Notes: a model not told the origin generated them from the letters alone. Shown: positions 1 through 34,233, counted from the first letter of the stretch. The stretch: 34,233 bases of DNA from Elusimicrobiota bacterium (GCA_009773155.1 WOVA01000026.1:1-34233), one strand, 5' to 3'. Numbers and translations: made by a program.

Positions 1-139
1 GCCAAGTTTTTCGCCTGTGGCAATGTGGGCAAACGAATCCGTCTGGCCAACGGATCTTCTCGAGGTAAAGCCTACATGACTCCTCGGTTCGAAACCAATA
101 CTCAAATTCGAGCAAGGCGCCAGGAAATTCTTTTGCCAC
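1..139 (-). CDS. IS1595-family transposase, N-terminal fragment (runs off window)
   Basis: The first ~46 codons of a DDE transposase, cut by the window edge. Translated on the minus strand from a GTG at 139, the protein starts VAKEFPGALLEFEYWF and continues through an EESCRLYLEKI segment to RWPDGFVCPHCHRRKTW. This is the typical N-terminus of IS1595/ISXO2-type transposases: a helical lead-in, the RWPDGF motif, then the first CxxC knuckle of a zinc ribbon. The DDE catalytic core would lie to the left. An in-frame stop lies close upstream of the GTG, so the start must be between them; no strong Shine-Dalgarno is visible. Lower GC than its neighbours fits a mobile gene. Family assignment is from motif recognition only. 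Confidence 0.65.
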   Translation of the reverse strand, partial: MAKEFPGALLEFEYWFRTEESCRLYLEKIRWPDGFVCPHCHRRKTW

Positions 140-212
140 CAGTACATTTTACCAATTTGGGCCGCTCAATAGGATATGCCTACAAATTAGTCATTTAGTA
201 ATCAGCGTCCCC
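1..212 (-). mobile_element. End of an IS1595-family insertion sequence (partial)
   Basis: The left edge holds the 5' end of a transposase gene read leftwards, preceded by about 70 bp of AT-rich non-coding DNA. Read on the minus strand, that DNA begins near 212 with GGGGACGCTGATTACTAAAT, which looks like a terminal inverted repeat. The other end of the element lies outside the window, so the repeat cannot be confirmed and the boundary at 212 is approximate. No target duplication can be identified. The element sits about 90 bp upstream of the mraZ promoter. Confidence 0.6.
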
Positions 213-289
213 TTCCTTATATCAAGCGGGGCGGCTTTTTTCAACGCGCGAAAAACCACAAAAAAGGCTTGTAAAACAAGTGTTTTTAC

Positions 290-317
290 ATGAACCTATT
301 GACAATAATAGGTTCAT
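290..317. promoter_or_regulatory. Perfect 11-bp inverted repeat over the mraZ -35 region
   Basis: The arms ATGAACCTATT (290-300) and AATAGGTTCAT (307-317) are exact reverse complements around a 6-nt centre, GACAAT. The repeat overlaps the -35 hexamer at 299-304. A second, shorter dyad GACAAT (301-306)/ATTGTC (316-321) shares part of it. This could be the operator for a dimeric regulator that controls entry of RNA polymerase, separate from the MraZ boxes downstream. The regulator is unknown. Confidence 0.5.
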
Positions 318-327
318 TGTCTATACT
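299..327 (+). promoter_or_regulatory. Sigma70-type promoter of the dcw cluster
   Basis: TTGACA at 299-304 and TATACT at 322-327 are separated by exactly 17 bp, close to the vegetative consensus. The predicted transcription start is near 334, immediately upstream of the MraZ boxes and about 70 nt before the mraZ start codon. It is the only strong promoter seen upstream of the first dcw segment. Confidence 0.75.
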
Positions 328-335
328 TTGGGTCC

Positions 336-373
336 GGTGGTGGAAAGTGGTGTGAAGTGTTTTAACAGTGGGT
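336..373 (+). promoter_or_regulatory. MraZ operator: four GTGG-type repeats with ~10-bp spacing
   Basis: The repeats are GGTGG at 336, AGTGG at 346, AGTGT at 356 and AGTGGG at 367, giving periods of 10, 10 and 11 bp, so all lie on one DNA face. MraZ proteins are known to bind arrays of short G-rich direct repeats (TGGGN in E. coli, AAAGTG-type in mollicutes) with about one helical turn between repeats upstream of their own gene. Here the array lies just downstream of the predicted transcription start, a good place for autoregulation. Confidence 0.7.
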
Positions 374-402
374 TAAAAGGGTTTACAGTAGAGCATAAAA
401 AA

Positions 403-852
403 ATGGGCGCCCTGTACGGAGAATACGATCACGCGATAGATCCGAAGAGCCGGATCTTCATACCGTCGCGTTTCCGCCAGGAACTGCAGAAAGAAGACAA
501 ATCCTATTTCATGCTCACCGTCGGATTCGACCGCTCCCTCAGCCTGTTCCTGCCCTCCAAATGGGACGAACTTATCTCCAACAACATGGAGCTATTCAAG
601 TACGAGAACAAGGAAGAGGAACGGGCATTCAAGCGGTATTTCTTCGGCAACGCGGTGGACGCGGAGCTGGACGAACAGGGCAGGATACTGCTGCCCGCCA
701 AGCTCAAGACGTTCGCGGGCCTGAAGAAGCAGATAGTAATCAGAGGCGTGGGCAACAAGGCGGAGATATGGGATGCGCAGTGCTGGCTGGAATACAAAAA
801 ACTGAAAGTCGACCCCTCGCTGGAAAAGTTCAGCAAGATCTTCGACTTATGA
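403..852 (+). CDS. mraZ: Transcriptional regulator MraZ
   Basis: A 149-residue DNA-binding protein, usual length for the family, which regulates the dcw operon by binding repeats upstream of itself. Two SpoVT/AbrB-like halves are visible: the first around GEYDHAIDPKSRIFIPSRFR (residues 6-25), the second around VDAELDEQGRILLPAKL (about 84-100), each with the family's D-x-(K/Q)-(S/G)-R-I-x-(I/L)-P core. I start at 403 because MGALYGEYDHAID is the normal MraZ N-terminus. The frame stays open back to 280, but that stretch holds the promoter and operator. The Shine-Dalgarno is weak. The stop overlaps the rsmH start as ATGA, so the genes are translationally coupled. Confidence 0.95.
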   Translation: MGALYGEYDHAIDPKSRIFIPSRFRQELQKEDKSYFMLTVGFDRSLSLFLPSKWDELISNNMELFKYENKEEERAFKRYFFGNAVDAELDEQGRILLPAKLKTFAGLKKQIVIRGVGNKAEIWDAQCWLEYKKLKVDPSLEKFSKIFDL

Positions 853-1748
853 GCGAGTGCTACGGCCACGAGCCCGTCATGGCGGGCGAGGTGGCCGGCC
901 TCCTGGTCACGGACAAAGAGGGGATATACCTCGACGCCACGCTCGGCATGGGCGGGCACGCGCGCGCGGTACTCGAACGCCTCGGCCCAAAGGGCCGCCT
1001 GGTCGGCCTGGACTGGGATCCCGAGATGTCCGCCCACGCGCGCCGGAACCTGGCCGATTTCGGCTCCCGCGTCACGGTGATCGACTCCAACTTCGCCAAT
1101 CTGGACGAGGCCCTGCGCCGCGAGGGGATAGAATCCGTCTCGGGCGCGCTGTTCGACCTCGGCGTCTCCTCTCTGCACTTCGACAAACCTTCGCGCGGTT
1201 TCAGTATACGCCACGACGGGCCCCTCGACATGCGGATCAATCCCTCCAACCCTCTTACGGCCGCCGCGATAATCAACCAGTGGCCGTATGAGCAGATCGA
1301 GCACCTGATACGCGTGGTCGGCGAGCGCTGGTCCACCCGTATAAGCCGCGCGATAGTGCGGAAGCGCGAGAAGAAGCCGATCGAGACCACCGGCGAACTG
1401 GCCCGCATCATCGAGCACGCCGTGCCCGTGCGCGGTCTCAAAACGCATCCGGCGACCAGGACCTTCCTGGCCATACGAGTCGCCGTGAATTACGAATTCG
1501 ACAACCTGACCCGCGGCATGCAGAAGGTCTCCTCCTTCATAAGGCCCGGGGGCAGGATGGGCGTGATCACTTTCCATTCCCTTGAAGACCGCATCGTGAA
1601 AGAGACCTTCCGGCTGAAGATCAAGCTGGGGGACTGGAACCCGGTAACGCGCAAGCCCGCCGTGCCCTCCGAGTCGGAGATCGCGGCGAACAGGCGCGCC
1701 CGGAGCGCGAAGCTGAGGGTGATAGAAAAAGTCCAGGAGGGAAAATGA
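849..1748 (+). CDS. rsmH: 16S rRNA (cytosine1402-N4)-methyltransferase RsmH
   Basis: A 299-residue class I methyltransferase that uses S-adenosylmethionine to methylate N4 of C1402 in the ribosomal P site. The SAM-binding motif IYLDATLGMGGHARAVLE lies at residues 27-44, followed by LVGLDWDPEM at 51-60. Family-typical segments FDLGVSSLHFD, GFSIRHDGPLDMR, THPATRTFLAIR and GVITFHSLEDRIVK follow in order. RsmH (MraW) is the standard second gene of dcw clusters. It starts with ATG inside the mraZ stop (ATGA) and ends overlapping the next small ORF the same way. The frame extends upstream inside mraZ, but MSECYGHEPVM is the expected N-terminus. Confidence 0.96.
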   Translation: MSECYGHEPVMAGEVAGLLVTDKEGIYLDATLGMGGHARAVLERLGPKGRLVGLDWDPEMSAHARRNLADFGSRVTVIDSNFANLDEALRREGIESVSGALFDLGVSSLHFDKPSRGFSIRHDGPLDMRINPSNPLTAAAIINQWPYEQIEHLIRVVGERWSTRISRAIVRKREKKPIETTGELARIIEHAVPVRGLKTHPATRTFLAIRVAVNYEFDNLTRGMQKVSSFIRPGGRMGVITFHSLEDRIVKETFRLKIKLGDWNPVTRKPAVPSESEIAANRRARSAKLRVIEKVQEGK

Positions 1749-1912
1749 ACCCCAAGAACATGTTCAGGGCCGGAAGGAAACTCAAGTCGCTGCTGACCGG
1801 CAAGGTCCGGGGCCCGGCTCTGCCCGAGCTGGGCCAGCTGGAGCCGACCAGGATATTCTACCTCTGGGAAAAGCATTCGCTCCGCCGCATAGAGCTTTTC
1901 AGCATGGAGTAA
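1745..1912 (+). CDS. Small basic protein between rsmH and ftsL, unknown function
   Basis: A 55-codon ORF fills the gap between rsmH and the ftsL-like gene. Its ATG overlaps the rsmH stop (ATGA), the same coupling seen at several junctions in this cluster, and a Shine-Dalgarno-like AGGAGG sits just upstream at 1735-1740. The product starts MNPKNMFRAGRKLKSLL, is rich in Lys/Arg at the N-terminus, and ends WEKHSLRRIELFSME. No membrane segment or known domain is visible. It stops 6 nt before the next start. Coupling and position argue that it is translated. I do not recognise a family. It could be a small division-associated protein or the remnant of a longer one. Confidence 0.6.
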   Translation: MNPKNMFRAGRKLKSLLTGKVRGPALPELGQLEPTRIFYLWEKHSLRRIELFSME

Positions 1913-1918
1913 CCGGCG

Positions 1919-2257
1919 ATGCAGAGGCGCGCGAGAAATTCGGCATTGAAGGTCCTGCTGGCGGGAAGCGCCCTGTGCTTCCTCTACGCCTGGCAGGGCG
2001 TCGAGGCCACGCGCACCGGCTACGAGATAGAGAAGCTGCGCGGGGAGATGAGGAACATCGAGCACTCCAACGATTACCTGCGCAAGGATATAAGCATCGC
2101 GCTCTCGCCGGCCTCGCTGGAGGCGAAAGCGCAGAAGCTCGGCATGGCCTACCCGGAGCCCGACCGCGTCGTGCAGCTCGGCCCGCAGCGGGGCGAGAGC
2201 AGCCAGCCCTTCCGGCTGGCGCGATTCTTCAGGCGGGGGAACGGGAGGTCCATGTAA
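1919..2257 (+). CDS. ftsL: FtsL-like septum formation protein
   Basis: A 112-residue bitopic membrane protein: a short basic N-terminus (MQRRARNSALK), one membrane segment at about residues 11-26 (VLLAGSALCFLYAW), then a coiled-coil-like helix with heptads (about 33-66) and the segment SPASLEAKAQKLGMAYPEPDRVV. That last segment matches the pattern shared by FtsL and DivIC, which join FtsQ/FtsB (DivIB/DivIC) to activate the FtsWI septal synthase. Sequence conservation in this family is low, so the call rests on topology, length, the C-terminal pattern and position between rsmH and ftsI. DivIC/FtsB-like is the alternative. Confidence 0.75.
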   Translation: MQRRARNSALKVLLAGSALCFLYAWQGVEATRTGYEIEKLRGEMRNIEHSNDYLRKDISIALSPASLEAKAQKLGMAYPEPDRVVQLGPQRGESSQPFRLARFFRRGNGRSM

Positions 2258-2280
2258 GAGCTTTCTCCGTCCGGCGGTAC

Positions 2281-2307
2281 GGGGACACCATGCCGCATGA
2301 TGTCCCC
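2281..2307. repeat. Dispersed 27-bp palindrome, copy 1
   Basis: The arms GGGGACACCATG (2281-2292) and CATGATGTCCCC (2296-2307) are complementary at 11 of 12 positions around CCG. The same palindrome recurs at 31138-31164. It lies in the 161-bp gap between ftsL and ftsI, where no other signal is evident. With no T-run after it, it is not a classic terminator. A REP-like intergenic element is more likely. Confidence 0.6.
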
Positions 2308-2418
2308 CTCTGATGCGGACAAAGGAGCGGTCTTGCATGCCCCTCACCCCCGGCTTAAAAGAAAAACTGGCCGCCGTCGCGTCAGGCGGCGGAGCCTTCA
2401 GCCGCGCTTTCGACAGAC

Positions 2419-4134
2419 ATGAGCGTTCCCACACTCAGACAGCGCATAAAATTCTGCGCGATAATATGTTCGGTGGCTCCGGCCGTCGTATTTCTGCGTT
2501 TGTTCTACCTGCAGACGATAAAGCACGAAAATCTTTCGCGGACTGCCTCAAAGTCGTTCGACCGTCTCGTCTCTGAGACCGGGCCGCGCGGCCGCATCTT
2601 CGACGCGCAGGGGAACCTGCTCGCCGAATCCATAGTCACCTGGGACTGCGGGCTCATGAAGAAGGAGCTCACGGACCCGCCCCGGGACCTCGACGCCCTC
2701 TCCTCCGTCCTTAAAGTGCCGCGCAAGACGCTCGGCCAGCGCTACGCCGGCGCGCGCAACTATATGCCCGTCAAGAAGGGACTGGACCGGGCCGAATACG
2801 AGAAACTGAAAGAACTTAAGATCCGCGGCGTCACGCTGGACGCCAGGCAATCGCGCTACTACCCCTCCGGGAGCCTGGCGCGCGGCCTGCTGGGCGTGGC
2901 GGGGGAGAAGGGGGGCTTGAGCGGGCTGGAACTGCTCTACGACAAGGTCCTGGCCGGCACCGTCAGCAAACGGGAAGTCGTACGCGACGCGGCCGGCAGG
3001 ATCATCTACGGCGACACGCTCAAGGACGGCGGGCGTCCGATGGACCTCCACCTGACTCTGGACAAGCGCATACAGTTCTTCGCGCAGGAATCGGTTAAGA
3101 AGTATACTGAATCGACCCGCGCAAAGCAGGGAATAGTCATCGTGCAGGATCCGCGCAGCGGCAATATCCTGGCCATGGCCTCCTGGCCGGAGAACCTCAG
3201 CCAGGTCGTTCCGGTAGAGTGGGTATACGAGCCGGGCTCCACTTTCAAGGCCGTAACCTTCGCCGCCGCCCTGGACACGGACAAGACCTCTCCGTCGGAG
3301 ACCTTCTTCTGCGAGAACGGGAAATGGCAGTTCGCGCCGCGCGTCACCATCGGCGACCACGAACCTGACGGAACCCTGACGCTTTCACAGGTACTGGAGA
3401 GGTCTTCCAACATCGGCACGGCCAAGCTCGGCGTCAAACTGGGGCTGCAGGACTTCTACCGTTATACCAAGGCCTTCGGCTACGGTACCCGCACGGGCCT
3501 GGGGTTCTATGGGGAATCCTCGGGCATCATGAGGCCGGCCTCGCGCTACAAGCCGGTCGACCTGGCCGTCGGCTCTTACGGGCACGGACTGGCCGCCACG
3601 CCGATACAGGTGGTCAATTCCTATTCCGCCATAGCCAACGGCGGCCTGCTGATGGAACCCAGGCTGGTGGCCCGCGTCTCCGATCCCTCGCGCCGGGAGG
3701 CGCGCGAGGAAAAACCGACGGTCATACGGCGCGCGGCGGGGGAGGACGCCGTCAGGACCCTTAAGAAGATGCTGCGGGCCGTTGTGACCAAAGGGACCGG
3801 CAAGACGGCCGCCGTCCCGGGCTATTCGATAGCGGGCAAGACCGGCACCTCAAAGACCATAGACGAATACGGCAAATACGTCAGCGGCAAGAACGTGGCC
3901 TCTTTCGCCGGCTTCTTCCCGCTGGAGGACCCGCTCTACACCATACTGGTCATAATCGACCAGCCAAAGGCTTTCAATTACGGCAGCGAGACCGCGGCGC
4001 CGGCCTTCCGGGAGATAGCCTCCCGCATAATCACGGCTACCGGCCTGCCTCCCGACGTGCCGGAACAGCGAGCCTCCGGCTCATCAGGTGCCGGGCGCTA
4101 TGTCGCCCGGCCCGTCGAAAAAGCCCATAATTAA
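2419..4134 (+). CDS. ftsI: Penicillin-binding protein FtsI/PBP3-type (septal transpeptidase)
   Basis: A 571-residue class B penicillin-binding protein that cross-links septal peptidoglycan with FtsW. There is one N-terminal membrane anchor (about residues 13-32), a dimerisation/pedestal domain beginning at ETGPRGRIFDAQGNLLAES, then the transpeptidase domain with all three active-site motifs: STFK (Ser274, Lys277), SSN (329-331) and KTGT (474-477). No C-terminal PASTA domain is present, unlike Gram-positive homologues. The ATG at 2419 gives a normal short cytoplasmic tail. Its frame is separated from ftsL by 161 bp containing a palindromic repeat, so it may have additional control. murE follows after 20 bp. 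Confidence 0.93.
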   Translation: MSVPTLRQRIKFCAIICSVAPAVVFLRLFYLQTIKHENLSRTASKSFDRLVSETGPRGRIFDAQGNLLAESIVTWDCGLMKKELTDPPRDLDALSSVLKVPRKTLGQRYAGARNYMPVKKGLDRAEYEKLKELKIRGVTLDARQSRYYPSGSLARGLLGVAGEKGGLSGLELLYDKVLAGTVSKREVVRDAAGRIIYGDTLKDGGRPMDLHLTLDKRIQFFAQESVKKYTESTRAKQGIVIVQDPRSGNILAMASWPENLSQVVPVEWVYEPGSTFKAVTFAAALDTDKTSPSETFFCENGKWQFAPRVTIGDHEPDGTLTLSQVLERSSNIGTAKLGVKLGLQDFYRYTKAFGYGTRTGLGFYGESSGIMRPASRYKPVDLAVGSYGHGLAATPIQVVNSYSAIANGGLLMEPRLVARVSDPSRREAREEKPTVIRRAAGEDAVRTLKKMLRAVVTKGTGKTAAVPGYSIAGKTGTSKTIDEYGKYVSGKNVASFAGFFPLEDPLYTILVIIDQPKAFNYGSETAAPAFREIASRIITATGLPPDVPEQRASGSSGAGRYVARPVEKAHN

Positions 4135-4143
4135 ATTTGTTAA

Positions 4144-4149
4144 TATACT
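4144..4149 (+). promoter_or_regulatory. -10-like TATACT just before murE
   Basis: TATACT lies 5 nt before the murE ATG in an AT-rich patch, with no clear -35 element and no Shine-Dalgarno between. If used it would give a leaderless murE transcript, in addition to read-through from upstream. Four other genes here show the same geometry. Confidence 0.3.
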
Positions 4150-4154
4150 TGTAA

Positions 4155-5642
4155 ATGCGACTCGCGAACCTGCTTCTGCCCGGCGACCGCGTCCTCGCGG
4201 GCTCTCCTGAAACGCCCGTGAACGGCGTATTTTATGACTCGCGCGGGGAACTGCGCGGCGGGGTTTTCTTCGCCCTGCCGGGCTCCCGTACCGACGGGGA
4301 CCTGCACGCGGCCGAGGCGCTGCGCAAGGGCGCGGCGGCGGTGGTCTCGCGCTCGGACGCGCCGGCCGGCCTGCCGCCCGGCGCAGCCTGGGTAAAGGCC
4401 GCGGACATAACGGCCACTTTCTCTCACGCCGCCGCCGAGTTCCACGGGCGTCCTTCGGAAAAGATCAAGGTCGTCGGCGTTACCGGCACCAACGGCAAGA
4501 CCACCATAACCTATATGCTGGAGGCGGTCTTCGCCCGCCTGGGCATGAAGCCCGGCGTCATCGGGACGGTCAATTACCGCGTCGGGGGGACAGTTGTCTC
4601 CGCGGCGCCCAATACCACGCCGATGGCGCCCGACCTGCACTCCCTGCTGGCGAGGATGGTAGGAGCCGGCTCCCGCGCCGCCGTGATGGAGGTCTCCTCC
4701 CATTCGCTGGCCCTGGGCCGCGCGGACTCGGTGAAATTCGACTGCGCGGTGTTCACCAATCTGCAGAGCGACCATCTCGATTTCCACAAGAGCAGGGAGA
4801 ACTACCTGCGCGCCAAACTGAAGCTCTTCAGCCTGACGGCGGCCTCCGGAAAGGAAGGCCGGTCGGCCGTGGTAAACGCCGACGAACCGTCGGCGGCGGA
4901 GGTACTGCGCGCGGCCGCCGGGGCGAAGGCCCTCACCTACTCGCTCGATAAGCCCGCCGATATCACGGCCGGCGATACCGATCACGGCAGCGACGGGATA
5001 AATTTCACTCTGCATACTCCGGCCGGCGCGGCCCCGGTAAAGATGCGGTTGTTCGGCCGCCACAATCTCTATAACGCCCTGGCCGCCGCCGGCGCGGCCC
5101 ACGCGCTGGGCGTATCGCCCGCCGACATAGCCGCCGGGCTGGAGGCGCTGGAAAAAGTGCCGGGCCGGCTGGAGCCGGTGCGGGCCGGCCAGGACTTCGC
5201 AATTTTCGTCGATTACGCCCATACCGCCGACGCGCTGGAAAGCGTGCTGCGGAGCCTGCGCGGCATTCCGGGAAAACGCCTCATCACCGTCTTCGGCTGC
5301 GGCGGCGACCGCGACCGCACCAAGCGCGCGCCGATGGGACGCGCTGCCTGCTCTCTAAGCGACAAGGTGTACATAACCAGCGACAATCCCCGCACGGAAG
5401 ACCCGGCCGCGATAATAGCGGAGATAGAGGCCGGCGTGAAGGGCGAGTACTCCAATTACGAGATGCTGCCCGACAGGCGCGCCGCCATACGCGCGGCCGC
5501 GGCCGCCGCCGGACCGGGCGATATCATACTCATAGCCGGCAAAGGCCACGAAGATTACCAGGTACTCGGCCGCGAGACCATCCATTTCAGCGACGCCGAA
5601 GAAGCCGCCCTGGCCGTGAACCCGGGGAACGGAGCCGCATGA
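4155..5642 (+). CDS. murE: UDP-N-acetylmuramoyl-L-alanyl-D-glutamate--meso-DAP ligase MurE
   Basis: A 495-residue cytoplasmic Mur ligase adding the third amino acid to the peptidoglycan stem peptide with ATP. The N-terminal UMAG-binding domain comes first, then the ATP-binding P-loop GTNGKTT at 111-117, VMEVSSHSLALGR and TNLQSDHLDFH, and the C-terminal domain with GCGGDRDRTKR. The specificity motif DNPR is at residues 410-413. In this family DNPR marks meso-diaminopimelate as substrate, so the wall is predicted to be DAP-type. The gene starts 20 bp after ftsI without an evident Shine-Dalgarno and overlaps murF by 4 bp. Confidence 0.96.
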   Translation: MRLANLLLPGDRVLAGSPETPVNGVFYDSRGELRGGVFFALPGSRTDGDLHAAEALRKGAAAVVSRSDAPAGLPPGAAWVKAADITATFSHAAAEFHGRPSEKIKVVGVTGTNGKTTITYMLEAVFARLGMKPGVIGTVNYRVGGTVVSAAPNTTPMAPDLHSLLARMVGAGSRAAVMEVSSHSLALGRADSVKFDCAVFTNLQSDHLDFHKSRENYLRAKLKLFSLTAASGKEGRSAVVNADEPSAAEVLRAAAGAKALTYSLDKPADITAGDTDHGSDGINFTLHTPAGAAPVKMRLFGRHNLYNALAAAGAAHALGVSPADIAAGLEALEKVPGRLEPVRAGQDFAIFVDYAHTADALESVLRSLRGIPGKRLITVFGCGGDRDRTKRAPMGRAACSLSDKVYITSDNPRTEDPAAIIAEIEAGVKGEYSNYEMLPDRRAAIRAAAAAAGPGDIILIAGKGHEDYQVLGRETIHFSDAEEAALAVNPGNGAA

Positions 5643-6988
5643 AACTTGGACTGGACCTGGAGAGGCTGGCGGACGCCGCGGGAGGAAAACTCCTGGCGGG
5701 GGATCCGCGCGCGGCCTTCGACTCCTTCGTACTGGACAGCCGCTCGCTCAAGGCCGGAGAGTATTTCTGGGCGCTGGCCGGCGAGAAGCACGACGCGCAC
5801 GCTTTTCTGGCGGGCACGCTGAAAGCGTCCCCGGCCGGCTGGATCTGCCGGGAGGACCGGCTGCCAGCGGGCCCCAGGCCTCCGGCGGTAGTGGCCGTGA
5901 AGGATACGCTCAAGGCGCTGCAGGCGCTGGCGGCCTTCCACAGGCGCCGCTTCAGCCCCGTCGTGGCGGCCGTAACCGGTTCCAACGGCAAGACCACCGT
6001 GAAAGAGATGCTCCGCTCGATCTTCGCCCGCGGCGGCCCGGTCTGCTCCAACGCCGGCAATTTCAACAACCAGTTCGGCCTGCCGCTCTCGCTGCTGGAG
6101 CTGGGCGCGGAGCACCGGCGGGCCGTCTTCGAGCTCGGCGCCTCCCGCCGCGGAGACGTGCGGGAAATAGCGGAGCTGGCGGCGCCGGACATCGCCGTCG
6201 TCACGACCATCGCGCCCGAGCATCTGGAATTTTTCGGCGACATGGAGGCGGTCTTCGAGACCGAGACCGAGGTTCTGGACTGCCTCGCGCCCGGCGGGAC
6301 CTTCGTCTACAACGCCGACGACGAGCGGCTGCGCGCGCTGGGCGTCAGGCCGGAAACGAAGCTCTCCTTCGGGACCGGGCCGGGGGCGGACGCGCGGGCC
6401 GAGAGCCGGGCCGACGGCTTTTACCTCGCTTTCCGCAGCAGGTCCCTGCCGGTGCGCCTGCCCTCCGACGCCGCTCACAACCGGCTCAACGCGGCGGCGG
6501 CTTTCGCGGCCGCCCTGGCGGCCGGCTTTTCCCCGCAAGAAGCCGTTGACGGCCTGGAGGCCTACAGTCCGCCGCCGATGCGCATGCAGGAGCTGACCAT
6601 CGCCGGTTCGCGCGTACTGCTGGACGCCTACAACGCCAACCCGCAGTCTATGGCCGCCGCCCTAGCGGCCGCCGCCGCCGCGCGGTCGCCGCGCTACCTG
6701 GCGCTGGGCGACATGAAAGAGCTTGGCCGCTTCTCGGAGAAGTACCACCGCGAACTGGCGGCCCTCATCTCCGCCGCCGGCCCGGCGAAAGTGTTCCTGG
6801 GCGGCCCGGAAATGCGCGCCGCGGCCGACGAGCTGGCCGCCCGCTTCCCTTCGGTGAAGACCGTGCACGCCGACGACCCGTCGGTCTGGCGGGATGAGTT
6901 CCGGCATCTGGTCTCCGCCGGCGACGGCTTCTTCCTGGTAAAGGCCTCCCGCTCTATGCGATTCGAGAATCTCCTAGAAGGACTCTGA
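5639..6988 (+). CDS. murF: UDP-N-acetylmuramoyl-tripeptide--D-Ala-D-Ala ligase MurF
   Basis: A 449-residue Mur ligase that adds D-Ala-D-Ala to complete the UDP-MurNAc-pentapeptide. It has an N-terminal substrate domain with VLDSRSLKAGEYFWAL, the P-loop VTGSNGKTTVKEM (GSNGKTT at 114-120), NAGNFNNQFGLPLSLLEL, which is characteristic of MurF, ITIAPEHLEFF-type acidic/His motifs (written TTIAPEHLEFF here), and a C-terminal domain with LDAYNANPQSM and LALGDMKELG. Its ATG overlaps the murE stop as ATGA and mraY starts 3 bp after its stop, so these genes are certainly one transcription unit. Confidence 0.96.
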   Translation: MKLGLDLERLADAAGGKLLAGDPRAAFDSFVLDSRSLKAGEYFWALAGEKHDAHAFLAGTLKASPAGWICREDRLPAGPRPPAVVAVKDTLKALQALAAFHRRRFSPVVAAVTGSNGKTTVKEMLRSIFARGGPVCSNAGNFNNQFGLPLSLLELGAEHRRAVFELGASRRGDVREIAELAAPDIAVVTTIAPEHLEFFGDMEAVFETETEVLDCLAPGGTFVYNADDERLRALGVRPETKLSFGTGPGADARAESRADGFYLAFRSRSLPVRLPSDAAHNRLNAAAAFAAALAAGFSPQEAVDGLEAYSPPPMRMQELTIAGSRVLLDAYNANPQSMAAALAAAAAARSPRYLALGDMKELGRFSEKYHRELAALISAAGPAKVFLGGPEMRAAADELAARFPSVKTVHADDPSVWRDEFRHLVSAGDGFFLVKASRSMRFENLLEGL

Positions 6989-6991
6989 ACC

Positions 6992-8077
6992 ATGCTCTAT
7001 TACCTCCACGAATTCCGCGACTTCTTCAGCCCGCTCAACGTCTTCCAGTACATCACCTTCCGCGCCGGCGGAGCGGTGATAACATCGTTCCTGCTGAGCC
7101 TCATCTTCGGGCCCTGGCTCATAAACAAACTGCGCTCCTACAAGATAGCCCAGGTGCAGCGCACCGACGGCCCGCAGACGCATCTGGCCAAGCAGGGCAC
7201 CACCACGATGGGCGGTCTGCTGATCTTCGTGACCATGATGTCCGGCACCCTGCTCTGGGCCCGCCCCGACAACCGCTTCATCCTGCTGCTCGCCTTCGTC
7301 ACCGTCGTGCTGGCCTTCGCGGGCTGGATGGACGATTACAAGAAGTTGGTGCGCAAGGACCCGCGCGGCGCCTCCTCGGCCTTCAAGTTCTCGCTGCAGA
7401 TGTTCGCGGCAACGGCGGCGGCGGTATACCTGGCGGTCAGCCCACCCAACCCTCAGTTCGCCGACCACCTGCTGGTACCGTATACCAAGGGCCTGACGCT
7501 GGACCTGGGGCTCTTCTACGCGGCGCTGGTAATGCTGATCATAATCGGCTCCTCCAACGCGGTGAATCTGACCGACGGCCTGGACGGCCTCGCGGCCGGC
7601 ACGCTGGTCTTCGCCGCGCTGACCTTCGCCGTCATCGCCTACGCCGCGGGCAATGTAAAGATCGCCTCCTACCTGAAGATAATCTACGTCGAAGGCGCGG
7701 GCGAGATCACCGTGTTCCTGGCCGCGATGATCGGCGCCTGCCTGGGCTTCCTCTGGTACAACGCGCACCCGGCCGAAGTGTTCATGGGCGACACCAGTTC
7801 GCTGTTCCTGGGCGGCGCGATAGGCGTCTCCGCCATAGCCGTGAAGCAGGAACTGCTGCTGCCCGTGGCGGGCGGCATCTTCCTGGCCGAGACGCTCTCG
7901 GTAATACTTCAGATGGGCTCCTACAAGCTGCGCAACAAAAAGCGCGTCTTCCTGATGGCCCCGCTGCATCATCACTTCGAACTCAAAGGCGCGGCTGAAT
8001 CCAAGGTGACGGTGCGCTTCTGGATAGCCGGCATCATGCTGATGCTCATCGCCCTCTCATCCCTCAAGATAAGGTAG
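6992..8077 (+). CDS. mraY: Phospho-N-acetylmuramoyl-pentapeptide-transferase MraY
   Basis: A 361-residue polytopic inner-membrane enzyme that transfers phospho-MurNAc-pentapeptide to undecaprenyl phosphate, forming lipid I. About ten hydrophobic segments are visible. Family signatures appear in order: QRTDGPQTHLAKQGTTTMGG near the N-terminus, the acidic WMDDYKKLVRKD loop, SSNAVNLTDGLDGLAAG, HPAEVFMGDTSSLFLGG, and the HHHFELKG motif near the C-terminus. All the Asp and His residues expected for Mg2+ binding and catalysis are present. murD would normally follow it in a dcw cluster. Here cydAB and an accessory block intervene. Confidence 0.97.
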   Translation: MLYYLHEFRDFFSPLNVFQYITFRAGGAVITSFLLSLIFGPWLINKLRSYKIAQVQRTDGPQTHLAKQGTTTMGGLLIFVTMMSGTLLWARPDNRFILLLAFVTVVLAFAGWMDDYKKLVRKDPRGASSAFKFSLQMFAATAAAVYLAVSPPNPQFADHLLVPYTKGLTLDLGLFYAALVMLIIIGSSNAVNLTDGLDGLAAGTLVFAALTFAVIAYAAGNVKIASYLKIIYVEGAGEITVFLAAMIGACLGFLWYNAHPAEVFMGDTSSLFLGGAIGVSAIAVKQELLLPVAGGIFLAETLSVILQMGSYKLRNKKRVFLMAPLHHHFELKGAAESKVTVRFWIAGIMLMLIALSSLKIR

Positions 8078-8081
8078 GCAT

Positions 8082-9407
8082 ATGGACGCTCTTCTCTTAA
8101 GCAGGCTTCAGTTCGCGGTCACCGCCGGCTTTCATTTCCTCTTCGTCCCCCTGACGATAGGACTGGCCCTGCTCATCGCCGTCATGGAGACGCTCGCCTT
8201 CTTCAAAAAGGACGAGCTCTACCTGGACATGGCTAAATTCTGGGGCAAGCTCTTCCTGATAAACTTCGCCGTCGGCGTGGTTACGGGCATAACGCTGGAG
8301 TTCCAGTTCGGCATGAACTGGGCGGCCTACTCGGTCTTCGTCGGCGACGTCTTCGGCGCGCCGCTGGCCATAGAGGCGACCACCTCCTTCTTCCTGGAGT
8401 CCACGTTCATCGGCGTCTGGATGTTCGGCTGGAAGCGCGTCTCGCGCGGGCTGCACCTGCTTTCCATCTGGCTGGTCGCGATAGGGACCAACCTCTCGGC
8501 CCTCTGGATCATACTGGCCAACGGCTGGATGCAGAACCCCGTCGGCTACGCCGTGCGCAACGGACGCGCGGAACTGACCGACTTCGCGGCGCTGACGCTC
8601 AACCCCTACGGCTGGACGATGTTCTTCCACACCGTGCTGGCGGCCTGGACGGTGGCCGCCTTCTTCGTCATGGGCGTCTCCGCCTGGCATCTGCTCAGGA
8701 ACAACAGGCCGGATTTCTTCGGCCGCTCTTTCCGCCTGGGGGCCTTCATGGCGCTGGCCTCCTCGCTGGGCGTGCTGGGCGCCGGCGATTTCAACGGGAT
8801 GATGACGGCGAAACTGCAGCCAGCCAAGTTCGCGGCGATGGAGGGGGTCTGGGAAACGGAGAAAGGAGTGCCCTACAATCTACTGGTAGTGCCCGACCCG
8901 GCCAATGAGCGCAACCGCGTTGAAGCGCTGGGCATACCCAAACTTCTCAGCTTCATGGCCTTCAAGGACGCGGACGCCGAGATAAAGGGCCTCAAGGATT
9001 TCCATCCCGACGACCGTCCCCCGTTCTGGCCGGTCTTCCTGAGCTTCAAACTTATGGTGGCGCTGGGCATGTTCTTCATCGCTTTCTCGGCCGCCGCCTC
9101 CTGGCTTTCGTTAAGGGGAACGGTTCAGCGCTACCCTCTTTTCCTGAAGGCGGCGCTGGCCGCGATACCGCTGCCTTACCTCGCCAATCAGCTCGGCTGG
9201 ATAGTGACCGAGGTGGGGCGCCAGCCGTGGATAGTGTACGGCCTGATGCGCACTTCCGAGGGACTGTCCCAGAATGTGGGAGCGGGGCAGGTCGCTTTCT
9301 CCCTCGTCTCCCTGGGGCTGGTATACGCGGCCCTGGGGGCGCTGGGGATATTCCTTACGGTAAAATACGCGGCCGCCGGGCCCGCGGCGCCGGCGGGGAG
9401 GGCGTGA
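8082..9407 (+). CDS. cydA: Cytochrome bd ubiquinol oxidase subunit I CydA
   Basis: A 441-residue membrane subunit carrying the haems of a bd-type quinol oxidase, which reduces O2 to water without pumping protons. Visible features are His18 (haem ligand, GFHFLFVPLTIG), the Glu pair at 98 and 106 near the b595/d site, His183 in FFHTVLAAW, the Q-loop sequence KLQPAKFAAMEG (244-255), Met325 in KLMVALG, and GRQPW at 379-383. The Q-loop is the short form. It begins 4 bp after mraY with AAGGTAGG as Shine-Dalgarno, so it appears co-transcribed with the wall genes. The stop overlaps the cydB start (TGATG). Confidence 0.95.
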   Translation: MDALLLSRLQFAVTAGFHFLFVPLTIGLALLIAVMETLAFFKKDELYLDMAKFWGKLFLINFAVGVVTGITLEFQFGMNWAAYSVFVGDVFGAPLAIEATTSFFLESTFIGVWMFGWKRVSRGLHLLSIWLVAIGTNLSALWIILANGWMQNPVGYAVRNGRAELTDFAALTLNPYGWTMFFHTVLAAWTVAAFFVMGVSAWHLLRNNRPDFFGRSFRLGAFMALASSLGVLGAGDFNGMMTAKLQPAKFAAMEGVWETEKGVPYNLLVVPDPANERNRVEALGIPKLLSFMAFKDADAEIKGLKDFHPDDRPPFWPVFLSFKLMVALGMFFIAFSAAASWLSLRGTVQRYPLFLKAALAAIPLPYLANQLGWIVTEVGRQPWIVYGLMRTSEGLSQNVGAGQVAFSLVSLGLVYAALGALGIFLTVKYAAAGPAAPAGRA

Positions 9408-10432
9408 TGGACCTGAACACTTTCTGGTTCCTGGTGTGGGGGCTGCTCTGGGCGGTATACCTGGCGCTCGACGGTTTCGACTTCGGCGCCTGCATGGCGC
9501 ATAATTTCATAGCCCGCACGCCCGACGAGCGGCGCGTGGTCATAAACACCATAGGCCCGGTCTGGGACGGCAACGAGGTATGGCTCGTTACCGCAGGCGG
9601 CGTCACCTTCGCGGCCTTCCCGCCGGTATACGCCTCGCTTTTCAGCGGCCTCTACACCGCGATGTTCCTGCTGCTGCTCTCGCTGATCTTCCGCGGCGTG
9701 TCCTTCGAGTTCAGGGGCAAGGTCGAAGGAGAGCGCTGGATGCGCTTCTGGGACTTCTCGATAGCCGTCGGAGGTTTTCTGCCGGCGCTGCTGCTGGGCG
9801 TCTTATTCGGCAATCTCTTCCGCGGCTTCCCGCTGGAAGGGGGTACTATAATGTACGGCTTCTTAGACCTGCTCAATCCTTACGCCCTGCTGACCGCGGT
9901 ATTCTTCATGGTGATCTTCCTGCACCACGGCCTGCTCTGGCTGGCGCTGCGCGCGGGCGGTCCGCTGGCCGACAGGGCCGCCGCGGCCGCGGGCCGGGCC
10001 TGGTATCTGGTCGCCGTCCTGCTGCTGGCCTTCCTGGCCGCCTCGCAGGCCGCCACTCAGCTGTTCGAGAACTACGCGTCCAGACCGCTGCTTTATCTGC
10101 TGCCGCTGGCCGCCGCGGCCGGCCTGATAAGGTCCAGGGCCGGCTTCTCCGGTTCGCCGCTCGGGGCCTTCGTCGGCTCCCTCGTCTTCATACTGGCCCT
10201 GGTCTTCACCGGCCTGGCCGGCATGTACCCGGACCTGATACCGGCGCTAGGCCTGCGCGGAGCGGGCCTTACCGCCTATAACTCCGCCTCGGGGGCTTAT
10301 ACGCTGAAAGTGATGACCGCCGTGGTAGGAATAGTAATGCCGGCGGTGATAGCCTACCAGTTCTGGGTATACAAGGTGTTCAGCCCCAAACTGACGACGG
10401 AAAACCTCAAGGACCTGGGGCACTACTACTGA
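9407..10432 (+). CDS. cydB: Cytochrome bd ubiquinol oxidase subunit II CydB
   Basis: A 341-residue polytopic subunit that pairs with CydA. Typical signatures are ALDGFDFGACM near the N-terminus, IGPVWDGNEVWLVTAGGV (about residues 48-65) and PYALLTAVFFMVIFLHHGLLWL mid-protein, with about eight membrane segments. The ATG at 9407 is chosen because it overlaps the cydA stop and gives the standard MDLNTFWFLVWGLLW start. The frame is open further upstream inside cydA. No cydX-like small ORF and no cydC/cydD assembly genes follow. The next gene is convergent, and no clear terminator is visible in the 24-bp gap. Confidence 0.94.
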   Translation: MDLNTFWFLVWGLLWAVYLALDGFDFGACMAHNFIARTPDERRVVINTIGPVWDGNEVWLVTAGGVTFAAFPPVYASLFSGLYTAMFLLLLSLIFRGVSFEFRGKVEGERWMRFWDFSIAVGGFLPALLLGVLFGNLFRGFPLEGGTIMYGFLDLLNPYALLTAVFFMVIFLHHGLLWLALRAGGPLADRAAAAAGRAWYLVAVLLLAFLAASQAATQLFENYASRPLLYLLPLAAAAGLIRSRAGFSGSPLGAFVGSLVFILALVFTGLAGMYPDLIPALGLRGAGLTAYNSASGAYTLKVMTAVVGIVMPAVIAYQFWVYKVFSPKLTTENLKDLGHYY

Positions 10433-10456
10433 TATAATGAATATCTCCGGTGACGG

Positions 10457-13372
10457 TCAGGAAATCAGCTTCAGCAGCGATTCCAGCGCCGGCTTGAAGC
10501 CCTTCAGGATCTCCACCGCCGGTTTGGGAATGGATAAATGCACTCCTTCCTGGTCCTCGGATATCTTCATTTTTAAGCCGCCTGCGGCCGCCGTCCGCTC
10601 GCCTGGAAGCTGAAGCAGCCCCGAGACCGCCGAAACCACCGGACCCAGGTCAAAGTCAATGGAGGGAGAGCCCCCGCTTTCTCCCGCCGGGCCGCTCTGG
10701 CAGACTTTTGCGGTTGTGTCCGAAACGGCTTCTTCGGGCGGGATTTTCCCCGTTCCGGCCTCTTCCCGCGCTTGCGGCGCAGGCGCTTGGGGCACAATCA
10801 TTTTCATCTTGTCCATGAAAGAAGCGGTTTGAAGGGCGTTAAAGCGGATTTCGTTTTCTCCCTTGTCAAAGAGCCCGGAAAACAGGGCTTTTTTCTGCGC
10901 CACAAGATTAAAAATCCTTTCCTCTATTGATTCGGAAGAGATGAAATTTATCGCCTGGACCGATTTCTTCTGCCCCATGCGGTAAACCCGGCCTATGCGC
11001 TGTTCCATAACAGCCGGGTTCCAGGGGATTTCCAGGTTGATCACGCAGTTGGCGGCATGCTGGAGGTTAAGCCCCTGCCCTCCCGCGTCGGTTGAGAAAA
11101 ACACCCTTGTTTGCGGGTCATCAAGGAACCGTTTCACCTCGGTTTCCCTTCTCCTGAGGGGAAGCGCTCCGCAGAAAACCACCGACCGGCTGTTTGAGGA
11201 TTCAAGGATTTCCCTTATATAAATATCCGCCAGGCGGATCATCCTTTCCCACTGGCTGAACACCACGATTTTCTGCCCGGGATCCTCAAGGAGGTCGGCG
11301 GCCACTTTCTGGAATTCCTCCAGCTTGGGCGAGCCGGTTTTCTTCTTAAATTCCGCCGAAGCGCGCCTCGCGGTGAGCGCCTCGGTTTCTACGGACTTCC
11401 AGTCATACTGCCCGTAAGCGTTGGAAACTATCCTCATGCAGGCAAGCAGCGTCATGAGGCGCTGGATGTCCTCTTTTGTTATCCGCTTCAGTTTTTCCCA
11501 CCTCGCTATCACCCGCCTGACCTGATTGGCAAGCGCGTCATGTTCCTGGCGCTGGGCCTGCGTAAGGTCCGTCCAGAAATTATTGTCTGTCCGTTTGGGA
11601 AGCTGGGAAAGCACGGCCTCGCGCGTGCGCCTGATAAAAAACCCGTCCATGCGCCGGCGCAGGTGGTCAAGATTCGTGTAGCCGGAGATCCGGTCATCCG
11701 CGTCAAACCGGGCGTAGGTGGGAACAAGTTTCCAGGGAGCGCCCAGCGCCCTGGGGTGAAGAAATTCCGCTATGGACTGGAATTCGGGCAGTTTGTTCTG
11801 GATTGGAGTGCCGGTCAGGACCAGGCGGAAAGGGCTTTCCAGCCGTTTTATCGTCTTCGCCACTTTTGTCTCCCAGTTTTTTATTCTCTGCGCTTCATCC
11901 AGGATGACCAGACCGGAGCTTAGGTCCGCGATGGCGTCCAGGTCGCGGTAAAGAAGCTCATAATTCAGGATGAAAAAAAAGTCCTTTGACGTTTTGTAAA
12001 GTTCCGCCCGTTCCCTTGCCCCGCCCGAAACAACGGCGGCTGAAGCCGCCGATATTTTCCCGATTTCGTTCCTCCACTGGAATTTAAGCGAGGCGGGGCA
12101 GAAGATGACGGCTCTGTGCACGGCTCCCAGTTCTTTAAGAAGCAGGGCCGTTCCTATCGCCTGCGCCGTTTTGCCGAGGCCCATGTCGTCGCCGATGAAA
12201 GCGCGGCGTTTTTTGGCGGCAAACAGGATCCCTTCCACCTGGTAGGGATGAAGGCGGATTTTAAGCCCGCCCACGGAATTATTCCATTGCGAATGGCGGG
12301 CCGGGTGTTGGGCAATCCCGGAAATGCGTTTTTCCCAGTTAAACGCCTCCGCCTCCCCGTCCAGCCCGGCCCAGACCAGCGGATCCACTTCAATTTTCCC
12401 TTTATTGCCCAGGGCGGATGAAACACGGCTTAAAAGCGCCTTAAAATGCTTAAGCTGCGCTTCAGGGTCCCTTCCGTCAGCCAGGAACCAGCCCTGGCTG
12501 TCCGCCGCTGCCGGCAACAGCCTCTCCGCCGTCAATCCGAGGCCGGGGGGAACGTAAAACCTGATATTTTCCGCGTTCCCATAAATTTTTTCATGCGATT
12601 CCCTTGGACGGAAATAAACAGCCACGCTTTTATCCGCAAGCGCCGCCTGGATCAGCCTGCGGTTTCTCTCCCTGTTATTGAAATGCCTTTTTACGATTTC
12701 AATGTGTTTGCACGTTCCAAGCTCATTGGTCCGGTAATCCAGGCAATTACAGGAAGCATGCTTCCATTGCGCGTCCCTTACCGTCACCTTGTAAGACTCG
12801 CGCGTTTTCAGTTCGGGATTGCCGGATGAAACTTCGTATGCGCCAAGCGGGAAATTGCCTGGTTTCCCTATTATTTTCAGCCCCTGCTCCCCGCAGCGGA
12901 CGACCCGGTCGTTTATTTCTATCGCCGCCAGTTCCCGGATGTAACGGCTCCTTTCCTCCCCGCCGGTTGCCGGCGGAACGGCTTCATCCGGAAGGCCGCC
13001 GAGTTTCGGCTCGTCCCCCGTTTCCTGCTGCTGCCAGGCAAGGAGAACGGCAACCGCATGTTTGCAGAGAGGCTCAAAGGTATACGGGCAGGTGCATTCC
13101 GAAACCGGCATTCCCCATTTATCAAATGCAATCCGCACGCGGTAGGGTTCCCGCATTGAGCCTTCAACCATGGCTTCCATGCGGTTCCCGGGGAAGGTTT
13201 CAAGCGCAGACACGCGGCCTTTCCGGTAGTAATCGCGCCCTCTGTAAATAATGCGGGAAGAAACCCAGGAATGGAGATTGTTTTCCACGCAGAAAGGGTT
13301 TATTTCACGGCCCGCGGTTTTGGCGGGAGCCGGGGGCGAAGCGATTTTAGCCGACAAACAAGCGGTATTCAT
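10457..13372 (-). CDS. SWIM-domain SNF2-family DNA helicase/translocase
   Basis: A 971-residue superfamily 2 ATPase. Two SWIM zinc fingers precede the motor: C93-x-C95 ... C103-x-H105 and C208-x-C210 ... C221-x-H223. The SNF2 core follows, with motif I DDMGLGKT (395-402), motif II DEAQ (492-495), LVLTGTPIQN, then the helicase C lobe with FSTDAGGQGLNLQ and QRIGRVYRMGQ. A ~120-residue C-terminal tail has no recognised domain. SNF2 translocases remodel protein-DNA complexes, and SWIM-SNF2 proteins occur in bacteria, some in defence loci. The start has AGGAGA about 10 nt upstream. It is convergent with cydB and divergent from the MNT gene, and mixes ATC, ATT and ATA for Ile. Its biological role is unknown. 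Confidence 0.9.
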   Translation of the reverse strand: MNTACLSAKIASPPAPAKTAGREINPFCVENNLHSWVSSRIIYRGRDYYRKGRVSALETFPGNRMEAMVEGSMREPYRVRIAFDKWGMPVSECTCPYTFEPLCKHAVAVLLAWQQQETGDEPKLGGLPDEAVPPATGGEERSRYIRELAAIEINDRVVRCGEQGLKIIGKPGNFPLGAYEVSSGNPELKTRESYKVTVRDAQWKHASCNCLDYRTNELGTCKHIEIVKRHFNNRERNRRLIQAALADKSVAVYFRPRESHEKIYGNAENIRFYVPPGLGLTAERLLPAAADSQGWFLADGRDPEAQLKHFKALLSRVSSALGNKGKIEVDPLVWAGLDGEAEAFNWEKRISGIAQHPARHSQWNNSVGGLKIRLHPYQVEGILFAAKKRRAFIGDDMGLGKTAQAIGTALLLKELGAVHRAVIFCPASLKFQWRNEIGKISAASAAVVSGGARERAELYKTSKDFFFILNYELLYRDLDAIADLSSGLVILDEAQRIKNWETKVAKTIKRLESPFRLVLTGTPIQNKLPEFQSIAEFLHPRALGAPWKLVPTYARFDADDRISGYTNLDHLRRRMDGFFIRRTREAVLSQLPKRTDNNFWTDLTQAQRQEHDALANQVRRVIARWEKLKRITKEDIQRLMTLLACMRIVSNAYGQYDWKSVETEALTARRASAEFKKKTGSPKLEEFQKVAADLLEDPGQKIVVFSQWERMIRLADIYIREILESSNSRSVVFCGALPLRRRETEVKRFLDDPQTRVFFSTDAGGQGLNLQHAANCVINLEIPWNPAVMEQRIGRVYRMGQKKSVQAINFISSESIEERIFNLVAQKKALFSGLFDKGENEIRFNALQTASFMDKMKMIVPQAPAPQAREEAGTGKIPPEEAVSDTTAKVCQSGPAGESGGSPSIDFDLGPVVSAVSGLLQLPGERTAAAGGLKMKISEDQEGVHLSIPKPAVEILKGFKPALESLLKLIS

Positions 13373-13523
13373 ATTTTATTTTTCTCCTGGCCTGGTATTC
13401 GCCTTAACCCTTGCAGGTCATTTTACCATATTAGGACCTGGTCCGAATTTTTGGGAGCACTTCCCCGCAAACAGCGGCGGAATTGGGTCATTTTTACGCC
13501 GGGAACAGTTTACGGATATATAG

Positions 13524-13529
13524 TATACT
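13524..13529 (+). promoter_or_regulatory. -10 element for the MNT-HEPN pair
   Basis: TATACT lies 7 nt before the ATG at 13537, inside the AT-rich run TATATAGTATACTATG. No convincing -35 is present. Transcription would start at or next to the start codon, so the mRNA may be leaderless. Confidence 0.4.
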
Positions 13530-13536
13530 ATGCGCA

Positions 13537-13863
13537 ATGAGGCCAATGGACAATGAACGGTTGAACGGCATAACTCGCCGCCTGGTTGAGGGATATAAGC
13601 CGGAAAAAATCATTCTGTTCGGATCGTCGGCAACAGGAAACCGGGATGCCTACAGCGATATAGATCTTCTCATTGTCAAATCAACAACCGAGCCGTTTCT
13701 CCGGAGACTCAGAGAAGTGGCCCCTTTATGTCCCGATGATGCCGACGTGGATTGCTTTGTCTATACGCCGGAGGAATTGCAGATAATGCTTTCCCAGGGC
13801 AACGTTTTTATCCAATCAGCCCTGAGCACAGGAAAAGTTATTTATGAAAGACCCCGTGACTGA
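13537..13863 (+). CDS. MNT-family nucleotidyltransferase (MntA-like)
   Basis: A 108-residue minimal nucleotidyltransferase. The active-site signature is intact: G29-S30, ten residues, then D41-I-D43, plus a third acidic strand at DVDCFVY (about residues 70-76). MntA proteins paired with HepT act as antitoxins that transfer AMP from ATP to the HEPN toxin. Others of this fold have unknown targets. The start is uncertain: ATG 13537 fits a leaderless mRNA, while ATG 13546 (MDNERLN) gives an equally normal length. The frame is open to 13483, but that lies upstream of the -10. It overlaps the HEPN gene by 20 bp, so the two are coupled. Confidence 0.85.
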   Translation: MRPMDNERLNGITRRLVEGYKPEKIILFGSSATGNRDAYSDIDLLIVKSTTEPFLRRLREVAPLCPDDADVDCFVYTPEELQIMLSQGNVFIQSALSTGKVIYERPRD

Positions 13864-14245
13864 AGCGGATCGGTGGCTTAAACAATCCTTGCACAATCTG
13901 GCGATTGCCCAGGGGCATAAGGGCCGGGCAGAATATGCGGAGGCATGTTTTGTTTCCGAACAGGCTGCCCAAATGGCTTTGAAGGCCTACCTCACTTTGA
14001 AAGGCGAGCGGTTTATCTTAGCCCATTCGGTAAGAAAATTAGTGGAAAAATGCGCTGTTTTTGATCCTGCCCTGGCGGAACTAATCGAACCGGGCAAAAT
14101 CCTGGATAAGTACTATCTAACCACCCGCTATCCGGATGTTTTACCGTCCCCTGCCGTTCCATGGGAAAGCTTTACTGAAAAAGAGGCAGGCGAAGCCGTA
14201 GCCTACGCGGAGAAAATTGTACAATTAGTCCAGCGGCAATTTTGA
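13844..14245 (+). CDS. HEPN-domain protein
   Basis: A 133-residue all-helical protein of the HEPN family that pairs with MNT nucleotidyltransferases. Diagnostic parts are the N-terminal DRWLKQSLHNLAIAQ helix and the central CFVSEQAAQMALKAYL segment. R56-x4-H61 (RFILAH) matches the spacing of the R-x4-6-H HEPN ribonuclease motif, but its position next to the A-H-S-V-R-K-L segment, before the last helices, is typical of the PF05168-type branch, where RNase activity is not assured. It overlaps the MNT gene by 20 bp and has AGGAAAAG upstream. The pair may be a toxin-antitoxin module or a substrate-binding/transferase complex. Sequence alone does not decide. Confidence 0.82.
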   Translation: MKDPVTEADRWLKQSLHNLAIAQGHKGRAEYAEACFVSEQAAQMALKAYLTLKGERFILAHSVRKLVEKCAVFDPALAELIEPGKILDKYYLTTRYPDVLPSPAVPWESFTEKEAGEAVAYAEKIVQLVQRQF

Positions 14246-14300
14246 TTCCTTGTTTTTGGCCGATTGATAATAATACGGGAAGCGGCAAAAAATAACAGTC

Positions 14301-16148
14301 ATGTTCCAAATCATCTCATGGTTAAAAAATACTTTTTATTCATCCGGCTTTGAGAAACTCACGGATGCCGAACTCGTCGCCCTGGCCTTTACGGGCGACC
14401 AGTTGCCTAAAGCCTGGGCCGGGGAAGTAGTCGCCAGGGGCGGGCGTCTGGTCCCGGCCCTGTCCAGCATCCTCCTTGACGAGTGCAACTGGCACCGCGG
14501 CGACGCCGGCTGGTGGGCAGTGGTTCACGCTACGTATCTTCTGGGCGCCATCGGCGGAGAGCAGGCCGTCCCCATCCTGATCCATGTCATGCGCCTGGCC
14601 GAAGAGTGGGACAATGAATGGATCAGCCACGAGATCCCTTCCATCTTCGGCCGGCTCGGCCCGAAAGCCCTGCCCTATCTCAGGAAAGAGGCATTAAACC
14701 GGAAGGCGGACTGGTATTTCCGCACCAATGCGCTTGAGGGTATGGCGGCCGTGACGCTGCGCCACCCTGAAACGGAGCGTGAGGTGTTTACTCTGGTCGT
14801 CGCCATCGCTTCGGATGCCTCTGAGGACAACGAAACACGCGCCTGGGCCGGGCGCATCCTCCTGGATTTCGGAAAGAGGGAGCACGAACCCCTGCTCCGG
14901 TCGCTGCTTGAGTCCGGCGCAGCGCGGGAAGTTTTTAACCTGGACGACCTTCAAAGCGGCATGGAAAGCCCGGATTATCACTGTTACAACAACGCCTGGC
15001 TGGACTTCTATGATCCCGAAAACATCGCTGCGCGGCGCCGGGAGGGAGAAAGTGGCCGTCTTTCGGAAAAGGAGGCCCTTGAGCAGGCAGCCAGGGCGGG
15101 GTGGGGCACGGACCCGCTGGAGGGGGATGAAGCATCCGGGGAGCCTCAAGACGAGGTCCGCCCGCCCAAAAATGCGCAGATGATCACGGAGCGCATGTCC
15201 TTCCATGCCTCGCGGGCCATCAAGGCTAAGGGGTTGGAGACGGACGAAGAAATTAATGCATACCTGAAGAGCTGCATAGGCAAGCCGCCCCGGCCCGAGG
15301 CGCCTCAGGGCGCCTGGGAGGTCGGGCAGGACCTGATGTACGAGGCCTGGCTGGAAGAGGACCCCGGCAAGCGCGTGGAAACGGCGCACAGGGCGCTTAA
15401 AATCTGCCCCGATCTGGCCGATGCCTACAACCTTCTGGCTGAGGAAACAGCCGGGAACCTGAAGGAGGCCGGAAAGCTATACGAAAAAGCGCTGCGGGCG
15501 GGCGAGCGGCAGCTTGGGCCTGACTTCTTTGCGGAGAACGCCGGCCGTTTCTGGGGCATCGTGGAGACGCGGCCATACATGCGGGCCCGGGCGGGACTGG
15601 CGCATTGTCTGTGGCTGGAAAGAGAACGCGACGAGGCCATATCCCATTGTTACGAGATGCTCCGCCTTAATCCCCATGACAACCAGGGGGTGCGCTATGC
15701 GCTGGCGTCTTACCTGAGCCGGTTAGACCGCTGGCAGGAATTGGAGAAACTCCTGGAGCGTTCGGAGTACAAGGATGACTGCGGCCTGGAATGGCTGGTT
15801 ATGAAGGCCTTATGCGCATTCGTTGGAGAAGGAGCCTCACCGCGCGCCGGGGAACTCCTTAAGGACGCCGTCAGCCATAACGATTTCCTGGCCACCTATC
15901 TCCTTGGCGACAGGCAGATACCAAAAGACCTGCCCGATTACGTCGCCCTGGGCTCGGAAGAAGAGGCCGCTTTCTGCGCCTTCGAGGTTCTGCCCGCCTG
16001 GAAAAGGGTGTCCGGAGCCTCGAATTGGCTCAGGGACGTTCTCGGCCTGGTTGTTATGCCGAAGGCGGGCCGCAACGAGCTATGTCCGTGCGGGAGCGGC
16101 AGGAAGTTCAAGAAGTGCTGCCTTGGAAAAAATCCCGCCGACCGCTAG
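14301..16148 (+). CDS. HEAT-repeat / ST7-like TPR / SEC-C zinc-motif protein
   Basis: A 615-residue soluble protein with three parts. Residues ~20-215 are HEAT-like helical repeats ([35 protein letters not shown]). Residues ~225-345 are a charged linker. Residues ~350-575 form a TPR region resembling ST7-family proteins, with [25 protein letters not shown] (from about 421) and [16 protein letters not shown]. The C-terminus has a SEC-C zinc motif, [13 protein letters not shown] (595-607), as on SecA, where it binds Zn and partner proteins. The function is unknown; an adaptor or scaffold is plausible. Ile is mostly ATC (about 15 ATC, 3 ATA and 1 ATT by eye), unlike the dcw genes, suggesting separate origin. 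The Shine-Dalgarno is weak. Confidence 0.8.
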
Positions 16149-16159
16149 CCTGCCCAAGC

Positions 16160-16263
16160 CGTCTTTCCGGCGAAAGCCGGGATCCAGGAAATGTCAACGA
16201 CACCGGCCCCCGGCTCCCGTATCAGGTACGGGATAATCTTCGCCAAGAGGCTGGCGGGGGTTA
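16160..16263. repeat. REP-like repeat unit with two hairpins
   Basis: It begins CGTCTTTCCGGCGAAAGC, with CCGGC-GAAA-GCCGG forming a tetraloop hairpin at 16167-16180. This resembles the widespread intergenic repeats whose units start CGTCATTCC and end GGAATGACG. A second hairpin, CCCGTA/TACGGG, is at 16216-16232. The right end near GGCTGGCGGGG at 16250-16260 is degraded. Only one copy is in the window, so family membership is from recognition. Confidence 0.5.
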
Positions 16264-16492
16264 TGAAAAAATTTGTTGCGCCGAGACGCCGCGGAAAAGC
16301 TGCCCGGTAAAAAATTCTTTAATTTTCCGGGAGATTACTTTCAATTTTGTAATATATTTACATGAGAATTTGGCTTGATTTTACGTGAATACCCCCGTAT
16401 CATTCGAAACCCTAGAATCATAATCAGGCAAGGAAATATTCGCAGATAACCCAAATGAGCAGACCAAATGTGTGCCTTTTTGGGCCTAATCT

Positions 16493-16514
16493 TATTTGAC
16501 GATTATTTAACTGG
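16493..16514. repeat. 22-bp direct repeat, copy 1
   Basis: This 22-mer starts TATTTGACG and ends TTTAACTGG. It matches 16560-16581 at 19 of 22 positions, and start-to-start spacing is 67 bp. Each copy is itself a tandem of two TATTTRAC half-units 11 bp apart, so the array reads as four similar boxes. It could be a regulator binding site. Confidence 0.5.
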
Positions 16515-16559
16515 AACCCTGAAATATGGGAATTTGTGTTGGAAATACAAGGACTTCTC

Positions 16560-16581
16560 TATTTGACGGCTATTTGACTGG
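16560..16581. repeat. 22-bp direct repeat, copy 2
   Basis: This is the second copy of the TATTTGAC...TTTRACTGG repeat at 16493-16514, with differences at three positions. Half-units TATTTGAC start at 16560 and 16571. It contains TTGACG and TTGACT hexamers that look like -35 boxes, but no -10 lies at 16-18 bp. Confidence 0.5.
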
Positions 16582-16613
16582 TTACAAATCGTAGGCAAAC
16601 AGCTTTGGGAAAG

Positions 16614-16630
16614 GCTACGCAGTGCGTAGC
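16614..16630. repeat. Perfect 7-bp-arm palindrome, copy 1
   Basis: GCTACGC (16614-16620) and GCGTAGC (16624-16630) flank AGT. The reverse complement of 16671-16687 matches this 17-mer at 14 of 17 positions, so the two are inverted copies of one palindromic element. Confidence 0.55.
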
Positions 16631-16668
16631 TAATCTTCCGGGCTCCCGGTGGACGGATTTTGCGCAAT

Positions 16669-16689
16669 TCGCCACGCACTGTGTGGCGA
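16669..16689. repeat. Perfect 7-bp-arm palindrome, copy 2
   Basis: TCGCCAC (16669-16675) and GTGGCGA (16683-16689) flank a 7-nt centre. It lies 23 bp before the murD start codon and is related in inverted orientation to the palindrome at 16614. In the murD mRNA leader it would form a hairpin near the ribosome site. Confidence 0.55.
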
Positions 16690-16711
16690 CCCACAGGGAA
16701 TTACAGGGTAT

Positions 16712-18085
16712 ATGAGTTTTGAACCTGCAAAATTTAAAGGCGAAAAGGCGCTGGTGATAGGCGCGGGGCGGTCGGGCCTGGCCGCCGCGCGGCTGCTGGC
16801 GAAAAAAGGTTTCCGCGTGCTGCTGAGCGACTCGGCGCCGATGAAGGACTTTAAGCCCAGGCTTAAGGGCCTGCCGCGCGCCGTGGAAGTCGAGGCGGGG
16901 GGGCACAGCGGCGCGATACTCTCCTGCGGCTTCGCCGTCAAAAGCCCCGGCCTGCCCGCGCGCGCGCCGGTTTTCAAAAGGCTTAAAGCGGCAGGCATAC
17001 CCGTTTTCAGCGAGATAGAAATCGCGCTGGCCTTTTCCAAGGCGGGCAGGATCCTGGCCGTAACCGGCACCAACGGCAAGACCACGACCACCGAACTGCT
17101 GGGCCTGCTGATGAAAGCGGCGGCGCGGCGGCGCGGCACGCGGGCCTTCGTCTGCGGGAACCTCGGCGTGCCCGCGGCCGCTACGGCGCCAAAAGCCGGC
17201 CCGAAGGACGCGCTGGTCATGGAACTCTCCAGCTACCAGCTGGAGGACAGCTCCGGGGTCTCCCCCGACGCGGCCTGCGTGCTCAACATAACGCCGGACC
17301 ATCTCGATCATCACGGCGGCCTGGCCGCCTATGTCGCCGCCAAAGCGAAGATCTTCGCCGGCCAGCGGCCCGGCGCGGTCTGCGTTTTCAATTACGAGAA
17401 CGCCGCCTGCCGCCGGCTGGCCCGGCGCTGCCCGGCGCGGGTGCTGTTCTTCTCCTCGCGCAGGCGCGGGGGAAAACTGAGCGCGTGGACGGAGAAAGGA
17501 AGGCTGGTCTTCCGGACCGGCGCCGTCTCCTTCACCGTAGAGCCGCCGCCGCTGCCCGGGCGGCATAACCTGGAGAACGCGATGTGCGCGGGCCTGATGG
17601 CGCTGTCCTGCGGCGCGCGTCCGGCGGACCTGCGCGCGGTCTTCGCCTCTTTCAAAGGCGTGGAGCACCGCCTGGAGACCGTACGGACGCTGCGCGGAGT
17701 GACCTATATAAACGATTCCAAAGCGACCAATGTGGATTCCACCGTCACGGCGCTGCGCACGCCGGGCGGCGGGAAGAATATCTGGCTGATACTGGGCGGG
17801 CTGGACAAGGGCGCGCCTTACGCGCCGCTGCGCCCGCTCGTCAAAGCATCGGTCAAAACAATACTGACGATAGGGAAAGCCGCGCCGCTTATAGAGAAAG
17901 AGCTGCGCGGCTCCGCGCCGATAGAGAGGGCCTTAACGCTGGAGCGGGCGCTTAAAAAAGCGGCGGCAGCGGCGCGGCCAGGCGACATGGTACTTCTCTC
18001 GCCCGCCTGCGCCTCTTTCGACCAGTTCCGCGATTTCGAGCACCGGGGCGCGGAGTTCAAGCGCCTCGCCGGGAGGCTCAAGTGA
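16712..18085 (+). CDS. murD: UDP-N-acetylmuramoylalanine--D-glutamate ligase MurD
   Basis: A 457-residue Mur ligase adding D-Glu to UDP-MurNAc-L-Ala. The N-terminal Rossmann-like domain has LVIGAGRSGLAAARLL, the P-loop GTNGKTT is at 119-125, MELSSYQLE and NITPDHLDHHGG follow, then PGRHNLENAMCA, KGVEHRLE, and the C-terminal YINDSKATNVDSTVTAL and SPACASFDQF typical of MurD. ATG 16712 gives the usual start. The frame is open upstream to 16649, but that runs through a palindrome and lacks MurD homology. It is the first gene after the palindrome-rich gap and overlaps ftsW by 4 bp (GTGA). Confidence 0.95.
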   Translation: MSFEPAKFKGEKALVIGAGRSGLAAARLLAKKGFRVLLSDSAPMKDFKPRLKGLPRAVEVEAGGHSGAILSCGFAVKSPGLPARAPVFKRLKAAGIPVFSEIEIALAFSKAGRILAVTGTNGKTTTTELLGLLMKAAARRRGTRAFVCGNLGVPAAATAPKAGPKDALVMELSSYQLEDSSGVSPDAACVLNITPDHLDHHGGLAAYVAAKAKIFAGQRPGAVCVFNYENAACRRLARRCPARVLFFSSRRRGGKLSAWTEKGRLVFRTGAVSFTVEPPPLPGRHNLENAMCAGLMALSCGARPADLRAVFASFKGVEHRLETVRTLRGVTYINDSKATNVDSTVTALRTPGGGKNIWLILGGLDKGAPYAPLRPLVKASVKTILTIGKAAPLIEKELRGSAPIERALTLERALKKAAAAARPGDMVLLSPACASFDQFRDFEHRGAEFKRLAGRLK

Positions 18086-19239
18086 GGCGCCGCTATTCCG
18101 CCGCGCGCGGGGGAGGAAGCGGCCTCTTCTCCGGCCTCTTCACCTCGCGCAGCCTGCGCTACGCCGACTACCATTTCCTGATAGCGGTGGCGGCGCTGCT
18201 GATGATCGGCCTGGTCTCGCTCTATTCCGCCAGCGCCATCTACGCCGAGAACAAGGGCCTGCCCTCTTTCTTCTACCTCAAGCGGCAGCTGATCTGGACC
18301 TTCGCCGGGCTGGGCGCCATGTGGCTGGCGATGAACCTGGAGCTGGAAAAGTTCCGCCGGTTCATAAAGCCGCTCATGATCCTGACGCTGGCGCTGCTGG
18401 TGGTCACGCTGTTCATGCCCCCGATAGCGAACGTGCGCCGCTGGATACCGCTGGGCTTCATGAACCTGCAGGTCAGCGAATTCGCCAAGCTGGCGGTGGT
18501 GCTCTACCTGGCCGACTACTTCGACAAGAACATAAGCCGCATGCTCAAGGACTGGCGGCAGCTGATAAAGCCGCTGACGGTCACGCTGCTGGCGCTGCTG
18601 CTGATCGGCATACAGCCCGACCTGGGCACGCCGGCGCTGATCTTCGCCGTGGCGCTGATGATGCTGTTCTGCTCCGGCGTGCGGCTGCGCTACATCCTGG
18701 CGCCGCTGGGCGTAGGACTGCTCATCTTCGTAGCGGAGATGCTGCGCAAGTCCTACCGCCTGGACCGCCTTAAGAATTTCCTTTCGCCCTGGGACGACGC
18801 CTCCGGCACGGGCTACCAGCTGGTGCAGTCGCTGCTGGCCGTCGGCTCCGGCGGCTGGTTCGGGGTCGGGCTGGGCGCCTCCAAACTCAAACTGATGTAC
18901 CTGCCGGAGCCGCATACCGACTTCATCTTCCCGGTGGTCGCGGAAGAGCTGGGGCTCTTCGGCGCGCTGCTGATAGCCGGGCTTTTCGGCTACCTGCTGC
19001 TGCGCGGCCTCCGGCTGGCCCGCAACGCGACGTCCTTCTTCTCGGCCATAGCCGCTTCGGGCATGGTGCTGATCATCTGCCTGCAGGCTTTTTTCAATAT
19101 GGCCATGACGCTGGGACTGACCCCGACCAAGGGCATACCGCTGCCTTTCTTCTCCTACGGCGGCTCCTCGATGATCACCATGCTGCTGGCGGCCGGCTTC
19201 GTGCTCAATGTCTCGGCCCACAGGAAGGCTTCCTTATGA
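18082..19239 (+). CDS. ftsW: SEDS-family septal peptidoglycan glycosyltransferase FtsW
   Basis: A 385-residue polytopic membrane protein that polymerises lipid II at the septum together with FtsI. About ten membrane segments are visible. SEDS signatures include LVSLYSASAIYA in the first segment, KRQLIWTFAGLGAMW, NVRRWIPLGFMNLQVSEFAKLA (the conserved R-W...QPSE-like block, with QVSE here), IGIQPDLGTPAL, and GLTPTKGIPLPFFSYGGSSM near the C-terminus. The start is a GTG overlapping the murD stop. RodA is the paralogous alternative, but position between murD and murG favours FtsW. Confidence 0.92.
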   Translation: MRRRYSAARGGGSGLFSGLFTSRSLRYADYHFLIAVAALLMIGLVSLYSASAIYAENKGLPSFFYLKRQLIWTFAGLGAMWLAMNLELEKFRRFIKPLMILTLALLVVTLFMPPIANVRRWIPLGFMNLQVSEFAKLAVVLYLADYFDKNISRMLKDWRQLIKPLTVTLLALLLIGIQPDLGTPALIFAVALMMLFCSGVRLRYILAPLGVGLLIFVAEMLRKSYRLDRLKNFLSPWDDASGTGYQLVQSLLAVGSGGWFGVGLGASKLKLMYLPEPHTDFIFPVVAEELGLFGALLIAGLFGYLLLRGLRLARNATSFFSAIAASGMVLIICLQAFFNMAMTLGLTPTKGIPLPFFSYGGSSMITMLLAAGFVLNVSAHRKASL

Positions 19240-20369
19240 CGATCGTTAAAAAGAGGCGCGCGCTGATAGCCGCGGGGGGAACGGGCGGCCATTTCTACCC
19301 CGGCCTCGCGCTGGGCCGCGAGCTGGCCCGGCGGGGCTGGCAGGTACTCTTCCTGGTAAAGGAGGGTGATATCTCCGCGGCGGCTCTGGATGCGGAAGGG
19401 CTGCCCTACGCCGAAATACCCGCGGCGGCGCTGCCGCGCTCGCTCAACCCGCTGCGTCACGCCCGGTTCCTGGTCAAATTCTTCTCAGGCCTGCGGCGGA
19501 CGTCGCGGATACTCGCCGATTATTCGCCGGACGCCGTCTTCGGCGCCGGCAGCTATGTTTCTTTCCCGGCGGTACTGCTGGCGGCGCTGCGCGGCGTCCC
19601 GCGCGTCGTGCACGAATCCAACGCCGTCTTCGGCCTGGGCAACCGGATAGCGGGAGCTTTCTGCCCGGCGGTGGCGCTGGGACTGCCCCTGGAAAAAAAC
19701 CCCTTCGCCGGCAAGACGGTAATGACCGGTACGCCGGTACGGGAATTCATTCCGTCCGCCGTCTCCCGTGAAGAGGCGCGGGCCCTGCTAGGCCTAAAAG
19801 CCTCGCCTCCCGTGGTGGCCGCCTTCGGCGGCAGCCAGGGAGCGTCCGCGCTCAACTCCGCGCTGGCCGCCGCGGCCGGCAGTCTCAGGGCGGAGGGCGC
19901 GGCCTTCCAGATCCTGCACGTCGCCGGCAAAGGGAACGGGGAAAGCACCCGGCTCGCTTACGCGGCCGCGGGCCTTGGAGGCGACCCCGGGATCAAAGTT
20001 CTCGATTACTGCGCGGAGATGGACCTGCTCTACGCCGCGGCCGACATACTAGTCTCTCGGGCCGGGGCGAGCACCGTCGCGGAACTGGCGGCGGTCAGAA
20101 AGCCGGCCATTCTGGTCCCGCTGCCGACCTCGGCCGGCGGACACCAGGCCGCCAATGCCGCCGTCCTGGCCCGCGCGGGAGCGGCCGTCAGCCTGCCGCA
20201 GGACGCGGGACTGGCGGAAGCCATGGCGGCGGAACTGAGCCGCCTGCTGGGCGGCAAAGAGGCGGCCGCCGCGATGTCGGCGGCTTACGATATAGCCGGC
20301 ATACCCGATCCTCTCAAGGCGGCGTCCGCGCTGGCCGATCTGATGGAAGGGAAGAATTACCGGGGTTAA
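19236..20369 (+). CDS. murG: UDP-GlcNAc:lipid I GlcNAc transferase MurG
   Basis: A 377-residue peripheral membrane GT28 glycosyltransferase that turns lipid I into lipid II at the cytoplasmic face. The N-terminal glycine-rich motif GGTGGHFYPGLAL (14-26) and SYVSFPAVLLA with HESNAVFGLGNR bind the lipid side. AFGGSQGASALN opens the C-terminal domain, and SRAGASTVAEL with PLPTSAGGHQAANA binds UDP-GlcNAc. The ATG overlaps the ftsW stop (ATGA). It is the last recognisable dcw gene in the window. The expected murC/ddl/ftsQAZ genes do not follow. Confidence 0.95.
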   Translation: MTIVKKRRALIAAGGTGGHFYPGLALGRELARRGWQVLFLVKEGDISAAALDAEGLPYAEIPAAALPRSLNPLRHARFLVKFFSGLRRTSRILADYSPDAVFGAGSYVSFPAVLLAALRGVPRVVHESNAVFGLGNRIAGAFCPAVALGLPLEKNPFAGKTVMTGTPVREFIPSAVSREEARALLGLKASPPVVAAFGGSQGASALNSALAAAAGSLRAEGAAFQILHVAGKGNGESTRLAYAAAGLGGDPGIKVLDYCAEMDLLYAAADILVSRAGASTVAELAAVRKPAILVPLPTSAGGHQAANAAVLARAGAAVSLPQDAGLAEAMAAELSRLLGGKEAAAAMSAAYDIAGIPDPLKAASALADLMEGKNYRG

Positions 20370-20384
20370 AACTACGGAGGTGTC

Positions 20385-21500
20385 ATGGAAATAGAAAATG
20401 GTTCCAAATGGGTAAAGTTCGATCTGATGGAGCGCTTCATGCGCGACGTCTTCAAGGGTATAGGCGTGCCGGCGGCCGACGCGGCGGTCTGCGCGGAAGT
20501 CCTGATAACCGCCGACAAGCTGGGCATAGATTCGCACGGCGTCTCCCGCCTCAAGCCGATCTACTACGACAGGATAAAGCAGGGCATACAACTGCCGAAG
20601 ACGAAGTTCGGGATAATGAAGGACACCCCTACGACCGCGGTCATAGACGGCCACAACGGCATGGGACACGTCATCGCCAAACGCGCGATGGAGCTAGCGA
20701 TAAAGAAGGCTAAGAAGTACGGCCTCGGCATGACGGCCGTGCGCAACTCCACTCATTACGGCATAGCGGGCTATCACACGCTGCTGGCCGCGAAAGCCGG
20801 CATGATCGGCATAACGGGCACCAACGCGCGCCCTTCGGTGGCGCCCACCTTCGGCGTCGAGAACATGATGGGCACCAACCCGCTGACCTTCGCGCTCCCG
20901 ACGGACGAGAAGTTCCCTTTCCTGCTCGACTGCGCCACCTCCATAACGCAGCGCGGCAAGATAGAGGTGTACGCCAAGCTGGGCAAAAAGATGCCGAAAG
21001 GCTGGGTCATAGACGAGAAGGGCGGCAGCAAGACCGACTCGCGGGCGGTGCTGACCGACCTGATAAAGGGGACCGCCGCGCTGACGCCGCTGGGCGGCGT
21101 GGGCGAGGACCTGGGCGGCTACAAGGGCTACGGCTACTGCGCCGTCGTCGAGATACTCTCGGCCGCGCTGCAGGACGGGGCCTACATGAAGCAGTTGCTG
21201 GGCTACGATAAGAAAGGGAATAAAGTCCCCTACCCGCTCGGCCACTTCTTCCTGGCCATCGACATCGGGCATTTCGTGCCGCTGGCCTCGTTCAAGCGCA
21301 CCGCCGGGAAGATACTGCGCGAACTCCGCGCGTCGAAGAAAATGCCCGGGGCGAAGAGGATCTACACCGCCGGCGAGAAGGAATACCTGGCCTGGCAGTA
21401 CCGGAAGAACAAGGGCGTGCCCGTGAACAAGGAAACTCAGCGCGAGCTGCTGGCGATGCGGGAGGAACTGGGGCTGAAACGCTACAAGTTCCCGTTCTGA
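20385..21500 (+). CDS. Malate/L-lactate dehydrogenase family (Ldh2) oxidoreductase
   Basis: A 371-residue NAD(P)-dependent dehydrogenase of the Ldh2 family, which includes malate, L-lactate, ureidoglycolate and related 2-hydroxyacid dehydrogenases and has a fold unlike classical Rossmann LDH. Conserved parts are the substrate-binding SHGVSRL (50-56), catalytic His124 in RNSTHYGIAGY, NMMGTNPLTFALPT, LLDCATS, and GGYKGYGYCAVVEILSAAL. The exact substrate cannot be read from sequence. A strong GGAGGTG Shine-Dalgarno lies 5 nt before the ATG. It starts only 15 bp after murG, so it may be co-transcribed although metabolically unrelated to wall synthesis. Confidence 0.9.
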   Translation: MEIENGSKWVKFDLMERFMRDVFKGIGVPAADAAVCAEVLITADKLGIDSHGVSRLKPIYYDRIKQGIQLPKTKFGIMKDTPTTAVIDGHNGMGHVIAKRAMELAIKKAKKYGLGMTAVRNSTHYGIAGYHTLLAAKAGMIGITGTNARPSVAPTFGVENMMGTNPLTFALPTDEKFPFLLDCATSITQRGKIEVYAKLGKKMPKGWVIDEKGGSKTDSRAVLTDLIKGTAALTPLGGVGEDLGGYKGYGYCAVVEILSAALQDGAYMKQLLGYDKKGNKVPYPLGHFFLAIDIGHFVPLASFKRTAGKILRELRASKKMPGAKRIYTAGEKEYLAWQYRKNKGVPVNKETQRELLAMREELGLKRYKFPF

Positions 21501-21651
21501 ATGCAGGACGCGCGGGAAGATTAAGGGCTCGCTACGAAATAACTGATACAATTTGGCCGGGCGATTTTATGAGCGAACCACGGAACGGACGGATAAGGGG
21601 TCCGGAACTCTTCCGGCGAAGTCCGGAACTGAAAAAAGGGGGAAAGGGATA

Positions 21652-22614
21652 ATGCGGGACCTCAAATCGAGCGTCGTTCTCTATTCGGGCTTCCTGCTGG
21701 CCTTCATGGGGCTGGCGGGGATATTCACCGGCTTCGAGCCTCTGGCCTCTTTCGCGGCGCCGCTGCTCTGGTGGGGCTACATCGCCCTCTCCGACAGCCT
21801 GCTCCTCTCGCTTAAAGGCGAATCCCTGATCGTCTCCCGTACCGACGACTTCCTCTGGATGGCGTCCTGCTCGTCCGCCGTCTGGCTGGTCCTTGAGGGC
21901 CTCAACGCCGCGCTGGGCGTCTGGCAGTACATAAACCTCCCGGCGCAGACCGCGGCGCGCTGGACCTGGTATCTGGGCATGGGAGCGGCGCTGCTGCCGG
22001 CGCTGTACCAGTCGGCGGCCTATCTTTCGCCCGTAAAGAGCGAAAAACGCGCGCCCGGAACTTTCCGCGCTTCGGAAAAGGCGCTGGACGGCCTGCAGGC
22101 AGCCGGCATAATTTTTTTCTTCCTTCCCTTTTTCTTTCCCCGGCTGGCCTTTCCCCTGGCGGCCATCTCCCTTCCCCTGGTCCTCGATCCTCTTAATTTC
22201 AGGCTGAAACAGCCTTCCCTGCTGGGGCTGCTGGAGCGGGGAGAAAAGGGAAAAATAGCCGCGCTGGCGGCCGCGGGATTGGTCTGCGGCCTGGCCGGGG
22301 AAGCTTGGCTTTACGCCGGCGGACCCTCCAGGGTATACGACCTGGGTTATGCCGGAGGCCTGCCCCTTATGGGCCTGCCGCTGGCCGGCTACGCCGCTTT
22401 TCCTTTCCTGGCCTTCGCGGCCTTCTCCCTTTACTCTCTCGCCCTTTTCGCCAGGGGGGAAGGGATTGATCTGCTCGGGCATGAAATAAACTCCTCCCGG
22501 CCGCGGCCGGCCTGGCTTCCCCCGGCCGCCTACGCCCTGCTCTGCCTTATTTACTACCTGGGTTTCCTGCTGGTGGACGCCCGCTCCGCCGCCCTGCTCG
22601 CTTTCCTCCCCTGA
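21652..22614 (+). CDS. Polytopic membrane protein, unknown function
   Basis: A 320-residue protein with about nine hydrophobic segments, including LYSGFLLAFMGLAGIFTGF, FAAPLLWWGYIALSD, LLPALYQSAAYL and AYALLCLIYYLGFLLV. It has a Trp/Tyr-rich character and no recognisable catalytic motif or family signature. I do not recognise it. ATG 21652 is chosen because AAGGGA lies just upstream and the first membrane segment then follows a short MRDLKSS leader. An in-frame TTG at 21553 would add 33 polar residues without a ribosome site. Upstream, the 9-mer TCCGGAACT is directly repeated at 21601 and 21622. Nothing nearby points to its role. Confidence 0.75.
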   Translation: MRDLKSSVVLYSGFLLAFMGLAGIFTGFEPLASFAAPLLWWGYIALSDSLLLSLKGESLIVSRTDDFLWMASCSSAVWLVLEGLNAALGVWQYINLPAQTAARWTWYLGMGAALLPALYQSAAYLSPVKSEKRAPGTFRASEKALDGLQAAGIIFFFLPFFFPRLAFPLAAISLPLVLDPLNFRLKQPSLLGLLERGEKGKIAALAAAGLVCGLAGEAWLYAGGPSRVYDLGYAGGLPLMGLPLAGYAAFPFLAFAAFSLYSLALFARGEGIDLLGHEINSSRPRPAWLPPAAYALLCLIYYLGFLLVDARSAALLAFLP

Positions 22615-22622
22615 CCGCCTTG

Positions 22623-22649
22623 CCGGATAAGGACCTAAGACCTATCCGG
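22623..22649. terminator. Hairpin after the membrane protein gene, no T-run
   Basis: CCGGATAAGG (22623-22632) pairs with CCTATCCGG (22641-22649) with one bulge. It lies 9 bp after the stop codon and before the protease promoter. Without a T-run it is not a clear intrinsic terminator. It could be a rho-dependent or processing structure, or part of the downstream control region. Confidence 0.3.
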
Positions 22650-22667
22650 GCGTGGGTCCATCAGGCA

Positions 22668-22696
22668 TTGACTTTAGTCAAGCCCCGCTGTATAAC
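22668..22696 (+). promoter_or_regulatory. Promoter of the first protease gene with embedded palindrome
   Basis: TTGACT (22668-22673) and TATAAC (22691-22696) are 17 bp apart, a good sigma70-type pair, with predicted start near 22703. The -35 is half of a perfect palindrome, TTGACTTTAGTCAA (22668-22681), which has the TTGA-N6-TCAA symmetry of CRP/FNR-family sites. A close copy lies upstream of the second protease gene at 23888. Confidence 0.65.
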
Positions 22697-22727
22697 ATAG
22701 CGACGCAAACGACAGCATGGAGGAGTT

Positions 22728-23750
22728 ATGAAGACCATCATGAACGCGCTCGCCGGGATAATTTTCCTCTCCGTCCTCGCAGTTACGGCCTCGGCGGAGA
22801 ACAAGGTCATCTACGGCGAAGACGACCGGCTGGATTATTTCGAGGCCCCCGCCTCCAGGAAAGCCCTGGCCGACTCCGTCGTTTCACTCTGGAACTCCTA
22901 CAAGGTGACCAGGGACGGCGCCAACTACAAGTTATCCACGATGAAATTCGCCGACGCCAACAACCTCTGCGCCGGGGAGCGATTCCGCGAGCAGCAGAAA
23001 GGCGCTTTCTGCTCCGGGTCGCTGGTAGGAGAGGACCTGGTCATGACGGCCGGGCACTGCATACGCAATCCCCCTGTAAATAGCGCCAACGGCGAGACCT
23101 GCGCCAGCACCAGGCTGGTCTTCGGCTTCGCCATCAAGTCGCGCGGCGGCAGTTCCCCGTCGACCGTGCCCGAGGCGGACGTCTATTCCTGCAAAGAGAT
23201 AGTGACGCACGGGCTGGACAACGGCGGGGCCGATTTCGCCATAATACGTCTTGACCGCAAGGTCGCGGGCCGCAAACCCCTGCCGGTGCACCGCGGCGCC
23301 AGTCTTAAAAAGGGCGCCGGGATGTTCGTCATAGGCCATCCCTCGGGGCTGCCGCTCAAGGTGGCCGAAGGGGCCAGCGTGCGCGACGCCTCCAATTCCA
23401 CGCACTATGTCGCCGACCTCGACACCTACGGGGGGAATTCCGGCTCGCCGGTCTTCGACTCCAGGACCAGCCTGATAGCCGGCATACTGGTGCGTGGCGA
23501 CACAGACTTCGTGACCACCGCCGAGGGCTGCCGCCGGTCCAACGTCATCGGCCAGAACGAGGGCCGGGGCGAGGACGTGACCAAAGTCTCCCAGTTGTCG
23601 GCCAGCGTTCCCAAAACCGCCCTGACCGGGGAGACAGAGCCCGCCGAGGCCCCGTCCCGCGAAGTCCGCCTGGAAAGCGTGGACGCCATAAGGGAATCGT
23701 TCGGGGATTCTTTCTCCATAGAGGTGCCCGAAATAGCCGTGCCCGAATAA
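22728..23750 (+). CDS. Secreted trypsin-like serine protease (first of tandem pair)
   Basis: A 340-residue chymotrypsin-fold protease. A Sec signal peptide (MKTIMNALAGIIFLSVLAV, likely cut after ASA at 23) is followed by the catalytic domain. The triad is His110 in MTAGHC, Asp169 in GADFAIIRLD and Ser238 in DTYGGNSGSPVF. Cys95 and Cys111 could form the usual disulfide beside the active-site His. The C-terminal ~55 residues are acidic and low in conservation. GGAGG sits 7 nt before the ATG. It is followed by a strong terminator, so it is monocistronic. Specificity cannot be assigned; V8-like glutamyl endopeptidases share this style. Confidence 0.9.
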   Translation: MKTIMNALAGIIFLSVLAVTASAENKVIYGEDDRLDYFEAPASRKALADSVVSLWNSYKVTRDGANYKLSTMKFADANNLCAGERFREQQKGAFCSGSLVGEDLVMTAGHCIRNPPVNSANGETCASTRLVFGFAIKSRGGSSPSTVPEADVYSCKEIVTHGLDNGGADFAIIRLDRKVAGRKPLPVHRGASLKKGAGMFVIGHPSGLPLKVAEGASVRDASNSTHYVADLDTYGGNSGSPVFDSRTSLIAGILVRGDTDFVTTAEGCRRSNVIGQNEGRGEDVTKVSQLSASVPKTALTGETEPAEAPSREVRLESVDAIRESFGDSFSIEVPEIAVPE

Positions 23751-23767
23751 AGAACAGTATCCCCCGC

Positions 23768-23806
23768 AGGCCCCGTCCGCGCCCCCGCGGACGGGGCCTT
23801 TCTTTT
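23768..23806 (+). terminator. Intrinsic terminator after the first protease
   Basis: AGGCCCCGTCCGC (23768-23780) pairs perfectly with GCGGACGGGGCCT (23787-23799) around a 6-nt loop, followed by TTCTTTT. Confidence 0.9.
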
Positions 23807-23887
23807 CCCCCAACGCCCCGCCCCGGGCGCGTATTACTTTTTCTAATATAGGCCTAAAGGCCCATAAGAATCTGGGACCTTTGGCCT

Positions 23888-23901
23888 TTGATTATAGTCA
23901 A
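23888..23901. promoter_or_regulatory. CRP/FNR-like palindrome upstream of the second protease
   Basis: TTGATTATAGTCAA matches the palindrome at 22668-22681 at 12 of 14 positions and sits at nearly the same distance from the start codon (56 versus 60 nt). The half-site TTGAT equals the FNR half-site and the other half, GTCAA, differs by one base. The promoter itself is less clear: TAAAAA at 17 bp is a poor -10. An imperfect GGCC-rich dyad lies just upstream at 23851-23886. Confidence 0.5.
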
Positions 23902-23943
23902 CGGGCAGGCTAAAAACTATATGCAGCAGGATACGGAGGATTA

Positions 23944-24951
23944 ATGAACAACATCGCGCTGACAACACTGTTTCTGGCGGTATCCATCCTTCCCTCTTCT
24001 CTCAAAGCCGAAAACAAGGTCATCTACGGCGACGACGACCGGCTGGAATATTTCGAGGCCCCCGCCGCCCAGCGCAGGCTGGCCGACTCGGTGGTTTCCC
24101 TGTGGCAGTCCTGGGACCTGACGCGGGAGCAGGACGGCTACAAACTGCGTACGGCTAAATTCGCGGACGCGGTCGGCGTCTGCGAGAAAGAACCTTTCTC
24201 CCAGCAGCCTATCGGGGCCTTCTGCTCGGGCGCGCTGGTCGGAGAGGACCTGGTCATGACCGCCGGCCACTGCATAAGGAACCAGGCGGACTGCGCCGAC
24301 ACGATGTTCGTTTTCGGCTTCCGGAACGACGAGTCCGGGACCGCTCCGGACCGGGTGCCGGCCTCCGATGTCTACGCCTGCGCCAAGATAGAGAAGTGGT
24401 TCCTCCGCGGCAGCCCGACCCCCGTAGAGCCAGGCACGGCCGGCCTCGGCGCTGATTACGCCCTTATCCGCATAGACCGCAAGGCCGCGGGCAGAACTCC
24501 GCTGCCGGTAAACCGCGGCGCGGTCCCCGCCAAAGGCGCGCCCCTGTTCGTTATCGGTCACCCGGTCGGACTGCCCCTCAAAGTGGCCGGCGGCGCGGCC
24601 GTCCGCGATTCCTACCAGGATGGGTATTTCGTGGCTAACCTGGACACTTACGGCGGCAATTCCGGCTCGCCGGTATTCAACCGCGACACGAACCTTATCG
24701 AAGGGATACTGGTGCGGGGAGAGACAGATTTCGTCTACGAAGGCAATTGCCGTGTCTCCTACCGGGTCGCCGACGACGGGGGCCGGGGCGAGGACGTCAC
24801 CAAGGTCTCCGAACTGGCGGAATTCATACCCCGGTCGGAGGGGGAACCGGACCGCGCGGACCTGACCGCGGCCCTGGCCGGCCTGCGCGAAGTGAACCTC
24901 TCGGCTCTCGCGTCCATAACCGGCTCGCTGGCCCCGCGCTTCCTGCATTGA
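23944..24951 (+). CDS. Secreted trypsin-like serine protease (second of tandem pair)
   Basis: A 335-residue paralogue of the preceding gene. The mature N-termini are nearly identical (AENKVIYG, then DDRLEYFEAPA), and the shared LADSVVSLW, GEDLVMTAGHCIRN, VIGHP, and LDTYGGNSGSPVF blocks are retained. The triad is His109, Asp171 and Ser240. The signal peptide is MNNIALTTLFLAVSILPSS, likely cut after LKA. Main differences are an insertion before the Asp loop (KWFLRGSPTPVEPGTAG) and a different C-terminal tail. ACGGAGGA precedes the ATG. It has its own upstream palindrome and terminator, so the two genes are separate units under probably common control. Confidence 0.9.
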   Translation: MNNIALTTLFLAVSILPSSLKAENKVIYGDDDRLEYFEAPAAQRRLADSVVSLWQSWDLTREQDGYKLRTAKFADAVGVCEKEPFSQQPIGAFCSGALVGEDLVMTAGHCIRNQADCADTMFVFGFRNDESGTAPDRVPASDVYACAKIEKWFLRGSPTPVEPGTAGLGADYALIRIDRKAAGRTPLPVNRGAVPAKGAPLFVIGHPVGLPLKVAGGAAVRDSYQDGYFVANLDTYGGNSGSPVFNRDTNLIEGILVRGETDFVYEGNCRVSYRVADDGGRGEDVTKVSELAEFIPRSEGEPDRADLTAALAGLREVNLSALASITGSLAPRFLH

Positions 24952-24967
24952 CGCCCCGCTACGCCAG

Positions 24968-24997
24968 GCCCTCCCCCGCGAAGGGGAGGGCTTTTTT
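24968..24997 (+). terminator. Intrinsic terminator after the second protease
   Basis: GCCCTCCCC (24968-24976) pairs with GGGGAGGGC (24983-24991), followed by six T. Confidence 0.9.
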
Positions 24998-25011
24998 ATT
25001 CCCGCCGCCCC

Positions 25012-25040
25012 TTGCAAAAAACCCGCCGGCGGTATACAAT
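25012..25040 (+). promoter_or_regulatory. Promoter of the ankyrin lipoprotein gene
   Basis: TTGCAA (25012-25017) and TACAAT (25035-25040) are 17 bp apart. The predicted start falls at about the ATG at 25047, implying a leaderless transcript, and no Shine-Dalgarno is present. Confidence 0.5.
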
Positions 25041-25046
25041 TGACGG

Positions 25047-25715
25047 ATGGGGAACCGAAAGAGAAAAAGCCGGGCCTTGACCGCGTTCGGGACCGCGCTT
25101 TGCGGCGCGGCGCTGCTTCTGCAGGCCTGCGCCCGGCCGGACGCTCACCAGGCCCTTATCGAGGCCATCAGGAAAGACGACAGGGCGGAAGTTTCACGGC
25201 TTATAGACGCGGGTGTCCCGGTCAACCCCGCGACCTCCAGGACTTTCACTCCTCTCATGATGGCCGTCATGCGCGACAACGCCGGGATGACGGAGCTGCT
25301 GCTGGACAAGGGCGCCGCCATAAGGGCCAGGGAAACCCGCGTACAGACCCCGCTTCATCTGGCCGCCCGGTGGAACAAGCCGGCCGCGCTAAAGGTCCTC
25401 CTCGCCCGCCACGCGCCGACGGAGGACAGGGACAAGATCACCTGGACGCCCCTGATGTGGGCGGCGCTGCGCGGACACACCCGGGTATGCGAAGAGCTGG
25501 CGCTCGCCGGCGCCGCGGTCAACGCGCGCGACTACGACAACAATACTCCGCTCATGCTGGCGGCCGGGCGGGGGCACTTGGATACGGCGAAAAAGCTGGT
25601 CTCGCTGGGCGCGAGACCGGACGCGAAGAACAAAGAAGGACTAGACGCCGCCGGCGTCGCCAGGAAGAACGAGTTCCCGAAAGTGGCCGCCGAACTGGAG
25701 AAACTCTCCCGCTGA
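25047..25715 (+). CDS. Ankyrin-repeat lipoprotein
   Basis: A 222-residue predicted lipoprotein. A basic start (MGNRKRKSR) and hydrophobic core lead to the lipobox LQAC with Cys28. The rest is five to six ankyrin repeats: HQALIEAIRKDDRAEVSRLIDAG, TPLMMAVMRDNAGMTELLLDKG, TPLHLAARWNKPAALKVLLARH, TPLMWAALRGHTRVCEELALAG and TPLMLAAGRGHLDTAKKLVSLG. Ankyrin repeats bind other proteins, so this is likely a membrane-anchored periplasmic binding module. The partner is unknown; the neighbouring secreted proteases are one possibility by proximity only. It ends 5 bp before the end of the convergent kinase gene. Confidence 0.85.
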   Translation: MGNRKRKSRALTAFGTALCGAALLLQACARPDAHQALIEAIRKDDRAEVSRLIDAGVPVNPATSRTFTPLMMAVMRDNAGMTELLLDKGAAIRARETRVQTPLHLAARWNKPAALKVLLARHAPTEDRDKITWTPLMWAALRGHTRVCEELALAGAAVNARDYDNNTPLMLAAGRGHLDTAKKLVSLGARPDAKNKEGLDAAGVARKNEFPKVAAELEKLSR

Positions 25716-25719
25716 GCCG

Positions 25720-27621
25720 TCAGGCGGACAGCGGCAGGGTGAAGTAGAAGGTGGATCCTTTCCCTATTTCGCTGACGGCCCAGATCCGCCCGCCATGCAG
25801 CCGGATGAACTCCTTCACTATGGCCAGGCCCAGTCCCACGCCGTCGCGGTGCCTGTTCGACTTTATCTGAACGAACTTGTCGAAGACCTTGTCCAGGTCC
25901 TCTTTCGCGATCCCGTGCCCGGTGTCCCTGACTCCTATCACGGCCGTGCCGTCCTTCCTGGGCGAGGGGGAAGCCGCCACTATTATGGTCCCTCCGGAGG
26001 GAGTGGCCTTCATCGCGTTGGATATGAGGTTGGTCAGCACCTGCACCATCTTCTCGTGGTCGGCCAGCACGGTCAGGTCGGGGGCTGGGGGTCTTAAGAC
26101 CAGGCTTATGTTCCTGGTGCGCGACCAGGGAATAAGCCCTTCCCCGGCCTCGTTTATGATGGCCGAGACCGGCACCGGCTTGGGATTGACTTCCATCTTT
26201 CCCGACTGCAGTTTGGAAAAATCGAGTATTCCCTTTATCATATTGACCAGCCGGTGGCTGTTGCGCACGCTTATGTCCAGGAATTTACCTTCGGTCTGGT
26301 CCAGTCTGGTCCCGGCGCTCTCGGTCAGCATCTCCAGGGCGGAAGTTATAGAGGAAAGCGGGGACTGCAGGTCGTGCGTGATGCGGGAAAGGAACTCCTC
26401 CTGCAGCCGCTCGGCCTCCTTGAACTTCATGATGTCCGGCAGCGTGGTATAGGCGCCGATGACGCGGCCCTCGTCGTCCTCCAGCAGGGCGAAGGAGCCG
26501 CGCACAGCCTTCTCCACGCTCTCGTCGCCGGCCACGCTGACCTCTCCCGTCGGAACGCGCCCGGCAGAGAGGTCTATGTCCTCCGATAGGGCCAGGAAAT
26601 GCTCGCCGGGCTTTATGTGCTCGGTTATGTGATGCCCGGCCAGTTCCAGGAACTTCTTGCCGGCTATCGCCTCGGCGGCGGGGTTCATCATGAGGATGCG
26701 CCCCTGCCTGTCGATTATCATCTTGCCTTCGGCGACGGTGGAAAGGACCTGCTCCGTCCTGGCCCTGGTATTTATCGCCAGCGTCTTCTCCGCCTGCATG
26801 GTCCTGGTCGCTTCTTCGACCTGCTTGTCCATGGCGTCCTTTATCATCCCCAGCGCCTCTTCGTAGGCGTGCACCCTGGCCTTTGGGTCCTTCACCGAGG
26901 ATTCCACCAGGCCTTTCACCAGGTTCCCCAGGCTTATCGACTTCAGTGCCCCGCCCTGGTCCGCCGCCCCTTCCGGGGCGGGTGCCGGGGCGGCGGACGA
27001 CGGGACCCCCTGACGGCCGGCGCCGGTACCGGCGCCGTACGGCTTCTTGTCTTCCGGCATGGAGGGGGAAAAAGGCGGCGAGGCCGCTCCGGCCGGGGAC
27101 TCCATCACGGCGGCCCTGACATAACGGACGGATTCGGGCTTTATGTTCTCGACGCCGCGCTGGGACATGAACTCCGAGAAAAAACCCTCAGGCTGGTTCT
27201 TGGCGGCCGTGCCGAAAAACTCGCATACGGCGCCCAGTTCGAAACTCCTGACTCCCGCCTTGAAGGTCAGCCCCTTCAGACCGTGGTTCTTGAAATGCAC
27301 GGCTACGTTCTGAGATTCGCCCGGGACCGAGGGGACTATGTCGCCGTTGAAAAGCCAGTTCTCCTGCTCGGCGGAGATGGTCAGAGAGGGCGCCCTGGAG
27401 GCGGCGAGGATGGAAGAAAGTATGGCGAAGGACTTACCGACGGCTTCCATGACCACCGGGTGGCTCAGGCGGTAAAGCGCGGTCACCTTAACGGCCTTGG
27501 ACAACGAAAGCAGGAACTCGTAGCAGAGTCCGGGATAGGACATGGGATAAGGGTCCGCCCCTCCTCCGGCGGAAGGCGCGTGCGTGCCGTATTCGTCGTC
27601 GCGCGTTTCCATAAATATCAC
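25720..27621 (-). CDS. Soluble PAS-containing sensor histidine kinase
   Basis: A 633-residue kinase without membrane segments. Residues ~30-170 are a helical/mixed domain with LYRLSHPVVMEAV, of a kind seen at the N-terminus of bacterial signalling proteins but unnamed to me. A Pro/Ala linker follows, then a coiled coil (~245-295), a PAS domain (~290-400, MIIDRQGRILMMNPAAEAI), a HisKA helix with phospho-acceptor His416 in FLSRITHDLQSPL, and the ATPase domain with NLISN (531-535), DTGHG (566-570) and GVGLGLA (594-600). The GTG at 27621 overlaps the REC-PilB stop (GTGA). ATG 27612, with GGGGTG before it, is an alternative start. The overlap suggests it acts on that partner. Confidence 0.88.
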   Translation of the reverse strand: MIFMETRDDEYGTHAPSAGGGADPYPMSYPGLCYEFLLSLSKAVKVTALYRLSHPVVMEAVGKSFAILSSILAASRAPSLTISAEQENWLFNGDIVPSVPGESQNVAVHFKNHGLKGLTFKAGVRSFELGAVCEFFGTAAKNQPEGFFSEFMSQRGVENIKPESVRYVRAAVMESPAGAASPPFSPSMPEDKKPYGAGTGAGRQGVPSSAAPAPAPEGAADQGGALKSISLGNLVKGLVESSVKDPKARVHAYEEALGMIKDAMDKQVEEATRTMQAEKTLAINTRARTEQVLSTVAEGKMIIDRQGRILMMNPAAEAIAGKKFLELAGHHITEHIKPGEHFLALSEDIDLSAGRVPTGEVSVAGDESVEKAVRGSFALLEDDEGRVIGAYTTLPDIMKFKEAERLQEEFLSRITHDLQSPLSSITSALEMLTESAGTRLDQTEGKFLDISVRNSHRLVNMIKGILDFSKLQSGKMEVNPKPVPVSAIINEAGEGLIPWSRTRNISLVLRPPAPDLTVLADHEKMVQVLTNLISNAMKATPSGGTIIVAASPSPRKDGTAVIGVRDTGHGIAKEDLDKVFDKFVQIKSNRHRDGVGLGLAIVKEFIRLHGGRIWAVSEIGKGSTFYFTLPLSA

Positions 27622-29771
27622 CCCATCATTATCTTCAGCGCCTCGCCTATCGAAGTCGTTCCCGCTTCGACGGCCGCCAGGGCGGCCTCGCGGAGGGAGG
27701 TCATGCCTTCGCGCATCGCCAGGCGGTTGAGCTCGTCCACGTCGGTCCTGGTGGTTATCATGTTGCGCATCCCGGAACTCTCTATCGGCATGACCTCGAA
27801 AACGGGTTTACGGCCGGAATAGCCCGTGTGATGGCAATGGTGGCAGCCGACGGGGCGATAGATATGACCCAGCCGCCCCGTCTCCTTTTCCGTAAGGAAA
27901 GACCTGTCCTCTTCGGTAAGCGCGGCCGCGGCCTTGCAGTGTTCGCAGAGCCTGCGTACCAGCCGCTGGGCTATGACCATCTTGACGCTGGCGGCGACCA
28001 GGTACGGGGCCACGCCCATATGCGTCAGCCTGGTTATGGTGGCCGGGGCGCTGTTGGTGTGCAGCGTCGAGAATACCAGGTGGCCGGTTATCGAAGCCTT
28101 TATGGCTATCTCGGCCGTCTCCAGGTCGCGTATCTCTCCGACCAGCATGATATCCGGGTCCTGGCGCAGGAAGGCGCGCAGCGTGGATTCGAAGGTGAGG
28201 CCGACGGCCGGGCGTATCTTTACCTGGTTGATGTTGGGCACCTCGTATTCCACCGGGTCCTCGGCCGTCATGATGTTCACGTCCGGCTTGTTGAGCACGT
28301 TTATCATTGTATAGAGGGTGGTGGTCTTGCCGGAACCGGTGGGGCCGGTCACGAGTACGAGGCCGTTGGGGCTTTTGAGGGCGATCTCCACCGCGTGGCG
28401 CTCGCGTGGATTGAGGGCCAGTTGCTCAAGGTCCGAGTTGAGCTTGCTCTGCCCGAGGATGCGCAGCACTATCTTCTCGCCCTTCAGGCAGGGCAGCGTG
28501 CTGACGCGGAACTCTATCTTCTGGCCGCGCATCTGCACGCGGAACTGGCCGTCCTGGGGGATACGGCGTTCGGTTATGACCAGGCTGCTCATTATCTTCA
28601 GCCTCGCAGTCAGCCGGGGATGTATGGATATGGGCAGGGTGGTGAGCTGCTTAAGCACCCCGTCGACCCGTACGCGCACCGACACCCGGGTCTCCTGCGG
28701 TTCTATGTGTATGTCGGAAGCGCGCATATCCACCGCCGCCGCCAGTATCTTGTTGACCCTCTGTATCAGGGGCGAGTCCTTGGCGAGGTTCTCAAGGCCG
28801 ATGGTCTCGGTCGCCTCCTCCCTGCTCTCGGCGGCGCTATCGAGAACTTCCAGTTCGCTGTCGTTCTCGGCCAGGGCTTCCTCTATCTCCGGGACCTCCT
28901 CGGCCTGGGCCTCGGGCACGGCCTGCCCAGCGGGGGCGGACTCCGGCTGCGGGTCCGGCTCGTAGCGCGGCAATTCTATAGCCGCCGGCCCCTGAGGTTC
29001 CGACGGGGGAGCCGCCGGGGCGGCATAGTCCTGGGCCGGCGCCGGGGACTGGTACTCCTGCGCGAAACGCTCGATAGCTATGGAAGGAGGAGCGGGCTCC
29101 ACGACCTGCTCCGGCTGCGCCGTGGGAGCGGCCCTCTGTTCAGCGGGACGCGGCGCCGGCTTAGGCGGCTGGCCCGGGCGGGACCCCAGGGCCCTGGCGA
29201 CGCTTTCGAGCAGTTTCATGTTGGGAACCGGCTTCTCGAGGAATTCCGTTATGTCCATGTTCAGCGCGCGCAGGTGCTGGCGGTTGGTGGCCCCGGTGAA
29301 CATTATTATCCTGATGTCGTGCGTATCCACATTGCTGCGTACTTCCTGTATAAGTTCGTAGCCGTTCATCTTGGGCATGTTGAAGTCCACCAGCATCAGG
29401 TCGGGGATGGAAGCCTGTATCAAAGCCAGGGCTTCTATGCCGTTGCCCGCCTCCAGCACCTTGTAATGATTCACTTCCAGCAGATGACGGACCAGTTCCC
29501 TGTAATCCTTGTTATCGTCCACCACCAGGATGGTCCTGGCCGGGGGAGGCATTTTCTGGGGCTGTAGGGAGGCGGGCCTGGCGGCCGGAGAAGGCGCGTT
29601 GCGCGCCGCCGGCTCGGGGCGGGAAACCAGGGGGGGAGTGACCGTCGCTTTCCTGAGACCGTTGGAGAGCGGCGGCGGGGGAGGGATATGGACGCGGCCC
29701 TCTTCAGGAGGCACGGCGTCCCTGAACATATCGCCTATATCGGCGTCCCGCCCCTCTTTTTTCTCTTCCAT
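27618..29771 (-). CDS. Receiver-domain fused PilB/GspE-type ATPase
   Basis: A 717-residue hexameric-type secretion/pilus motor with an unusual front end. Residues ~79-195 are a complete receiver domain: acidic pair D85-D86, phospho-acceptor D129, T159 and K180. A Pro/Ala-rich linker (~197-300) follows. The GspE/PilB core begins near 332 (PLIQRVNKILAAAVDMRASDIHIEP) and has Walker A GPTGSGKT (476-483), the Asp box TAEDPVEYE, Walker B DIMLVGEIRD (540-549), the His box STLHTN, and a tetracysteine zinc site C609-x2-C612/C643-x2-C646 typical of assembly ATPases. The usual MshEN/N1 domain is not evident. Other pilus genes are absent nearby. It overlaps the kinase gene by 4 bp. Confidence 0.9.
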   Translation of the reverse strand: MEEKKEGRDADIGDMFRDAVPPEEGRVHIPPPPPLSNGLRKATVTPPLVSRPEPAARNAPSPAARPASLQPQKMPPPARTILVVDDNKDYRELVRHLLEVNHYKVLEAGNGIEALALIQASIPDLMLVDFNMPKMNGYELIQEVRSNVDTHDIRIIMFTGATNRQHLRALNMDITEFLEKPVPNMKLLESVARALGSRPGQPPKPAPRPAEQRAAPTAQPEQVVEPAPPSIAIERFAQEYQSPAPAQDYAAPAAPPSEPQGPAAIELPRYEPDPQPESAPAGQAVPEAQAEEVPEIEEALAENDSELEVLDSAAESREEATETIGLENLAKDSPLIQRVNKILAAAVDMRASDIHIEPQETRVSVRVRVDGVLKQLTTLPISIHPRLTARLKIMSSLVITERRIPQDGQFRVQMRGQKIEFRVSTLPCLKGEKIVLRILGQSKLNSDLEQLALNPRERHAVEIALKSPNGLVLVTGPTGSGKTTTLYTMINVLNKPDVNIMTAEDPVEYEVPNINQVKIRPAVGLTFESTLRAFLRQDPDIMLVGEIRDLETAEIAIKASITGHLVFSTLHTNSAPATITRLTHMGVAPYLVAASVKMVIAQRLVRRLCEHCKAAAALTEEDRSFLTEKETGRLGHIYRPVGCHHCHHTGYSGRKPVFEVMPIESSGMRNMITTRTDVDELNRLAMREGMTSLREAALAAVEAGTTSIGEALKIMMG

Positions 29772-29818
29772 AAAAGAACCGCCCGCCCTGGTTTACCGAA
29801 CCACGATCCTTCAGCGAT

Positions 29819-29847
29819 AGTATAGCCCCCCGGGCAGCGGGGGACAA
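29819..29847 (-). promoter_or_regulatory. Promoter for the REC-PilB/kinase operon
   Basis: On the minus strand TTGTCC (29847-29842) and TATACT (29824-29819) are 17 bp apart, about 48 nt before the start codon. The -10 is near consensus and the -35 fair. Confidence 0.45.
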
Positions 29848-29901
29848 TGGGCGGAGTCCTTTTTATACTGACTTTTTTCCACCCCGGGAGAGCGGGTTTT
29901 T

Positions 29902-30630
29902 TCAACGGCGGCGGGGGCGGCAGCGGCGGCCGCCGCGGTAGCAGGAGGGGGTATCTCCGACGATCTTCTCGAACCGGCGGATGAACGACTCGGCGTTGGA
30001 ATAGCCGAGCCGGGCGGAGACCTCTTTCACCGTCATGGGAGTGGAGCGCAGCAGCCTGCGGGCCCGCGCCATCCGGGCCCTGAGCTTGAAATCCTCGAAC
30101 TTCATCCCGGTGCGCTCATGGAAAAGACGGCTCAGATATTTTGGGGAAAGGAAAACGGCCTCGGCGGCGTCCTTCAGCGAAACGCGGCCCAGGCAGTTGG
30201 CCTCCACGAAGCGTTTCACGTGCTCCACCTTGCCTTCCATGTCCAGCCCGGCCGCGCTGGCGGCGCCGGAAACCGAAAGGAGCTGCTTCTCTATGGCGGC
30301 GCGCATGGTCTTTATGTCGAAAGGCTTCTCCACGTAGCCGTCCGCCCTGGCGGTCAGCGCGCTTATAGCCGTCTCCTTGCTGCTGTAGCCCGTCACTATC
30401 AGGACCCGGCGGGGGTGCGTCGAAGACTTTATCTTCTCCAGCGCGGTAAGGCCGTCCATGCCCGGCATCTGCACGTCCATGATGACCAGGTCGAAATCGT
30501 TGGGGCGGGACAGGGCGCGCAGCGCCTCCGGCGCGCCCGAAGCCTCGGTAAAGGAATACTCCGGGAACCAGAGCCGGAAATTCGTCCTTAGCTCAGCGTT
30601 GTCGTCGACAAGCAGTATTTTTCTTTTCAT
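29902..30630 (-). CDS. Response regulator with AraC-type DNA-binding domain
   Basis: A 242-residue two-domain regulator. The receiver domain (1-120) has D9-D10, phospho-acceptor Asp52 in LVIMDVQMPGMDG, T80 and K102. The C-terminal AraC/XylS domain (~130-235) has two helix-turn-helix units, VSLKDAAEAVFLSPKYLSRLFHERTG and MTVKEVSARLGYSNAESFIRRFEKIVG, and an Arg-rich tail. AAGGG sits just before the ATG. It lies 130 bp upstream of the REC-PilB gene on the same strand, so it could share the same kinase or control that operon. No kinase is directly adjacent to it. A plus-oriented CCCG/CGGG-T6 hairpin follows its stop. Confidence 0.9.
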   Translation of the reverse strand: MKRKILLVDDNAELRTNFRLWFPEYSFTEASGAPEALRALSRPNDFDLVIMDVQMPGMDGLTALEKIKSSTHPRRVLIVTGYSSKETAISALTARADGYVEKPFDIKTMRAAIEKQLLSVSGAASAAGLDMEGKVEHVKRFVEANCLGRVSLKDAAEAVFLSPKYLSRLFHERTGMKFEDFKLRARMARARRLLRSTPMTVKEVSARLGYSNAESFIRRFEKIVGDTPSCYRGGRRCRPRRR

Positions 30631-30816
30631 ACCCTTATCCCCGGCTATTCTATCTTATTTGAGCCGCCCGTACCGCTGGACTGCGCCCGCGGGATCTGGG
30701 CCCCGCCGCCTCGGGCGGCAGGTCTTTTTATCCGCGGGGAAGGCCCAAACGGCCCCGCTCGCCGCGGCCGCCCGGTATTTGATAGACTTTAAGCCGGGTT
30801 CGGGACAGGAGACAAG

Positions 30817-31125
30817 ATGATAGATCTGGAACCGGCGCACCTCAGGAAGATCAAGAACATACTCTCGGGCAGCCTCCCCGAATTCGACGTCATGGTCTAC
30901 GGGATACGCGCCTCCGGCCCCGCCAAGAAGTATTCCTACCTGGACCTGGCCGTCATGTCCGAGAAGCCTCTCCCCTCCGGCAGACTGGAGAAACTGGCGG
31001 CGGAATTCACGGCCGCCCGTTTCCCTTTCAAAGTGGAGACCGTGGACTGGGCCGCCTCCGGCAAGGATTTCCGGAAAGTGATAAAGAAGACCGGCGTCCT
31101 CATCCAGCACTCGGCTAAAAAGTAA
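30817..31125 (+). CDS. Degenerate solo nucleotidyltransferase-fold protein
   Basis: A 102-residue protein with the layout of minimal nucleotidyltransferases: an N-terminal LRKIKNIL helix, a VMVYGIRASGPAKKYSYLDLAV active-site-like strand-loop-strand (from residue 25), and a C-terminal FKVETVDWAASGKDFRKVI segment. In active relatives these read GSR...SDLDLA and VDxVDW. Here the GS serine is Ile, the first Asp of DxD is Tyr, and the first Asp of the last motif is Glu, so catalysis is probably lost. No HEPN or substrate-binding partner lies beside it. CAGGAG is 6 nt before the ATG. It stands alone between a divergent regulator and a permease. Fold assignment is inference from the motif pattern. 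Confidence 0.7.
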   Translation: MIDLEPAHLRKIKNILSGSLPEFDVMVYGIRASGPAKKYSYLDLAVMSEKPLPSGRLEKLAAEFTAARFPFKVETVDWAASGKDFRKVIKKTGVLIQHSAKK

Positions 31126-31137
31126 GACCGCCCGCCC

Positions 31138-31164
31138 GGGGGCGCCATGCAGCATGGTGTCCCC
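31138..31164. repeat. Dispersed 27-bp palindrome, copy 2
   Basis: GGGGGCGCCATG (31138-31149) and CATGGTGTCCCC (31153-31164) pair fully if two G-U pairs are allowed. Sequence and spacing match copy 1 at 2281-2307. The compensating wobble pairs suggest selection on the RNA or hairpin form. Confidence 0.6.
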
Positions 31165-31170
31165 GAAAAG

Positions 31171-31194
31171 AACCCCGCCCCGGCGGGGTTTTTT
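31171..31194 (+). terminator. Intrinsic terminator before the permease gene
   Basis: CCCCGC (31173-31178) and GCGGGG (31183-31188) form the stem around a CCCG loop, followed by six T (31189-31194). It closes the small nucleotidyltransferase-fold gene transcript. Confidence 0.75.
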
Positions 31195-31196
31195 AA

Positions 31197-31202
31197 TAAA
31201 AT
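31197..31202 (+). promoter_or_regulatory. -10-like TAAAAT before the permease
   Basis: TAAAAT is 6 nt before the ATG at 31209, just after the terminator T-run, with no -35 and no Shine-Dalgarno. If used it gives a leaderless mRNA. Confidence 0.3.
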
Positions 31203-31208
31203 ATACGC

Positions 31209-32120
31209 ATGAACTGGCTGCACTCCTTCGCCCTCGAATTCCTGCGCCTCACCTGGGAAGTCCTGCCCTGGTTCCTTGCCGGCGCCGCTTTCGGCGCCGC
31301 GCTCGACGTCTGGCTGAAGCCGGAGTTCGCGCTGCGGCATCTGCGGGGCGGCTGGCTATCCATGCTGAAGGCGACCGCGCTGGGCATGCTGATGCCCGGC
31401 TGCGCCTGCGCCACCATGCCGATGGCGGAAGGGCTGCGCCGGAAGGGCGCCGACCTGGGCACCGTCACCAGTTTCCTGCTGGCTTCGCCGCTGGCCAGCC
31501 CCCAGACGCTGGTGCTTACCTGGGCCCTGCTGGGCTGGCAGTTCGCCGCGGCACGCGCCCTGGCCGGCCTGGCCGGAGGGATGGCGATAGGTGCCCTCTT
31601 TCTGAACCTGGAGAAACGGACCGCCTGGCTGGACATACCGGCCCCGGCGGCGGAGAGGAAAATCGCCTGCGGTCCGGGCTGCGACTGTCCGGGCGGCCGG
31701 GAGAGCGACGAGGACGCGCCTGAAAAGTTCTGGCCCGTCTTCGTCGAGATCATAAAGGAACTGGGCAAGTATTTCGCCATAGGCATGGCCATCGCCAGCG
31801 CCCTGGTGGTAAGCGTACCGCAGGGCTTTATCGCCGGCTACCTGGGGTCTTCCGGACCGCTGGCGTACCTGGCCGCCGCGCTGGCGGGGGTGCCGCTCTA
31901 TGTCTGCGAGGGGGAAGAGATCCCGCTGACGCTCTCCTTCATTAAGCTCGGCCTCGGCCCGGGCCCTGCCTTCACCTTCCTGCTCGGCTCGGTCGGCACC
32001 TGCATACCGACGATGATAATGTCGCAGCGGCTCATAGGACGGCGGGGCATGCTGGTCTACGCCGCCTTCTGGCTGCTGTTCGCCCTGTCGGCGGGACTGC
32101 TGTTCGGCTCCCTCTTTTGA
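31209..32120 (+). CDS. COG0701 permease (ArsP-like), possible metal or organoarsenical exporter
   Basis: A 303-residue membrane protein of the DUF318/ArsP_1 permease family with about eight membrane segments in two halves. The family's Cys-rich loop after the second segment reads MPGCACATMPMAEGLRRKG (Cys65, Cys67), followed by SFLLASPLASPQT. A cytoplasmic loop between the halves has CGPGCDC (Cys154, Cys158, Cys160), suited to soft metals. The second half repeats the pattern with AGVPLYVCEGEEIPL and GSVGTCIPT. Characterised members export trivalent methylarsenicals; others are unassigned, so the substrate is open. No ArsR-type regulator is beside it. It follows a terminator and appears to be transcribed alone or with the ABC genes 19 bp downstream. 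Confidence 0.82.
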   Translation: MNWLHSFALEFLRLTWEVLPWFLAGAAFGAALDVWLKPEFALRHLRGGWLSMLKATALGMLMPGCACATMPMAEGLRRKGADLGTVTSFLLASPLASPQTLVLTWALLGWQFAAARALAGLAGGMAIGALFLNLEKRTAWLDIPAPAAERKIACGPGCDCPGGRESDEDAPEKFWPVFVEIIKELGKYFAIGMAIASALVVSVPQGFIAGYLGSSGPLAYLAAALAGVPLYVCEGEEIPLTLSFIKLGLGPGPAFTFLLGSVGTCIPTMIMSQRLIGRRGMLVYAAFWLLFALSAGLLFGSLF

Positions 32121-32127
32121 GAATTTG

Positions 32128-32133
32128 TATCAT
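32128..32133 (+). promoter_or_regulatory. -10-like TATCAT before the ABC exporter genes
   Basis: TATCAT is 6 nt before the ATG at 32140, again without a -35 or Shine-Dalgarno. Confidence 0.3.
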
Positions 32134-32139
32134 TATCGC

Positions 32140-32859
32140 ATGGACGCTCTTAGGATACGCGGGCTGGTGAAGAAATACGGCGATCTGGAGGCCGTGGCGG
32201 GACTGGATTTCTCGGTGCGCGAAGGGGAGATATTCGCCCTGGTGGGCCCCAACGGCGTCGGGAAATCCACCACGCTCAAGATGATCTCCACGATACTGAC
32301 ACCCACGGCCGGCTCGATCTCCGTATTCGGCCTGGACACCGTGCGCGACGCCCACGCCGTGCGCGGCGTCATCAGCTACCTGCCCGAGGAGGCCGGCGCC
32401 TACAAGAACCTGACCGGCCACGAATACCTGGACTTCATGGCAATGGTCTTCCTGCGCGATAAAGCCAAAGCCGCGGAGGCCGTGGCCTACGGCGCCGGGC
32501 TCTCCGGCCTGGGCGGCAGGCTCGACGACAAGATAAAGACCTACAGCAAGGGCATGGCCCGCAAGCTGCTGCTGGCGCGGGCCGTCATGATACGGCCGCG
32601 CCTGGCCATACTCGACGAGCCTACCAGCGGCTTGGACATAGTCAACGGCTACGAGATACGCAAGACGATAAAAGAACTGGCCGCCGGCGGCATGACCTTT
32701 CTTATCTCCAGCCATAACATGGCCGAGATCGAGTTCCTCTCCGGACGCATCGGCGTCATAAACAGGGGCCGCCTGCTGGCCTGCGACACCCCGGCGGCGC
32801 TGAAATCGCAGTTCTCGACGGAGGACCTCGAAGAGGTCTTCGTGAGGCTGACCCAATGA
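32140..32859 (+). CDS. ABC transporter ATP-binding protein (NatA-like)
   Basis: A 239-residue ABC ATPase of the ABC-2 exporter type. It has Walker A GPNGVGKS (36-43), a Q-loop region near YLPEEAGAYKNLTG, the signature segment YSKGMARKLLLARA (SKGMA in place of LSGGQ, as in NatA/CcmA-type exporters), Walker B LAILDEP with Glu160 (155-161), a D-loop SGLD, and switch His192. ATG 32140 gives the standard MDALRIRGLVKKYG start. The frame opens at 32125, but that would add only MYHYR ahead of it. It overlaps the permease gene by 4 bp, so the two form one exporter. The cargo is unknown. Confidence 0.92.
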   Translation: MDALRIRGLVKKYGDLEAVAGLDFSVREGEIFALVGPNGVGKSTTLKMISTILTPTAGSISVFGLDTVRDAHAVRGVISYLPEEAGAYKNLTGHEYLDFMAMVFLRDKAKAAEAVAYGAGLSGLGGRLDDKIKTYSKGMARKLLLARAVMIRPRLAILDEPTSGLDIVNGYEIRKTIKELAAGGMTFLISSHNMAEIEFLSGRIGVINRGRLLACDTPAALKSQFSTEDLEEVFVRLTQ

Positions 32860-34178
32860 ACATCTTCCTGGTGCTGCTCAAAAAAGAGATGAAGGAACTG
32901 CTGACCCGGCAGCTGCTCTTCTCCATAGCCGCGATGATACTGGTCTTCTACGTCATCGGCAAGTCGGTGGGCAGCCACAGCCGGGCCTCCGGCGCGTCGA
33001 ATTCCATAGTGGTGATGGACCTGGACCGTTCGGAACTCTCCGCCCGCCTGCTGGCGGCGATGGGAGAAGGGAAAACTCCGCTCAAGGCGTCGGCTTTCAC
33101 GGACATAGAGTCAGCCATGGCGGCCCCCGCGCACGCCGCCGAGAGTTCCTTCCTGGTCATACCGGCCGGGCTGGCCCGCTCCGTGGAGGAGGGTCGGCCT
33201 TCGCGCCTGGAGTTCTATTCCCGGTTCAGGAAGCGGGCCTCGGGCCTGGGCGCGGCGATGGCCGCCTCGCGCATACGCAAGGTCTCGGCTCTGGCGGCCG
33301 CCGAGGCCAGCTCCTACGCCCTCGAGCGCAAAGCCCCGGGCCTGCCGCCCTCTTTCCTGCGCGACCCCGCCCCGGCTGTGGAGTTCGTGGTGGTGGACGG
33401 CCGCACGGAGCAGGTCCCGCTGGCGCAGGTGGTCGGCTTCATGCAGTCGCAGTCCTATTTCTTCCCGATAGCGGTGTTCTTCATCGTCATACTCTCGGCG
33501 CAGATGATAATGACCGCGATCGCGACAGAGAAGGAGAACAAGACCCTCGAGACGCTGCTCAGTTCGCCGCTGGACCGGCGCATGCTGGTGATCTCCAAGC
33601 TGACCGCCGCGGCTATTATAGCCGCGGGGCTCTCCGGGGCCTACCTGCTGGGGATGCGTTCTTTCATGAGCGGCATAACCGCCGCGGCCGAAGGGACGAC
33701 AGCCGCCGCCGCGGGCCCGGCCCTGGCCAAACTGGGGCTGGTCATAACCACGCAGGGATACCTGCTCATCGGGCTGTCGGTGCTGGTCTGCATCCTCTGC
33801 TCGCTGTCGCTGGCCTTCATACTGGGCATGCTGGCCGAGGACGTAAAGAGCATACAGGCCATGCTGGTGCCGCTGATGATGCCGCTGATGCTTTCCTACC
33901 TGATGCCTATCTTTATAGACCTCAGCACGGCGGGGTGGGGCATAAAAGGCCTGCTCTACGCGATACCGTTCACGCACGCCTTCCTGGCTCCGCGGGCGGT
34001 GATGACCGGCGATATCGCTTCGGTGGTCTGGGGGATAATCTACCAGGCGGCGGTCTTCGCCGTCTTCGTCACGCTGGCGGCGCGGCTGTTCTCGGGCGAC
34101 GCCCTGCTGACGCTGCGGCTGAGGCTCCCGTGGGTTAAACACCGATTTTCGCAGAGCCCTAATTCTCATATCTTTTGA
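32856..34178 (+). CDS. ABC-2 type transporter permease (NatB-like)
   Basis: A 440-residue membrane subunit. One membrane segment lies near the N-terminus (about 20-38), then a large extracytoplasmic domain (~40-200, including the YSRFRKRASGLGAAMAASRI stretch), then five to six C-terminal membrane segments with TAIATEKENKTLETLLSSPLDRRMLVISK, the typical coupling-helix segment of NatB/ABC-2 permeases. It starts at the ATG inside the ATPase stop (ATGA). NatA/NatB pairs export Na+ or drugs, but this family is broad, so substrate is not assigned. The last 55 bp of the window after its stop show no gene or clear terminator. Confidence 0.88.
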   Translation: MNIFLVLLKKEMKELLTRQLLFSIAAMILVFYVIGKSVGSHSRASGASNSIVVMDLDRSELSARLLAAMGEGKTPLKASAFTDIESAMAAPAHAAESSFLVIPAGLARSVEEGRPSRLEFYSRFRKRASGLGAAMAASRIRKVSALAAAEASSYALERKAPGLPPSFLRDPAPAVEFVVVDGRTEQVPLAQVVGFMQSQSYFFPIAVFFIVILSAQMIMTAIATEKENKTLETLLSSPLDRRMLVISKLTAAAIIAAGLSGAYLLGMRSFMSGITAAAEGTTAAAAGPALAKLGLVITTQGYLLIGLSVLVCILCSLSLAFILGMLAEDVKSIQAMLVPLMMPLMLSYLMPIFIDLSTAGWGIKGLLYAIPFTHAFLAPRAVMTGDIASVVWGIIYQAAVFAVFVTLAARLFSGDALLTLRLRLPWVKHRFSQSPNSHIF

Positions 34179-34233
34179 GCTGGCCGGGACTTCAGCCGAA
34201 GCGTAGGGCCAACTTCGCGCCGCTGGGCAGGGT

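Follow-up and report, generated by a model that had tools for sequence, protein, structure and literature searches.

Control of the pilus extension motor PilB is described, in the sections of two reviews that were available, as running through c-di-GMP bound at the MshEN domain, through PilZ and FimX, or through response regulators that act in trans (PMC11656802, PMC10333796). The available text of Wang 2016 adds that MshEN occurs together with receiver (REC) domains in other proteins (PMC5013675). In this study, we analyzed a stretch of 34,233 nucleotides from an Elusimicrobiota bacterium (GCA_009773155.1 WOVA01000026.1:1-34233), referred to here as the window, which encodes an ATPase with an N-terminal receiver, REC-PilB, and an overlapping histidine kinase gene (Table 1). 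In the parts of the open-licence literature that were available, no description of a receiver-fused pilus motor was found; the architecture may already be recorded in domain databases.

Table 1. Features of the REC-PilB locus in the window
Feature	Position	Strand	Basis
Soluble histidine kinase, HKN-PAS-HisKA-HATPase, 633 aa	25720..27621	-	Pfam
HATPase_c catalytic domain, kinase residues 521-632	25726..26061	-	Pfam
HisKA dimerisation/phosphoacceptor domain, kinase residues 407-474, with His416	26200..26403	-	Pfam, alignment
PAS domain, kinase residues 288-398	26428..26760	-	PAS_9 4.3e-05, PAS 1.3e-04
HKN, undescribed alpha/beta domain, kinase residues 28-165	27127..27540	-	AlphaFold2; no Pfam match, no consistent NCBIfam match, no PDB match at E<=0.001
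GTGA common to the ATPase stop and the kinase start (GTG)	27618..27621	-	4-nt overlap
REC-PilB, 717-aa pilus-extension-type ATPase with N-terminal receiver	27618..29771	-	PF00072 and PF00437, NCBIfam
N2 and catalytic T2SSE, residues 330-717, ATPase motifs and tetracysteine site intact	27621..28784	-	Pfam, alignment
Ala/Pro/Glu-rich linker, residues 193-329, at the usual MshEN/N1 position	28785..29195	-	No Pfam match, composition
REC domain, residues 79-192, with D85, D86, D129, T159 and K180	29196..29537	-	Pfam, alignment, tree
AraC-type response regulator, REC and HTH_18	29902..30630	-	Pfam

Results

Domain organization of REC-PilB

Translation and Pfam searches agreed with an earlier, sequence-only reading of this DNA as to the coordinates, the strands and the receiver residues of REC-PilB (D85/D86, D129, T159 and K180). 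Matches were obtained to PF00072 at residues 81-191 (E = 3.7e-24) and to the T2SSE profile PF00437 at residues 330-712 (E = 2.9e-132); the acidic pair, phosphoacceptor Asp, Thr/Ser and Lys of a receiver are all present, and the Walker A, Asp box, Walker B, His box and tetracysteine motifs are intact. The same reading had seen no MshEN/N1 domain, and the Pfam search upheld it: PF05157 (MshEN) gave no match in the 717 residues, and the linkers are poorly conserved. Residues 1-78 and approximately 192-329 are rich in Pro, Ala and Glu, and mean identity to orthologues was 20% over residues 1-78, 33% over the linker, 59% over REC and 69% over T2SSE. Because of this composition and free sequence drift, it is unlikely that residues 1-78 or 193-329 conceal a regulatory domain, and a hidden MshEN/N1 domain was rejected. 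Judged by their composition, the linkers are disordered stretches that occupy the usual place of MshEN/N1. The canonical PilB of the source genome carries MshEN (E = 2e-19).

The best NCBIfam model for REC-PilB was type_IV_pilB (TIGR02538), at 544.6 bits; the GspE model scored 501.0 bits. The TIGR02538 score does not reach the curated equivalog cut-off of 675.65; however, the match begins at model position 144, so the missing part is the N-terminal domain, and a score below the cut-off is to be expected of a protein that lacks it. The closest solved structures in a PDB search were those of Geobacter PilB (5zfr and 5tsg). The motor and pilus functions are putative, being assigned purely by homology, and the models, the structures and the linkage to PilT described below favor PilB over GspE.

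The kinase and its HKN domain

The downstream gene had been read as encoding a soluble PAS kinase with an intact His416, and the evidence is in accord with this. Pfam domains were found as listed in Table 1, a hydropathy scan of the 633-aa protein gave no transmembrane-like segment (maximum over 19 residues, 1.63), and the HisKA His and the N, G1 and G2 boxes of HATPase are present; the phosphoacceptor His is kept in 32 of 32 aligned kinases, and the other catalytic residues are conserved too. The kinase was also correctly said to start inside the ATPase stop codon; an alternative ATG start 9 nt downstream of the GTG would remove the overlap.

The N-terminal HKN region was predicted confidently by AlphaFold2 (pLDDT 92, pTM 0.86), with the order helix-helix-strand-strand-helix-strand-helix-helix-strand. 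It gave no Pfam match and no consistent NCBIfam match, and a structure search found no PDB match to the fold at E<=0.001; HKN is a domain that matches no described one. A weak resemblance to the N-termini of HD-GYP proteins encoded beside the operon (7.6 bits) is recorded as a lead only.

Searches with an HKN profile divided the matches into strong ones, from the close-family kinase, and weaker ones, from a paralogue. Strong matches occurred in 38 genomes, 36 of which belong to the 44 REC-PilB genomes; the close-family kinase is therefore confined to REC-PilB genomes with two exceptions, both at contig ends. In one of these (G181), a partial ATPase at the contig end adjoins the HKN kinase, and in the other (G206), the contig ends on the TPR side of the kinase. 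The weaker matches represent a paralogous kinase found in most genomes of the class, which, where examined, adjoins genes for UDP-sugar dehydrogenase, epimerase and tryptophanyl/tyrosyl-tRNA synthetase.

Conservation and gene order in the phylum

Relatives of the REC-PilB ATPase domain were found at E<=1e-125 in 44 of the 341 genomes of the phylum, and an artefact of a single assembly was rejected on this basis. Forty of these loci were inspected along with further loci, giving 45 that were usable for counting gene pairs. D86, D129 and K180 are invariant in all fusions (38/38 in the first alignment; 42 aligned overall), position 159 is T/S in 36 of the 38, and the two exceptions, L091 and L100, are also the sole exceptions among the 42; the ATPase motifs are invariant or almost so across the 38. 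Apparent versions of 860-1020 aa (L097, L101 and L103) do not hold additional domains: their N-terminal extensions come from reading the upstream pilT out of frame.

A same-strand HKN kinase gene lies downstream of REC-pilB in 37 of the 45 loci, in families f1, f11, f13, f14 and f15, and the neighborhood beyond this pair varies among families. Co-occurrence is not restricted to the source genome, and since the motor-kinase arrangement is conserved across five families, it goes beyond chance; however, the kinase gene does not always adjoin, in that eight loci (L091, L100, L106, L108, L225, L226, L227 and L229) have no adjoining HKN kinase. Six of these eight retain every REC residue; therefore, either another kinase serves them or their REC works otherwise. 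The two loci that have lost T159, L091 and L100, have also lost the kinase (Fisher p 0.04), but they are sisters in the tree, so the co-loss was probably one event, and it was dropped as evidence.

In f1, the REC-pilB and kinase genes touch, mostly at -4 nt, and nearly all loci that have no TPR gene show either the -4 overlap or a gap of +1 to +6. Outside f1, most loci encode a TPR protein of approximately 250 residues between motor and kinase; the intervening TPR gene was found in 18 loci, none of them in f1, source window included. The operon order in distant families is (pilT)-REC-pilB-TPR-kinase, with pilT immediately upstream of REC-pilB in five distant loci (PilT domains were confirmed for L095 and L097). 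In a tree, the operon PilT clusters with the PilT encoded at C40 of the source genome (SH-aLRT 100); an orthologue of the operon PilT thus persists elsewhere in that genome.

Genes for HD-GYP proteins adjoin the operon in several relatives, and in one f1 genome (L074), a REC-HD-GYP regulator gene lies directly 3' of the kinase. The proposal that MshEN-based c-di-GMP control had been replaced by phosphorylation holds to the extent that REC stands at the place of MshEN; however, c-di-GMP has not simply been replaced, because there are HD-GYP neighbors in several relatives and an MshEN-bearing PilB is retained in the source genome.

The AraC-type regulator noted upstream in the sequence-only reading is present, but it is specific to f1 and lies 130 nt from REC-pilB, with a promoter-like site in the gap (29847-29819, minus strand; a consensus match only). 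An OmpR-type regulator takes this position in genus g64 (L087 and L088), and neither type was found upstream of REC-pilB in the remaining families. The AraC regulator is a lineage-specific neighbor, probably transcribed as a separate unit.

The source genome has nine T2SSE matches, but its T2SSF platform genes are confined to C73, C27 and C85. No PilC/T2SSF platform gene was found near C52 or on the contig of the window, where the genes scanned at 561-20369 belong mostly to a cell-wall cluster (mraW, PBP, mur ligases, mraY-like, ftsW and murG). Because no PilC-type platform is nearby, REC-PilB probably acts in trans on an existing machine, most likely on a platform that already has another motor of its own.

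Origin of the fusion

In a tree of ATPase domains that included 47 other PilB/GspE proteins, among them those of the source genome, the 42 fusions and one further locus, L228, formed one group (SH-aLRT 99). In a tree with 58 other receivers, every fusion receiver fell in one clade, together with one further row (SH-aLRT 96). The ATPase and the REC each look to be of single origin; since both trees group the fusions, REC and motor have traveled together from what was apparently one fusion. L228, a close relative, has MshEN in place of REC (PF05157, E = 1.1e-07) and may resemble the ancestral head of REC-PilB; support for the node that sets it apart from the fusions is low, and L228 either lost REC or branched earlier. 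The congruence between the kinase and REC trees mostly reflects shared ancestry: once the ATPase signal was removed, the partial correlation was 0.34, and covariation beyond shared ancestry, being weak, was set aside.

REC was absent from all 120 other PilB/GspE relatives sampled, mostly from other phyla and some from the same phylum, 106 of which have a detectable MshEN-type domain. A contig scan across many phyla kept 80 loci, none with REC. Some of the long matches in that scan consist of MshEN-PilB followed by PilT. True fusions always match the REC part of the search profile; no match into that part was found among the 4-8 candidates per genome that were scored, with weaker matches cut off, in 148 genomes from the phylum of L111 (labeled Nitrospirae) and 247 from the phylum of L163 (labeled Syntrophaceae), or in 13 single genomes. 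Among plasmids, none of the best 5000 records by score covered 80% of the query.

Discussion

Building on the observed domain make-up, conserved catalytic residues, gene pairing, single origin and PilT linkage in relatives, we consider it somewhat more probable than otherwise that REC-PilB serves as an accessory extension ATPase of type IV pili, with a receiver in place of MshEN, and that it is gated through phosphorylation by a dedicated kinase and works in trans on a shared platform. We infer from these sequences the phosphotransfer, the effect on the motor and its direction, the platform used and the signal. HKN and PAS would integrate a cytoplasmic signal; the kinase would autophosphorylate at His416, and the phosphate would pass to D129 of REC-PilB. 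Phosphorylated D129 could then alter how REC domains pack or pair around the hexamer, or how REC docks to the platform, and the altered state would change whether REC-PilB drives extension. REC-PilB would act in trans on an existing machine, with the PilT orthologue encoded at C40 as its partner. It can be envisioned that a sensor may in this way throttle the pilus motor directly. A broader reading, for which we put the chances a little short of even, is that these proteins form a distinct, single-origin class of type IV pilus motors whose extension ATPase doubles as the response regulator of a dedicated two-component system; motor, PilT, TPR protein and HKN kinase would together make up a phospho-gated cassette that is swapped onto remote pilus platforms, and HKN would be a new sensory or docking domain.

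The main rival to gating of the motor is a role in localization, whereby REC would set where the motor sits, at a pole or at a given platform, phosphorylated REC would bind a localizing partner, for example the TPR protein, and the ATPase would always be active. MshEN/N1-type domains are proposed, in the available part of one review, to contact the inner-membrane platform (PMC11656802), so a domain at the MshEN position is suited to docking; furthermore, tight allosteric coupling to the ATPase is less easy to picture across a disordered linker of approximately 137 residues, and in 18 loci the TPR gene that separates motor from kinase could supply the partner. However, f1, to which the source window belongs, has no TPR gene, and we regard localization as unlikely, if worth keeping in mind. 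It is also unlikely that the ATPase works for something other than pili, be it a type II secretion-like machine or another type IV filament system: GspE models also score high, and pilin and platform genes were not found around REC-PilB, but PilB scores above GspE in both the NCBIfam and the PDB searches, and the neighbor of the operon in five loci is PilT, the pilus-retraction ATPase.

We likewise think it unlikely that the kinase mainly partners the AraC or some other regulator, leaving REC on the motor as a minor branch or phosphate sink. An intact AraC-type regulator does lie upstream in f1, as does an OmpR-type regulator in g64, and in L074, the REC-HD-GYP regulator directly follows the kinase; however, these regulators change with lineage, whereas the REC-PilB/kinase pair stays, and the 130-nt gap with its promoter-like site stands against a 4-nt overlap between motor and kinase. 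The kinase may feed the motor branch everywhere and, in some lineages, a gene-expression or c-di-GMP branch as well.

If motor gating by phosphotransfer proves true, a receiver on the motor is the shortest possible route from a sensor kinase to pilus dynamics, compared with the established inputs, which are c-di-GMP acting on MshEN or separate adaptor proteins. REC-PilB also makes N-terminal gating of the PilB hexamer testable through a reversible, defined modification.

REC-PilB resembles the MshEN-bearing PilB, MshE and GspE proteins in its N2 and catalytic T2SSE core, its motifs and its possession of an N-terminal regulatory domain (PMC5013675, PMC11656802); however, in those proteins the domain is MshEN, a c-di-GMP receptor, whereas REC-PilB has a receiver there and an adjoining dedicated kinase gene. 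The cases in the available text of Wang 2016 combine MshEN with REC (PMC5013675), unlike the motor described here, on which a receiver replaces MshEN. Likewise, PilG and PilH of the Pil-Chp system, FimX and PdeR are two-component or receiver proteins that control PilB-driven extension (PMC11656802, PMC10333796), but, as far as the available parts of these reviews describe them, they are separate proteins that work via cAMP, c-di-GMP or scaffolds, whereas the receiver of REC-PilB is covalently joined to the motor. Two-component systems of the canonical kind whose output domains are enzymes share with this locus a co-encoded HisKA kinase and a catalytically complete REC; unlike in those systems, the output domain here is a hexameric traffic ATPase, and no description of such an ATPase as a two-component output was found in the open-licence literature. 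REC-PilB is a familiar type of motor in a new regulatory form, and it shows that PilB can swap its regulatory head over evolutionary time and still keep an intact motor.

HKN domain and HD-GYP proteins

HKN, the N-terminal domain (residues 28-165) of the soluble histidine kinase encoded behind REC-pilB, is common to the two kinase paralogues of the class. An alpha/beta fold was confidently predicted for it; searches yielded no Pfam match, no consistent NCBIfam match and no PDB fold match at an E value of ≤0.001. The HD-GYP proteins at L101, L102 and L104 possibly have an HKN-like N terminus, and at these loci the putative phospho-switch and c-di-GMP turnover may meet.

Coordinates of features in the window and in related loci
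Feature	Position	Strand	Remark
HKN	27127-27540	-	Window kinase gene
HKN, further loci	L245:1411-3312		Also other class-B loci
Secreted trypsin-like protease, first of pair	22728-23750	+	Trypsin_2 match
Secreted trypsin-like protease, second of pair	23944-24951	+	Similar to first
Ankyrin-repeat protein	25047-25715		Lipoprotein-like N terminus; adjoins protease pair
HD-GYP protein	L101:3600-5036		pilT or REC-pilB directly downstream
HD-GYP protein	L102:4960-6600		As L101
HD-GYP protein	L104:8877-10340		As L101
REC-PilB of G185	L098:6187-8385	-	Internal stop codon; two open frames
CpaF-type ATPase fusion	L006:1252-3501	-	Window's own genome, contig C85

Atypical relatives and other genes

The split REC-PilB (receiver-PilB ATPase) at L098 is either a pseudogene or an assembly error; its TPR and kinase genes are still open frames despite the split. 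Among relatives bearing MshEN, that of L228 (G185:C73), surrounded by several separate two-component genes, is the nearest to REC-PilB. For the divergent REC-PilB proteins of L106, L225, L226, L227 and L229, no HKN kinase was found nearby; adjoining genes encode two CheY-like proteins (L225), a UDP-glucose dehydrogenase (L226) and an opposite-strand kinase lacking HKN (L227).

The protease pair in the window is likely a tandem duplication. The L006 open frame (750 residues) joins an N-terminal MinD/ParA-like (CpaE/TadZ-like) domain to a CpaF-type ATPase and is followed by two T2SSF platform genes.
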